From the IMG/VR virus record IMGVR_UViG_3300025138_007760, positions 1-48,381 of that record: a DNA stretch of 48,381 bases; one strand, given 5' to 3'. This stretch comes from a virus. Under the pieces are notes generated by a model. The model was not told where the DNA came from. It searched no databases and saw nothing but the letters and a program-made list of their open reading frames with translations. The translations under genes were made by a program, and so were the position numbers. Below are positions 1 through 48,381 of the stretch, piece by piece. Numbering within the stretch: position 1 is the first letter of the stretch; every line of letters begins with the position of its first letter.

Positions 1-2
1 AT

Positions 3-251
3 GATAAGAAATATGCTTATCTTGCAGTCAATGGTGGTGGCTGCTCAGGTTTTCAATACGAGTGGAACATGACCAATGATTTGGAAAAAGGTACACTCGT
101 TGAAAACATTTTAGTGCTAGACCGAACTGCAGAAATGTTTGTCATTGGTTGCACTGTTGACTATGTAAAAGAGTTTGGCGGATCGTACTTAAAAGTTATA
201 AATCCTAATGCAACAGCGCAATGTGGTTGCGGGGAATCATTCGCCGTATAA
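3..251 (+). CDS. HesB/IscA/ErpA-type Fe-S cluster carrier (5' partial)
   Basis: The reading frame is open from the left edge, so the N-terminus lies outside the window. The visible 82 residues carry the A-type carrier signatures: GGGCSGFQY near the start of the visible part and the C-terminal CGCGESF motif, giving the three conserved cysteines that hold a 2Fe-2S or 4Fe-4S cluster. Family members are about 105-120 residues, so roughly a third is missing. They accept clusters from a scaffold and pass them to client proteins in the cytoplasm. HesB-like genes are known in T4-like marine phages. A palindrome-promoter module follows directly, making this the last gene of its unit. Confidence 0.9.
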   Translation, partial: DKKYAYLAVNGGGCSGFQYEWNMTNDLEKGTLVENILVLDRTAEMFVIGCTVDYVKEFGGSYLKVINPNATAQCGCGESFAV

Positions 252-256
252 TTTAA

Positions 257-317
257 TTAACATGTTATGTATTTAATTCATTTTTTAGTGTACATTTGCG
301 TAAAAGCGTGATATAAT
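257..317 (+). promoter_or_regulatory. Early promoter P1 with upstream palindrome
   Basis: Near-palindrome TTAACATGTTA (257-267) just after the HesB stop codon, then -35 TGTACA (289-294), a 17-base spacer and -10 TATAAT (312-317). One of fifteen similar promoters in the window; it serves the 345 gene and the DNA polymerase. Confidence 0.85.
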
Positions 318-344
318 AATACTATTAAAATGGAGAAATACATA

Positions 345-536
345 ATGACATCATCAAAACTATCAATAATTTATTCACACTTTCAATCCCTTCCGGATTA
401 TCACCATAAAATTAAATACCTTCAGGACAACAAATCTGACCTTGAAAAATTTAACATAAATGTTGATAATTTAATCAACCACTATTTAACCAACGGCGAC
501 AAACCATATCAAACAATTAAAAAATCGGAATATTAA
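345..536 (+). CDS. Small hypothetical early protein (63 aa)
   Basis: First gene behind promoter P1. The start at 345 is chosen over the in-frame ATG at 330 because GGAG (332-335) sits at normal ribosome-binding distance from 345 and would lie inside the longer version. The protein is polar, about 63 residues, with a YSHFQSLPDYHHKIKYLQ stretch; I recognise no domain. It ends 3 bases before the DNA polymerase start, so the two are probably translated together. Confidence 0.75.
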   Translation: MTSSKLSIIYSHFQSLPDYHHKIKYLQDNKSDLEKFNINVDNLINHYLTNGDKPYQTIKKSEY

Positions 537-539
537 TTA

Positions 540-3062
540 ATGGCATTTTACACTAATCTTTATCGATATAAAAGTAACATATACTATCGCGGTTATTCAA
601 CTAACGGCGATAGAGTTGTTAAAAAAGATCATTATGAACCAAAGTTCTGGGTTACTACACCAGATGATACTGGTTACAAAAGCATCGATGGTCATAATGT
701 CGGATCAATAAACTTTAATAGTATGTACGAAGCTGGTCAATGGCTGCGTGATAACCTTGAAGTTTCTGGTAGAAAGATTTATGGTAATAAGAGATACATA
801 TCACAATACGTAATGGAAAAGTTTCCAGCTGATATTGAATTTGATCGTAGTTCAATCAACGTTGGTACATTCGATATTGAAACAGACTATGATGATGGCT
901 TTCCACATCCGGATCAAGCAGCTCATAAAATATTATCAATATCATATAAGTCTAGTAAATTCTCAACATATCACGTGTGGGGTTATGGTGATTTTGATAC
1001 TAAGACTGCGCTTATACGCGATGTTAAATATACCCGATGCAATAGTGAAGAAGAACTTCTTACTAAATTTATAGAATTCTGGTCACATCCGGATATTACA
1101 CCTGACGTCATTACAGGTTGGAATACAAGGTTCTTCGATATTCCTTATGTGATTAATCGTACTTCACAAATTTTAGGTATTGAATACTTACATAAGTTTT
1201 CTCCTTATGGCTTGCAAATACCAGACCCTAGAAAAGTTATATATCGTGGCAGAGAAAATCTAGTCTATGAAATACCTGGTGTACAAACATTAGATTATAT
1301 GGAACTATTTCAAAAGTTTGGTTACACGTATGGTCCTCAAGAATCATATGCATTAAATCATATTGCTTATGTTGTTCTTGGTGAAAAGAAACTTTCATAT
1401 GATGAATCAGGTTCACTTAAAAATCTATATAAAGATGATCATCAAAAGTACATCGACTATAACATGAAAGATGTTCAACTTGTTGATAGACTCGAAGAAA
1501 AACTTGGATTGATTACGTTGGCTATTACTATGGCTTACAAAGGCGGTGTAAATTTCCAAGACACATTTGGTGTAACTGCTATATGGGAATCAATCATTTG
1601 TAGAAAATTATATCAAAGTAAAGTTATTCCACCACTTACACAAAAATATGATAATTATGAAATTATAGGCGCAACTGAAACATCAAAGAAAAATCCATCT
1701 TCCGCTTTTCGTGCAGAAGGTAAAACACATCACATTGCTGGTGGCTATGTTAAAGATCCTATTCCTGGTAAATATGATTGGGTTGTATCATTTGATTTAA
1801 ATTCGCTATATCCTAATATTATTGTACAAAATAATATGTCACCAGAAACAATAGTTGATAATCCAACAGAACCTGCTGAATTTGTAAGAGCTGCAAATGA
1901 CACATACTATCGTAAAGACTTTCAAGGTGTATTACCAAAAATTATTGAAGAATATTATGATGAGCGTGTATCGATAAAAAATATGATGTTAGCTGCAAAA
2001 GCTGAAGAGCAAAAAGGTTATACATCTGAACTAGATAAAGAAATAAGTAACTTAGAAAACAGGCAGATGGCTATTAAAATTCTACTTAATAGTTTATATG
2101 GTGCATTGGCTAATAAACACTTTCTATATTTCAGACCATCACTTGCTGAAGGCGTTACACTTACTGGTCAAAAAGCAATTAAACACGCTGAAGTTACTAT
2201 GAACACTGAATTAAATAAGTTACTTAAATCTGATAAAGATTATGTAATTGCAATCGATACCGATTCTTTATATGTTAACTTTGGCCCACTGGTAGAGCAA
2301 TTTGCTCCAAATAATCCAGTTTTATTCTTAGATAAAATATGTAAAGAACATTTTGAACCTGCTATTGGAAAAGCATATGCTAAGTTTTTCGAAATGCATA
2401 ACGCATATAAAAACAGAATGGTTATGGCAAGAGAAGCAATATCTGATGTTGGTATTTGGACTGCAAAGAAACGATATATACTTAACGTGCATAATAATGA
2501 AGGTGTGCAATATGCTGAACCTAAACTTAAGATTATGGGTATTGAAGCTATTAAGTCATCAACACCAGAAATTGTACGTAATAAATTCAAAGAAGCATTT
2601 AAGATTATAATATCTGGTACTGAAAAAGAAACACAAACGTTTATTGCTAACTTTAAAGCTGAGTTTAAAAGTTTAAATCCAGAAGCTATAGCTTTTCCAC
2701 GTGGAGTTAGTAACATAACAGATTGGCACGATAGAAAAACTATCTTTAAAAAGAGTTGTCCAATACATGTTCGTGGATCATTATTGCATAATTATTATCT
2801 TAAACAAAATAAACTAAATGACAAATATGAACTTATACAAAATGGTGATAGAATTAAATTTGTATATCTAAAACTACCAAATACTATAAGACAAAATATA
2901 ATATCATTTAAAGATGTGTTACCTAAAGAATTAAAGTTACACAATTATATTAATTATGATTTACAATTCGAAAAAACATTTATCGAACCACTAAATCTAA
3001 TACTTAACCCAATCGGCTGGTCAGCCGAAGAACAAGCAACCTTGGAGGATTTTTTCGTATGA
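540..3062 (+). CDS. 43: Family B DNA polymerase (T4 gp43-like)
   Basis: Replicative DNA polymerase of 840 residues (T4 gp43 is 898). The 3'-5' exonuclease comes first: Exo I FDIET with D112 and E114, Exo II with the GWNTRFFDIPY stretch, Exo III YNMKDVQLVD. The polymerase domain follows: motif A DLNSLYPNII with D419, motif B ILLNSLYGALA around N517, and motif C IDTDSLY with D573 and D575. All catalytic carboxylates are present, so it should both polymerise and proofread. No strong ribosome-binding site precedes 540; translation is probably coupled to the small gene upstream. The stop overlaps the MazG-like gene as ATGA. In T4 this enzyme works with the sliding clamp, UvsX and the gp41 helicase; the last two are encoded further on. 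Confidence 0.97.
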   Translation: MAFYTNLYRYKSNIYYRGYSTNGDRVVKKDHYEPKFWVTTPDDTGYKSIDGHNVGSINFNSMYEAGQWLRDNLEVSGRKIYGNKRYISQYVMEKFPADIEFDRSSINVGTFDIETDYDDGFPHPDQAAHKILSISYKSSKFSTYHVWGYGDFDTKTALIRDVKYTRCNSEEELLTKFIEFWSHPDITPDVITGWNTRFFDIPYVINRTSQILGIEYLHKFSPYGLQIPDPRKVIYRGRENLVYEIPGVQTLDYMELFQKFGYTYGPQESYALNHIAYVVLGEKKLSYDESGSLKNLYKDDHQKYIDYNMKDVQLVDRLEEKLGLITLAITMAYKGGVNFQDTFGVTAIWESIICRKLYQSKVIPPLTQKYDNYEIIGATETSKKNPSSAFRAEGKTHHIAGGYVKDPIPGKYDWVVSFDLNSLYPNIIVQNNMSPETIVDNPTEPAEFVRAANDTYYRKDFQGVLPKIIEEYYDERVSIKNMMLAAKAEEQKGYTSELDKEISNLENRQMAIKILLNSLYGALANKHFLYFRPSLAEGVTLTGQKAIKHAEVTMNTELNKLLKSDKDYVIAIDTDSLYVNFGPLVEQFAPNNPVLFLDKICKEHFEPAIGKAYAKFFEMHNAYKNRMVMAREAISDVGIWTAKKRYILNVHNNEGVQYAEPKLKIMGIEAIKSSTPEIVRNKFKEAFKIIISGTEKETQTFIANFKAEFKSLNPEAIAFPRGVSNITDWHDRKTIFKKSCPIHVRGSLLHNYYLKQNKLNDKYELIQNGDRIKFVYLKLPNTIRQNIISFKDVLPKELKLHNYINYDLQFEKTFIEPLNLILNPIGWSAEEQATLEDFFV

Positions 3063-3475
3063 GTACGAACTGGTTTAAAGACATGCAAGACATGCATAAG
3101 AAATATGGCGTAGACGAATGGATGAATAAAGAAAAGAATTCTGAATGGTGTAAACTGAGAACGTTTATGGATTTTAGAATTAGCATGATGCAAGAAGAAC
3201 TTGATGAAACAAAAGCAGCTGTTAAAAATAAAGATCCAGAAGAAATTGTTGATGGTATTATAGACATGTGCGTCTTTGCTATCGGCACACTAGAAGTATT
3301 TGGTGTTGATGCTAATAAAGCATGGGACCAAGTACTAAAAGCGAATATGTCAAAAGAAGTTGGCATTAAAGAAGGCAGACCTAATCCTCTTGGTTTACCA
3401 GATTTGGTAAAGCCTGAAGGCTGGAAAGGTCCAACACATAAGGGAAATCATGGAAATATCACTGACTCTTTTTAA
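3059..3475 (+). CDS. MazG-like nucleoside triphosphate pyrophosphohydrolase
   Basis: All-alpha NTP-PPase of 138 residues. The Mg-binding pattern is visible as QEELDETKAAV followed about 15 residues later by EEIVDGIIDMCVFAIG (EExxE ... ExxD). Such enzymes hydrolyse (d)NTPs to monophosphates, cleaning the nucleotide pool; in marine phages they have also been proposed to affect ppGpp. The gene starts within the polymerase stop (ATGA) with GGAGG upstream. The C-terminal tail, rich in Gly, Pro and Lys, lies outside the helical core. Confidence 0.85.
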   Translation: MSTNWFKDMQDMHKKYGVDEWMNKEKNSEWCKLRTFMDFRISMMQEELDETKAAVKNKDPEEIVDGIIDMCVFAIGTLEVFGVDANKAWDQVLKANMSKEVGIKEGRPNPLGLPDLVKPEGWKGPTHKGNHGNITDSF

Positions 3476-4376
3476 TAGTATATTTGATAATAAGACTAAA
3501 CAAAAGTTAACATTTGAAAACTTTGACAGCTTTGAACAAGCATTGTATGGTCTATCTAATCGAGTTATAAAATCTAAAAAAGATGCACCGTTAATGTCAC
3601 CTGCGCAATTTAAGCCTGATACCACACGAGCTAACGATAATGTTACAATGTGGGCAGGCTGGTGTGCAGTTGATGTTGATGACTTTGAATTTACAGGAGA
3701 CCTACAAAGTGCTTTATCAAATCGTTTTAGTAAGTATCGCTTTATTTGCTACTCTACTGCTAGCAGCTTGGAATCTTTTCCAAAGTTTAGGCTTGTCTTT
3801 CCACTTACAAAGAATATACAACATGAAAAGATACGACACTTTTGGTATGCTCTTCAAACAGAACTTGGAGATTTGGGAGATAAGCAAACCAAAGATCTTT
3901 CTCGCATGTATTATGTACCAGCAAAATATGATAATGCTTTTAATTTTATCTTTTCTCGAAGCGGTGATTTTATCAACCCTGATATTTTATTAAACAAATA
4001 TCCTTATAAAGAAAAGAGTTCTAATAGTTTCTTTGATAGACTACCAGAAGATATGCAAAAAGAAATTATTGAACACCGCAAATCCAAATTAGATAATACT
4101 AATATAAATTGGTCATCATATAAGAATTGTCCATTCTTTCCAAGACAATTAGAAAAAGAATATAGAATGATAAGTAGTGCAGGTTGGTATCATAAAATGT
4201 ACCAAATCATGGTTGCAACTGCTGGTAATGCTATTAAAAATAAATACCCAATTTCTGCACATGAAATTACTTCTCTATGTAGAGAACTTGATAATGAAAC
4301 TGGTAATTGGTATAAATCCAGACCACTTGAAAAAGAAGCTGATCGTGCACTTGAATATGTATACAAAAATATCTAA
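3450..4376 (+). CDS. Putative AEP-type primase (primase-polymerase-like)
   Basis: 308 residues. The N-terminal part shows what looks like an archaeo-eukaryotic primase core: WCAVDVDDFEF (possible metal-binding DxD), then FICYSTASS followed by SFPKFRLVFPL, and later DLSRMYYVPA. This order resembles primase domains of phage and plasmid VirE/RepB-like proteins. T4 itself uses a DnaG-type primase (gp61), so an AEP-like protein beside gp43 is unusual. It overlaps the MazG-like gene by 26 bases, with AGGG just upstream of ATG 3450. The assignment rests on motif order only; it could be another nucleotidyltransferase. Confidence 0.55.
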   Translation: MEISLTLFNSIFDNKTKQKLTFENFDSFEQALYGLSNRVIKSKKDAPLMSPAQFKPDTTRANDNVTMWAGWCAVDVDDFEFTGDLQSALSNRFSKYRFICYSTASSLESFPKFRLVFPLTKNIQHEKIRHFWYALQTELGDLGDKQTKDLSRMYYVPAKYDNAFNFIFSRSGDFINPDILLNKYPYKEKSSNSFFDRLPEDMQKEIIEHRKSKLDNTNINWSSYKNCPFFPRQLEKEYRMISSAGWYHKMYQIMVATAGNAIKNKYPISAHEITSLCRELDNETGNWYKSRPLEKEADRALEYVYKNI

Positions 4377-4824
4377 TTTAATAACTCGTAATATTGAAGT
4401 AACACAAGAGTTTATTAATTTTAGAGATGGCGAAATTGCTAAAGGTACGTATAATTCTGATAACGATTATAAATACTGCGATTATCTTTTACTTGAATGG
4501 TGGCTTAAAAAACATCAATATGTAAATGAAAATAGTCATAAATGGAGACATGATTTTATTATTAAAGGATTAGGCAAAATAGATGTTAAATGGATTGCGT
4601 CTAAATATTTCAATATTAAAGAAGCTAAATCTAGAAATCAATTAATAGAATCAATTAATATTGGAGAATTAGACTATTTTTTATTTTATACTCATCCTAA
4701 AATAGAAAGAAAATATATTATTGGTGATATTCTATCACACAAATATATTGATATACTTCCAGCTAAGAAAGTTATAGAAAATTTAATAGATAGTAACGAC
4801 AAAGGTTGGTTTTTCCCTGTTTAA
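4357..4824 (+). CDS. Hypothetical protein downstream of primase candidate
   Basis: 155 residues, Lys/Asn/Ile-rich, no recognised domain. A longer open frame starts at 4177 inside the primase gene, but 4357 is the first ATG that gives a normal short overlap (20 bases). The ribosome-binding site is weak, suggesting coupling. Near the middle it has a WLKKHQYVNENSHKW stretch. It could be a helical C-terminal partner of the preceding protein; that is inference from position only. It is the last gene before promoter P2. Confidence 0.65.
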   Translation: MYTKISNLITRNIEVTQEFINFRDGEIAKGTYNSDNDYKYCDYLLLEWWLKKHQYVNENSHKWRHDFIIKGLGKIDVKWIASKYFNIKEAKSRNQLIESINIGELDYFLFYTHPKIERKYIIGDILSHKYIDILPAKKVIENLIDSNDKGWFFPV

Positions 4825-4876
4825 TTAACATGTTATGTTCTTTTTCCTTTACTTTTAGAGAAAAGTATGGTATAAT
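4825..4876 (+). promoter_or_regulatory. Early promoter P2 with upstream palindrome
   Basis: TAACATGTTA (4826-4835) directly after the stop codon, -35 TTTACT (4848-4853), 17-base spacer, extended -10 TGGTATAAT with TATAAT at 4871-4876. This is the TTTACT class of the repeated promoter. Confidence 0.88.
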
Positions 4877-4908
4877 AGTACTATAAAATGAAACTAACGG
4901 AGTACTAT

Positions 4909-5100
4909 ATGTATAAAATAACACTAAATATATCAAAAAACTTATCAATGATATCACAATTTGCAAAATCTCACGGATGTATTGTAAAATCTACAGGACT
5001 TCACACATATCTTTTTGAATCTGAATCATTCGATATGTTATACGAACTTGCCGAATCATATTTACAATATGATCCTACTGATAAAATAAAATTTAGTTAA
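4909..5100 (+). CDS. Small hypothetical early protein (63 aa)
   Basis: Single gene behind promoter P2. Start 4909 is chosen because ACGGAG lies six bases upstream; the in-frame ATG at 4888 falls in the conserved leader. The product has alternating hydrophobic residues and a YELAESYLQYDP segment, with no recognised domain. Its stop codon overlaps the palindrome of promoter P3. Confidence 0.75.
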   Translation: MYKITLNISKNLSMISQFAKSHGCIVKSTGLHTYLFESESFDMLYELAESYLQYDPTDKIKFS

Positions 5101-5168
5101 CATGTTTACAACAAACTTTAAAAAAAGTAAAAATAACTGTGTACATTTGCAAAAAAGTATGGTATAAT
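5097..5168 (+). promoter_or_regulatory. Early promoter P3 with upstream palindrome
   Basis: GTTAACATGTTT overlaps the preceding stop codon (core AACATGTT 5099-5106), followed by an acaaacttta spacer motif, -35 TGTACA (5140-5145), 17 bases and TATAAT (5163-5168). It heads the operon that includes the DNA-modification genes up to about 11.3 kb. Confidence 0.88.
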
Positions 5169-5200
5169 ATTACTATAAGATTAAAAAAGAGGAGTTTCTT

Positions 5201-5557
5201 ATGGACAAACAATTAGAATTATTTACAAACGACTGGGGAATTAACTCAGGTTTCAAGAATTTAGCTGATCAGCTAAACGATCTCTTACCTTTTCAAGGTA
5301 AAGTCCAATTCTCAAGATCAAAGAATAAACAATTAGAAAAGTTTAGAAAAGCTCAAAACTTATTGTATGATCTATTTAATAATGCTCTTATGAATAGAAG
5401 AGCTGAATTTAAAGTTTTCTTTGGTTTTGTACCAATTAATACCATTAGAGATAGTTATCCAGTAACTGCCGAAAGATGGTCTCAGGTTGAAAACGAAATG
5501 GCTGAGTACATGAATGAAATTATTTTTGATGCAGCAGCAGAACAAGGAGTTAAATAA
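5201..5557 (+). CDS. Hypothetical protein, first gene of the modification operon
   Basis: 118 residues, preceded by GAGGAG at good spacing. Predicted mostly helical with basic patches (SRSKNKQLEKFRKAQ) and a VFFGFVP segment. I do not recognise the family. It is the leader gene of the P3 transcription unit, which later encodes dCMP hydroxymethylase; its stop overlaps the next start as TAATG. Confidence 0.75.
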   Translation: MDKQLELFTNDWGINSGFKNLADQLNDLLPFQGKVQFSRSKNKQLEKFRKAQNLLYDLFNNALMNRRAEFKVFFGFVPINTIRDSYPVTAERWSQVENEMAEYMNEIIFDAAAEQGVK

Positions 5558-5799
5558 TGGCTAAAGAGATGATTGAAGATGTTGTAAAGTTCGATAACAT
5601 CATTTATGTTGGTGACTTAGTAGAAACTAAGTTTGGTGCTTGTAGAATTAAAAAAATTGAGTTAATGCCTGAAAAAAGACATTTCTCTAAGTGTGGAATA
5701 AATGTAAATAAAATGTTTACATCTATGATAGATCAGTGTATAATAGATCTAGATAACAGTCATTTTGTGTATGGAGATGAAATTGAAAGAATCGGTTAA
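5557..5799 (+). CDS. Hypothetical small protein (80 aa)
   Basis: Starts in a TAATG junction with the 5201 gene. Predicted mainly beta (DNIIYVGDLVETKFGACRI), like small SH3-barrel or KOW-type proteins, but there is no firm match. It overlaps the following gene's start region by about 23 bases. Confidence 0.7.
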   Translation: MAKEMIEDVVKFDNIIYVGDLVETKFGACRIKKIELMPEKRHFSKCGINVNKMFTSMIDQCIIDLDNSHFVYGDEIERIG

Positions 5800-6106
5800 A
5801 GTATTAAATGAATGCGTTGCATTACAAAATAAAAAATCTGATGATTATCAGAATAAAGAATCAAACGTAACTCAAGCAATGCATTATCGTCGTGGTGTTG
5901 ATAGTATACACGATATAATTCAAGGTAAGTGCTATCGTGCACAATCTATATTAGAAAGTCAAGGTGATCCAAACTTCGAATCACTCGAAGATACTTACAA
6001 AGATATGATTAACTATTGTTCTTTTGCGGTGTCGTATATGCGTGGTAAGATGGACGGCCAAAGGCTTGATAGAGATATGTACAACAAATTGAAAGGTAAG
6101 ATGTAG
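5777..6106 (+). CDS. DUF1599/Nmad1-like nucleotide-modification-associated protein
   Basis: About 109 residues, all-helical. The pattern KKSDDYQ ... GVDSIHDIIQGKCYR ... NFESLEDTYKDMINYCSF resembles the DUF1599 family (nucleotide modification associated domain 1), linked to base-modification gene neighbourhoods. It sits directly upstream of dCMP hydroxymethylase. Start choice is uncertain: ATG 5777 follows the upstream gene's GGAG too closely, TTG 5783 has that GGAG at six bases, and ATG 5771 has no ribosome-binding site. Its TAG overlaps the GTG start of the next gene. Confidence 0.6.
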   Translation: MKLKESVKVLNECVALQNKKSDDYQNKESNVTQAMHYRRGVDSIHDIIQGKCYRAQSILESQGDPNFESLEDTYKDMINYCSFAVSYMRGKMDGQRLDRDMYNKLKGKM

Positions 6107-6795
6107 TGATTAGTTATGATATGATAAAGACAGATGACATAAGATATTATTTTTGTAATGAATTAAAACAAGAAAACTTTGTCACTGATAAAAATGGTGG
6201 TAAACTAATTGAAATGATTGGTGCATGTTTCATTGCAGATAAGTCATCTATCTTTGGTACACCTAATCAAGATTATATCACAAGAGAAATTGCTTGGTAC
6301 AATAGCCAAATTGGTAATGTTAATGCTATAGCTGGTAAAACACCAGAAGCTTGGAAAATGGCAGCTAATGATTATGGCCAAGTTAATTCTAATTACGGTC
6401 AACTTATTTACTCTGATAAATACTTTAACCAGTATGGCAGAGTACTTGATGAACTCTTACAAAACGATGAAGGCCGTCGAGCCACTATGGTTTACAATAG
6501 ACCAAGTATATGGGAGGAATATAATGAAGAAGGTAAAAGTGATTTCATATGTACTAATGCCGTTACTTATTACATACGTAATGATAAATTATTCTGTGTT
6601 GTTCAAATGCGCTCTAACGATGTCGTGTTCGGATATAAGAATGACTATGCTTGGCAGCTTCATGTTTTAGAAACTCTAGTTGAAGATTACAATCAATGTA
6701 AGAATGAGATTATAGAACCAATTACATGTGGTGATATAATTTGGCAAGTACAGAACATGCACGTTTATGAAAGGCATTTTAATCTTGTCAAATAA
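6106..6795 (+). CDS. 42: dCMP hydroxymethylase (T4 gp42-like)
   Basis: Thymidylate-synthase-fold enzyme converting dCMP and methylene-THF to 5-hydroxymethyl-dCMP. It is colinear with T4 gp42 as I recall that sequence: the N-terminus MISYDMIKTDDIRYY corresponds to the T4 start, supporting GTG 6106. The active site is FICTNAVTYY with C149 (T4 Cys148), then MRSNDVVFGYKNDYAWQ with D180 (T4 Asp179), the Asp that replaces the dUMP-binding Asn of ThyA and gives dCMP specificity. The last motif is HVYERHF; the protein then stops about 17 residues earlier than T4 gp42. 229 residues. It overlaps the deaminase gene by 29 bases. Strong evidence that this phage makes hydroxymethylcytosine. Confidence 0.93.
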   Translation: MISYDMIKTDDIRYYFCNELKQENFVTDKNGGKLIEMIGACFIADKSSIFGTPNQDYITREIAWYNSQIGNVNAIAGKTPEAWKMAANDYGQVNSNYGQLIYSDKYFNQYGRVLDELLQNDEGRRATMVYNRPSIWEEYNEEGKSDFICTNAVTYYIRNDKLFCVVQMRSNDVVFGYKNDYAWQLHVLETLVEDYNQCKNEIIEPITCGDIIWQVQNMHVYERHFNLVK

Positions 6796-7222
6796 ATGGG
6801 ATAAAAGATTTTTAGAAATGGCAAAAGTTGTATCAACTTGGTCTAAAGATCCATCTACTAAAGTTGGTACTATTGCTGTAAGAAACAGAACAGTTATTGC
6901 TCAAGGTTATAACGGATTTCCTAGAGGCATTAAAGATGACAATAGATATCAAGATAGAGAAACTAAATACAAATTTATAGTACATTCAGAAATGAATGCT
7001 ATATACAATGCTGCACAAAACGGTGTATCATTAGAAGGATCAACTATATACACATATGGTTTGCCAATATGTCATGAATGTGCAAAGGGTTTGATCCAAG
7101 TTGGCGTTAGTAGAGTCGTATCACCAATACACAATGTACCAGAACACTGGAAGATATCATGTGGTATGACTAGATCAATGTTTACAGAAGCAAATATAAA
7201 ATGGGATTGGGTGAAAATATGA
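6767..7222 (+). CDS. cd: dCMP deaminase
   Basis: Zinc-dependent deaminase (dCMP to dUMP). VHSEMNAIYNA provides the zinc His and catalytic Glu; PICHECAKGLIQ provides the two zinc cysteines. 151 residues with ATG 6767, or 145 with TTG 6785, which has AAAGG about nine bases upstream; either is possible. It feeds dUMP to ThyX (14.9 kb) and competes with gp42 for dCMP. The end overlaps the BGT-like gene as ATGA. Confidence 0.93.
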   Translation: MKGILILSNKWDKRFLEMAKVVSTWSKDPSTKVGTIAVRNRTVIAQGYNGFPRGIKDDNRYQDRETKYKFIVHSEMNAIYNAAQNGVSLEGSTIYTYGLPICHECAKGLIQVGVSRVVSPIHNVPEHWKISCGMTRSMFTEANIKWDWVKI

Positions 7223-8331
7223 AAATACTTGTAACAGGAATGAATAAAAATCAAGTCACAGAAAACTTTTATTTACAACAGCAATTAAGAGTAGTGCCTT
7301 CACATTATTCATTACTAAGATGCTTAAGAGATATGGGTCATAGCGTTGAACAAAGGTTAGTAAAAATTGGTGAAGACTTATCATCATATGATAGAGTTAT
7401 TTGTTTCTTAGCTTCGCCAAGACAAGCACTGCAACTTACATTTTATAATGGCTTATGGGCAATACATAATACTCCAAAAGATAAATTAGTATTGGCTTTT
7501 GATGATTGGCAAACAGATGGAATATTTAAAGGCATTCTTTCCTGCACTGACAAAGAATCGCTCTTAAAAGAATTTACTATTAATCAAAGTACAACAGATC
7601 CGGATATTAGCAGAGAATTATTAGAACCACATACTGATGTTTTATTAGACGCAATAAAATATATTGGTGAAAAGAAATCACGTATTTTACTTTCTGTATT
7701 TGCTGGTGGTGATATGACTAAACTTATTGAATATGATCCAAGTTTATTATTTGGCTATAATCCAAATCCTTATCATAGAAATAGAGTACCAGGTAATAGA
7801 AGTGATATTCAAAAAAGCGAAATGAATTTTATGGAAGCACAACTTATTCCAACTGAAAAAGAAGATACTGTAGCTTGGTTTGACAAAGAAAAATGTTTTA
7901 ATTTTGCTTCTTTAGTGCAAGGTAAAACTGCTAAATGGTTAAAAAAACAAAATGTTACTAAATGGAAAATAGAATATTTTGGTTCTAGAAAAGAAAAACA
8001 AAGACGCTTATCAGAAGAAGATATGTGTAAAGTTTATGCTGAACAATGGGGATGCTTAATGCCAGGATACGATCATGCTGGATCTGGTTGGTGGAGAGCA
8101 AGACCTTTACAAGTTACTGATGCCGATTCAATATTGATTGGTGATTACACCGAACTTATGGTATTATTTGATAATGAAGAAGCGGCATCAGTAAAAGCTT
8201 CTGACCTCGAAAATCTATCAGATTCTGAGTTGGCACGTATAGCAACACTACAAAAAAGCTCCATATATACTAAACATCCTTTAAATAAAGAAACACAACA
8301 AACCGAATTGAAGAAAGCTTTAAACATATGA
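7219..8331 (+). CDS. T4 beta-glucosyltransferase-like (GT-B) DNA hydroxymethylcytosine glycosyltransferase
   Basis: 370 residues from ATG 7219, which has GGGTGA upstream and an ATGA junction. The layout follows T4 beta-glucosyltransferase (351 aa) as I recall it: an N-terminal Rossmann half with MKILVTGMN, VPSHYSLLRCLRDMG, SSYDRVICFLAS and KDKLVLAFDDW, then a C-terminal half with IEYFGSRKEKQ (T4 has IEFFGNAREKQ) and GSGWWRARPLQVTDADSIL matching the UDP-sugar-binding end. T4 BGT attaches glucose from UDP-glucose to 5-hydroxymethylcytosine in DNA. Here the next genes are Glf and a GalE-like epimerase, so the sugar donor may be UDP-galactose or UDP-galactofuranose. Fold and role are inferred from colinear motifs; the donor is speculation. 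Confidence 0.7.
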   Translation: MKILVTGMNKNQVTENFYLQQQLRVVPSHYSLLRCLRDMGHSVEQRLVKIGEDLSSYDRVICFLASPRQALQLTFYNGLWAIHNTPKDKLVLAFDDWQTDGIFKGILSCTDKESLLKEFTINQSTTDPDISRELLEPHTDVLLDAIKYIGEKKSRILLSVFAGGDMTKLIEYDPSLLFGYNPNPYHRNRVPGNRSDIQKSEMNFMEAQLIPTEKEDTVAWFDKEKCFNFASLVQGKTAKWLKKQNVTKWKIEYFGSRKEKQRRLSEEDMCKVYAEQWGCLMPGYDHAGSGWWRARPLQVTDADSILIGDYTELMVLFDNEEAASVKASDLENLSDSELARIATLQKSSIYTKHPLNKETQQTELKKALNI

Positions 8332-9338
8332 AAATATTAGTAGTAGGTGCAGGTTTTTCAGGTGCAGTAGTTGCGCATGAATTAGCAAAAGCCGGGCATG
8401 ATATACATGTTATAGATGAAAGAGATCATATAGGTGGTAACGCTTATGATTATGTAAATAATAAAGGCATTAGAATACACAAATATGGTCCACATTTATT
8501 TCATACAAACAATGAAAAAGTATATAATTGGGTTACTCAATTTGATAAATGGGTGCCATATAAACATAAAGTCAAAGCACAACTTAACGATGGCAGATAC
8601 GTAACATTACCAGTTAATAAAGAAACAAAGGATATTGTAGGTCATGAAAATATTGTTAGTACTTTTTATGCACCATATACATATAAGATGTGGGGTAAAA
8701 CAATAGAGGAATTAGATCCATCTATTATGAAAAGAGTAGCAGTTCGTGATGACGATAACGAATATTACTTTCCAAATGATGAATATCAAATACTGCCTGA
8801 AAATGGTTATACTTCAGTATTTGAAGAAATACTAGATCATAAAAATATTAAAGTAGATTTATCTGTACGATTCGATAGAAATATGGAAAAAGACTTTGAT
8901 CATATATTTAATGCTATGCCAATTGATGATTATTTTAATTATGTTTATGGTGCTTTACCATATCGTTCAATTAAGTTTCATCATGTAGACATACCTATGA
9001 CAAAGGTTCTACCAACAGGTACCGTTAATTTTACACATGACGGTCCTTATACAAGAGTTACTGAGTGGAAGAACCTTCCATGTCATGGCATAAATAATCA
9101 GTATACAACACTCACTTATGAAGAACCATGTGATTACTTAGTTAATAATCAAGAAAGATATTATCCAGTAAAAGACATTGACGGTAATAACAGAATAAAG
9201 TATGAACAATACAAAAATCTAATAAGATCAAATATGACATTCATAGGAAGATGTGGAATGTACGTTTACGTTGATATGCATCAAGCGATAAACTCAGCCC
9301 TAGCAATAACTAATAAATTTATGGAGAATAATAAATGA
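8328..9338 (+). CDS. glf: UDP-galactopyranose mutase
   Basis: Flavoenzyme interconverting UDP-galactopyranose and UDP-galactofuranose. 336 residues (E. coli Glf 367). FAD-binding VVGAGFSGAV at the N-terminus, then RDHIGGNAYDY, HKYGPHLFHTNNEKVYNWV, YTYKMWGKTIEELDP, VTEWKNLP and the C-terminal FIGRCGMYVYVDMHQAI that contacts the flavin. ATGA overlaps at both ends tie it to the BGT-like gene and the epimerase. In bacteria galactofuranose goes into surface glycans; here the setting points instead, or also, to DNA decoration. Confidence 0.95.
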   Translation: MKILVVGAGFSGAVVAHELAKAGHDIHVIDERDHIGGNAYDYVNNKGIRIHKYGPHLFHTNNEKVYNWVTQFDKWVPYKHKVKAQLNDGRYVTLPVNKETKDIVGHENIVSTFYAPYTYKMWGKTIEELDPSIMKRVAVRDDDNEYYFPNDEYQILPENGYTSVFEEILDHKNIKVDLSVRFDRNMEKDFDHIFNAMPIDDYFNYVYGALPYRSIKFHHVDIPMTKVLPTGTVNFTHDGPYTRVTEWKNLPCHGINNQYTTLTYEEPCDYLVNNQERYYPVKDIDGNNRIKYEQYKNLIRSNMTFIGRCGMYVYVDMHQAINSALAITNKFMENNK

Positions 9339-10084
9339 GAGTAGCAATCACTGGCTCAAGAGGCTTTATTGGTAGTCATCTTAAAACAAGATTAGAAAAA
9401 GATGGTCACGAAATAATTGAATGGGATTTAAGACAAGATCCACCAAAGTATGTATCAGATTTTAAACCTGACGAGATTAGCTATTGTATTCATCTTGCAG
9501 CATATGCTGATGTAAGAGCAAGTTTAAAAGATCCTGAAACATATTGGATAAACAACGTAGAAAATACTACAAGATTACAATTAATATGCAATCATAATAA
9601 TATACCATTACTGTATGCATCTTCTTCTTGTGTTCATAAATGGTGGTTATCACCATATGGTACTAGTAAAAAAGTAAATGAAGAAACAGCTTATCCTGGA
9701 CAAGTTGGATTAAGATTTACTACAGTTTATGGAGATGGTGCAAGAGAATCTATGCTCATTGGTAAATTAATAGATGGCACTATCGGTTATCTAACAAAGC
9801 ATGTAAGAGACTTTACACACGTTAGCGATGTAGTAGAAGCAATAGTTTTATTAATGTCCAAAGATATAAGAAGGCTAAAACCGGTTTATGACATTGGAAC
9901 TGGTGTTGGAAATGTTGTTGAAGACTTAGGAATATTAGCTGGCTGGGAAGGAATTGAAGTAACAAAGGGAGATCGATGCGAGGCACAAGACAATACTGCA
10001 GATATTACAGAAATGAAAGCATTAGGGTGGACACCAAAGGTCGATGTTAAAGATTATCTTATTACTAAAACGATCCCTTTCTAA
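9335..10084 (+). CDS. NAD-dependent sugar epimerase/dehydratase (extended SDR, GalE-like)
   Basis: 249 residues. ITGSRGFIGSHL is the NAD-binding glycine motif, SSSCVHK contains the active-site Ser, and YGTSK gives the YxxxK catalytic pair; RDFTHVSDVVEAI is characteristic of the epimerase/dehydratase family. Shorter than GalE (about 338), so it is a compact member. Placed between Glf and a methyltransferase with ATGA and TAATG junctions. The simplest role is UDP-glucose to UDP-galactose, the substrate of Glf, but other NDP-sugars are possible. Confidence 0.88.
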   Translation: MRVAITGSRGFIGSHLKTRLEKDGHEIIEWDLRQDPPKYVSDFKPDEISYCIHLAAYADVRASLKDPETYWINNVENTTRLQLICNHNNIPLLYASSSCVHKWWLSPYGTSKKVNEETAYPGQVGLRFTTVYGDGARESMLIGKLIDGTIGYLTKHVRDFTHVSDVVEAIVLLMSKDIRRLKPVYDIGTGVGNVVEDLGILAGWEGIEVTKGDRCEAQDNTADITEMKALGWTPKVDVKDYLITKTIPF

Positions 10085-11283
10085 TGAAATTTGCCAGTAT
10101 AATACCACTTATAGGTGGTGGAACAATTGCTATGCAAAATGTATTGCAAAAGAAACCAGAGTACTTATTAAGTTATGATGACTTTAAAGAAAACGATAAT
10201 CACTTGGTACAATATTACAAAGGACAAGTTCCCTATCATCTTTATGGAGATAATGGGGTACCTAATTTACCTAGTGTTGAGGTTATTAATACCGTTTGCC
10301 CATGTGCTGGTCTTAGCAGTCTTAGTCCTTCAGCTAGCAGCGATGCTGCTGCTAACGATTGGATGCTTACCACTTCTAATCTTGTCTTGGGCACACTCAA
10401 ACCTCAAGTATTCTGGGGAGAGAACGCACCAGGACTCGCTTCGAATATTGGAAAACCAGTTGTCTCAAAACTCAGAAAAATTGCAGAAAAGTTTGGTTAC
10501 ACTTTCTCAATTTATAAAACAAAATCTATCCTTCATGGACTAGGTCAAGTAAGAAATAGAACTTTTTATTTTTTTTGGAAAGGCGATAAAATACCACAGT
10601 TTGAATATATAAAAAGAGAACATGAAAAGATTGATGAAACTATTAGAGCCGTTAAAAGAAGATCTGATGATTCAATGAATGTTCTTACTAATAAATCAAC
10701 ACCTTCACACAACCCATTTTATAGATACGTTTTAGAAGAAATGTGTGGAGGCATTGGTCATAAAGATTTTGTTGAAAAAAAGATAACAAGATCTCAAAAT
10801 GCAATGGACTATATTGAGTGGAATGGCCAAAACTATAAAAACGTATCAAAATGGATGGACGAAAAAGGTTTTGATAAACTTGCTGAAAGATGTAGAATAA
10901 TACATGATAAGCTAGCTAAAGGTGGAAACATTATGAGAAAGCTTGTCCACTTTCCTAAAGAAACTATTGGTGCATTTGTTGGTCATTTACCTAATAATCT
11001 TACTCATCCAGATGAAGATAGGTTTTTGACTATAAGAGAATGTATGTCAATAATGAAATTGCCTGAAGACTTTACGTTACAAGGTGGACTAAAAAATTTA
11101 AATCATATATGCCAAAATGTGCCTGTTACTACAGCTGAAGATATGGCTGAGCACGTAAAGAAGTTTGTTGATGGTAGATTGGATAACCAATTGCTAGATA
11201 CAAATTTTTTAATTCAAGATAATACAAATAAAAGGTTAAATTTTGAAAAAAACAGTGTACATTTAGATGCTTTTATGGTATAA
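10084..11283 (+). CDS. DNA cytosine-C5 methyltransferase-like protein
   Basis: 399 residues. Motif I IPLIGGGTIAM, catalytic motif IV VCPCAGLSS with C74, motif VI WGENAPG, motif VIII QVRNRTFYFF and a C-terminal NVPVTTAEDMAEHV resembling motif X are all in order. The region between VIII and X holds the recognition domain. A C5 methyltransferase cannot act on a cytosine already bearing a C5 hydroxymethyl group, so beside gp42 its target may be unmodified or host DNA, or it may have a different chemistry. The last codons contain promoter P4, whose -10 overlaps the stop. Confidence 0.85.
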   Translation: MKFASIIPLIGGGTIAMQNVLQKKPEYLLSYDDFKENDNHLVQYYKGQVPYHLYGDNGVPNLPSVEVINTVCPCAGLSSLSPSASSDAAANDWMLTTSNLVLGTLKPQVFWGENAPGLASNIGKPVVSKLRKIAEKFGYTFSIYKTKSILHGLGQVRNRTFYFFWKGDKIPQFEYIKREHEKIDETIRAVKRRSDDSMNVLTNKSTPSHNPFYRYVLEEMCGGIGHKDFVEKKITRSQNAMDYIEWNGQNYKNVSKWMDEKGFDKLAERCRIIHDKLAKGGNIMRKLVHFPKETIGAFVGHLPNNLTHPDEDRFLTIRECMSIMKLPEDFTLQGGLKNLNHICQNVPVTTAEDMAEHVKKFVDGRLDNQLLDTNFLIQDNTNKRLNFEKNSVHLDAFMV

Positions 11284-11284
11284 T
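11256..11284 (+). promoter_or_regulatory. Early promoter P4 inside the methyltransferase 3' end
   Basis: -35 TGTACA (11256-11261), 17-base spacer, TGGTATAAT with TATAAT at 11279-11284. It lies within coding sequence and the -10 overlaps the TAA stop (11281-11283). No palindrome copy here. It drives uvsX and the replication genes after it. Confidence 0.85.
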
Positions 11285-11310
11285 AATACTATTATATGTA
11301 GGAGAAATGA

Positions 11311-12351
11311 ATGTCAATAATGGATAAACTTAAGAAGAATAGCAAATCTGATTTTACGTCAGTGCTTGCTGATTCTAAATTTTTTAATGATAAAGATATG
11401 GTACCAACAGATGTACCTATGATAAACGTAGCCTTGTCTGGCTCAATGGACGGTGGTTTAGCACCTGGACTTACAGTATTAGCTGGTCCTTCTAAACATT
11501 TTAAAACTTCATTTGCATTAATTATGGCAGCAGCATTCTTAAAAAAGTATGACGATGCTGTGTTATTGTTTTATGATTCAGAGTTTGGTTCACCTTCATC
11601 ATACTTTGAAAATTATGGTATTGATACAAGTAGAGTATTACATACACCTATTACCAATGTTGAAGAACTTAAATTTGATATGGTAGGTCAACTTGAAGGT
11701 TTAGATAGAAACGATAAGGTTGTAATAATTATTGATTCAGTTGGTAACTTAGCATCTAAAAAAGAATTAGATGATGCTATAAACGAAAAATCAGTTGCCG
11801 ATATGTCAAGAGCTAAAGCACTTAAGGGTTTGTTTAGAATGACTACTCCATATCTAAACATGAAAAATATACCTTTAATTGCAGTAAATCATACTTATCA
11901 AGAAATTGGTTTATTTCCAAAAGCTGTAGTTTCAGGTGGTACAGGCATTTATTATAGTGCTGATAATATATGGATATTAGGCCGTCAACAGGACAAAGTT
12001 GGTACTGAAATTAAAGGTTACCACTTTGTGATTAATGTGGAGAAATCAAGATATGTTAAAGAAAAGTCTAAAATTCCTATTTCTGTTAGTTGGGACGGTG
12101 GTGTGCAGCATTACTCTGGTTTGCTTGACGCTGCTTTGTCTGGTAATTATGTTTCTAAGCCCAGCGTTGGTTGGTACTGTAGGGTTGATAAATCTACTGG
12201 AGAATTGGTGGACCCAAAGGTTCGAGAAAAAGATACATTAACTAAAGAGTTTTGGAAACCTATTATAGAAGATACTGATTTTAAACAGTATTTAATGAAT
12301 AAGTACTCAATAGTAAATAAATCTGCAATGGTAGACGAAGAAGTAGAATAA
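11311..12351 (+). CDS. uvsX: UvsX-like RecA-family recombinase
   Basis: Strand-exchange ATPase of 346 residues (T4 UvsX about 391). Walker A GPSKHFKTS (59-67) is very close to the T4 version; Walker B is VVIIIDSVG. SVADMSRAKALKGLFR and the following helices match the RecA core. Preceded by TAGGAG and promoter P4. In T4 it coats ssDNA with UvsY and gp32 to drive recombination-dependent replication together with gp43 and gp41. Confidence 0.95.
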   Translation: MSIMDKLKKNSKSDFTSVLADSKFFNDKDMVPTDVPMINVALSGSMDGGLAPGLTVLAGPSKHFKTSFALIMAAAFLKKYDDAVLLFYDSEFGSPSSYFENYGIDTSRVLHTPITNVEELKFDMVGQLEGLDRNDKVVIIIDSVGNLASKKELDDAINEKSVADMSRAKALKGLFRMTTPYLNMKNIPLIAVNHTYQEIGLFPKAVVSGGTGIYYSADNIWILGRQQDKVGTEIKGYHFVINVEKSRYVKEKSKIPISVSWDGGVQHYSGLLDAALSGNYVSKPSVGWYCRVDKSTGELVDPKVREKDTLTKEFWKPIIEDTDFKQYLMNKYSIVNKSAMVDEEVE

Positions 12352-12352
12352 A

Positions 12353-12685
12353 ATGAAACTAAATATTAATGATATTGGCGGTGAAATCGTAAAAGACAAT
12401 GATACATATCTTCTTAAAGATAACACAACTTTAAAAAATCTAGTACTAAGTAGTACTAGATTACATCCATTAAAATCAACCACTGGTCATAAACATGACG
12501 GTCAAGAAGAAGTTTACTTTTTTGTTGACGGTATTGGTAAGATGTATTTAGATGATGTACCACAAGATGTTGCTGCAGGTGATATCGTGTTAATTGAAGA
12601 TGGTGTACATCATAGAGTATTAAATACTCACCGAAAAAAACCATTAATCTTTAATTGTATATTTGAAGGAAAAAGGAATCACTAA
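12353..12685 (+). CDS. Small single-domain cupin
   Basis: 110 residues. Cupin motif 1 GHKHDGQEEVYFFVDGIGKM has the HxH and Glu metal ligands; motif 2 is GDIVLIEDGVHHRV with the fourth ligand. Similar one-domain cupins act as sugar-phosphate isomerases or sugar-binding proteins, which would fit the sugar-nucleotide content of this genome; substrate unknown. It starts one base after the uvsX stop. Confidence 0.85.
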   Translation: MKLNINDIGGEIVKDNDTYLLKDNTTLKNLVLSSTRLHPLKSTTGHKHDGQEEVYFFVDGIGKMYLDDVPQDVAAGDIVLIEDGVHHRVLNTHRKKPLIFNCIFEGKRNH

Positions 12686-12987
12686 TGGAAGAAGGTACGC
12701 ATTACGAAATTATTCCAGATAGAAAAGATGAGCAATCTTGGAATGTAAGAATTCTTAAAGGTGTGTTTACTGAAACAGTTCTTAAATATGGAACAGTTAG
12801 GTTTAATGAAATACCAAAGAACATGTCATTTGATTTTACAATAGTATACACTCCTGATACAGAACTCAAGGTGAGTGATGCAAATTTACAAGACTTTGCA
12901 GGGTTTATGCTTGAAAAAATAATGGCTAAAGGAATGGAAGAAGGCAGTGTTATAACAAAGGAAATAAAAAATGGAAAAAATGAATAA
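12685..12987 (+). CDS. Conserved-looking hypothetical protein (100 aa)
   Basis: Starts in a TAATG junction with the cupin. Alternating hydrophobic strands (WNVRILKGVFTETVL, MSFDFTIVYTP) followed by a C-terminal helix. Its position between uvsX and the helicase is reminiscent of small accessory genes in T4-like marine phages, but I cannot name it. Confidence 0.75.
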   Translation: MEEGTHYEIIPDRKDEQSWNVRILKGVFTETVLKYGTVRFNEIPKNMSFDFTIVYTPDTELKVSDANLQDFAGFMLEKIMAKGMEEGSVITKEIKNGKNE

Positions 12988-13156
12988 AACTGATAGATTA
13001 GTATCGTTAATGGATGAAATTTCAATAGCAAAAAGTAAATTACTACCAGAAGATACTGGTCATATCCACACATCGATCAGCTACTTAGAAAGTAGAGTTG
13101 ATGAATTAAAAAATGAAATAGATAACGATTTGAGAAAAGTTGCATATGCCCACTAA
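12971..13156 (+). CDS. Small coiled-coil hypothetical protein (61 aa)
   Basis: ATG 12971 has AAGGA upstream; a second in-frame ATG is at 12980. Highly charged with heptad-like leucines (LVSLMDEISIAKSKLL, YLESRVDELKNEI), suggesting a helical or coiled-coil protein. It overlaps both neighbours by 11-17 bases. Function unknown. Confidence 0.65.
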   Translation: MEKMNKTDRLVSLMDEISIAKSKLLPEDTGHIHTSISYLESRVDELKNEIDNDLRKVAYAH

Positions 13157-14513
13157 TCTAGAACAAACTATATTACGAAATCTTCTTACTGATGAAGACT
13201 ACATGCGCAAAGTATTGCCTTTTATAAAACCTGATTATTTTCAAGGTATCTATAAAGTTTTATTTAATGAAGCAGGTATATTTGTATCTAAATACAATAA
13301 GTTGCCAAACGCAGAATCATTTAAGATCGAACTCGATCAATCAGAAAAATTAAGTGAAGAGCAATACGGTATGGCGGTAGATATTGTACCACAGCTATTT
13401 AATAAAAATGATGTAGACGAACAATGGTTACTTGATACTACTGAAAAGTGGTGTCAAGATAGAGCAATATATAATGCTATTATGGAATCAATATCAATTA
13501 TTGATGGTAAGCATGAACAATTAACTAAAGGCGCTTTGCCTGATCTATTAAGTAAAGCACTTGGTGTTGGCTTTGATCTTAAAGTTGGTCATGACTATAC
13601 AGAAAATGTAGAAGAAAGATATGATTTCTATCATACAACAGAAGACAGACTACCATTCGATTTGGAATACTTTAACACAATCACTAAAGGTGGTGTTCCA
13701 CGTAAAACTCTTAATATTGCTCTTGCTGGTACTGGTGTTGGTAAGTCTCTTTTTATGTGTCACGTTGCTGCCGCATCTTTAGTTCAAGGCCGTAACGTAT
13801 TATATATTACAATGGAAATGGCTGAAGAAAGAATTGCAGAAAGAATCGATGCCAACTTATTAAATTGTCCTATTGATAAGCTTGATAAATTATCAAAAGA
13901 TCAGTTTACTACAAAAGTAAATGACATCGCACGTAAAACAACTGGTAAATTAATTATAAAAGAATATCCTACTGGTTCTGCGCATTCAGGTCATTTTAGA
14001 GCATTACTTAATGAACTTAAATTAAAAAGACAATTTGAACCAGATCTTATCTTTATTGATTATCTTAATATATGTTCAAGTTCTAGAATGAAAGCAATGG
14101 GAGGATCAATCAATTCATACACTTACATTAAAGCAATTGCTGAAGAATTACGTGGCCTTGCGGTCGAATTTAACGTACCGGTCTTTTCTGCAACGCAAAC
14201 GACTCGTTCTGGTTTTAGTAACTCGGATGTTGGGCTTGAAGATACAAGTGAGTCTTTTGGATTACCCGCAACGGCCGATCTAATGTTTGCATTAATATCT
14301 ACTGAAGAACTTGATAAACAAGGTCAGTTTATGGTTAAGCAATTAAAGAATAGATATAATGATCCAACTGCGCATAAAAGATTTGTAATTGGCGTTGATC
14401 GTAGTAAAATGCGTTTATACGATGTAGAAGAAACTGAACAAACATTAACAGATGACACACCAGTTTTTGATAAAACCACTGCTGGTCAAAGATTTAAGGA
14501 TTTTAAACTATGA
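13146..14513 (+). CDS. 41: Replicative DnaB-family helicase (T4 gp41-like)
   Basis: Hexameric 5'-3' DNA helicase of 455 residues (T4 gp41 475). Small N-terminal domain to about residue 150, then a RecA-like domain with Walker A AGTGVGKS (194-201), ITMEMAEERIAERI, Walker B DLIFIDYLNIC and FSATQTTRSGF sensor. ATG 13146 is preferred over the in-frame TTG two codons earlier. Works at the fork with gp43 and a primase; the AEP-like protein at 3450 is the primase candidate in view. Confidence 0.95.
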   Translation: MPTNLEQTILRNLLTDEDYMRKVLPFIKPDYFQGIYKVLFNEAGIFVSKYNKLPNAESFKIELDQSEKLSEEQYGMAVDIVPQLFNKNDVDEQWLLDTTEKWCQDRAIYNAIMESISIIDGKHEQLTKGALPDLLSKALGVGFDLKVGHDYTENVEERYDFYHTTEDRLPFDLEYFNTITKGGVPRKTLNIALAGTGVGKSLFMCHVAAASLVQGRNVLYITMEMAEERIAERIDANLLNCPIDKLDKLSKDQFTTKVNDIARKTTGKLIIKEYPTGSAHSGHFRALLNELKLKRQFEPDLIFIDYLNICSSSRMKAMGGSINSYTYIKAIAEELRGLAVEFNVPVFSATQTTRSGFSNSDVGLEDTSESFGLPATADLMFALISTEELDKQGQFMVKQLKNRYNDPTAHKRFVIGVDRSKMRLYDVEETEQTLTDDTPVFDKTTAGQRFKDFKL

Positions 14514-14869
14514 TAAAAAAACTTACCTATGCATTCTTTATATTTTGGATTCTTATGGCCGCCTTTATGTTCTGGCCTCATGATTCATTAGCAGGAGAGT
14601 GGAATGAAAAGCCGGTTATGTGTGAAGAAAAAGATGTAGCGCTTGAAGCAATAAAGGCTAAAGGTGAGATTCCATTAATTACTGCAATACAAAGCACTAA
14701 AGTTCGTGATACAGACGGGCTAAGCGATGTGCCGGCACATGTACCACTACAAATATTTGTTAACGTAAAAACAAAAACTTTCAGCATATTAGAATTTCAT
14801 CCATCATACAACAGCATATGCATTATTGGATATGGTGATGACTGGACAATGTTAGGAGAAAAAAGTTAA
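14510..14869 (+). CDS. Secreted hypothetical protein with signal peptide
   Basis: 119 residues starting in an ATGA overlap with the helicase. Lys-Lys then a hydrophobic run (AFFIFWILMAAFMFW) and SLAGEWN look like a signal peptide with cleavage near residue 29. The rest is a small beta-rich domain with two cysteines (Cys38 and one near the C-terminus) that could form a disulfide in the periplasm. Odd company for replication genes; role unknown. Confidence 0.75.
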   Translation: MIKKLTYAFFIFWILMAAFMFWPHDSLAGEWNEKPVMCEEKDVALEAIKAKGEIPLITAIQSTKVRDTDGLSDVPAHVPLQIFVNVKTKTFSILEFHPSYNSICIIGYGDDWTMLGEKS

Positions 14870-15546
14870 TGGAAATGATAGCTAAGTTAATATCTTATAG
14901 TAAACCATCTGAGTTTGAAGAGTATCAAGATGAATGGAATATAAAGTCGTGTCAAGATTTAATTGCGTATTGCGCAAGAGTATCTAATCCATCAGGACAA
15001 ACAAACACTGCAACTAATGAAAAGCTTTTAAAGTATCTTATTAAACATCAGCATTGGTCACCATTTGAAATGGCAAGTGCTTGTATTGAGATCAATACTA
15101 CAAGAGACATTGCAAGACAAATACTTAGACATAGAAGTTTTAGTTTTCAAGAGTTCAGCCAAAGGTACGCTAATCCAGTAGAAGAACTTCAATTTATTAC
15201 AAGAGAGGCTAGACTACAAGATGATAAGAATAGACAAAGTAGTGTTGAAGTTGATGATAAAGCTTTCCAACTTGATTGGGAAAAAGAACAACAAAAAGTT
15301 ATTCAGACTTGTAAACAAGTCTATAATGCAGCAATCAAAAAAGGAATTGCAAAAGAAGTTGCAAGAGCAGTCTTACCAGAAGGACTAACTACATCAAGAC
15401 TTTACATGAATGGCACTATAAGAAGTTGGATTCATTTTATTGATTTAAGATCTTCTAATGGTACTCAAAAAGAATGTAGTGAAGTTGCTATAGCTTGTGC
15501 AAAAGCTATATCGAAGATATTTCCAATGGAAGAATTTATGAATTGA
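14869..15546 (+). CDS. thyX: Flavin-dependent thymidylate synthase ThyX
   Basis: 225 residues. The diagnostic RHRx7S motif is RHRSFSFQEFS (87-97) followed by QR, and LPEGLTTSRLYMNG plus the RSWIHFIDLR segment form the dUMP site. It makes dTMP from dUMP using methylene-THF and FADH2 and, unlike ThyA, regenerates THF, sparing folate for gp42 (which also consumes methylene-THF). Starts in TAATG with the secreted protein; the stop overlaps the thioesterase start as TTGA. Confidence 0.95.
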   Translation: MEMIAKLISYSKPSEFEEYQDEWNIKSCQDLIAYCARVSNPSGQTNTATNEKLLKYLIKHQHWSPFEMASACIEINTTRDIARQILRHRSFSFQEFSQRYANPVEELQFITREARLQDDKNRQSSVEVDDKAFQLDWEKEQQKVIQTCKQVYNAAIKKGIAKEVARAVLPEGLTTSRLYMNGTIRSWIHFIDLRSSNGTQKECSEVAIACAKAISKIFPMEEFMN

Positions 15547-15902
15547 TATATAGAACTAGAAAAATGGTTACGCCTAAGGACCTTAATGCTATAGGTCTAC
15601 TGTTTGGTGGAAGAGTATTAGACTGGATAGATGAAGAATCATACATCTACGTTACTTGTCAATTAGAAAGTAGAAACGTTGTTACTAGAACAATAGGACG
15701 TACTGATTTTATTCATGGTGCAAAGCATGGAGATATTATTGAAATTGGTATGGAAACTGCATCTATAGGTAAAACCAGTATTACTATTAAAGCAATAATA
15801 CGTAATATGGAAACTAAAAAAATTATTACACAAGTTGATAATATAGTATTTGTAAATTTAAAAGACGGAAAACCTTACCCACACGGAAAGTATGAGAAAT
15901 AG
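15543..15902 (+). CDS. Hotdog-fold acyl-CoA thioesterase-like protein
   Basis: 119 residues from TTG 15543 (TTGA junction, GGAAGA nine bases upstream); ATG 15564 is the alternative but would cut the first strand. TPKDLNAIGLLFGGRVLDWIDEES is the YciA/BFIT-type thioesterase signature with the catalytic Asp/Asn region, followed by TDFIHGAKHGDIIEI. Such enzymes hydrolyse acyl-CoAs. With the desaturase at 34.7 kb it hints at phage interference with lipid metabolism. Confidence 0.8.
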   Translation: MIYRTRKMVTPKDLNAIGLLFGGRVLDWIDEESYIYVTCQLESRNVVTRTIGRTDFIHGAKHGDIIEIGMETASIGKTSITIKAIIRNMETKKIITQVDNIVFVNLKDGKPYPHGKYEK

Positions 15903-15904
15903 AA

Positions 15905-17047
15905 ATGAACAAAGAAATACAATATATTTTAACCAAAGAACAGAATAGACAAGATACTACAATTGAACTTATTGCAAGTGAAAACTATACAAGTCAAGCA
16001 GTAATGGATTTATGTGGAAGCGTGTTTACAAATAAATATGCAGAAGGTTATCCAGGCAAAAGATATTATAATGGTTGCGAACACATGGACGAAATTGAGC
16101 AACTAGCAATAGATAAAGTTTGTGAGTTATACGATTGTAAGTTTGCAAACGTACAACCACATTCTGGAGTGAATGCAAATACTGCTGTCTATCAAGCGTT
16201 TATGAAACCAGGTGATACACTCATGGGAATGGACTTGGCTAGTGGTGGACATTTATCACATGGTGCTCCTCCAACGCTAAGCGGTAAAGTTTATAATGCA
16301 GTAACTTATGGTGTAGACGAAGATGGTTTATTAAATTATGAACAAATAAGATCACTGGCAAAAATAAGTCGTCCGAAAGTAATTGTAGCAGGTGCAAGCG
16401 CTTATCCTAGACAAATTGATTGGAATGCATTTAAAGATATTGCAGATGGTGTTGGTGCATATCTTGTTGTTGATATGGCGCATTATAGTGGTTTAGTGGC
16501 AGGTGGTGCATATGATAGTCCTTTACCTTATGCAGATGTTGTAACAAGCACAACACATAAAACATTAAGAGGACCAAGAGGTGGGATGATACTTTGGAAC
16601 AATCCTGATTACACAAAGAAAATAAACAGTGCAATCTTTCCGGGCACACAAGGTGGACCACTAATGAATATTATCGCTGCTAAAGCACAATGTTATACAG
16701 AAGCGCTACTTCCTAGTTTTAAACAGTATGCACACCAAGTTGTATGGAATGCACAAGCGATGGCACGTCAGTTAAAACAATATGGAATAGAAGTACTAAC
16801 AGGCGGAACAGATAGCCATATTATATTAATTGATTTAAGAAAGAACAAATACTCAGGAAAACAAGCTGCCGATTTGTTAGAAGAAAATAAAATTACAGTT
16901 AATAAAAATGGTGTCCCAAATGATCCTAGAAACTTTATAGAAACAAGTGGCATAAGAATTGGTACTGCTGCTGAAACTACTAAAGGACATATAGAATATT
17001 GGTTTAGAGAACTAGCACAAAAAATAGCAAATATACTTAAAAAATAA
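15905..17047 (+). CDS. glyA: Serine hydroxymethyltransferase
   Basis: PLP enzyme, serine + THF to glycine + 5,10-methylene-THF. 380 residues (E. coli 417). ELIASENYTSQAV and NKYAEGYPGKRYYNGCEHMDEIE are family hallmarks, DMAHYSGLVAGG the cofactor Asp/His region, and STTHKTLRGPRGG carries the PLP lysine K219. Phage copies are uncommon. In this genome it would supply the one-carbon donor used by both ThyX and gp42. The C-terminal part is slightly trimmed. Confidence 0.95.
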   Translation: MNKEIQYILTKEQNRQDTTIELIASENYTSQAVMDLCGSVFTNKYAEGYPGKRYYNGCEHMDEIEQLAIDKVCELYDCKFANVQPHSGVNANTAVYQAFMKPGDTLMGMDLASGGHLSHGAPPTLSGKVYNAVTYGVDEDGLLNYEQIRSLAKISRPKVIVAGASAYPRQIDWNAFKDIADGVGAYLVVDMAHYSGLVAGGAYDSPLPYADVVTSTTHKTLRGPRGGMILWNNPDYTKKINSAIFPGTQGGPLMNIIAAKAQCYTEALLPSFKQYAHQVVWNAQAMARQLKQYGIEVLTGGTDSHIILIDLRKNKYSGKQAADLLEENKITVNKNGVPNDPRNFIETSGIRIGTAAETTKGHIEYWFRELAQKIANILKK

Positions 17048-17062
17048 AATGGAGGAATACGA

Positions 17063-17245
17063 ATGAAAGAACTATGGCAATACTGGTGTAAAGCTATGGG
17101 AAGTAAAGCTTACGATAATAATAAGAAAGATGATCATATTCATAACACCCTTAGAACGTTTTGGGTGCTATTGCATATATTAACATGCCTAGCCATTATT
17201 CTTAATGCAATACAAAATCATGGTAAAGGTTTAATATTTTTATAA
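17063..17245 (+). CDS. Small membrane protein (60 aa)
   Basis: Preceded by GGAGG. A charged N-terminal half (KAYDNNKKDDHIHN) and one transmembrane segment (FWVLLHILTCLAIILNAI). No family recognised. Part of the P4 unit after glyA. Confidence 0.75.
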   Translation: MKELWQYWCKAMGSKAYDNNKKDDHIHNTLRTFWVLLHILTCLAIILNAIQNHGKGLIFL

Positions 17246-17259
17246 AGGACGATTTAATA

Positions 17260-17496
17260 ATGAGTAATTTTTACTATGACGATCTAAAAGATAAATATCC
17301 AAATAAATTTGAATTAATTGTAGCTGCAGCTAAAAGATCTAGAGATATGCCAATGGCAATTACAAGAGCTGAAGGTAAAATAATAAAAAAGAGAACTACT
17401 GCTGCTATTGAAGATATAAAAGTTGGCAATGTTACAGTTAACGAATTAAAAGAAAGAAGTATATTACAATACCAAAAAGAACATATAGATAAGTAA
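17260..17496 (+). CDS. RNA polymerase omega subunit (RpoZ)-like protein
   Basis: 78 residues that align end to end with alphaproteobacterial RpoZ as I recall it: DLKDKYPNKFELIVAAAKRSRDM matches the conserved N-terminal helices (NRFDLVLLAAHRAR), KRTTAAIEDIKVG matches the basic strand and ALREI region, and VTVNELKERSILQYQKE matches ISPEDLKEELIHSLQKY. Omega sits beside the RNA polymerase beta' C-terminus and helps assembly and ppGpp response. A phage version could replace the host subunit and alter transcription or the stringent response. RBS AGGACG upstream. Identification by eye. Confidence 0.7.
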   Translation: MSNFYYDDLKDKYPNKFELIVAAAKRSRDMPMAITRAEGKIIKKRTTAAIEDIKVGNVTVNELKERSILQYQKEHIDK

Positions 17497-17532
17497 TAGA
17501 TACAACAAAGCTTAAAAAATAAGGAGAGGCTA

Positions 17533-17721
17533 ATGGCATCTACTGGTATATGTAGTACAGAACTGGCAGTGTTAGCCACTCTATCCTGGGAACGCGTTGA
17601 TATAGTTACTTGTGCTAATGGCGAATCTTGGGCTGGATTAAACAAAGAAGAAATTGAAACAGTTGTTAAATGGATGGACCATAGAATTGAACAACTTACA
17701 AAGAAACGAGACGGTAAATGA
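17533..17721 (+). CDS. Hypothetical small protein (62 aa)
   Basis: AAGGAGAGG precedes ATG 17533. Acidic N-terminal half with three cysteines in the first 30 residues, then a helical basic tail (WMDHRIEQLTKKRDGK). No recognised family. ATGA-type overlap with the next small gene. Confidence 0.65.
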   Translation: MASTGICSTELAVLATLSWERVDIVTCANGESWAGLNKEEIETVVKWMDHRIEQLTKKRDGK

Positions 17722-17861
17722 CAAATAAGTACACTCAAGATATGACTGGAACAGGTGACCACATCGAATTAGGTGAAGAAGATGAAAAGGAACCAGAAAG
17801 ATATTATGATTGGATGCTTTGGAAATTAAAGCAAGAAAAAAATAAAGGTGAAAATGATTAA
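17718..17861 (+). CDS. Very small hypothetical protein (47 aa)
   Basis: Starts in an ATGA overlap with the 17533 gene and ends in the stop codon that begins the P5 palindrome. Very acidic middle (IELGEEDEKEPERYYDW) and a lysine-rich end. Supported by tight coupling and by the palindrome sitting at its stop, as for other genes here. Confidence 0.6.
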   Translation: MTNKYTQDMTGTGDHIELGEEDEKEPERYYDWMLWKLKQEKNKGEND

Positions 17862-17909
17862 CATGTTATGTTTATTTTCCTTTACTTTTAGAGAAAAGTA
17901 TGGTATAAT
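17858..17909 (+). promoter_or_regulatory. Early promoter P5 with upstream palindrome
   Basis: TTAACATGTTA (17858-17868) overlapping the stop codon, -35 TTTACT (17881-17886), 17-base spacer, TATAAT (17904-17909). Nearly identical to P2. Confidence 0.88.
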
Positions 17910-17939
17910 ATACTTATAAAATGAAAAAAGGACTTTAAT

Positions 17940-18146
17940 ATGACTCAATCAATCACTAAAATAAACCATAACTTTGACATACCATCTGATATCTCTATCA
18001 CAGATTTCTTAACCGTTTTAAACGATTTCCAACTTACTCTAATTTCATCCACACCATTCGGACCTGCTGGTGGAAATCCAAATATTACTATTTCTGCCAC
18101 TCCAACATCCATTACTGCTTTTAAACATTTCTTATCTAAAATATAA
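17940..18146 (+). CDS. Small hypothetical early protein (68 aa)
   Basis: Monocistronic gene between P5 and P6 with the leader GGACTTTAAT before its ATG, shared with the gene at 41716. Thr/Ser/Ile-rich with a GPAGGNPN turn; beta-rich by eye. Unknown function; typical of short early genes used against the host. Confidence 0.7.
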   Translation: MTQSITKINHNFDIPSDISITDFLTVLNDFQLTLISSTPFGPAGGNPNITISATPTSITAFKHFLSKI

Positions 18147-18153
18147 GATTTGT

Positions 18154-18225
18154 TTAACATGTTAATAACAAACTTTAAAATAAGTGTAATTAACTGTGTA
18201 CATTTACGTAAAAGTATGGTATAAT
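18154..18225 (+). promoter_or_regulatory. Early promoter P6 with perfect palindrome
   Basis: Perfect 12-base palindrome TTAACATGTTAA (18154-18165), conserved spacer aacaaactttaaaataagt, -35 TGTACA (18197-18202), 17 bases, TATAAT (18220-18225). Confidence 0.9.
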
Positions 18226-18260
18226 ATATCTATAAAATGAAAAAAGCGGAGAATACTAAA

Positions 18261-18461
18261 ATGTCAAAACCAATATCAGTCAAAAGATTAAAAGATCATA
18301 TCTTAAAAGGTGATACTAAAGAGATGATAAGAGTTTTATTAAATGCTCTACCTTATCAAATAACTAGAGAAGAAAAAGGTACTGTAGTTCAAAAAGAACT
18401 TCTTAAAAGATATGTTATGGTAAAAGAAATGGAAGCTATGTTGAAAAAGGGAGTTATATAA
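18261..18461 (+). CDS. Hypothetical small protein (66 aa)
   Basis: ATG 18261 follows GCGGAG at normal distance; the in-frame ATG 18237 lies in the shared leader and is rejected. Basic and helical (SVKRLKDHILKGDTKEMIRVLL). It overlaps the next gene by one base (TAATG). Confidence 0.7.
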   Translation: MSKPISVKRLKDHILKGDTKEMIRVLLNALPYQITREEKGTVVQKELLKRYVMVKEMEAMLKKGVI

Positions 18462-18742
18462 TGGGAATACATATTGGAAAGCACGAAAGATCAACATCAT
18501 GGATTGGTAGGTTTGATCCTAAAGATCCAAGAGATATGGCTGAATTTGCGATGGTTAAACAAATCGTTAAAGCTTGTAATTCATCTGATATGAAATTCAG
18601 AGTAGAAAAAAAAGGTAGAAAACCAACTAACGGTTTTAATTACTTTGGTGATCCTAAAGGTGGTATGAAGAATGCTACATTATGGGATGTGTATGTTTAT
18701 AAACGTACATATGATTATTATAATCAAAGGAGAATTGGATAA
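18461..18742 (+). CDS. Hypothetical protein (93 aa)
   Basis: Basic protein with a GRFDPKDPRDMAEFAMVKQIV segment and an aromatic end (WDVYVYKRTYDYYNQRR). GGGAG precedes the start region; TAATG junctions on both sides tie it to RNase H. No family recognised. Confidence 0.7.
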   Translation: MGIHIGKHERSTSWIGRFDPKDPRDMAEFAMVKQIVKACNSSDMKFRVEKKGRKPTNGFNYFGDPKGGMKNATLWDVYVYKRTYDYYNQRRIG

Positions 18743-19596
18743 TGATTATTGTTGATTACAGCGGTATTGCACTGGCTAGTATTATTATTAATAAAACTAA
18801 TGATGAACAAATGATTCGTCATATGATATTAAATTCACTTAGAATGTATCACAAAAGATACAAAGATGTTTATGGCGAAATGGTTCTTGCAGTAGATGCT
18901 ACAAATAATTGGCGTAAGAAAGTATTTCCACAATACAAAGCTAGCCGTAAGAAAACAAGGCAAGATTCTACATTTGATTGGAATGAAGCATTTCGCTTAC
19001 TTACTTTAGTAAGAGAAGAAATCGCAGAAAACTTTCCTTATAAAGTTATTAGAGTAGATGCATGCGAAGCAGATGATGTTATTGGTGCTCTTGTAATTAA
19101 AAAATCTAGAGTAGAATTTAATCCAGAAAAAATTATGATTGTTTCTTCAGATAGAGATTTCTTACAATTACAAAGATTTCCTAATGTAAAGCAGTTCTCA
19201 CCTCTTCTTAAGAAAGAACTTAAAGAAGATAATGCTAGATACTATTTACTTAATCATATTATACGTGGTGATAAAGGCGATGGTGTACCAAACATTTTAT
19301 CTAATGACGATACCTTTGTAGAAGGTTTCAGACAAACACCTATGACACAAAAGAAAGTAGATAGTATTATTGAAGACTTAGAAGAAGGCGAATTACTATA
19401 TGCTGCTTCTTGGTATCGTAACTACTTAAGAAACGAACAATTGATTGCCCTTAGTGAAACACCACAAGACTTAAAAAATCAGATTATAAATAAATATGAA
19501 GAACAAGATCCTTGGCCTAATAAAAGTAAAGTGTTACCTTACTTAATTGCCAAGCGTTGTAATAATTTAATTGAAAGTGTACAGGAGTTTATTTAA
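18742..19596 (+). CDS. rnh: T4 RNase H-like 5'-3' exonuclease
   Basis: 284 residues (T4 RNase H 305), FEN-1/5' nuclease family. Conserved acidic residues are seen in IIVDYSG, LAVDATNNWRKKVFPQYKASRK, DACEADDVIGAL and IVSSDRDFLQLQ; RGDKGDGVPNIL is the helix-3-turn metal/DNA site. In T4 it removes RNA primers and some adjacent DNA from lagging strands. TAATG overlaps on both sides. Confidence 0.93.
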   Translation: MIIVDYSGIALASIIINKTNDEQMIRHMILNSLRMYHKRYKDVYGEMVLAVDATNNWRKKVFPQYKASRKKTRQDSTFDWNEAFRLLTLVREEIAENFPYKVIRVDACEADDVIGALVIKKSRVEFNPEKIMIVSSDRDFLQLQRFPNVKQFSPLLKKELKEDNARYYLLNHIIRGDKGDGVPNILSNDDTFVEGFRQTPMTQKKVDSIIEDLEEGELLYAASWYRNYLRNEQLIALSETPQDLKNQIINKYEEQDPWPNKSKVLPYLIAKRCNNLIESVQEFI

Positions 19597-20012
19597 TGAA
19601 ACAATACGTTTTTGAAGTTTTGGAAGAAATGGCCAAGCAAAGAAGTCGTGATGATAAAGTTAAAGTTTTAAAAGAAAGTGAAACATGGGCTTTAAAAGAT
19701 ATTATAAGAGGGTGCATGGACACTACGGTTACGTGGAATTTGCCTGAAGGTGAGCCACCTTATACTGCGTCAGCCGCTCATAATCATGCAACTAATTTAA
19801 CAAGACAAAATGGACAATTTAAATATTTTGTTAAAGGCGGCCCAGGCGATAAAATGCCAAAGTATAAAAGAGAACAAATATTCATAGGAATACTTGAAGG
19901 TGTACACCCAGAAGATGCTAAATTAGTTTTAAAAATGATTAATAAAAAGAAAATCCCTGGGATTTCTAGACCAGTTGTAGAAGAAGCTTTTCCAAAATTA
20001 TTACAAGATTAA
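19596..20012 (+). CDS. Conserved T4-like marine phage protein of unknown function
   Basis: 138 residues. WALKDIIRGCMDTTVTWNLPEGEPPY is a stretch I associate with a hypothetical family common in T4-like cyanophages (possibly DUF6433; not checked). Two helical halves joined by a Gly/Pro-rich loop (VKGGPGDKMPKYKREQ). Co-translated with RNase H; a role in replication is possible but not shown. Confidence 0.75.
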   Translation: MKQYVFEVLEEMAKQRSRDDKVKVLKESETWALKDIIRGCMDTTVTWNLPEGEPPYTASAAHNHATNLTRQNGQFKYFVKGGPGDKMPKYKREQIFIGILEGVHPEDAKLVLKMINKKKIPGISRPVVEEAFPKLLQD

Positions 20013-20039
20013 CTTTGAAATCAACTAAAAAAATAACTG

Positions 20040-20068
20040 TGTACAAACTGCAAAAAGCATGGTATAAT
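20040..20068 (+). promoter_or_regulatory. Early promoter P7
   Basis: -35 TGTACA (20040-20045), 17-base spacer, TGGTATAAT with TATAAT 20063-20068. No palindrome copy precedes it. Confidence 0.85.
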
Positions 20069-20095
20069 TAATATATTATTTAAGAAAGTGAAAGT

Positions 20096-20668
20096 ATGAA
20101 TATTTTTGTGTTACATAAAGATCCAGCAAAAGCTGCTATCATGATGTGTGATAAGCACATACCTAAAATGATTATCGAAGCAGCACAAATGTTGTGTACA
20201 TCTCATAGGCTGCTTGACGGTACGCCTGAAAGACGCAGGTCTAAGTCTGGTAAAACTATGCAGCAATATTACACGTTTGGCAATGAACGTGATGATATAT
20301 ACTATGCAGCAGTTCACAAATATCATCCATGCACAGTGTGGACAATGGCTAGCTTACAAAACTATAACTGGCATTACCAACACTTTGTAGCGCTGTCTGA
20401 CGAATTCGAATTTCGTAGAAACAAAAAACATGCAACATTTGTAAAGCTAGGTAAAGTTCTTAGCAAACCACCTATAAATATACCGGATGTTGGTCTTACT
20501 GAATTTGCACAAGCAATGTCTCAATATCCGGATTGTATTGTTAAAGGTGATGCAGTACAAGCATACAGAAATTATTACCACACAGCAAAACCATTTGCCA
20601 AATGGGACTGGGGAAGATCAGCTCCGGATTGGTGGGAAGGATACCAAGGTGCCGATGTACACAGTTAA
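20096..20668 (+). CDS. Conserved hypothetical protein of T4-like phages (190 aa)
   Basis: The N-terminus MNIFVLHKDPAKAAIMMCDK followed by HIPKMIIEAAQML is a conserved phage motif (DxDPxxAAxxxCDKHxxKM); sequences of this type are sometimes annotated as pyrimidine-dimer glycosylase-like, but T4 DenV does not look alike, so I leave function open. Contains many His and Trp (WTMASLQNYNWHYQHF, KWDWGRSAPDWWEG). First gene behind P7. Confidence 0.75.
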   Translation: MNIFVLHKDPAKAAIMMCDKHIPKMIIEAAQMLCTSHRLLDGTPERRRSKSGKTMQQYYTFGNERDDIYYAAVHKYHPCTVWTMASLQNYNWHYQHFVALSDEFEFRRNKKHATFVKLGKVLSKPPINIPDVGLTEFAQAMSQYPDCIVKGDAVQAYRNYYHTAKPFAKWDWGRSAPDWWEGYQGADVHS

Positions 20669-20879
20669 GCCTTTAGAAGAAGGTGACGAATACGATATTA
20701 TGCTTAAGTCAGAAGAATTACAAGAGTATCTTACTGAACATAATTGTATAAAAGTGATTAAATTTCCAGGAATTGTTTCTGGACAAGGTAGCCTATTATC
20801 AAAAACTGATAATGGGTGGAAAGACAACCTTGCCAGAATTAAAGCAGGTTCTGGTAAAGACAATACAATAAAAATATAG
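20655..20879 (+). CDS. Hypothetical small protein (74 aa)
   Basis: The frame is open from 20487 but ATG 20655 has AAGG upstream and gives a 14-base overlap with the previous gene. Acidic N-terminal part (LEEGDEYDIMLKSEELQEYL) and a basic C-terminus (WKDNLARIKAGSGKDN). Unknown. Confidence 0.65.
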   Translation: MYTVKPLEEGDEYDIMLKSEELQEYLTEHNCIKVIKFPGIVSGQGSLLSKTDNGWKDNLARIKAGSGKDNTIKI

Positions 20880-20889
20880 GACAAGAATC

Positions 20890-21156
20890 ATGAATGCATT
20901 TTTTATAGTAGTAACGTTTGTATTAGCATCTACTCAAGAAGTTGATAGACCATTATTTGTATTTGCAAAACCTAATTTTGATGAGTATATGAAATGTTAT
21001 AATTACGTGCAAGTAAATAACATGGATATATATAGGACTGCAGCTAATGAATATAACTTTAAACATAAACCTGAAGCTATATTTTGCGTTAACAAAGAAG
21101 CAATAAAGGAAATATTTAAATATAATGCACCAACAAATGAAAAGAAAAATATTTAA
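20890..21156 (+). CDS. Small secreted or membrane-anchored hypothetical protein
   Basis: 88 residues with a hydrophobic N-terminus (AFFIVVTFVLAST) like a signal peptide and two cysteines that could pair. It resembles the 71-residue gene at 32273 (M-x-AF start, hydrophobic lead, paired Cys), so the two may be paralogues. Function unknown. Confidence 0.65.
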   Translation: MNAFFIVVTFVLASTQEVDRPLFVFAKPNFDEYMKCYNYVQVNNMDIYRTAANEYNFKHKPEAIFCVNKEAIKEIFKYNAPTNEKKNI

Positions 21157-21817
21157 CCATGAAACAATTGATATTGGCTATCAAGATTTGGATGCTACAA
21201 CTACAGAATCAGGCAGAACTTATAATACTCCTGATGGTAAGTCTTATCCTAGTATTACAACAGTTCTAAGTATACTTAGTGAAGATGCTATAAGGGCTTG
21301 GCGTGAAAGAGTAGGCGCAGAACAAGCTAATATGATTAGTGGCAAAGCATCTAGACGTGGTACTAATGTTCATAACGTACTAGAAAAGTATTTAAATAAT
21401 GAAGACACATCAAAAGAATTACCTCACATCAAACAGAGCCTTGAAAATCTCAAGCCTGTCCTTGATAATAATATTGGAAAAATATATGGTCTCGAGGTGC
21501 CTTTATTTAGTCACCACTTAAAACTTGCCGGCAGATGCGATGTCATTGCAGAGTTTAATGGAGTACCCTCAATAATTGATTTTAAAACTTCTAAATACGT
21601 AAAGAAGAAAGAAAGAATCACAAACTATTTCGCACAAGGTGCAGCATATGCTATCATGTGGGAAGAAAGAACGGGCATGTCAATACCAAACGTTGTAATA
21701 ATTATGGATGTTGACCATGAAAAACCGTCTGTGTTCATTGAACATAGAGATAACTGGACTAAATTATTAGAGGACACAATTGATGAATATAGAAAACGAA
21801 AAATGTTTGGACACTGA
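21125..21817 (+). CDS. PD-(D/E)XK exonuclease, RecB/Cas4-like
   Basis: 230 residues. Conserved H83 region (RRGTNVHNVLEKY), E124, GRCDVIAEFNG with D139, IIDFKTSK with D152 and K154, and the QxxxY-type motif FAQGAAYA: the RecB-nuclease order found in Cas4/AddB-like and phage exonucleases. Probably processes DNA ends in recombination. Start is uncertain: ATG 21125 or ATG 21137; neither has a strong RBS. It overlaps the previous gene by 32 bases. Confidence 0.85.
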   Translation: MHQQMKRKIFNHETIDIGYQDLDATTTESGRTYNTPDGKSYPSITTVLSILSEDAIRAWRERVGAEQANMISGKASRRGTNVHNVLEKYLNNEDTSKELPHIKQSLENLKPVLDNNIGKIYGLEVPLFSHHLKLAGRCDVIAEFNGVPSIIDFKTSKYVKKKERITNYFAQGAAYAIMWEERTGMSIPNVVIIMDVDHEKPSVFIEHRDNWTKLLEDTIDEYRKRKMFGH

Positions 21818-22049
21818 TATGTCAATAGGATTAACAAGGATTGTTCAATTAAGATATGAGTTTGAAGAACTTACTAGAGGTTATAATATGGAGGTGTCTG
21901 GTTCAGATATAAATACAATAGAATGGTTTATTGAAAATGGCCACAGGTCAAATTCACTTCGTAATGGATTTAATGATGCATTAACAATAGCGAAGATAGT
22001 AAAGGAGTTCTATAATGGCGGCACAAAAACAACTGGAGCCAGGGAGTAA
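21783..22049 (+). CDS. Hypothetical protein (88 aa)
   Basis: ATG 21783 follows AGAGGA. Helical, with LRYEFEELTRGYNMEV and a C-terminal AKIVKEFYNGG. It overlaps the exonuclease and EF-hand genes by about 35 bases each. Unknown function; no conserved catalytic motif seen. Confidence 0.65.
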   Translation: MNIENEKCLDTDMSIGLTRIVQLRYEFEELTRGYNMEVSGSDINTIEWFIENGHRSNSLRNGFNDALTIAKIVKEFYNGGTKTTGARE

Positions 22050-22350
22050 ATACGCAGCTTTCGATAAAGATGGCGATGGAATAGTAACTGACGAAGAATT
22101 TGAAATGGAACAAAAATTAGTGATGTTAGAGAATGAAGATAAAAAACAAGACGCTCAACGAAACATGGCATGGTTTGCTTTAGGTGGAATGTTACTATAT
22201 CCTGCATTTGTTATCATTGCTACGTTATTTGGTTTAGATAAAGCTGCTAAAATCTTAGGTGATATGGCGGCTGTTTACTTTGTATCGGTTGCAGCAATTG
22301 TTGCAGCGTTTTATGGTAAAGAAGCTTTAGCAAATAAAGCAAAAAAATAA
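22015..22350 (+). CDS. EF-hand membrane protein
   Basis: 111 residues. FDKDGDGIVTDEEF is one canonical EF-hand calcium loop near residue 16, followed by a charged linker and two transmembrane helices (MAWFALGGMLLYPAFVIIATLF and MAAVYFVSVAAIVAAFYG). Proteins with this EF-hand plus two-TM layout occur in T4-like marine phages. RBS AAGGAG upstream of ATG 22015. Possibly a Ca-sensing inner-membrane protein; role unknown. Confidence 0.8.
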   Translation: MAAQKQLEPGSKYAAFDKDGDGIVTDEEFEMEQKLVMLENEDKKQDAQRNMAWFALGGMLLYPAFVIIATLFGLDKAAKILGDMAAVYFVSVAAIVAAFYGKEALANKAKK

Positions 22351-22365
22351 AATAAGGATTTTGTT

Positions 22366-22938
22366 ATGAAACTTTGGAAATACAAAAATTATGAAGAATA
22401 CGTGAAAGTCCAAACAGATGGTAATGTATCTAAACTAAAAAATATATGGGTCGATGAAACTTGTATCAAAAATATAGCAGAAATAAAACCTTTTGCTAAA
22501 AATATTATTTGTCATGGTACAAGAAACGGCACAGAACAAAAGCTTTTTAAAAAGCACATACCTGCTGCAAAAGTTATCGGCACTGAAATATCTCACACTG
22601 CAAATCAATTTGAAAACACTATTGAGCATGATTTCCACAATCCAATAAAAGAATACATAGGTAAGTTTGATATATTATACTCAAACTCGCTTGATCATTC
22701 GTATGATCCAGAAAAATGCATTAAGACTTGGATAGAGCAAATTAACACAGAAGGTCTTCTTTGTATTGATTTAGCACAAGGTAGAGAAATGGTATCAAGA
22801 GAACTTGATCCGCTTGAGATATCTACAGATGAACTTATTAATATGTTACGTCATGATTTTAAATTAAAATATAAACTAAGTAAAGTTATACACAGACCTA
22901 GAGGTATCAATAGCCAATTGATAATATTTGAAAAATGA
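22366..22938 (+). CDS. Class I SAM-dependent methyltransferase-like protein
   Basis: 190 residues. IICHGTRNGTEQKLFKKHIP is a GxxxG-type SAM-binding loop after strand 1, VIGTEIS ends strand 2 with the acidic residue, and FDILYSNSLDH gives the motif II/III region. First gene of the glycan island. Target not predictable; sugar or lipid methylation would fit the neighbours. Confidence 0.75.
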   Translation: MKLWKYKNYEEYVKVQTDGNVSKLKNIWVDETCIKNIAEIKPFAKNIICHGTRNGTEQKLFKKHIPAAKVIGTEISHTANQFENTIEHDFHNPIKEYIGKFDILYSNSLDHSYDPEKCIKTWIEQINTEGLLCIDLAQGREMVSRELDPLEISTDELINMLRHDFKLKYKLSKVIHRPRGINSQLIIFEK

Positions 22939-23729
22939 GAAGATTAATCTACCAAGTTTATACTGGAAAACCATCAAAGCTGTATGATCACTGTACAGCT
23001 TCGGTTAGAGCATACGCTAAAAAAATAAATGTACAATACATTATTCAAACTCAACCTATAATGAAAATTAAACCTGACGTATTTGCTACAAATCGTAGTA
23101 AAGAATCATACGAAAAACATGGAGGGTTTTTACCAATATATGAAAAAGAAAATGCATTTGATTTTTGGAATAACTATGATCAAATTTGTATCATTGATGC
23201 TGATATCTGGGTGCGTCCTAACTCACCAAACATCTTCTTGGAATTGGACGCTTTTGGTGGAACCACCGAATTTGCAGGAGTTGTGGAAAGAATGGCGCCA
23301 ATCGAACAATGGTATAAACAAAAATTAGCTGGATATACTAAGATGCAGTATTCTCAACTTACTGATGTTGATTGGGAGTGGAATCAAGATGGTGCATTAT
23401 TTTATAATATGGGCCTTATGCTTATGGGCAACAATTTTAAAAAATACCTTAAAAGGCAAAGCGGAAAAGAGTTTATACAAAGAGCAGAATTTAAAGATTT
23501 TGTTGATGGCCTAGGTGCATGGAAGTGGAGCACAGATCAAACCTTATTGAATTATTGGGTTAAGAAAGAAAAGATGGTTCAATCATATCTTAATTGGAAA
23601 TGGAATGCACTATATACAGCAATTCCAATTGAAAAAGTTAAAGAAGCTTATTTTGTACATTTCTTTCTAAAAGATAAATTACCAAATGGCGGTGAAAACG
23701 TTGATGAACTAATGGAGATTGTAAATTGA
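22935..23729 (+). CDS. GT-A glycosyltransferase (GT8-like)
   Basis: 264 residues, ATGA overlap with the methyltransferase. ICIIDADIWVRP holds the DxD metal/nucleotide-sugar motif; WNQDGALFYNMGLMLMG and the later WSTDQTLLNYW resemble the acceptor half of GT8-type enzymes. Probably uses a UDP-sugar donor. The island gives no acceptor information. Confidence 0.75.
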   Translation: MRRLIYQVYTGKPSKLYDHCTASVRAYAKKINVQYIIQTQPIMKIKPDVFATNRSKESYEKHGGFLPIYEKENAFDFWNNYDQICIIDADIWVRPNSPNIFLELDAFGGTTEFAGVVERMAPIEQWYKQKLAGYTKMQYSQLTDVDWEWNQDGALFYNMGLMLMGNNFKKYLKRQSGKEFIQRAEFKDFVDGLGAWKWSTDQTLLNYWVKKEKMVQSYLNWKWNALYTAIPIEKVKEAYFVHFFLKDKLPNGGENVDELMEIVN

Positions 23730-24067
23730 AAATTCAAATTGATATAAGTATGGGCGAATATATAGATAAGTATTCCATATTAATAATAAAACAAGACCAT
23801 GAACTTGATGTTTCAAAAGAGTTAGAGCAGTATGAAAGTCTTGATTTAGAATATCCAGGGTTTGATTACTACTTAGGGATTATGTTAGCAATTAACGAGC
23901 AATTGTGGGACTTAGAAGATGTTAAAAGAAAAGGCGTAGAAAGATTTAGTAAAGAGGAATCTAATACTGCATTTCTTATTACTCAAATAAATGATTTAAG
24001 ACACGAAACCAAGAAACGCATTGATATATATTTTGGCAGCGAAATAACCGAAAAGAAAAGCCATTGA
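23726..24067 (+). CDS. DUF6165-like protein of glycan clusters
   Basis: 113 residues from TTG 23726 (TTGA junction, GGAG upstream). IDISMGEYIDKYSILIIKQDHE resembles the DUF6165 signature (SxGExIDKxxILxIK), a helical family often beside glycosyltransferases. Assignment from memory of the motif. It overlaps both neighbours by four bases. Confidence 0.65.
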   Translation: MKIQIDISMGEYIDKYSILIIKQDHELDVSKELEQYESLDLEYPGFDYYLGIMLAINEQLWDLEDVKRKGVERFSKEESNTAFLITQINDLRHETKKRIDIYFGSEITEKKSH

Positions 24068-24834
24068 AACATATAGCTTTAAGATCTAAAAGTATAAGAA
24101 GTGGCGATAGACCATATACAACACCAGGACTTGGCGACAGATCTCATAGCGTTTTATTAGCATATCAATATGGTAGAGCACACAACTCTCCAGTAACACT
24201 ACATTTAACTGATGACAAATGGAGTATTGCAGGCGGAGTTCCTTCTGATAAAAAGAAAAACTCATGGGTAGAATTACTTGGATTATTGCCGTCAGGCGCA
24301 GTTTATGTTGAACCACATCCAGTTGAAAACTTATCAGAAGTTGATTGGATACGATATCTAAAATCAAAAGGAATAGATGCATACATTTATCATTGCGCTG
24401 ACACTATTGAAATGCATCCTAATGAAACGCGCGTCGGTATTGAAATGTCTCAATATTTAAAAACTTTACCTGAATTAAAACCAATTGTTAATAATGGTTG
24501 GTTACCAGATGAATTTATTACTGCACAATGGGATTCAACTGATTCACAAAGAACGTTACCAGAAGAATTAATAAAAGAAATACACAAGAAATATATGTGT
24601 CCAGTATTGTACATAGGCGGAGAAGGTAAAGGGTGGTTAAAAACCTCATTACCTCATATTGGCTTAGCATTAGCTAATGCTAAATTTCATGTTGGTAGCG
24701 ATTCTGGTATGATGCACATTGCTCAACTATATAAAAAATATGAAGACATACATATATACGACACAGCTGGCTCATACAGATCTCATCATTTAGTAAGAGC
24801 AATTAATAATGGAACAAAATATTTTAAGGTATAA
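24064..24834 (+). CDS. GT9-like (heptosyltransferase-type) glycosyltransferase
   Basis: 256 residues from TTG 24064. GLGDRSHSVLLAYQYGR resembles the N-terminal Rossmann start of GT-B enzymes and FHVGSDSGMMHIAQLY is the donor-binding motif of the GT9/ADP-heptose transferase family (GxDSGxxHxA). Shorter than LPS heptosyltransferases (about 320). TTG start, weak RBS, so likely coupled translation. Confidence 0.75.
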   Translation: MKHIALRSKSIRSGDRPYTTPGLGDRSHSVLLAYQYGRAHNSPVTLHLTDDKWSIAGGVPSDKKKNSWVELLGLLPSGAVYVEPHPVENLSEVDWIRYLKSKGIDAYIYHCADTIEMHPNETRVGIEMSQYLKTLPELKPIVNNGWLPDEFITAQWDSTDSQRTLPEELIKEIHKKYMCPVLYIGGEGKGWLKTSLPHIGLALANAKFHVGSDSGMMHIAQLYKKYEDIHIYDTAGSYRSHHLVRAINNGTKYFKV

Positions 24835-24839
24835 CTATC

Positions 24840-25439
24840 ATGATGGCAACTCATACAAATAAAGACTCTCATAACTTAATGCATATAATAAAAGCTGATA
24901 CTGTTGGCGCAGAAATTGGTGTTTGGATGGGTAACACTTCAACACAATTTCTTAAAAAAGGTCTTAAAAAGTTTTATATGGTTGATTCATATTCAACAGA
25001 ACCGTATAAAGAAAATACAGAAATGTCATTTCAAGAATATATTGCTAAATATTCTAAAATAACTGGTGAAATTGCTCCAGCTGGATTTCAAAAATATTAT
25101 GATAGAGTTTATGCAGAAATTAATTCAAGATTTAAAACACACAAAGAAGTTGAAATATGTCGTATGTTATCTGATGAATGGTTTGAAAAATATAGTGATG
25201 TTGAGTTAGACTGGATTTATGTTGATGGCGATCATTCATATGAAGGATGCTTAAGTGATTTAGAAAATTCATTAAAAGCTGTAAAACCAGGAGGACTTAT
25301 ATTAGGTGATGATTATGGTTGGCCTAATTCTAAATGGAATAAACCAGGTGTAACAAAGGCAGTTAACGAATTTATAAATAAACACAAATTAACAAATATC
25401 TTTAGACATGGTCAGACACAATTTGAAATTAGAATATGA
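24840..25439 (+). CDS. Class I SAM methyltransferase (Methyltransf_24-like)
   Basis: 199 residues. VGAEIGVWMGNTSTQFLK is motif I, MVDSYS follows strand 2, and LDWIYVDGDHSYEGCLSDL with VKPGGLILGDDYG is the typical signature of sugar O-methyltransferases of this group. ATG ATG at the start; either could serve. ATGA overlap with the HAD-nucleotidyltransferase fusion. Confidence 0.8.
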   Translation: MMATHTNKDSHNLMHIIKADTVGAEIGVWMGNTSTQFLKKGLKKFYMVDSYSTEPYKENTEMSFQEYIAKYSKITGEIAPAGFQKYYDRVYAEINSRFKTHKEVEICRMLSDEWFEKYSDVELDWIYVDGDHSYEGCLSDLENSLKAVKPGGLILGDDYGWPNSKWNKPGVTKAVNEFINKHKLTNIFRHGQTQFEIRI

Positions 25440-26812
25440 TAAAATTAATAGTATTTGATTTAGATGGCGTTTTAATTGATAGTAAAAAAATACACTATGA
25501 AGCATTAAACTGCGCTTTAGGATCTGAATATAGTATAAGCATTGATGAGCATTTAAGTACATATGATGGGTTGTCAACTAGAACAAAACTTAATATGCTT
25601 ACATCTAAAAAAGGTTTACCTACTGATAAACATTCTACAATAGCAAAACACAAACAAAAAGCTACTGTAGAAATTCTTAAGAAGATGGTAAAACCTCGAA
25701 AAGATTTCATAGATATGTGTAGAGAATTAAAAGATAGAGGTTATACTTTATCATGTGCAAGTAACGCTGTGCGTGAAACTGTTAAAATGAGTTTAGTACA
25801 ATTAAATCTCATTGAATATTTTGATTTTTGGTACAGCAACGAAGATGTAGAAAAACCTAAACCGCATTTTGAAATGTATTTTAAAACTATGCTAAAAGCA
25901 AATGCAAAGCCTAGTGAAACACTTATAATTGAAGATAGCCATATTGGAAGACAAGCAGTATTAGATAGTGGCGCACACTTACTGGCAGTAGAAAACACAC
26001 AAGATGTATACCTAAGTAAAGTATTAGATAAAATTGAAGAAGCTAATAAAACTCCTCAACAAAATATACCGTGGAAAAGTAAAAAAATGAACGTATTAAT
26101 ACCAATGGCTGGTGCTGGCAGTAGATTCCAAGAGCAAGGTTACACATTTCCAAAACCTTTAATTGAAGTAGGTAATAAACCTATGATACAGGTTGTCACT
26201 GATAATTTAAATATTGATGCTCATCATATTTACATCGTACAAAAAGAACATTATGAAAAATTTAACTTAGAAATTGTTTTAAAACTAATTAAGCCTGATT
26301 GCACTATAGTTCAAGTAGATGGAATCACTGAAGGCGCTGCATGTACGACTTTATTAGCTAGAGAATATATTGATAATAACGATCCTCTTGTTATTGCAAA
26401 CTCTGATCAGTTTATTGAATGGAATAGTAACGAAGTTTTATATGCATTCAGCACTGAAGGTATAGGTGGTGGCATACTTACTTTTAAAACTACTCATCCG
26501 AAATGGAGTTATGTTAAATTAGATAAAAATGGATTTGTTAGTGAAGTGGCAGAAAAACAACCAATTTCTGATAATGCTACTGTTGGCATATATTATTGGT
26601 CTCGTGGAAGTGACTACGTAAGTTGTGCTGATGAAATGATAAAAAAAGATATTAGAACAAATAACGAATTTTATGTTTGTCCAGTATTTAATCAATTTAT
26701 AGAACGTGGTGGAAAAATTAGAATTAAAAATATTCATTCTAATGGAATGTGGGGATTAGGTACGCCTGAAGATTTAAATCATTTTTTAAGTAATTATAAT
26801 AAGGACGTATAA
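25436..26812 (+). CDS. Fusion: HAD phosphatase + sugar nucleotidyltransferase
   Basis: 458 residues, two domains. 1-210: HAD hydrolase with FDLDGVLIDS (D8, D10), SCASNA, and IIEDSHIGRQA for metal binding. About 218-458: NTP-transferase with NVLIPMAGAGSRFQEQGY, FPKPLIEVGNKPMIQ, IANSDQFIEW and a C-terminal GLGTPEDL. A phosphatase joined to an activating enzyme suggests one polypeptide that makes or clears a sugar phosphate and converts it to an NDP-sugar for the surrounding transferases. Confidence 0.85.
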   Translation: MIKLIVFDLDGVLIDSKKIHYEALNCALGSEYSISIDEHLSTYDGLSTRTKLNMLTSKKGLPTDKHSTIAKHKQKATVEILKKMVKPRKDFIDMCRELKDRGYTLSCASNAVRETVKMSLVQLNLIEYFDFWYSNEDVEKPKPHFEMYFKTMLKANAKPSETLIIEDSHIGRQAVLDSGAHLLAVENTQDVYLSKVLDKIEEANKTPQQNIPWKSKKMNVLIPMAGAGSRFQEQGYTFPKPLIEVGNKPMIQVVTDNLNIDAHHIYIVQKEHYEKFNLEIVLKLIKPDCTIVQVDGITEGAACTTLLAREYIDNNDPLVIANSDQFIEWNSNEVLYAFSTEGIGGGILTFKTTHPKWSYVKLDKNGFVSEVAEKQPISDNATVGIYYWSRGSDYVSCADEMIKKDIRTNNEFYVCPVFNQFIERGGKIRIKNIHSNGMWGLGTPEDLNHFLSNYNKDV

Positions 26813-27564
26813 TGAAACCTGTAATCTGTGTTTCCGGTATTGCTAGAGGGAACTGTAAAAAAAATATAAGTCATCTAGAAAAAGCATTTCCGGAAATACC
26901 TATTTACTTTTCAACATGGACAGAATACAAAAATGATATATCAGAAAAATACAAATCAACTTATCATAATGAACCAGAAGTTAATTATAATCCTTGGTTA
27001 GAATGTGTCAGCGATCCTCCTCATGTAAAATACAAAGAGTATAAAGAAGCTTTTATTAATAAAAAAAATGGGGGTTTAGTTGATAATGCAAGAACAACTA
27101 AGAAACTGCTTCATCATACAAAACAAATTATAGGCCATGCTTACCAACTCGATTATGACATACCATTAGAATACGATATGATTATAAGAATAAGATGGGA
27201 TACTCTTGTATCTAACAAGGTAGACTTTACACAATATCTAGAAACATCATATAATGATAACATTCCAATTGGATTTGCTATAAGAGGCGGAAGATGGACA
27301 AACTTAGATCAATTTAAAGATATTGAACATGTTCACATTACTGAAACTACAGACTTAACTTGGAGCCGAGACTGGCATTGTTGGATAAATGATAATATGA
27401 TATTTCATCCTAGAAAATTATTCGATACAAAATTAGTGCATAAATTTAATGAAGAGAAAAAATTGTGGCCTGCTGAATATGGGTGGTATCAAATGTTAAG
27501 TGTAATGAATAACCATCATTGTGTTTATGGCGGTGCTGCTATTGAAAGATTTATTCGTGCTTAA
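26812..27564 (+). CDS. Putative glycosyltransferase (WavE-like)
   Basis: 250 residues starting in a TAATG junction. VICVSGIARGNC and IYFSTWTEY at the N-terminus and EYDMIIRIRWDTLV in the middle match the RxRxD pattern of WavE-type/LPS-synthesis proteins; NDNMIFHPRKLFD resembles the later acceptor-side motif. Donor and acceptor unknown. Confidence 0.6.
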   Translation: MKPVICVSGIARGNCKKNISHLEKAFPEIPIYFSTWTEYKNDISEKYKSTYHNEPEVNYNPWLECVSDPPHVKYKEYKEAFINKKNGGLVDNARTTKKLLHHTKQIIGHAYQLDYDIPLEYDMIIRIRWDTLVSNKVDFTQYLETSYNDNIPIGFAIRGGRWTNLDQFKDIEHVHITETTDLTWSRDWHCWINDNMIFHPRKLFDTKLVHKFNEEKKLWPAEYGWYQMLSVMNNHHCVYGGAAIERFIRA

Positions 27565-27982
27565 CGTATTATTTCAAAGATATAAATCTAATAGACAACA
27601 ATATTCTTTATTTTATGAAGCGCAACTATTTCAATATAGGCATAAGCCTATAAACATATTACAAATTGGCATAGAAAATAGCATACCAGTGTGGCATAAG
27701 TATTTACAAAGATCTAACATTTATTGTATCGATGAATTTAATAGAAATCAACCAGATAAATACAAATATCTAGAAGAAAAAAGAATATATTGGTCACGTT
27801 GCGATACTAATGATCAAAAGAGTATTAATGATGTTATGCTAAATGTATGGAATAAACCACGGTTTAATGTTATTATAGATAATACTAATAACTTTGGATT
27901 AACTCGCCATAGTTATTTAAAAAGATATTGTATCGGTAAATATTATATAGAAGATGGTGATAAAGTAAGGATTATGAAATGA
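27557..27982 (+). CDS. Degenerate methyltransferase-like protein
   Basis: About 141 residues from GTG 27557; TTG 27542 is possible. INILQIGIENSIPVWHKYL and IYCIDEF, then FNVIIDNTNN, follow the order of cephalosporin-hydroxylase/MycF-like SAM methyltransferases (LEIGI, GxDI, FDxxIDDG), but the glycine-rich loop is altered and the acidic motif has NTN instead of DGS. It may be a short or inactive member. Confidence 0.5.
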   Translation: MLNVLFQRYKSNRQQYSLFYEAQLFQYRHKPINILQIGIENSIPVWHKYLQRSNIYCIDEFNRNQPDKYKYLEEKRIYWSRCDTNDQKSINDVMLNVWNKPRFNVIIDNTNNFGLTRHSYLKRYCIGKYYIEDGDKVRIMK

Positions 27983-28677
27983 AAGCATATGCAATAGTAG
28001 TACCAGGCAATCAAATATCAATGTCTGGATTTAACGAACTTAAAGAAAGCTATGATAAATACGGCCATGATGATGGCTTTGAAATGCATGAAGCAATTGA
28101 ACTTAATAAAGTAGAAGGATATTGTGGTGGTAATGGATTAGTTTGGAACTATCCGTGGGAAGGCCAAGAATTAGATATGAAAAGCGGTATGCTAAAGTCT
28201 GCATATCAAACTACAGATAAAAGAAAGCGTATGTCATGTTTTTTAAGTCACTGGTATCTATGGCAAAAATGCAAAAATATTAATGAAACTATATTAATAC
28301 TTGAACACGATTCACGATTCATAAAAAGACTACCAGCTCACAGCACGTTTGAGAAATGTAATTTTGATATTATAGGAATAAACGATCCATCAATGGCTAC
28401 TAGGAAATCTAAAGTATATCATGATAAAATCTTAGAAAAGACTGATTTATTTCAACCAGTTCCTAGGATTGACGAATATAACATTCCACAAGGATTAGCT
28501 GGTAATTCAGCATATGTGATAAAACCAGCAGGTGCACAACTTATGATTGATTTAACACAGGAATACGGTATGTGGCCAAACGATGCACTCATGTGTTATC
28601 AATTAGTTCCTAAGCTTGGTGTAACACGTAATTTCTATACAAGAATACAAGGATTGAGGTCAACAACAACACTATGA
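27979..28677 (+). CDS. GT25-like glycosyltransferase 1
   Basis: 232 residues, ATGA junction. KRMSCFLSHWYLWQKC and ETILILEHDSRF are the GT25 (LPS biosynthesis) landmarks: the GCxxSH-type helix and the EDD/EHD catalytic strand. GNSAYVIKPAGAQLMID is the C-terminal motif. A paralogue follows immediately. Confidence 0.8.
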   Translation: MKAYAIVVPGNQISMSGFNELKESYDKYGHDDGFEMHEAIELNKVEGYCGGNGLVWNYPWEGQELDMKSGMLKSAYQTTDKRKRMSCFLSHWYLWQKCKNINETILILEHDSRFIKRLPAHSTFEKCNFDIIGINDPSMATRKSKVYHDKILEKTDLFQPVPRIDEYNIPQGLAGNSAYVIKPAGAQLMIDLTQEYGMWPNDALMCYQLVPKLGVTRNFYTRIQGLRSTTTL

Positions 28678-29315
28678 AAATGTATGTAATAACAATAAAA
28701 GAAAATGAAAGATCAGTACAAGTTGCTGATAGATGTGTTAAAAGTGGTTTAGTATTTGGTTACAAAGTAAACAAACATACAGCGTATACTCCACAAAACT
28801 GTGATGTGTATGAAGAGTTAAAGAAACTAAAGTATCCTTCTGCGGCATTTAATGAAATATATAGTAGACCAGAAAATTGCATAGCAGGTTTTCTAAGTCA
28901 CCACAGTTTATGGAAAAAGTGTGTTAGGTCTAAAGAGCCTATAGTTATATTTGAACATGACGCAGTATTAGTTGGAGATATTCCACAAATGCTGATGTTT
29001 GATATCTTAAACCTTGGTAAACCATCATACGGTAAATTTAACACACCATCATTTATAGGTTATGGATCACTTGTATCTAAACCATATTTCCCAGGTGCGC
29101 ATGCGTACAGGCTAACACCAAAAGGTGCACAGCAGTTAATTGATGAATGCGTATTTTCTGCGGGGCCAACAGACATATACATCCATTCAAGTAAATTTAC
29201 ACTAGGTGAATATTATCCTTGGCCAGTTGAAGCACGAGACAGTTTTACTACAATACAACAAAAGCAAGGATGCTACGCAAAACATAATTATGGTGAAACT
29301 TATGAAATCATTTAA
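28674..29315 (+). CDS. GT25-like glycosyltransferase 2
   Basis: 213 residues. AGFLSHHSLWKKC, PIVIFEHDAVLV and GAHAYRLTPKGAQQLID match the same motifs as the gene before it, so this is a tandem duplication that has diverged. ATG 28674 overlaps the upstream stop (ATGA); the next in-frame ATG is two codons later. Confidence 0.8.
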   Translation: MKMYVITIKENERSVQVADRCVKSGLVFGYKVNKHTAYTPQNCDVYEELKKLKYPSAAFNEIYSRPENCIAGFLSHHSLWKKCVRSKEPIVIFEHDAVLVGDIPQMLMFDILNLGKPSYGKFNTPSFIGYGSLVSKPYFPGAHAYRLTPKGAQQLIDECVFSAGPTDIYIHSSKFTLGEYYPWPVEARDSFTTIQQKQGCYAKHNYGETYEII

Positions 29316-29955
29316 AACATTTGACAAAGCATTTATTACTGGTTGTGACGAAGGTCATGAATGGATGCTACCATGGTTTTTTAAAAACTATAAAGCCTAT
29401 TGCAACAAACCACTTGTATTTTCTGATTTCGGCTTAAGCAAAAAGGGGCTTGAATTAGTTAAACAAAATGCACAGGCAGTTATGAATTTAGGTCAAGTAG
29501 AAGAAAAAGGTTGGTTTCGAAAACCGTTATCTATGTGGAAATCTCCTTCGAAGAAAACTGTATGGATAGATTTAGATTGTGAAGTTAAAGATAATATTGA
29601 TGGCATATTTGATTTATTAGAACCTAATAAATTAGCAATGGTTGAAGACAAACCGTGGACATTACGGCGTAAGCATCTTTGGCATAACTCAGGCGTTGTT
29701 GGCTTTATAGATAAACCTATAATACTATCATTATGGTGCGGTGCTGTTCGAAAAGATCATAGTAATGGTGTAGGAGATCAAGAAATACTTGATAAGCTAT
29801 TAAATCCTATTACAAAAATTACTTACATTAAAGATTTACCTAATGAATATAATGTAATGAGATTACAAACTGAAGCAGATGGATACAAAGGTAAAGTGCG
29901 AATCATGCATTGGACTGGAAAAAAAGGCAAAGATAAGATTAGGAGTATGCTATGA
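29302..29955 (+). CDS. GT-A glycosyltransferase-like protein
   Basis: 217 residues from ATG 29302 (GGTGA upstream); the frame is open further back inside the GT25 gene. FITGCDEGHEWMLPWF begins the fold, KTVWIDLDCEV supplies a DxD, HNSGVVGF and GDQEILDKLL resemble the acceptor region of GT8/GT-A enzymes. Overlap of 14 bases with the previous gene. Confidence 0.7.
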   Translation: MKSFKTFDKAFITGCDEGHEWMLPWFFKNYKAYCNKPLVFSDFGLSKKGLELVKQNAQAVMNLGQVEEKGWFRKPLSMWKSPSKKTVWIDLDCEVKDNIDGIFDLLEPNKLAMVEDKPWTLRRKHLWHNSGVVGFIDKPIILSLWCGAVRKDHSNGVGDQEILDKLLNPITKITYIKDLPNEYNVMRLQTEADGYKGKVRIMHWTGKKGKDKIRSML

Positions 29956-30572
29956 ATAAGGTGGTACATATTATTGGAAACGGTGATCAATCGAGTTTGT
30001 ACTTAAAAGAAACACGAGTTGGAATGAAACTAACTTGTAATATTCCTCCTTGGCCTGTACCTGGTGCGTATGGTACGATCATGGTTGATTTTAAAATGAT
30101 GAAAGCTTTACATGAAGGAACACTAACTATTCCTGGTGATTGGATTTTAGGTATGAGACCTAAGATTTGGATGGATCAACAGCCTACCTTTTACGTTAAA
30201 CATTCTTCTCAAGTAAGAGAATTTTATACCACTCTTCCAAAATATGTAGCAAACTATACAGATTTTAATTGTGGCCATATGGCTGTACACTATGCAGCAA
30301 ATAAAGTTAAAGCAGACGAAATACATCTATATGGATTTGATTCACTTTTTGATTTTAACTTAAGAAGTTGTTCTGACTTATATCTTGAATCTGATAGAGG
30401 TAATATGAATAATCATAGACTTGCTAACAATTGGAGACCAGTGTGGGAAAAAATGTTTAATGAATTCCCTAACACTAAGTTTGTATTACATCACGTTCAT
30501 AATGCACTTAAAGTTAAAGTGGCACAAAATGTGCGTGTTGTAACATATAATTCAAAGACTAAAATGGATTAA
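29952..30572 (+). CDS. Hypothetical protein of the glycan island (DUF115/Maf-like?)
   Basis: 206 residues. VVHIIGNGDQSSLYL at the N-terminus looks like a nucleotide-binding loop, IMVDFKMMKAL and ADEIHLYGFDSLFDF resemble strands in DUF115/sialyltransferase-like proteins that act on glycans. Last gene of the island; its stop lies one base before the P8 palindrome. Confidence 0.6.
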   Translation: MNKVVHIIGNGDQSSLYLKETRVGMKLTCNIPPWPVPGAYGTIMVDFKMMKALHEGTLTIPGDWILGMRPKIWMDQQPTFYVKHSSQVREFYTTLPKYVANYTDFNCGHMAVHYAANKVKADEIHLYGFDSLFDFNLRSCSDLYLESDRGNMNNHRLANNWRPVWEKMFNEFPNTKFVLHHVHNALKVKVAQNVRVVTYNSKTKMD

Positions 30573-30644
30573 TTAACATGTTAATAACAAACTTTTAAAT
30601 AAGTGAAAAAAAGAGTGTACATTCGCTAAAAAGTATGGTATAAT
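30573..30644 (+). promoter_or_regulatory. Early promoter P8 with perfect palindrome
   Basis: TTAACATGTTAA (30573-30584), spacer aacaaacttttaaataagtg, -35 TGTACA (30616-30621), 17 bases, TATAAT (30639-30644). Closely resembles P6 over about 100 bases. Confidence 0.9.
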
Positions 30645-30678
30645 ATACTTATAAAATGAAAAAAGCGGAGAATACTAT

Positions 30679-30882
30679 ATGTCTACTAAATTTAATACAA
30701 ATAAAAATACTTCACCTTCTAGAACTAATGCTAATAAATCACCTAGGAAAATTGGATTTCAGCCAAGACTAATTCAATCTTTTCCACGTGATTACGGAAT
30801 TAAATCATCTAGGTTTGGAACAGTTGATTTTGTGCCTGGACCAGCTACTTTATATGCCAGAAAATATGGTAAAAATAATTAA
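30679..30882 (+). CDS. Small basic hypothetical protein (67 aa)
   Basis: Single gene behind P8 with GCGGAG before ATG 30679. Disordered, Ser/Thr/Asn/Lys-rich N-terminal half, then GFQPRLIQSFPRDYGIKSS. Strong net positive charge could favour binding nucleic acid. Unknown function. Confidence 0.7.
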   Translation: MSTKFNTNKNTSPSRTNANKSPRKIGFQPRLIQSFPRDYGIKSSRFGTVDFVPGPATLYARKYGKNN

Positions 30883-30890
30883 AATAACTG

Positions 30891-30919
30891 TGTACATTTG
30901 CAAAAAACTATGGTATAAT
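30891..30919 (+). promoter_or_regulatory. Early promoter P9
   Basis: -35 TGTACA (30891-30896), 17 bases, TATAAT (30914-30919), followed by the leader with GCGGAGAATA. No palindrome. It starts only about 10 bases after the previous stop codon. Confidence 0.87.
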
Positions 30920-30953
30920 ATAAGTATAAAATAAAAAAAGCGGAGAATATAAT

Positions 30954-31142
30954 ATGTCAAAATCAAACACTTACTTTAACGATTCAGTAGAAGACTTTAA
31001 CGAACAGGCTGTAGATATAGTAGAAGATTCTACTGTATTAACAGAAGCATTAACAAGAGTTGAAAGTGTTCGTGAAGTTTATTTTAACTTCATAGATGCA
31101 GCTCAAACTGCTGAGGACGTAACAAACATGTGGCATGCGTAA
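30954..31142 (+). CDS. Small acidic hypothetical protein (62 aa)
   Basis: GCGGAG lies upstream of ATG 30954. Acidic (DSVEDFNEQAVDIVEDSTVL), helical. The stop overlaps the cell wall hydrolase start as TAATG. Unknown function. Confidence 0.7.
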   Translation: MSKSNTYFNDSVEDFNEQAVDIVEDSTVLTEALTRVESVREVYFNFIDAAQTAEDVTNMWHA

Positions 31143-31690
31143 TGCAGCCATACGTTAATATGATTAAAGGTTTAGCTCTAGGCATGTTTGGAATGTTAGT
31201 GTTAACCTATTGTACGCCTGCACAAGCAAATACTAGTAAAGATCAAGAGATCTCATGTATGGCTAAAAACATGTATTGGGAAGCTCGTAATCAATCTCTT
31301 CAAGGTATGATTGCTGTAGGTTATGTTACTATGAATAGGGTTTTAGACAAACGATATCCAAGCACAGTATGTTCTGTAGTTTATCAAGCACAACATTCTA
31401 AATGGTGGTTAGAAACTCATGGCAAATGGCATCCTTTAAAAAACAGATGTCAGTTTAGTTGGTACTGTGATGGTAAAAGAGATGTAGTACCATCACAAGA
31501 TAAAGACTTGTATGATCAGATTATAGGAATTGCTGCTAAAATATATTATGGATATAATTCAATATTAGTATATGATTTTACTAAAGGCGCTACGCATTAT
31601 CATGCAGACTATGTCTATCCGTCATGGGCTGAGAAAAAAACACAAACTGTCACAATTGGTAAACATATATTTTATAGATGGGAAAAATAG
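31142..31690 (+). CDS. SleB-like cell wall hydrolase with signal peptide
   Basis: 182 residues from ATG 31142 (an in-frame GTG at 31130 is less likely). Hydrophobic N-terminus GLALGMFGMLVLTYC ending at AQA looks like a signal peptide. The Hydrolase_2/SleB domain is seen as NMYWEARNQSLQGMIAVG with the catalytic Glu, VTMNRVLDKRYPSTVCSVVYQ and CQFSWYCDG. Such proteins cleave peptidoglycan (lytic transglycosylase or amidase type), so this is an endolysin candidate exported by its own signal peptide. Confidence 0.85.
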   Translation: MQPYVNMIKGLALGMFGMLVLTYCTPAQANTSKDQEISCMAKNMYWEARNQSLQGMIAVGYVTMNRVLDKRYPSTVCSVVYQAQHSKWWLETHGKWHPLKNRCQFSWYCDGKRDVVPSQDKDLYDQIIGIAAKIYYGYNSILVYDFTKGATHYHADYVYPSWAEKKTQTVTIGKHIFYRWEK

Positions 31691-31917
31691 TGACAATAAC
31701 TTATATGAAAGAAGGTTCTCCTAAGTCTTGGGATAAGAAATTACGAACTTATGAAGTAACTTATCCAAGTGGTCAAAAGGTGATGTGGAAAAATATTACT
31801 GCTCGTGACTGTCTAACAAAGTATGAAGGGCATAACTCAATGTATCAACATAAATGTCAATTGAGAGAGTTAGGTGGAAAAGAGTTACAATTAATACAAA
31901 TTATGGAGAAGAAATGA
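31678..31917 (+). CDS. Hypothetical protein (79 aa)
   Basis: ATG 31678 overlaps the hydrolase by 13 bases; GTG 31690 is another possible start. Beta-rich basic N-terminus (TYEVTYPSGQKVMWKNI). ATGA overlap with the next gene. Unknown. Confidence 0.6.
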   Translation: MGKIVTITYMKEGSPKSWDKKLRTYEVTYPSGQKVMWKNITARDCLTKYEGHNSMYQHKCQLRELGGKELQLIQIMEKK

Positions 31918-32273
31918 GCAATGAATTGATAAAAAGACCAGATATATCTTATAAGTTTAATGAAGACATGTATGTAGAAGAGTTGATGGATGTTATCAAT
32001 AATACGTATAAAGGACATTATTCTCGAGAACAGTTTCAAGCAACTGAATTTATAATTGACGGCGGTCATGGTACTGGATTTTGTATCGGTAACATAATGA
32101 AATATGCTCAAAGATATGGTAAAAAAGGTAATAGTGATGACGCTAGAAAAGATATTATGAAAGTACTACACTACGCAATAATGCAATTACACGTACATGA
32201 TAGTCAAGAGTTTGATAAATTTGCAGACACTGATACAAGTTCACCTGTTGAATACAAGTACGACACTGATTAA
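31914..32273 (+). CDS. DUF3310-like protein
   Basis: 119 residues from ATG 31914 (GGAGAAGAA upstream). GTGFCIGNIMKYAQRYGKKG, then DDARKDIMKVLHYAI, is the helical DUF3310 pattern (FCxGNxxKYxxRxGKK ... KDxxKxxxYL) found in many phages, often annotated as nucleotide-kinase-like; true activity uncertain. Confidence 0.75.
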   Translation: MSNELIKRPDISYKFNEDMYVEELMDVINNTYKGHYSREQFQATEFIIDGGHGTGFCIGNIMKYAQRYGKKGNSDDARKDIMKVLHYAIMQLHVHDSQEFDKFADTDTSSPVEYKYDTD

Positions 32274-32488
32274 TGCATGCATTTTTATTAATGGTTTACC
32301 TAGGTACTAAAATAGAAAGCAAAGACATGTATTTCTACGACATTGACAAATGTAAATATTTTGCATCTAGACTAAATAATCAACCATCTGTTCCAAATAA
32401 ATCAAAAAAAGAAGATGCACCTAAAATGGTATCATACACTGCAGTATGTGTGCCTAAACAAATAAACAATAACATTAAACCTTATTAA
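32273..32488 (+). CDS. Small possibly secreted hypothetical protein (71 aa)
   Basis: Starts in TAATG. Hydrophobic N-terminus (AFLLMVYLG) and two cysteines (CKYFA and VCVP), resembling the 20890 gene. Ends three bases before the minus-strand cluster, so the two transcription units converge here. Confidence 0.65.
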   Translation: MHAFLLMVYLGTKIESKDMYFYDIDKCKYFASRLNNQPSVPNKSKKEDAPKMVSYTAVCVPKQINNNIKPY

Positions 32489-32490
32489 TA

Positions 32491-32697
32491 TTACGTATCC
32501 TTAAACTTAGGTTTTTCTCTCATAGACAATTGTGAATGAAATTTAGTTTTAACTGGTGTCTTATCTTTGCAGTTTTGTAATAATATTTGTATAGCTTTAT
32601 AACCATCACCCATAAACAAAAGAGTATTACCTGAATATAATTTGCCTTTGGCTGCATTAGTAAGATCTAATTTAAAGATTTCATGTTTGAATATCAT
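32491..32697 (-). CDS. Minus-strand hypothetical protein (68 aa)
   Basis: ATG at 32697 with GAAGAAG upstream. Basic, with LLFMGDGYKAIQILLQNC. Last gene of the minus-strand late cluster; its start overlaps the end of the Cys-rich gene. No family recognised. Confidence 0.6.
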   Translation of the reverse strand: MIFKHEIFKLDLTNAAKGKLYSGNTLLFMGDGYKAIQILLQNCKDKTPVKTKFHSQLSMREKPKFKDT

Positions 32698-32830
32698 TAA
32701 CTTCTTCTTTACACTCACATTTTTGGCATACGTCATTCATACACTCTTGACAACCATTTGAATAACAATGACACCTGTGACCGCAATACGTACAATATCT
32801 TTCTTTACCAACAACAGATTCGCCTATCAT
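32681..32830 (-). CDS. Tiny cysteine-rich zinc-binding-like protein (49 aa)
   Basis: Begins at 32830 with AGGAG upstream. Nine Cys and two His in 49 residues, packed as CTYCGHRCHC, GCQEC and CQKCEC, which could bind two or more zinc ions. Overlaps the downstream gene by 17 bases. May be a zinc-finger regulator or a metal-binding protein; unknown. Confidence 0.7.
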   Translation of the reverse strand: MIGESVVGKERYCTYCGHRCHCYSNGCQECMNDVCQKCECKEEVNDIQT

Positions 32831-32841
32831 AATTTCTCCTA

Positions 32842-33171
32842 TTATTTAACAGCTTCGTTTAAACTATCTATAACACTACCAATGTTAGGTACGTCACCAT
32901 ATGGATTGTATTTACATTTGTATTGACGAGGACAGTTATTCTCTATGGCCATCTCGTATGTTTTATTTTGTCCTTGATATATACAAACTTCTTCACCAGA
33001 TTTAGTCTTAACACGCTTCTTAAGTCTACAAGTAACCATCTTCGGTAGAACTATGTCACCTCTTTGTATCTTCTGTTGACGTGTATAGTCTTTCTTTGTA
33101 CCGACCGTCTTAGCACCGGCGAGTGCTACAGTCGATGTAACTAAAATGATTAAGAGAGTCTTGAGTACCAT
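32842..33171 (-). CDS. Secreted hypothetical protein
   Basis: 109 residues. LKTLLIILVTSTVALAG is a signal peptide with likely cleavage after ALA. The mature part is basic with four cysteines (TCRLKK, EEVCIYQ, NNCPRQYKCKYNP) likely forming disulfides in the periplasm. Overlaps the upstream membrane-protein gene by 22 bases. Confidence 0.75.
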   Translation of the reverse strand: MVLKTLLIILVTSTVALAGAKTVGTKKDYTRQQKIQRGDIVLPKMVTCRLKKRVKTKSGEEVCIYQGQNKTYEMAIENNCPRQYKCKYNPYGDVPNIGSVIDSLNEAVK

Positions 33172-33632
33172 ACGCTACCAACTGCTACAGCAAGACCAAG
33201 AAATATGATACCAGCAACTAAAAGAACCTGTTTAATTTCTGCCCATAAAGCTTTATCAGCTTTTACCTTTTCGATCTTGGCTTGTCTTATTGCTTCTTTC
33301 TGTTCTGCAATACGTCTTGCTCGTTCTTCAAGAATCTCTTTCCATGTGTTAGGGCCAAAACGTAAGTTAACCATGTTCGCTACTTCTTGTAATTGCTCAG
33401 CAGCGATCTTTGCATCAATGGTTTCTCTTGCGATATGTGAAGTGTCAAACTGTTCTTTAACACCTAGGCCTCGCTTACCTTGTTTTTTATTTACTTCTTG
33501 CTGGCCTCTTAATAGACCATCAATGGCACCACCGATTTCACCTATGTCTTTACATGTATCAATATTCGATTTAATAAAATCTACACTTGATTTTACTAGT
33601 GCGATACCTGCAAGTATCTCTGCTATCGGCAT
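33150..33632 (-). CDS. Coiled-coil protein with C-terminal transmembrane helix
   Basis: 160 residues, GAGGAG before the ATG at 33632. N-terminal helix with IAEILAGIALVKSSVDFI, a long charged coiled coil (KEILEERARRIAEQKEAIRQAKIE in outline) and a C-terminal membrane helix (VLLVAGIIFLGLAVAVGSVW). First gene of the minus-strand cluster behind a late-type promoter. Lysis or structural accessory functions are possible; not shown. Confidence 0.75.
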   Translation of the reverse strand: MPIAEILAGIALVKSSVDFIKSNIDTCKDIGEIGGAIDGLLRGQQEVNKKQGKRGLGVKEQFDTSHIARETIDAKIAAEQLQEVANMVNLRFGPNTWKEILEERARRIAEQKEAIRQAKIEKVKADKALWAEIKQVLLVAGIIFLGLAVAVGSVWYSRLS

Positions 33633-33655
33633 ATTCTTCTCCTCTTTTTCATAAC

Positions 33656-33663
33656 TATTTATA
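33656..33663 (-). promoter_or_regulatory. T4-type late promoter (minus strand)
   Basis: TATAAATA reading on the minus strand, about 25 bases upstream of the start of the 33632 gene. T4 late promoters need only this box, read by gp55 with gp33 and the sliding clamp. The late cluster 33632-32491 would be its unit. Confidence 0.7.
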
Positions 33664-33671
33664 AAAAAAGG

Positions 33672-33700
33672 TGTACATTTGTGTAATTTTATGGTATAAT
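33672..33700 (+). promoter_or_regulatory. Early promoter P10 driving the tmRNA
   Basis: -35 TGTACA (33672-33677), 17 bases, TGGTATAAT with TATAAT 33695-33700. The tmRNA acceptor piece begins about 7-12 bases downstream. It is back to back with the minus-strand late promoter, only about ten bases away. Confidence 0.87.
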
Positions 33701-33706
33701 ATATAC

Positions 33707-33771
33707 TATATAACGATGAAACAAAGCGAAAGGTTTACTGGACTCGGGTGCGATACCCGACAGCTCCACCA
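33707..33771 (+). ncRNA. ssrA: tmRNA acceptor piece (permuted ssrA, 3' half)
   Basis: Ends in the T arm CTCGGGTGCGATACCCGA (five-base stem, seven-base loop) and the acceptor strand AGCTCC A CCA; CCA is encoded at 33769-33771. AGCTCC pairs with GGGGCT at the start of the coding piece 160 bases downstream (one G-U pair), giving the alanine-type acceptor stem. Because the 3' half comes first, the gene is circularly permuted, as in alphaproteobacteria and some cyanobacteria. The 5' end is inferred from the promoter. Confidence 0.88.
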
Positions 33772-33931
33772 AAATATGAAGATATTCTTTCAAGATTTTA
33801 TCTGGTGGTATAAGATACAAGCACCAAAGTATGGATATATTTCGAGTATCTCATCGTGTATCTTTAACGCAAGACACTTCTTAAGAGATGGAAGATATCG
33901 AATTCAGACGAACGGTGTACCAAACGAATAT
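33772..33931 (+). other. Intervening segment of permuted tmRNA
   Basis: About 160 bases between the CCA end and GGGGCTGA. It should be removed from the precursor by RNA processing. It looks long for this role; I see GGTGTACC (a small inverted repeat near 33914) but no tRNA and no likely gene. Confidence 0.65.
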
Positions 33932-34115
33932 GGGGCTGAAATAGGATCGACAGAGACGAAATAGCGATGTGGAGTTATCCGGATGTAAGCTCGGTTAATG
34001 CGAACAATACGATAAATGCAAACGATAATTTTGCACCTCAAGAGTTAGCTCAAGCAGCTTAATTCTTATGAGCCCGGAGGAGCTTGGAAACAGAATCCTC
34101 CACAGATTTCCTGAG
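33932..34115 (+). ncRNA. ssrA: tmRNA coding piece (permuted ssrA, 5' half)
   Basis: Starts GGGGCTGAAATAGGATCGACAG, the standard tmRNA 5' end. A pseudoknot-like stretch precedes the tag, the resume codon is GCA (34018-34020), and a hairpin GGAGGA/TCCTCC (34076-34081 with 34096-34101) follows the tag stop. The exact 3' end is not determinable by eye and is set approximately after this hairpin. tmRNA with SmpB rescues stalled ribosomes and tags products for proteolysis. Confidence 0.85.
34018..34062 (+). CDS. tmRNA proteolysis tag
   Basis: Reads ANDNFAPQELAQAA then TAA. The ANDNFA start is the alphaproteobacterial type (Caulobacter begins ANDNFAEE) and the tag ends in QAA, near the usual hydrophobic-AA degron. 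With the tRNA-derived alanine the added tag has 15 residues. Confidence 0.88.
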   Translation, partial: ANDNFAPQELAQAA

Positions 34116-34350
34116 GTAAGTACGTGTTGCAACACTACTTATAAAAAACCGGGATTCACGTGTGCACTTTACGGGGTGCGGCGACGTAGGTGGGCTACCA
34201 AGACGGATAAGGTAGACTCGATATAAGAACGTAAAATTACCTACACGGCAGGGCGGGCTGGACGCACGAGGGAACTAAAATAGTCCTGCTAAAAAAGTGT
34301 GATGACTTAATACATCCGCGTGGGGGAAATGTTACCCCCACAACCTATAT
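34116..34350 (+). ncRNA. GC-richer structured non-coding stretch after tmRNA
   Basis: No gene of any length fits. Possible stems: GTAGGT (34186-34191) with ACCTAC (34239-34244) enclosing CTACC (34195-34199) with GGTAG (34211-34215); GGCAGG (34247-34252) with CCTGCT (34285-34290); GTGGGGG (34320-34326) with CCCCCAC (34335-34341). Higher G+C than the surrounding genes also argues for RNA structure. Either an additional RNA or a long 3' part of the tmRNA precursor; identity unknown. Confidence 0.5.
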
Positions 34351-34361
34351 AGGAGATTTAA

Positions 34362-34568
34362 ATGGTAGAAGAAAAAAAGAATGGTATTGTTGTTAAAGAT
34401 GAACACAACGAATTCGAACTCGCATTAAGATTTCTTGGTAATGAACTAATTGCAATTAAGATGAAAGCGACTAATTTTAGTGGTAAACTCATAGTTTGGA
34501 GTATTCTACTATTATTATTTAGTTTTATGATGATTGAAATATTTGAAGTAGATAAATGGTTAGGATAA
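34362..34568 (+). CDS. Small membrane protein (68 aa)
   Basis: AGGAG precedes ATG 34362. Charged N-terminus, then one transmembrane helix (LIVWSILLLLFSFMMIEIF) near the C-terminus. First protein gene after the tmRNA, probably on the P10 transcript. Unknown. Confidence 0.75.
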   Translation: MVEEKKNGIVVKDEHNEFELALRFLGNELIAIKMKATNFSGKLIVWSILLLLFSFMMIEIFEVDKWLG

Positions 34569-34572
34569 AAAC

Positions 34573-34725
34573 ATGTGGCACAAAGTATTAGAACACACTG
34601 ATTTAATGACTCAAAAGAATATTGAAAGGAAGAAAATTATGACACCAAATCCACACTATATTAATATGATGATTAATATTGGCATATTTGCTATGTTAGT
34701 ATATGTTGCAATACAGGTATCTTAA
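34573..34725 (+). CDS. Very small membrane protein (50 or 28 aa)
   Basis: ATG 34573 gives 50 residues; ATG 34639, which has AAGGAAG at better spacing, gives 28. Both contain the transmembrane segment MMINIGIFAMLVYVAIQV. The stop overlaps the desaturase start (TAATG), which supports its being translated. Confidence 0.55.
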   Translation: MWHKVLEHTDLMTQKNIERKKIMTPNPHYINMMINIGIFAMLVYVAIQVS

Positions 34726-35279
34726 TGGAAATACTAGTAGCGTACTGCACGTATTACGTATTAGCAACTATTGGTATAACGTACGGATTTCATAGAACAT
34801 TTGCTCACGGCGGATATAAAGCAGGACCATTCATTGTAGATCGATTTATAGAATGCGTTATGCTTTATTGTGGTGTATTATGTGGAGGTCAATCTGCGTT
34901 AAGTTGGTGTGGTGTTCACAGAATGCATCATGCGTATGCCGATACACCAAAAGATCCACACTCTCCTATATACAAAAAATGGTGGGAAATATTATTCTCT
35001 ACATGGAGAGTAAAGTGCATTCCACGTAAGTTTGTAAAAGATTTATACAATAATCCTCGGGTTATGTTCTTTCATAAGTATCGATATTATATTTTAGGAC
35101 TTACTTACATAGTCTTTTATCAATACTTATTGTACTTACTTACAGCATTCGTATTATCATATATATTTTATGGTACACTAAATCTATTTGGACATACTGA
35201 TACAGGACCAGTGAATAGATGGTGGATAAATATATTTGCGCCGTTTGAAGGAAGTCATAATGATCACCACAAAAAATAG
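34725..35279 (+). CDS. Short fatty acid (acyl) desaturase
   Basis: 184 residues. All three histidine boxes of membrane desaturases are present: HRTFAH (23-28), HRMHH (65-69) and HNDHH (178-182), with hydrophobic helices between. They bind the di-iron centre that inserts a double bond in an acyl chain. The protein ends two residues after the last box, well short of the usual 250-300, so it is a minimal form. Overlaps the next gene by 20 bases. Confidence 0.88.
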   Translation: MEILVAYCTYYVLATIGITYGFHRTFAHGGYKAGPFIVDRFIECVMLYCGVLCGGQSALSWCGVHRMHHAYADTPKDPHSPIYKKWWEILFSTWRVKCIPRKFVKDLYNNPRVMFFHKYRYYILGLTYIVFYQYLLYLLTAFVLSYIFYGTLNLFGHTDTGPVNRWWINIFAPFEGSHNDHHKK

Positions 35280-35940
35280 ATGGAAAGATAGAACAGAACT
35301 ACCAGTGTTTAAAAAACTATTACAGTTTCAATTTAATCCTATTAAATTACTTGAATCATATAATCAGATTAAAGACAAAGATTGGAATGCTATGAGTAAT
35401 GAATACTCTAAGTTTACTGAATCACACAATATAGTTACACAAAAGTTTGACAATGAATACCAACAATATGGTCTTACAGAATTTGATAGTAATTATAATA
35501 TAGAAAATAGAACTGAAAAATCTGGTAGTATATGGGATAGAAAAATAGCAAAGAGTAACCCACACGCAGATGAAAGATTTTATAGAAAACGAAAAGATAA
35601 TATACCAGAATATATTGAAGAAGTATTGAATACTATAGGAAAGAACGTTGTACACAAAACACGTTTTGCAAAATTACCTGCAGGTAGAAAAATAAAGAAA
35701 CACATAGATCATGACACTAAGTACGGTATTAGATTACACATCCCAATCATAACAAATAATAAATCGTTCTATGGTGGAACAGGTTCTGACGGTGTAACAC
35801 ATGAATCGCACTTTCCAGCAGATGGTGGTGTATGGTTTATTAATCCAGGAGTTCCTCATTGGGTATATAATGAAGGTAATACTGAAAGAGTGCATCTTAT
35901 TGTGTCATGTGATACGCAGGAGATATTAAATGAATATTGA
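35260..35940 (+). CDS. 2OG-Fe(II) oxygenase-like, aspartyl/asparaginyl beta-hydroxylase type
   Basis: 226 residues from ATG 35260 with AAGGAAG upstream; the frame is open to 35236. HIDHD gives H148 and D150, GVPHWVYNEGNTER gives H200 and R210 for 2-oxoglutarate, on a double-stranded beta-helix (RLHIPIITN, VHLIVSCD). Same architecture as aspartyl/asparaginyl hydroxylases. Substrate unknown. Confidence 0.85.
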   Translation: MITTKNRWKDRTELPVFKKLLQFQFNPIKLLESYNQIKDKDWNAMSNEYSKFTESHNIVTQKFDNEYQQYGLTEFDSNYNIENRTEKSGSIWDRKIAKSNPHADERFYRKRKDNIPEYIEEVLNTIGKNVVHKTRFAKLPAGRKIKKHIDHDTKYGIRLHIPIITNNKSFYGGTGSDGVTHESHFPADGGVWFINPGVPHWVYNEGNTERVHLIVSCDTQEILNEY

Positions 35941-36655
35941 TGAACACGATTGGAAAAACAAGTCATTAGACTCTTTAGTTAATAATGAAGTAGATCTTGT
36001 TGTCATTAACAATGTACCTACATGTCAAATTGAGATTTATAATTTTATGTCAAAGTATTATGAAATATGTCCGCAAGATCCACTTAATCAAATATTTGTC
36101 TCAATTAAAAATAATCCAAGTAATGATAAAGAAGACTTAAGATCAGAGACTGAGTTAGCGTGGCATATAGACGGAATATATAAAAAGAAACCTTATAATG
36201 TAACAGGACTTTATTGTATTGATATTGACGGTAGTGCAGACACGATGTTTGTAGATAATAGAATTATTGACAGTATTTCAGATTACTATCAAGAACATCA
36301 GAATGATATTGCAGCAATTGACATGGAACGTCTTACTGATGATAAACGTTATCCATATAAGTTTCGTAACGAAAAAGAAAAGAAACTTTTTCGTAGGTTT
36401 CATGGTTCTGTAAAACATCAACTCTTTCAAAAAGATAAACGTGGTACGTACATATACTATTCAAATAGTAGTAGTATATTACAAGAGAGTGATATGATAG
36501 ATGATATCCTGTATTCAAAAGATAGAATATACAGTCATGTATGGAAAAAGAAACAATTGGTGATGTGTAATAATATTACAACAAATCATAAAAGAAACGC
36601 AAACACGTCTCGGTCTCGTCATATGTGGAAAGTGTGTGGATGGAATTTGAATTAG
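35930..36655 (+). CDS. TauD-like 2OG-Fe(II) dioxygenase
   Basis: 241 residues. LAWHIDGIY gives H79 and D81, then TGLYCIDIDG; the distal pair is H220 (TTNHKRNA) and R230 (SRSRHMW), as in the TauD/TfdA family. It begins in the last codons of the previous oxygenase. Substrate unknown. Confidence 0.8.
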   Translation: MNIDEHDWKNKSLDSLVNNEVDLVVINNVPTCQIEIYNFMSKYYEICPQDPLNQIFVSIKNNPSNDKEDLRSETELAWHIDGIYKKKPYNVTGLYCIDIDGSADTMFVDNRIIDSISDYYQEHQNDIAAIDMERLTDDKRYPYKFRNEKEKKLFRRFHGSVKHQLFQKDKRGTYIYYSNSSSILQESDMIDDILYSKDRIYSHVWKKKQLVMCNNITTNHKRNANTSRSRHMWKVCGWNLN

Positions 36656-37194
36656 TTAAAGTACAAAGTATAGATGAAATCCTACCAATACTTAATATTG
36701 CGTCTCAAGAAAAACATAAAAATAGATTAAACTATAATATCGATCGTATAAAAAAGAGATGGGAACATTACATGTGTTTTCATAAACTTGTTGATCACGA
36801 ATTAGGTGGAGTAATTGCGATATCTGGTGTTTATAAGTATCATGATAAACTTGCGAGAGTTATCGACAGGACGTGGGTTCATCCGTATTATAGATCAACA
36901 TTCATACACAAAAATAATAATATGATCGTAAGACCGGTCATTGATTACTTTCTTCCGTATCAAACAGAATATTGTAGAAAACGAGGTATGACATCATTTG
37001 TGTCAATACAATATCCAAGTAAAACAAAAGTACTTGAAAGACTTATAAGAGAAACTCATTGTGGTTATAAATTACTACCTGATTTTTATTTTACGTGTCA
37101 ACATGATAATTATGAAAATGTAAAGTGTTGGCAAAGATGTATATCAACAGGTGAAATTGATCTTGCAAAAAAATCAGTCGGTGAGATAATCTAG
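36640..37194 (+). CDS. GNAT-like acetyltransferase candidate
   Basis: 184 residues from ATG 36640 (GGAAAG upstream; in-frame GTG at 36625). GGVIAISGVYKY, then RVIDRTWVHPYYRSTFI and a following helix, with GMTSFVSIQYPS, have the strand-loop order of GNAT N-acyltransferases, but the CoA loop is not classical. Last plus-strand gene here; it overlaps the end of the minus-strand gene 37174-37860 by 21 bases. Confidence 0.5.
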   Translation: MEFELVKVQSIDEILPILNIASQEKHKNRLNYNIDRIKKRWEHYMCFHKLVDHELGGVIAISGVYKYHDKLARVIDRTWVHPYYRSTFIHKNNNMIVRPVIDYFLPYQTEYCRKRGMTSFVSIQYPSKTKVLERLIRETHCGYKLLPDFYFTCQHDNYENVKCWQRCISTGEIDLAKKSVGEII

Positions 37195-37860
37195 TATTAA
37201 TTCTTGTAATATATTATAATTTTTTTCTGTAGGAAGAAGACCAATAAAGAATTGATAAACTTCTCCTAAAGCAGTAGCGTCGTGAATAACACTTGTGTCA
37301 ATAAGATATAAACGATTCGATTCAAATTTTGATTCTATCATGTCTTCACCGTATCTCAATTGCATGCTCGCGGAGTTAGTGCAACCCCACAATCTTAAGT
37401 TTGGCGCAGGTAATAATACGTCGATGTGGGGAGTGAAGTTGTCACCGCTCTGCCACCACAGTATACTAGACCTGCATAAATCAAATTGTTGTATTGGTTT
37501 CATATATTTCATTTGTTCAGTGTGTGTTGTAAAATCTCCTTCAATATAACATTTATTCACTAAACCTTTAGCGTGCTTTTTATTATGATGATCAAGTGGA
37601 CCTATCGACAAATCATCGGCCGTGTTTCTACCGTCTAAGTTGACGAGAGCACAGCCTTTACGCGTTTTAAGATCTCTGTTGTCTCCCCATTGATAAAAGA
37701 GTTCATGTATCGCACTAAAATCATGTTCGACATTATCACATAATAATGGTAAAGGCGTTAAAAACTTTCTGTGTAAAACTGAATACATATCACTTGGCAC
37801 TTTTTCAGCTTTCATATAAAGTTGTCGAGTCATTTCAGATGAGAATTTTTGTTTTTTCAT
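37174..37860 (-). CDS. 2OG-Fe(II) oxygenase-like protein (minus strand)
   Basis: 228 residues. FTPHIDVLLPAPNLRLWGC gives H145 and D147, NRLYLIDTSVIHDA gives H193, within a beta-helix as in aspartyl-hydroxylase-like proteins; the arginine that binds 2OG is less obvious. ATGA overlap with the next minus gene. Distal end of the minus-strand operon. Confidence 0.65.
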   Translation of the reverse strand: MKKQKFSSEMTRQLYMKAEKVPSDMYSVLHRKFLTPLPLLCDNVEHDFSAIHELFYQWGDNRDLKTRKGCALVNLDGRNTADDLSIGPLDHHNKKHAKGLVNKCYIEGDFTTHTEQMKYMKPIQQFDLCRSSILWWQSGDNFTPHIDVLLPAPNLRLWGCTNSASMQLRYGEDMIESKFESNRLYLIDTSVIHDATALGEVYQFFIGLLPTEKNYNILQELILDYLTD

Positions 37861-38378
37861 TGTATCGCCATTACGATATGTGTACGAGTATCTCTTCCAA
37901 AGTTGCCAGCTGTGTGTTTCTGAGTAGTGTCTACGATGTACGATTTTCCAGCTTCAAGATGATAAGTCTTCCAATCTTTATCGAAAAATTTACAGTACTC
38001 ATTAGTCACTATTGGTATATGAAGTCTCTTAGAAAAATCATGATGGTATGAGTAACACTTACCGGGTTTGAGATTCATGAATCTTGAACGGCCTATCATG
38101 AAGTCGTCACTAATTTCGTCATACATGTCTTCAATATAAGTGTTACGAAATAAGTCATTAAGGTGTTTCCAGTGAAAGTCTTTTCCCTTAATGTCATCAT
38201 AAGATCGTATCTCATAATAGTTCTGTAGTCCACCACTTCCACACGTCAATTGTTTTTGTGGATCACGCACATCACCTCTGTTATTTAAAGTGACCTGATC
38301 AATATGCGAGTACGTGTCAAGTATCTCTTGTATCTTACTAATGTCGAATTGATATTCTAGAGTTTCAATGAATGCCAT
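37857..38378 (-). CDS. 2OG-Fe(II) oxygenase-like, aspartyl hydroxylase type (minus strand)
   Basis: 173 residues. YHHDFSKRLHIPIVTN gives H112 and D114, TTQKHTAGNFGRDTRTHIVM gives H155 and R165. Close in layout to the plus-strand protein at 35260 (KHIDHD, RLHIPIITN), suggesting a shared ancestor and duplication onto the other strand. Confidence 0.8.
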   Translation of the reverse strand: MAFIETLEYQFDISKIQEILDTYSHIDQVTLNNRGDVRDPQKQLTCGSGGLQNYYEIRSYDDIKGKDFHWKHLNDLFRNTYIEDMYDEISDDFMIGRSRFMNLKPGKCYSYHHDFSKRLHIPIVTNEYCKFFDKDWKTYHLEAGKSYIVDTTQKHTAGNFGRDTRTHIVMAIQ

Positions 38379-38791
38379 GTCTCTACTGCTCCTTTATCAA
38401 ATCCTATCTGTAGACAGATTCTCGTGTACTCGTTATTGAAGACTGCGTGTCTACGCCTTACGTCTAATAATACTGGTCCTTCATATTCACCGTGCTCAGT
38501 CATACCGTTTGCATAATTTTCAGAGAGTGGATGAATTACAACGCATGAACGCGTACCATCAACGTGCCAGTCTTGTATTGCGTGTGGTTCCATCTTCATA
38601 AGAGCGACACGTTCGTATGACTTGTATGTAGTTGGTAAGAAATGCAACGCGCTTACTTTCCCTGATACTGTAGATTTGTGATTATACCACTTATTAGAAT
38701 GTGATTGTTGCAAATATTCTTGTATTTCTGATTGTGATAAGAATTGTGGTACACTACACACACCATACTTTTCTAATTTATATTCACTCAT
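38357..38791 (-). CDS. Short 2OG-Fe(II) oxygenase-like protein (minus strand)
   Basis: 144 residues. IQDWHVDGTRSCVVIHPL gives H76 and D78; RRRHAVFNNEYTRICLQIGF gives H115 and R124. Smallest of the five oxygenase-like proteins in the region. Overlaps its neighbour by 22 bases. Confidence 0.75.
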   Translation of the reverse strand: MSEYKLEKYGVCSVPQFLSQSEIQEYLQQSHSNKWYNHKSTVSGKVSALHFLPTTYKSYERVALMKMEPHAIQDWHVDGTRSCVVIHPLSENYANGMTEHGEYEGPVLLDVRRRHAVFNNEYTRICLQIGFDKGAVETWHSLKL

Positions 38792-38801
38792 TATGCATTT
38801 C

Positions 38802-39236
38802 TCATGGTTTACATATTGTAATTTCTTTAACGCGATTTGGATTATTCAAAACCCACTGTACTGTATCAACACATTCATCTAAAGATATCTTTTCTGCTTT
38901 GACGTGTGCTACACTTGGTGAATCGATATAACTAAATCTTATTATTGATGTATTAACACCTTGATAGAATAACTGTTCATTCGCTTTATCTAACGCTATC
39001 TTTTGTATTGAGTATATTCTTGGTGTTTTTTTGATACCATCTGCAGCGTTTGATCCAATATTAATGATACGTTTACCAAGTTCTGCTGCTTTGTATAACC
39101 AATCAACCTGTTGAAATCCATTGTGTTTACAATTAATAAACACATCACAGTCTTCTAATTTATCAACACTGCCGTATTCTTCCCACAGTCTTTGTCCAAG
39201 ACCTCTTCTTATTCCTGTTATATAATATTCAGTCAT
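38802..39236 (-). CDS. Short-chain dehydrogenase/reductase-like protein
   Basis: 144 residues. ITGIRRGLGQRLWEE is a GxxxGLG-type NAD(P) loop, INIGSNAADG carries the Ser strand, and YSIQKIALDKANEQL gives the YxxxK pair. Much shorter than standard SDRs (about 250): the segment between the glycine loop and the middle strands is reduced. May still bind cofactor; activity uncertain. Confidence 0.75.
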   Translation of the reverse strand: MTEYYITGIRRGLGQRLWEEYGSVDKLEDCDVFINCKHNGFQQVDWLYKAAELGKRIINIGSNAADGIKKTPRIYSIQKIALDKANEQLFYQGVNTSIIRFSYIDSPSVAHVKAEKISLDECVDTVQWVLNNPNRVKEITICKP

Positions 39237-39405
39237 TTTTACGCCACCTACAATATGCGTTAAATAAGTTCATATTGAACCATATTAACATTCCTGCGAG
39301 TAACGGACTCATTAACATCATCTTATAACATATGAATAACATACACGATGTGATCCCAATCATGATATGATCTCTTGTTTGTAACGTTCTATTCACTAAA
39401 ATCAT
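39229..39405 (-). CDS. Small membrane protein (58 aa, minus strand)
   Basis: ATG at 39405 with AAGG close upstream. Very hydrophobic (IMIGITSCMLFICYKMMLM, LLAGMLIWFNMNLF), two membrane segments. The end overlaps the SDR start by eight bases. Unknown. Confidence 0.6.
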   Translation of the reverse strand: MILVNRTLQTRDHIMIGITSCMLFICYKMMLMSPLLAGMLIWFNMNLFNAYCRWRKND

Positions 39406-39547
39406 CCTTAATCTTCCTATCCATTATATTATGTTCATCCGGATTATTACGTTTCCATTCATTATCACGTATCCTATCATATATAATCATATACGCAACA
39501 GTTAATATCAACAATCCCATCATCCCATATATTACTATCTCAATCAC
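39389..39547 (-). CDS. Small membrane protein (52 aa, GTG start, minus strand)
   Basis: GTG at 39547 with GGAG eight bases upstream. One membrane helix (IEIVIYGMMGLLILTVAYMII) and a charged tail (DRIRDNEWKRNNPDEHN). Overlaps both neighbours. Unknown. Confidence 0.55.
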   Translation of the reverse strand: MIEIVIYGMMGLLILTVAYMIIYDRIRDNEWKRNNPDEHNIMDRKIKDDFSE

Positions 39548-39657
39548 CCATACATCTCCATTAATATTCCTACACTCGCATATATTATAGTAATACTTAC
39601 TATATAGAGTAATACATATTCACTTAACTTCATATCTGTACTATCATATAAAGACAT
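39544..39657 (-). CDS. Very small membrane protein (37 aa, minus strand)
   Basis: ATG at 39657, no clear RBS. One hydrophobic segment (YVLLYIVSITIIYASVGIL). Overlaps the next gene by four bases (GTGA), which supports expression. Confidence 0.45.
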   Translation of the reverse strand: MSLYDSTDMKLSEYVLLYIVSITIIYASVGILMEMYG

Positions 39658-39693
39658 AATGTTATCGTTATAACATATACAGTCACACTTACC

Positions 39694-39888
39694 TTAAACA
39701 TTCTTACTATAATCTCCCCAATACTTCATACGATCATTCCAACATGTACGTTTTGTATCATGTTCTATCATTTTCTCTATATAATGATCATGTTTTGTAT
39801 GGTATAACTCTCTATCAGTTGATCCAAACTCTCTCCTATACACGGTCTTACCTTTATCAGGACTTTCATATATGTATTTTTTATTCAT
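39694..39888 (-). CDS. Hypothetical protein (64 aa, minus strand)
   Basis: ATG at 39888 with AGGAAAAGAA upstream. Highly charged, His/Tyr/Lys-rich (RELYHTKHDHYIEKMIEHDTK). Unknown. Probably near the start of the minus-strand operon that ends in the oxygenases. Confidence 0.65.
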   Translation of the reverse strand: MNKKYIYESPDKGKTVYRREFGSTDRELYHTKHDHYIEKMIEHDTKRTCWNDRMKYWGDYSKNV

Positions 39889-39896
39889 TTCTTTTC

Positions 39897-40019
39897 CTAT
39901 CGGTTTCTTGTTAATATTATCATTAATAGTATACTATAATATAGTCTCTTTAATAATTCATATGGGAGCGAGTCAATAACTTTACCTAATAATCTATATA
40001 AAAGGTTTAATAAGTTCAT
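39897..40019 (-). CDS. Possible tiny amphipathic protein (40 aa, minus strand)
   Basis: ATG at 40019; no convincing RBS. Leu-rich amphipathic helix (MNLLNLLYRLLGKVIDSL). Its stop lies within the RBS of the 64-residue gene that follows. Only weakly supported. Confidence 0.3.
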   Translation of the reverse strand: MNLLNLLYRLLGKVIDSLPYELLKRLYYSILLMIILTRNR

Positions 40020-40199
40020 ATAAAGATGTACCGTATACAATGACTCATAATACTATATATAAGGTGTGTAAGTCATACATTCTACATAAACTGTATGTAT
40101 ATCAGAGAAACTAGGTCTAGAGGGAGTACGATCGGTAACCTTAGTGTCCTCGGTAGTTCGCGAAACTTTTATCTCACTCACAAAAAAAGTGCACGGTCG

Positions 40200-40251
40200 T
40201 TAACATGTTATGTTCTTTTTCCTTTACATTTACGCGAAAGTATGGTATAAT
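40200..40251 (+). promoter_or_regulatory. Early promoter P11 with palindrome, no adjacent gene
   Basis: TTAACATGTTA (40200-40210), -35 TTTACA (40223-40228), 17 bases, TGGTATAAT with TATAAT 40246-40251. The nearest good protein start is almost 480 bases downstream (40734). Confidence 0.87.
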
Positions 40252-40254
40252 AAA

Positions 40255-40284
40255 AGAGTATACGGGGAGAAGGGGATATACTCT
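40255..40284 (+). other. 5'-end RNA hairpin with GGGGA-containing loop
   Basis: AGAGTATA (40255-40262) pairs perfectly with TATACTCT (40277-40284). The 14-base loop CGGGGAGAAGGGGA has two GGGGA elements, similar to ribosome-binding sites and to CsrA-binding GGA. It lies at the expected 5' end of the P11 transcript. Confidence 0.6.
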
Positions 40285-40297
40285 CTCATGACTCTGT

Positions 40298-40327
40298 ACA
40301 GTATTCCACAGTATATAACAGTAATAA
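40298..40327 (+). repeat. Three phased ACAGTA decamers
   Basis: ACAGTA at 40298, 40308 and 40318, i.e. exactly every 10 bases, so on one face of the helix. Short, but regular; iteron-like protein binding or chance. Confidence 0.5.
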
Positions 40328-40384
40328 TAAGATAGGACAACAATTGATTAATTCAGACTCAATATAATAGATCACGCGTCCCTT

Positions 40385-40511
40385 AGAGAACCATAGAGGG
40401 ACATCGAATCTCCACGACATATGGTTATACATCTCCTATAGAGTACGGTCACTGGCGGTCTTCTTAGAGGTCCCTCAGATGATCGCAGAGACCCGAAGAG
40501 AACCACAGAGG
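40385..40511 (+). repeat. Direct repeat pair AGAGAACCAYAGAGG
   Basis: Copies at 40385-40399 and 40497-40511 differ at one base (T/C), 112 bases apart, in the non-coding region. Suggests a duplicated RNA element or binding site. Confidence 0.5.
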
Positions 40512-40733
40512 TATGATCCATCATCTCTCTTATACCATATAGGGGTCTATATTTCAAAAAGTTGACAGTGGTATAGCAGGCCACTAGTATGGTTCGAATG
40601 TATACAGAGACAGAAGTTTTTTTCAGAAACCTTTTATATTTTTTTTTTTCTCCAGAATTTTTTTCGTCTATAACTCTTGTCCGAAGGCGATCCATATATA
40701 GTAGTATAACATAGATAATACACGGAGTTTATT

Positions 40734-41417
40734 ATATCACATTTAATTTGTAACTTACCTTCTACGAAAGTATGGGTACGTAGAGAGTATTTAAGAGATC
40801 ATGTAGATGGTCACGGAGAATTCGTTGAAGGTCATTGGGTAACGGCCAAATCATTACCAGGTCGTGCCTTTTACTTCGAAACATTTTTACCAGAATACGG
40901 AGCCTTATTTGATAAACTCCCTATTAGCGCATTTGTAGCGGACCCAACTACTCCAAAGATTGATATGGCATTACCTGATCTACAGTTTTGGAATTGTATG
41001 GACTATGGTGTTACTTGTATACAGAAACAATTCATTGGATCTATGGACTTCGAAGTCTATACAAAGAACCACGGATTTGTTAAAGGTCAATACATTGCAA
41101 CCTTAGATAACTACCATGTACATGCAGATGAAATTGATTATTCTACTGCTGAACAACCAGATGAACACAAGTCTTTTAATTTGTTGGAATTGGAGAACGG
41201 ACAGTTTGCTTTATATCCGAATAATAGGATGAGAGTATATGATAATAGCCTCACTCCGAAAAATCCGAAACAGCCAGACTTCCGAGTATCTACTGAATAC
41301 TATCAGGTGGAAAACGGAAATGAGTACAGGCTCGGAGATACGGAGGAGTACTATTACGATAACACAGACTCAGACGAAATATTACCGAGTACCGTATTAT
41401 TAAATCAAGGCTGTTAG
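40734..41417 (+). CDS. Conserved-looking T4-like phage protein, probable ATA start
   Basis: The frame is open from 40719 and reads SHLICNLPSTKVWVRREYL then RDHVDGHGEFVEG, then a long protein-like sequence, well before the first ATG at 40965. ACGGAG (40722-40727) lies six bases before ATA 40734, the spacing used by ATG starts elsewhere (for example 4909); ATT 40731 is the other choice. 227 residues, acidic C-terminus, many Tyr/Asp. I recall similar unnamed proteins in T4-like cyanophages. Function unknown. Confidence 0.65.
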   Translation: MSHLICNLPSTKVWVRREYLRDHVDGHGEFVEGHWVTAKSLPGRAFYFETFLPEYGALFDKLPISAFVADPTTPKIDMALPDLQFWNCMDYGVTCIQKQFIGSMDFEVYTKNHGFVKGQYIATLDNYHVHADEIDYSTAEQPDEHKSFNLLELENGQFALYPNNRMRVYDNSLTPKNPKQPDFRVSTEYYQVENGNEYRLGDTEEYYYDNTDSDEILPSTVLLNQGC

Positions 41418-41518
41418 GCGCTTGTTAAGACGCGTACACGGTAGTTCAGTATCTTATGAACTAATGCGCGCTGACGTGCTTGACAAAACCTTTTCCAAGA
41501 ATATGGTCTGTAAGTCAT
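41414..41518 (-). CDS. Tiny basic protein (34 aa, minus strand)
   Basis: ATG at 41518 preceded by a strong RBS (GGGAGGGTGG) and, about 80 bases upstream, a minus-strand late promoter box. Very basic (RPYSWKRFCQARQRALVHK). Too short to assign; support is RBS plus promoter. Confidence 0.45.
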   Translation of the reverse strand: MTYRPYSWKRFCQARQRALVHKILNYRVRVLTSA

Positions 41519-41599
41519 TATGCCACCCTCCCTATCTTAATGGTTAGGTGCGTTCCTTCCACGACTGTGTACTTCCGCCCTTACGGGTGAACGTATTAC

Positions 41600-41607
41600 T
41601 ATTTATA
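41600..41607 (-). promoter_or_regulatory. T4-type late promoter (minus strand)
   Basis: TATAAATA on the minus strand in a non-coding stretch, facing the tiny 41518-41414 gene and the 3' end of the 40734 gene (possible antisense). Confidence 0.5.
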
Positions 41608-41656
41608 AAAAAAATCCCCTTAAGGAAAAAAACATTCAAATAAGTGAAAATAACTG

Positions 41657-41685
41657 TGTACATTCAGTGAAAAGTATGGTATAAT
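41657..41685 (+). promoter_or_regulatory. Early promoter P12
   Basis: -35 TGTACA (41657-41662), 17 bases, TGGTATAAT with TATAAT 41680-41685. The conserved aaataagtga spacer element is present upstream but not the palindrome. Confidence 0.87.
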
Positions 41686-41715
41686 ATTACTATAAAATGA
41701 AAAAAGGACTTTAAT

Positions 41716-41895
41716 ATGAATTACGAAATAGGACAAGAAGTTTGGGTTACATTGAATGCTCCGGAATGTTATGGAATTGCATGTACTGGTACAGTAGTTG
41801 GTTTCACTCCTAAAAGAATTAAATGTGAAGTAAATGGTTTTATTGCTAACTATGCTCCTACAAATGTTGAAGCTAAGGAGATTGCTAATGTTTAA
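41716..41895 (+). CDS. Small hypothetical early protein (59 aa)
   Basis: GGACTTTAAT leader before ATG 41716, as at 17940. Beta-rich (YEIGQEVWVTLNAPECYG, CTGTVVGFTPKRIKCEV), SH3-like by eye. The stop overlaps the next start. Unknown function. Confidence 0.75.
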   Translation: MNYEIGQEVWVTLNAPECYGIACTGTVVGFTPKRIKCEVNGFIANYAPTNVEAKEIANV

Positions 41896-42112
41896 AAATA
41901 AAACAGCCACAGCAGCTTTAGACCACTATTATACTCTACATGATATGGATAATTTTAAATATGGAGACATCGAAGGTAAAGCAGCGTTTGAATGTTTCTG
42001 CGCACAGAACGATGAATTCTTTCTAGAATTTATTTGTGCATATCTAGATATCATTAATGATGTTAAAGCTTCTTATCCAAAATGGTCTCAGTATAAGAAT
42101 AGTACTGTTTAA
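41888..42112 (+). CDS. Hypothetical acidic protein (74 aa)
   Basis: ATG 41888 with AAGGAG upstream. Acidic/aromatic helices (YYTLHDMDNFKYGDIEGKAA, FICAYLDIINDV). Its TAA overlaps the P13 palindrome. Unknown. Confidence 0.7.
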   Translation: MFKNKTATAALDHYYTLHDMDNFKYGDIEGKAAFECFCAQNDEFFLEFICAYLDIINDVKASYPKWSQYKNSTV

Positions 42113-42180
42113 CATGTTAACAACAAACTTTAAAATAAGTGCATTTTTTCCTTTACTTTTGTCTCAAAGCGTGGTATAAT
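42109..42180 (+). promoter_or_regulatory. Early promoter P13 with perfect palindrome
   Basis: TTAACATGTTAA (42109-42120) overlapping the stop, spacer caacaaactttaaaataagt, -35 TTTACT (42152-42157), 17 bases, TATAAT (42175-42180). Confidence 0.9.
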
Positions 42181-42225
42181 AGTACTATAAAATAACAAAT
42201 TAACTATTTAACGGGAGTTTATATA

Positions 42226-42522
42226 ATGTTAGTTACAATCACCTTCAATAACGATCACGGCGGAATACCTTACACAGCCGCTTCAGTCCAGACCCCTTGC
42301 ATACATGCCGATAAAGCACTCAATTATGCTTTCGAAAAAACTCAAAATGTTTTTTCATCTTGGTCTGAAAGTAAAAATGATCGAATCTCTATCGCTCATC
42401 ACAAGTTTGACGGTTCACCTCTTAGAAGTTCTATGGTTGGTGACGAATTTATAGTCTGGTTCTCAGATAAAGAATTTAAAAAATTCATATGTGAAAGAGT
42501 TGGTTGGAAGGAGGTTGCTTAA
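42226..42522 (+). CDS. Hypothetical protein (98 aa)
   Basis: ACGGGAG before ATG 42226. Mixed alpha/beta, DGSPLRSSMVGDEFIVWF in the C-terminal half. TAATG junction with the SWIM-like gene. No family recognised. Confidence 0.72.
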   Translation: MLVTITFNNDHGGIPYTAASVQTPCIHADKALNYAFEKTQNVFSSWSESKNDRISIAHHKFDGSPLRSSMVGDEFIVWFSDKEFKKFICERVGWKEVA

Positions 42523-42725
42523 TGGCACATCCTTCAGAAGAAATCAATACGCGTAATCATCCATTCATAGGTATTACGTGGCCTGTAACTGGATCTCGTG
42601 GAGATGATTATCAAGTTCGCATGTATGACAGCGGATTTGATTGTAGTTGTATTGCTTACAGAAAGTGTAAGCATATTAAATCTGTTGAAGATAAAATTTT
42701 AGGTAAAGGAATTGATGATGAGTAA
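42522..42725 (+). CDS. SWIM zinc-finger-like small protein
   Basis: 67 residues, AAGGAGG before ATG 42522. FDCSCIAYRKCKHI is a CxCx6CxH SWIM zinc motif, used for DNA or protein binding. In a stand-alone small phage protein it may be a regulator; partner unknown. Confidence 0.75.
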   Translation: MAHPSEEINTRNHPFIGITWPVTGSRGDDYQVRMYDSGFDCSCIAYRKCKHIKSVEDKILGKGIDDE

Positions 42726-42852
42726 AAAATATCACGATTGGGTTTATGCTGCAGATGATAGCATGAATAAGTCTTTAAAGTTTGTTATATACTGTACCTA
42801 TGCTTATGGCGCTTATGTTGTTATAGCTGAAATATTTGGAAAATTGATTTAA
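42718..42852 (+). CDS. Very small membrane protein (44 aa)
   Basis: Overlaps the SWIM gene by eight bases. One membrane segment (FVIYCTYAYGAYVVIAEIF). Its stop codon is part of the P14 palindrome. Confidence 0.6.
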   Translation: MSKKYHDWVYAADDSMNKSLKFVIYCTYAYGAYVVIAEIFGKLI

Positions 42853-42920
42853 CATGTTAACAACAAACTTTAAAATAAGTGCATTTTTTCCTTTACTTTT
42901 AGATAAAAGTATGGTATAAT
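42849..42920 (+). promoter_or_regulatory. Early promoter P14 with perfect palindrome
   Basis: TTAACATGTTAA (42849-42860) overlapping the stop, -35 TTTACT (42892-42897), 17 bases, TATAAT (42915-42920). Nearly identical to P13 from the palindrome through the -35. Confidence 0.9.
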
Positions 42921-42952
42921 AATACTATAAAATTGAAAAGGGCGTATATATT

Positions 42953-43045
42953 ATGAATAAAATTATTAAACAAGCATTAATCGAAACTGCAGTCTGGGGT
43001 GGTCTCACTCTGCAAATTCTATTTGTTTACTTTTACGTGTTATAA
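42953..43045 (+). CDS. Very small membrane protein (30 aa)
   Basis: First ATG after P14, weak upstream GGGCG. Hydrophobic (ALIETAVWGGLTLQILFVYF). Ends 13 bases before the DUF932 gene, whose RBS overlaps its stop. Plausible but short. Confidence 0.5.
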   Translation: MNKIIKQALIETAVWGGLTLQILFVYFYVL

Positions 43046-43058
43046 GGAGGATTATATA

Positions 43059-44015
43059 ATGGCACACAACGTTGAAACTATGGCATACGCAGGTGAAGTA
43101 CCGTGGCACGGTCTTGGAGTTCCTGTATCGAACGACTTAACTCCAGTTCAAATGATGGAAAAGGCTGGTCTTAATTGGACAGTCGAACAAATCGATTCAT
43201 ACGTTAATGTAGGTGATAAGCGAATTCCTACTGGTATGAAATCTCTTGTAAGAAGCTCTGATAATAAAGTTCTTACAAATATTGGTCAAGTCTGGAATCC
43301 TGTACAAAACGAAGATGCATTTAACTTCTTCAGTGAGTATGTAATGAAAGGCGATATGGAAATGCATACAGCAGGTTCACTTAAAGGTGGTCAACTTGTA
43401 TGGGCTTTAGCAAAAGTCAAAGAGTCATTTGATCTTTTTGGTGGTGATACAGTCGAGTCTTACTTATTATTCTCAAACCCTCACAAATACGGTTTCTCAA
43501 TCGATGTGAGATTCACACCAATCAGAGTTGTATGTAACAATACACTTTCGTTATCTCTTGAAGCTAAAGCTGAAAGATCTGTTAAAGTTGGACATAGAAC
43601 TGAGTTCAATGCTAGCGAAGTTAAGAAAGCTCTAGGTATTGCTTCTGCAAAACTTCACGAGTATAAAGATATGGCTCAATTTCTTGGTTCAAAGAGATAC
43701 AATATCGACGATCTTGTTGAGTACTATAATACAGTATTTCCAAGAACTGCTGATAAGAGAGTTCAAAATCAAAAACTATCTGTTGAAACTTTATCTAAGA
43801 ATGCAAAGGCTGCATTTGATGCTATCGAACAACAACCTGGTGCAAAATTTGCTGAAGGTTCTTGGTGGCAGGCTTTCAATTCAGTGACATACGTTACTGA
43901 TCATATTCAAGGTAGAAATGCTGATAACAGATTATACTCTTCATGGTTTGGTGGTAACCAAGTCAGAAAAAGAGATGCTCTTAAAACTGCTTTACAATTT
44001 GCGGAGAAAGTGTAA
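43059..44015 (+). CDS. DUF932 / phage-plasmid-like protein (TIGR03299 type)
   Basis: 318 residues from ATG 43059 (AAGGAGG upstream); the longer frame to 42999 is rejected. MAYAGEVPWHGLGVPV, IGQVWNPVQNEDAFNFF, FTPIRVVCNNTLSLSL and HIQGRNADNRLYSSWFGG are the family's landmarks. Widespread in phages and plasmids; function unproven. Confidence 0.9.
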   Translation: MAHNVETMAYAGEVPWHGLGVPVSNDLTPVQMMEKAGLNWTVEQIDSYVNVGDKRIPTGMKSLVRSSDNKVLTNIGQVWNPVQNEDAFNFFSEYVMKGDMEMHTAGSLKGGQLVWALAKVKESFDLFGGDTVESYLLFSNPHKYGFSIDVRFTPIRVVCNNTLSLSLEAKAERSVKVGHRTEFNASEVKKALGIASAKLHEYKDMAQFLGSKRYNIDDLVEYYNTVFPRTADKRVQNQKLSVETLSKNAKAAFDAIEQQPGAKFAEGSWWQAFNSVTYVTDHIQGRNADNRLYSSWFGGNQVRKRDALKTALQFAEKV

Positions 44016-44203
44016 TGACTGATGGACCTTTAAAAAGAGCATTTGATCTCCTGGATACTGACGGTGTCATATCCAGAGAGCTTATCACTTATAGAGTGCG
44101 TGATGGTATGGTTATTAAAGAAACTGTACAGCGCAGATACTCTAAAAGCGACTACACTGATTCAACTAAATCTCAACCACTAACTATAACGGAAGGAAAT
44201 TAA
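44015..44203 (+). CDS. Hypothetical small protein (62 aa)
   Basis: TAATG junction with the DUF932 gene. Charged, with LDTDGVISRELITYRV. Found directly after DUF932, so perhaps functionally linked. Unknown. Confidence 0.7.
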   Translation: MTDGPLKRAFDLLDTDGVISRELITYRVRDGMVIKETVQRRYSKSDYTDSTKSQPLTITEGN

Positions 44204-44204
44204 T

Positions 44205-44390
44205 ATGTTAGCATTATTTTTAATAACTGCAATCATTGGTATCGATAATAAAGAGTTCATAGATACTTCAAGTACACAACTCACAGAAGGATACAGCTGG
44301 ACTTATGTAGGAAAGCAAAAGCCTGAAGGTGTTCCTGCCATTACCATGAAATCTAATGGTGAAGAATTTATTTTATGGAAGTTAAAATAA
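44205..44390 (+). CDS. Hypothetical small protein, possibly exported (61 aa)
   Basis: GGAAG upstream of ATG 44205. Short hydrophobic N-terminus (LALFLITAIIG) then a polar beta-rich part. Could be a signal peptide or anchor. Unknown. Confidence 0.65.
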   Translation: MLALFLITAIIGIDNKEFIDTSSTQLTEGYSWTYVGKQKPEGVPAITMKSNGEEFILWKLK

Positions 44391-44608
44391 TGAATATAGG
44401 TAGAAGTGTAGCACGCGATGCTATAGCAATGTCTAAAGGTATTGAATATGTTAAAGAAGAAATTTCTTTTTGGGAACCCTTACATCGTAAAACTAAATCT
44501 GTAAAGAAAAGACTTGAAAGATTATATGCAGTTCAAACTCAACTTGTAGAAAAACCAAAAGAGTCTTTAGATTTAGTTGAACAATTAAAGGAGATAAATA
44601 AGAAATGA
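44390..44608 (+). CDS. Helical hypothetical protein (72 aa)
   Basis: ATG 44390 (TAATG, GGAAG eight bases upstream) preferred over ATG 44375. Charged helices (VKKRLERLYAVQTQLVEKPK, SLDLVEQLKEINKK) suggest coiled coil. Unknown. Confidence 0.65.
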   Translation: MNIGRSVARDAIAMSKGIEYVKEEISFWEPLHRKTKSVKKRLERLYAVQTQLVEKPKESLDLVEQLKEINKK

Positions 44609-45024
44609 AAAGTATAATTTTATTTTCAGCAGGATTAATTTTTGCAACCAGCTCAGCTTATGCTACACAACAACATAATGCTGACGTACAAGATCATTAT
44701 AAAACCATTATAAGTCAAAAACCTTATAATGTTGAAGTTTGTAGAGATCGAACTACATCAGGCGATAAGACTGCTGATGCATTAACAGGTGCAATTATTG
44801 GTGGAATTTTAGGTAATAACATTAAAGGAGAAAAAGATGGTGGAGCAATCGGAGCTATTATTGGTGGCATGCTTGGTCATTCAAATAGTAGCGCTAGTGG
44901 CAATACTAAGAGAATCTGCAGCACTCAAACGAGGTATAACGAAGAGTCTCGAAGAGTATACTCGCATTCGTCAATCACTTTCACATACGAAGGAAGAACA
45001 TATACAGCGAGGTTTAGAAAATGA
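44605..45024 (+). CDS. Exported glycine-zipper protein
   Basis: 139 residues, ATGA junction, AAGGAG upstream. Signal peptide MKSIILFSAGLIFATSSAYA. Two glycine-zipper segments ALTGAIIGGILGNNI and GGAIGAIIGGMLGHS like the 17-kDa antigen/2TM zipper family, two cysteines flanking. May insert into or bridge the outer membrane; role in lysis or exclusion is speculation. Confidence 0.8.
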   Translation: MKSIILFSAGLIFATSSAYATQQHNADVQDHYKTIISQKPYNVEVCRDRTTSGDKTADALTGAIIGGILGNNIKGEKDGGAIGAIIGGMLGHSNSSASGNTKRICSTQTRYNEESRRVYSHSSITFTYEGRTYTARFRK

Positions 45025-45179
45025 AACATAAACCAGATATGATAGCTGCATGGGCTAAAGAAAATGGCTTAAGAGCATTTCAACAGTACGATCCTAATCA
45101 ACGTAATGAAGATAAAAAGAAAAACTCTCAACGAAAAAAGTTTAATAAAACTGTAACAACTGATAACCGCAACAAGTAA
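45021..45179 (+). CDS. Very small basic protein (52 aa)
   Basis: ATGA junction with the glycine-zipper gene. Lys/Asn/Arg-rich C-terminal half (NEDKKKNSQRKKFNK). Unknown. Confidence 0.6.
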   Translation: MKHKPDMIAAWAKENGLRAFQQYDPNQRNEDKKKNSQRKKFNKTVTTDNRNK

Positions 45180-45216
45180 TAAATAACGATGTACATCAAT
45201 TAAAAAGAGGCTTAAT

Positions 45217-45330
45217 GTGGATTGGTTAACTAACATCATAGAAAAATTTATAAACAAGCATTTTAATCCACCACAAACTGTGCAATATTTGTCAGGTAAA
45301 GGTAAAGCTTCTATTAAAAATAAGTCTTAA
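45217..45330 (+). CDS. Very small protein (37 aa, GTG start)
   Basis: GAGG precedes GTG 45217. VDWLTNIIEKFINKHFNPPQ suggests an amphipathic helix. Last gene before the terminator at 45351. Modest support. Confidence 0.5.
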   Translation: MDWLTNIIEKFINKHFNPPQTVQYLSGKGKASIKNKS

Positions 45331-45350
45331 ATAAAATCTTTCATTTAATT

Positions 45351-45373
45351 AAAGCGCCTTAGGGCGCTTTTTT
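45351..45373 (+). terminator. Rho-independent terminator
   Basis: AAAGCGCC (45351-45358), loop TTAG, GGCGCTTT (45363-45370), then further T's. Clean eight-base stem plus T-run. Marks the end of the early unit started at P14 and separates it from the late-type genes. Confidence 0.92.
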
Positions 45374-45375
45374 AG

Positions 45376-45404
45376 TGTACAAACTTGTATAAATAGTGTA
45401 TAAT
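45376..45404 (+). promoter_or_regulatory. Combined early/late promoter
   Basis: TGTACA (45376-45381), 17 bases, TATAAT (45399-45404) reproduces the early promoter, while TATAAATA (45388-45395), the T4 late box, lies in its spacer. It heads the capsid-targeted genes and starts three bases after the terminator. Confidence 0.8.
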
Positions 45405-45423
45405 AATATCAAAGGAGATTATT

Positions 45424-46254
45424 ATGAAAAGATTTAGAAGTTTTATTAAGGAGATGTCAATGGCCGATGAAACTAACCTTGATTTTGATTTTATTAGACG
45501 CGCTGAAAAAGTAACAAAGTTTAATATTGATGTTAAAGATCTTAAACCAGAATTACAGCCTTCCGTAAGATACTTATACTTAAAAAACCAATTCCCTAAC
45601 TTTGGAAAAAAAGATATGTTCATGAAAAGTTTTAACGTACCTAAACTTAATGCGGCAATCAAAGAATTAAAAAGCGAAAACTTTACTCACTTTTTTAATA
45701 TGTATCAATTTGATCAAAGCGGCATTGGTCCAGGTGAATTATTATTGTATTTTTTAATTGATAATTCTAGTGTTGGCGGCGGTGGTAGTGCTGGTGTAGA
45801 TTTAAGAGTTGGAAACAAAGAATATGAAGCAAAATCTGTAACTTTAAATGTAGGAAGACAAAGAGTAGAAGGTTTTAAATTAGGTGGTAAAGGTGAAATA
45901 GCTCCAATACTAGCTAAAGCACAAGCATTGAAGAAACAATATGATGGTGAAATGATAGCTGCTAATGACAATAAGAAGAATTCTATATCTGAAATTAATA
46001 AAAAACAAATGACTAAGTTAAAACAATTAGAGCCAAAGGCTTGGTCACAGATAGAAAAAGATTATGCTAAAGTTGCTGGCGAATATTTTGGTAATACTAA
46101 TTTAGTTTTTATGTATAGTAAAGCTCAAAAAACTAAAGTTGGAGAAATAATTGCTGCAGGAACAATAGATTCAAAAGCTATAGAAATGCAAGCAATAACT
46201 AGCGGAACGATTAAACCAAGTATTAGTTTAAAAGATATTAAGAGTTTAAGATAA
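45424..46254 (+). CDS. PD-(D/E)XK nuclease-like protein with capsid-targeting sequence
   Basis: 276 residues, AAAGGAG upstream. The N-terminus MKRFRSFIKEM resembles T4 internal-protein capsid-targeting sequences (MKTYQEFIAEA), ending in IKE, which fits the gp21 protease rule (L/I)xE. Later, IGPGELLLYFLI (E105), SAGVDLRVG (D126) and EYEAKS (E135, K137) give an E...D...ExK nuclease site. Behind a late box. A nuclease packaged in the head and delivered with DNA would be the reading; substrate unknown. Confidence 0.7.
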   Translation: MKRFRSFIKEMSMADETNLDFDFIRRAEKVTKFNIDVKDLKPELQPSVRYLYLKNQFPNFGKKDMFMKSFNVPKLNAAIKELKSENFTHFFNMYQFDQSGIGPGELLLYFLIDNSSVGGGGSAGVDLRVGNKEYEAKSVTLNVGRQRVEGFKLGGKGEIAPILAKAQALKKQYDGEMIAANDNKKNSISEINKKQMTKLKQLEPKAWSQIEKDYAKVAGEYFGNTNLVFMYSKAQKTKVGEIIAAGTIDSKAIEMQAITSGTIKPSISLKDIKSLR

Positions 46255-47480
46255 TGAGATTTATAGAATTTATATCAGAACAAAAAAACACACATATGAC
46301 TCACATAGAAGACAAAGTTCTCTATGGTGGTGTCAATGGAACTCGTGAAGCTATATTAGCTTTAAGATCTTTACGGGACATGGTTGCAGGCGTACATGAC
46401 GGAAACGTCAGTGTCAAATGGGATGGAGCTCCTGCAGTATTTGCTGGTACAGATCCAAATGACGGTAAGTTTTTTGTAGCTAAAAAAGGAATATTCAATA
46501 CAAATCCTAAAGTATACAAAACAAATGCAGATGTTGATGATGATACAAGTGGCGAACTTAATAAGAAATTAAAAGCAGCATTGCAGTATTTACCTGAACT
46601 TGGTATCAAAGGCGTGATACAAGGTGATTTCTTATTTAATTCAGGTGAAGTTAAAACAAAAAAACTACAAGGTAAACAATACGTAACTTTTCATCCTAAC
46701 ACTATTGTGTATGCTGTTCCATCTGGAACTGAAGCTGCAAAGAAAGTTAAAGCTGCAAAGATTGGTGTTGTATGGCATACCACATATATAGGTTCAACAT
46801 TTGAAACAATGAAAGCATCTTACGGCGTAGATATAAGCAAATTTAAACCTAGTACAAACGTTTGGTCTCAAGATGCGATGCTTAGAGATATGACTCAGTT
46901 TACAATGACTAAAAAAGACACTGATGAAGTCAACGGACATTTAAGTAATTGTGGTAGAATATTTAATAAAATATCTAGTACAACATTGAAAACTCTTGAA
47001 AAAGATCAAACTCTTGCTGGCTATATAGAAACATTTAATAATACATATGTGCGTAAAGGTGAAGTTGTTAGTAACACTAAAACACATGTTGATAAGCTCA
47101 TAACACACATAAAATTAAAGTTTCAAAAAGAGATAAATAAAAGGAAAACCGAAAAAGGTAAAGGCGCACAACAAAAAAAATTAGATGATGTATTACAATT
47201 CTTTTCACCACAAAATAAAGTTAGTTTACAAATGATGTTTGATTTGCAAAAATCTATAGTTCTAGCAAAATTAAAAATTATAAATATACTAAATAGGTTA
47301 AATAGTGCACAGACTTTTCTTAAGACACGTGATGGGTATAAGGTAACGGGTCAAGAAGGGTATGTCGCTATTGACAAACTTGGTGGTGATGCAGTGAAAA
47401 TTGTTGATCGTATGGAATTCTCATACGCTAACTTTTCACCAGAAATTATAAAAGGATGGGATAAGCCGGGGAGGAATTAA
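46254..47480 (+). CDS. Ligase-fold nucleotidyltransferase with capsid-targeting sequence
   Basis: 408 residues. MRFIEFISEQK is again a likely targeting/cleavage sequence (ISE). SVKWDGAPAVFAG is motif I with K55 (KxDG), VIQGDFLFN resembles motif III, TGQEGYVAID motif IV, and AVKIVDRMEFS motif V of covalent nucleotidyltransferases (DNA/RNA ligases, capping enzymes). T4-like phages carry an unnamed family of this kind (I think DUF6267; unchecked). TAATG coupling with the next gene, ATGA-type overlap with the nuclease. Joining of DNA or RNA ends early in infection is inference. Confidence 0.7.
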   Translation: MRFIEFISEQKNTHMTHIEDKVLYGGVNGTREAILALRSLRDMVAGVHDGNVSVKWDGAPAVFAGTDPNDGKFFVAKKGIFNTNPKVYKTNADVDDDTSGELNKKLKAALQYLPELGIKGVIQGDFLFNSGEVKTKKLQGKQYVTFHPNTIVYAVPSGTEAAKKVKAAKIGVVWHTTYIGSTFETMKASYGVDISKFKPSTNVWSQDAMLRDMTQFTMTKKDTDEVNGHLSNCGRIFNKISSTTLKTLEKDQTLAGYIETFNNTYVRKGEVVSNTKTHVDKLITHIKLKFQKEINKRKTEKGKGAQQKKLDDVLQFFSPQNKVSLQMMFDLQKSIVLAKLKIINILNRLNSAQTFLKTRDGYKVTGQEGYVAIDKLGGDAVKIVDRMEFSYANFSPEIIKGWDKPGRN

Positions 47481-48381
47481 TGGCTGGACTAAAAACTTTT
47501 TCTGAACTTTCTATGAAGAAAGATAAAGATCTTAAAAATCTTATGGTACCGGTAAAAGGGCCAAAAGGCACTTCAAAATATTCTAGAATGAAGGTTGCGT
47601 ATACAAATGCGCCAGGAACTTCTGACATTAAAAAAGCTGTAAACGCTTCTGTTCAATCAGCAGATCGTAAACCAGAAAGATATACTAAGCCTGACGGTAA
47701 AATCGGCATTAGAATGGTTAGAGTTGACAAAGAGATTATTAAGAAAGAAGCAATTGTTGATCCTAATGATTTAAAAGGCAGACCAAAAAAAGCAGATCCA
47801 AATCCTGAATCTCCGTATGGTATTAAGCATCCGTTACATCCAGCTAATTTGAAAAAGAAGAAAGTCAAAAGCGAAGCTTCTTCTCCTTCAGTTCTCAAAC
47901 CAACTAAACCATCTGACATAACTAAACACGCTAGAACGCTAGCAAAGAGTTCTGATGATTACGAACGTAATAAGAAAAAGTATATCGACAAAGCACGTTC
48001 TAAAGTATTTAAAATGTATCCTAAAGAAAGCTTAAACGGTTTAATGAAAGAAGAAATGACTATTAATGAAGCAATGCCACCTTTTTGGAAAGTACTTAGA
48101 AAAAATAAAAAATTAATTAGTAACGATCATGGCACTACCCATAGAAATAACAAGTTTTATGTTATGTTTGATGAGGAGGATTTAGATGATCTTAGTACAA
48201 TGGATTCAGAACGTATTTTTAACAGCTTGAAAAAGAATAAAGGTGTAGGATATGCAGAAAATGATATTACAGCATACTTTAAAACTTTAAAAGATGCTAA
48301 ACAATTTGTAAAGGATATGGGAGGTCCAGGTTCTATGTACGGAAAGTTTGGCAGACTCGATGTTGTTGGTGAATCAGTTGA
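47480..48381 (+). CDS. Large basic late protein, possible internal/head protein (3' partial)
   Basis: Open to the right edge; 300 codons are visible. GGGGAGG lies upstream of ATG 47480. MAGLKTFSELSM is similar to the two preceding N-termini (FSE where they have IKE/ISE), and MTINEAMPP near residue 195 contains another possible (I)xE cleavage site. The middle is Lys/Pro/Ser-rich and disordered (LKKKKVKSEASSPSVLKPTK), then FWKVLRKNKKLISND begins a folded part. DNA-binding internal protein is a fair guess. Confidence 0.65.
   Translation, partial: MAGLKTFSELSMKKDKDLKNLMVPVKGPKGTSKYSRMKVAYTNAPGTSDIKKAVNASVQSADRKPERYTKPDGKIGIRMVRVDKEIIKKEAIVDPNDLKGRPKKADPNPESPYGIKHPLHPANLKKKKVKSEASSPSVLKPTKPSDITKHARTLAKSSDDYERNKKKYIDKARSKVFKMYPKESLNGLMKEEMTINEAMPPFWKVLRKNKKLISNDHGTTHRNNKFYVMFDEEDLDDLSTMDSERIFNSLKKNKGVGYAENDITAYFKTLKDAKQFVKDMGGPGSMYGKFGRLDVVGESV

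Follow-up and report, generated by a model that had tools for sequence, protein, structure and literature searches.

Predicted galactofuranosylation of hydroxymethylcytosine in DNA by an operon of a marine T4-like phage

The operon and its genes

The window analysed here, the whole stretch of 48,381 nucleotides, is a 48-kb genome fragment of a marine T4-like phage. A first-pass annotation had described five overlapping open reading frames (ORFs) in it; all are present where that annotation had placed them, and they agree, the dCMP deaminase included, with the families it had named. The operon extends beyond these five genes: a DUF1599 gene precedes them (5765–6106) and a C5-cytosine DNA methyltransferase gene follows (10084–11283), each of which overlaps its neighbour by one base.

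5765..6106, + strand: DUF1599 (Nucleotide modification associated domain 1), all-helical; Pfam PF07659, 7e-7
6106..6795, + strand: dCMP hydroxymethylase, T4 gp42 type; 229 aa, GTG start
6767..7222, + strand: dCMP deaminase; Pfam PF00383, 7e-18; phrog_174, 5e-40
7219..8331, + strand: putative DNA hydroxymethylpyrimidine glycosyltransferase, GT-B fold like T4 beta-glucosyltransferase (BGT); 370 aa; phrog_14998, 1e-30
8328..9338, + strand: UDP-galactopyranose mutase (Glf); Pfam GLF, 1e-49
9335..10084, + strand: NAD-dependent sugar epimerase, GalE-like, short; Pfam PF01370, 5e-23
10084..11283, + strand: C5-cytosine DNA methyltransferase; Pfam PF00145, 3e-16

The transferase ORF has an alternative in-frame start at 7201. 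Because the gene order is kept across dozens of viral contigs, the arrangement is not due to chance.

Genes acting on the base

The gp42 of the window belongs to the thymidylate-synthase superfamily (Pfam, 5e-13) and matches T4 dCMP hydroxymethylase (1b49) at 2e-67 in phmmer, whereas thymidylate synthases in the PDB match it at 4e-7 only. Its identity is 49% to T4 gp42 (E = 2e-69) versus 29% to RB69p048 (E = 6e-9). Residues E61, C149 and D180 align to T4 Glu60 (folate-side), Cys148 (catalytic) and Asp179 (dCMP-specific), which bears out the cysteine and the aspartate that had been singled out from the sequence; position 60 in T4 numbering is Phe in RB69-type enzymes. An in-silico attempt to refute the pathway proposed below on this point failed, the gp42 being of the hydroxymethylating T4 type and not the hydroxylating RB69 type. 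Judged by these alignments, the window gp42 is a T4-type dCMP hydroxymethylase, not an RB69-type 5-hydroxy-dCMP synthase. RB69-type hydroxycytosine was considered as the acceptor and rejected, the gp42 type and the Glu60 equivalent speaking against it; no arabinose-5-phosphate isomerase, as in the RB69-type route, was found among the operon genes.

The DUF1599 gene lies upstream of gp42 in most related loci, usually adjoining it. Its product was modelled with a pLDDT of 86, and dCTPase/MazG-type folds recur among its PDB matches, all of them insignificant; it is possibly a dCTP-removing enzyme. That no dCTPase was identified was counted against the pathway proposed below. The C5 methyltransferase keeps the PC, ENA and QxRxR motifs and is common to L010, L014, L062, L063, L167 and L173. 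Its presence in the operon is hard to square with complete replacement of cytosine and was likewise counted against that pathway.

A transferase with a predicted fold like that of T4 beta-glucosyltransferase

The protein encoded at 7219–8331 matches neither a Pfam nor an NCBIfam family and is a member of phrog_14998, which is annotated as being of ‘unknown function’. Its AlphaFold model (pLDDT 80, pTM 0.80) retrieves T4 BGT as Foldseek ranks 1 and 2 in the PDB (best 1qkj; E = 8.4e-7 and 2.1e-6, probability 1.00), at TM scores of 0.52–0.55, which denote the GT-B class and by themselves are no proof of a DNA acceptor. A sequence search of the PDB gave no match, and hhalign against BGT gave an alignment confined to the first ~70 (N-terminal) residues (E = 3e-4, probability 39%). 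The earlier description of this protein as colinear with T4 BGT thus stands for the fold, with BGT the top PDB match in the structure prediction that had been suggested as a check; likeness in sequence is hardly visible, N-terminal and weak.

Conserved motifs of the family are FDDW and GSGWWR. The invariant D95/D96 of FDDW follow a strand at 90–94 that was matched by eye, without residue superposition, to the strand preceding BGT D100; R293 and R295 are also invariant, and Q298 falls, again by eye, where BGT has E272. Among 84,980 cellular genomes the transferase had a single match, itself on a phage-like contig, so that the family is virtually phage-only. We consider the protein a putative DNA hydroxymethylpyrimidine glycosyltransferase.

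Genes predicted to supply the sugar donor

The assignment of the next gene as a UDP-galactopyranose mutase (UGM) was confirmed by the Pfam match and by conservation of the catalytic residues. Glf matches Klebsiella UGM at 2e-63 in phmmer and retains aligned equivalents of Arg174, Arg280, Trp160, Tyr349 and Asp351 (Klebsiella numbers); it lies above the Pfam cut-off and below the NCBIfam equivalog cut-off (272 versus 304 bits). For the epimerase, called GalE-like in the first-pass annotation, membership of the NAD epimerase family holds, and the match to NCBIfam galE (TIGR01179) is short and weak at 64.5 bits against a cut-off of 262.3. The enzyme may work like GalE. The operons of L043, L054, L167, L180 and L190 carry a clear GalE; epimerases of sister operons score 143–216 bits, also below the galE cut-off, yet GalE is their best family.

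Linkage of transferase and Glf across phages

The transferase adjoins Glf in 65 of 80 decidable viral loci. The two are adjacent in Erwinia phage FBB1, Aeromonas phages Aes508 and AS-gz, Stenotrophomonas phage IME13, actinophage DSL-LC01 and C48C1, distant relatives with transferases of 25–35% identity. The order of the two genes is reversed in the Straboviridae relatives, and T4-type gp42 is present in FBB1, Aes508 and AS-gz.

Glf does not adjoin the transferase in a freshwater clade. Its absence from that clade was considered and proved wrong, Glf lying elsewhere in the 173.8-kb record (L067); of the long genomes tested, the 123-kb L139 likewise has a split pair with Glf elsewhere. A UDP-glucose dehydrogenase-like gene occupies the slot in L139, and an exchange of Glf for this gene was ruled out, Glf being kept in a glycan cluster of the same record. 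Glf was not found in the transferase-bearing Providencia and Morganella phages, which have an arabinose-5-phosphate isomerase beside the transferase, or in Gordonia phage Forza. The host of Forza is a mycolic-acid bacterium that makes its own UDP-galactofuranose. Another sugar source, the isomerase or the UDP-galactofuranose of the Forza host, is likely in these relatives.

Members of the C48C1 clade have a TET/JBP oxygenase in place of gp42 next to the transferase and Glf, and L183 combines the gene backbone of the window with TET instead of gp42. The two enzymes occur in 54 (gp42) and 17 (TET) loci, and none of these 71 has both. A TET route in the window itself was rejected: Tet_JBP (PF12851) has no match in this 48-kb genome fragment, and the 2OG oxygenases at 35–39 kb are of other kinds, one being TauD. 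Production of hydroxymethylcytosine (hmC) by the C48C1 TET was also considered and is weakened by two observations. TET genes 93% identical to the C48C1 type have as neighbours an amino acid:DNA transferase and a P-loop kinase-like gene, and neither a C5 methyltransferase nor a member of the thymidylate synthase family was found in C48C1. These neighbours and the missing C5 methyltransferase make thymine the probable substrate of the C48C1-type TET, in a thymine hypermodification.

Proposed pathway

The enzyme families, the active sites of T4-type gp42 and UGM, the BGT-like fold and the conserved linkage, as established by sequence or structure, lead us to propose, with a probability of roughly two in three, that the operon converts UDP-glucose via UDP-galactose to UDP-galactofuranose and transfers the sugar to hmC in the phage's own DNA. 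Gp42 would turn dCMP into hydroxymethyl-dCMP for phosphorylation and polymerisation into DNA, while the deaminase would drain leftover dCMP towards dUMP. The epimerase would convert UDP-glucose to UDP-galactose, Glf would contract the ring to give UDP-galactofuranose, and the BGT-like enzyme would attach galactofuranose to hmC in DNA through its hydroxymethyl group, a modification that would probably shield the DNA from nucleases of the host. From these data we infer DNA as the acceptor, UDP-galactofuranose as the donor, and the anomeric linkage, extent and purpose of the modification; galactofuranose as the final sugar is likewise inferential, as sequence does not tell it apart from galactopyranose or glucose. 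The order of steps, drawn up beforehand from the window, gains support from the transferase–Glf linkage in distant phages, the swap of TET for gp42 and clear GalE genes in sister operons. The weak galE match of the window's own epimerase and the faint N-terminal likeness of the transferase to BGT in sequence weigh on the other side.

The strongest competitor, to which we give about one chance in six, is that the transferase modifies hmC in DNA with UDP-glucose or UDP-galactopyranose, with Glf and the epimerase working for a different glycan and placed alongside for reasons of regulation. T4 BGT, the nearest fold, takes UDP-glucose; the window is rich in glycosyltransferase and methyltransferase genes at 22–31 kb; Glf stands apart from the transferase in the freshwater clade; and Glf of the same kind occurs in glycan-type clusters without the transferase in about 18 of 65 newly fetched Glf loci, so that UDP-galactofuranose can serve another end. 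Against this, the pair persists across unrelated phage groups and at differing genome positions, with transferases at 25–35% identity, genomes with a split pair still have Glf, and a phage supplying UDP-glucose or UDP-galactose would find Glf superfluous.

Less probable still is that the DNA carries a different furanose or a longer glycan, with Glf acting on UDP-arabinopyranose or UDP-GalNAc, or with galactofuranose as the first of several sugars. Such a product would suit the transferase relatives beside arabinose-5-phosphate isomerase, the dehydrogenase-like gene in the L139 slot, the further transferase-like gene adjoining Glf in L062 and DSL-LC01, and the arabinofuranose of RB69-type phages (by the title of He et al. 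2026, cited in PMC13390438); the canonical UGM catalytic residues speak against it, as do sister operons with a GalE-like epimerase and not a pentose or GalNAc pathway. It is improbable that the products of the sugar genes modify virion proteins or a host surface glycan, with the transferase a surface-glycan enzyme and chance neighbour in a nucleotide operon: published annotations link phage Glf to the cell wall (PMC6630229, PMC10611076), and Glf occurs in glycan-type clusters of related phages, but the transferase is all but confined to phages, has a fold like that of a DNA glucosyltransferase and accompanies enzymes that hydroxylate bases, either gp42 or TET.

Relation to known systems

The galactofuranose pathway proposed here resembles T4 hmC glucosylation by gp42 with alpha- and beta-glucosyltransferase in its dCMP hydroxymethylase, its location in the same pol-to-UvsX interval, its BGT-like fold and, presumably, post-replicative sugar transfer. 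Unlike T4, which uses host UDP-glucose and in which no Glf was found, the window phage brings its own sugar-donor genes, and its transferase forms a separate sequence family. RB69 and other Mosigvirus phages also encode sugar-donor genes in the pol–UvsX interval by a thymidylate-synthase-family enzyme, and a furanose is reported for them too (He et al. 2026, by its title). The RB69 enzyme differs in being a 5-hydroxy-dCMP synthase and in having Phe where T4 has E60, and neither a homologue of the window transferase nor Glf was found in RB69. Arabinosyl-hmC, given in the first-pass annotation as known from T4-like phages, needs correction, the RB69 modification now being reported as arabinosyl on 5-hydroxycytosine (PMC13390438).

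TET/JBP phage hypermodification and kinetoplastid base J are comparable through the C48C1-type relatives, which pair Tet_JBP with the transferase and Glf; the window differs in using gp42. A likeness to the virus-encoded glycosyltransferases and diverse DNA glycans of Pyle et al. 2024 (Cell Reports 43:114631; cited in PMC13216743) is drawn from the title of that paper. No description of galactofuranose on DNA was found in the papers that our literature search covered.

Implications

A broader scheme, which we offer tentatively and at somewhat less than even odds, would make phrog_14998 a phage-wide family of DNA furanosyltransferases in a modular system, with gp42 giving hmC, TET/JBP probably hydroxymethyluracil and the RB69-type synthase hydroxycytosine, and with UDP-galactofuranose supplied via Glf or arabinofuranose via arabinose-5-phosphate isomerase. 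The galactofuranose reading lends itself to direct testing, since isolates of Aeromonas and Erwinia phages that carry this cassette have been sequenced. If it is true, galactofuranose, so far a sugar of cell walls and glycoconjugates, would also be a DNA modification, spanning marine, freshwater, Aeromonas, Erwinia and actinobacterial phages. Phrog_14998, so far without an assigned role, would gain a function, and there would be a reason why many phages carry a UDP-galactopyranose mutase so far read as cell-wall related. Restriction enzymes and CRISPR would face a new DNA surface, and the transferase would offer a new enzymatic tool with which to tag hydroxymethylcytosine.

Operon composition and the expected base

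The window, a 48.4-kb virus record whose closest named relative by UvsX comparison is phage C48C1 (74%), followed by T4-like phages, carries the five overlapping genes proposed in the first-pass annotation, all of them real ORFs. The operon extends beyond these in both directions, with a 1-base overlap on each side (families of the five central ORFs are from Pfam and PHROG):

5765-6106, DUF1599 gene, at the 5' end
6106-6795, thymidylate synthase family (gp42, dCMP hydroxymethylase)
6767-7222, dCMP deaminase
7219-8331, transferase without a Pfam family; phrog_14998, function unknown
8328-9338, GLF (Glf, UDP-galactopyranose mutase)
9335-10084, NAD epimerase
10084-11283, C5-cytosine DNA methyltransferase, at the 3' end, catalytic motifs intact

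The acceptor base depends on whether gp42 is of the T4 or the RB69 type, because the RB69-type enzyme makes 5-hydroxy-dCMP, with arabinose then attached directly to the ring (PMC13390438). For the protein encoded from 6106, the match to T4 dCMP hydroxymethylase has an E-value of 2e-67, and a whole-record search shows 49% identity to T4 gp42 versus 29% to RB69p048. T4 residues Glu60, Trp82, Cys148, and Asp179 all align with identical residues in the window, Glu60 and Trp82 being replaced by Phe and Ala in RB69, Providencia PSTRCR_127, and Morganella Rgz1. Given these T4-type residues, hydroxymethylcytosine (hmC) is the base to be expected in the DNA of this phage. T4-type gp42 also occurs in transferase carriers FBB1, Aes508, AS-gz, and freshwater record L067.

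The C5 methyltransferase, immediately downstream of the epimerase, co-occurs in related loci of the set with gp42, not with Tet_JBP oxygenases (TET). It counts against the proposed pathway, since its substrate would be missing if hmC replaced cytosine totally; replacement may be partial, or the enzyme may target other DNA.

Elsewhere in the window, a Cupin gene (PF07883; 12353-12685) directly follows UvsX; L023, L028, and L030 are among the relatives that have it between gp42 and the DUF1599 gene instead. Glycosyltransferase-, methyltransferase-, and nucleotidyltransferase-like ORFs at 22366-30572 resemble a glycan cluster and include an apparent HAD-nucleotidyltransferase fusion (25436-26812). 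Several short 2OG-Fe(II) oxygenase-like ORFs lie on both strands at 35236-39236, one of the TauD family (35930-36655) and none of Tet_JBP.

Transferase fold and distribution

The transferase had been likened to T4 beta-glucosyltransferase (BGT). An AlphaFold model from a 27-sequence alignment (pLDDT 80, pTM 0.80) bears this out for the fold, sequence similarity being weak: BGT is the best Foldseek match in the PDB (1qkj, E 8.4e-7, probability 1.00, TM 0.53/0.55), with T4 alpha-glucosyltransferase at rank 14. The alignment has invariant FDDW (94-97) and GSGWWRxR (288-295), both conserved in distant members apart from small changes. A search of 84,980 genomes of bacteria and archaea gave a single match; its contig encodes gp42, deaminase, transferase, and Glf together and is therefore phage-like.

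Linkage to proposed furanose donors

Transferase queries retrieved 87 viral loci, 80 of them decidable, and Glf adjoins the transferase in 65 of the 80. Of the 15 remaining, tblastn does place Glf next to the transferase in L063, L065 has it at 3 kb distance, and the last 13 belong to one freshwater clade of the transferase tree, whose longest record (173.8 kb) carries Glf elsewhere. The two genes are side by side in phages FBB1, Aes508, AS-gz, IME13, C48C1, and DSL-LC01 (transferase identity 25-35%); in Straboviridae, their order is reversed and the pair lies between motA and asiA. Glf was not found in transferase carriers Rgz1, PSTRCR_127, and Gordonia phage Forza. Rgz1 and PSTRCR_127 have the RB69-type synthase; the transferase adjoins an annotated arabinose-5-phosphate isomerase in Rgz1 and a gene of the same position and length in PSTRCR_127. 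The host class of Forza synthesises UDP-galactofuranose (UDP-Galf) for arabinogalactan. All three phages fit a furanose donor.

Actinophage DSL-LC01 (L087 1-15326), outside the T4-like group, has the same gene set: besides transferase, Glf, and C5 methyltransferase, it encodes dCMP deaminase and two proteins resembling thymidylate kinase and thymidylate synthase, the latter with the dCMP-type Asp.

Aligned with the Klebsiella mutase, the window Glf conserves both catalytic arginines, Trp160, Tyr349, and Asp351. The epimerase had been called GalE-like; its NAD epimerase family holds, with GalE identity weak (249 aa only; galE score 64.5 bits, far below cut-off). Operon epimerases of L043, L054, L167, L180, and L190 have GalE as best family (143-216 bits), and that of L043, the one checked, has UDP-glucose 4-epimerases as best PDB matches. 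With a GalE-type epimerase and Glf in one operon, these five loci appear to encode the full route from UDP-Glc through UDP-Gal to UDP-Galf. A cytidylyltransferase-like gene (PF01467) recurs in sister operons (L167 1560-2072, L184 3851-4270, L218 1741-2181).

TET in place of gp42

A C48C1-based search gave 19 loci, most with TET, epimerase, transferase, and Glf and without gp42. At L183, TET occupies the gp42 slot, followed by transferase, Glf, window-type epimerase, UvsX, and ThyX in window order. Across all loci, gp42 occurs in 54 and TET in 17, never together, and the TET loci form a single fully supported clade of the transferase tree. Since TET swaps for gp42 while transferase and Glf stay, the latter two would work downstream of base hydroxylation. 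The acceptor of the TET version is probably thymine, because near-identical TET genes (L197 and kin) adjoin an amino acid:DNA transferase and because neither C48C1 nor the 116-kb record L188 yielded a C5 methyltransferase or a gene of the thymidylate-synthase family.

At L071 7586-11033 and in L178-L196, TET, (epimerase), transferase, and Glf form a single run that probably represents a hydroxymethyluracil counterpart of the cassette, akin to base J. At L197 4998-7979, a Tet_JBP gene 93% identical to the C48C1 copy has the amino acid:DNA transferase (PF18724) on one side and a P-loop kinase-like gene on the other, which suggests thymine hypermodification initiated by TET.

Glf beyond the cassette and a possible modular reading

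Counting against the proposed DNA glycosylation, Glf also occurs outside the transferase cassette. Of 65 newly fetched Glf loci, about 18 are clusters of glycosyltransferase and methyltransferase genes that lack the transferase, and their Glf copies are interspersed with cassette copies in the Glf tree. L139 also counts against it: the companions of its transferase are genes resembling GalE and UDP-glucose dehydrogenase, and its Glf lies elsewhere.

In L139 (3000-8999), L136, L158, and L169, a Glf ~70% identical to the window's lies within a glycosyltransferase and methyltransferase-like cluster, with no DNA-type transferase nearby. A variant cassette at L218 2159-7896 (123-kb record) comprises gp42, deaminase, UDG-like gene, transferase (41%), GalE-like epimerase, UDP-glucose dehydrogenase-like gene, and C5 methyltransferase; this version may use a different sugar acid.

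Pyle et al. (2024) reportedly describe virus transferases that attach diverse glycans to DNA. Our literature search found no report linking UDP-galactopyranose mutase or galactofuranose to phage DNA, an earlier description being possible (Pyle et al. 2024; Lee et al. 2025); two papers interpret phage Glf as cell-wall related (PMC6630229, PMC10611076). A more novel possibility, at a probability of about 0.4, is that phrog_14998 proteins are phage-wide DNA furanosyltransferases, combined in a modular cassette with varying base hydroxylators and furanose donors.
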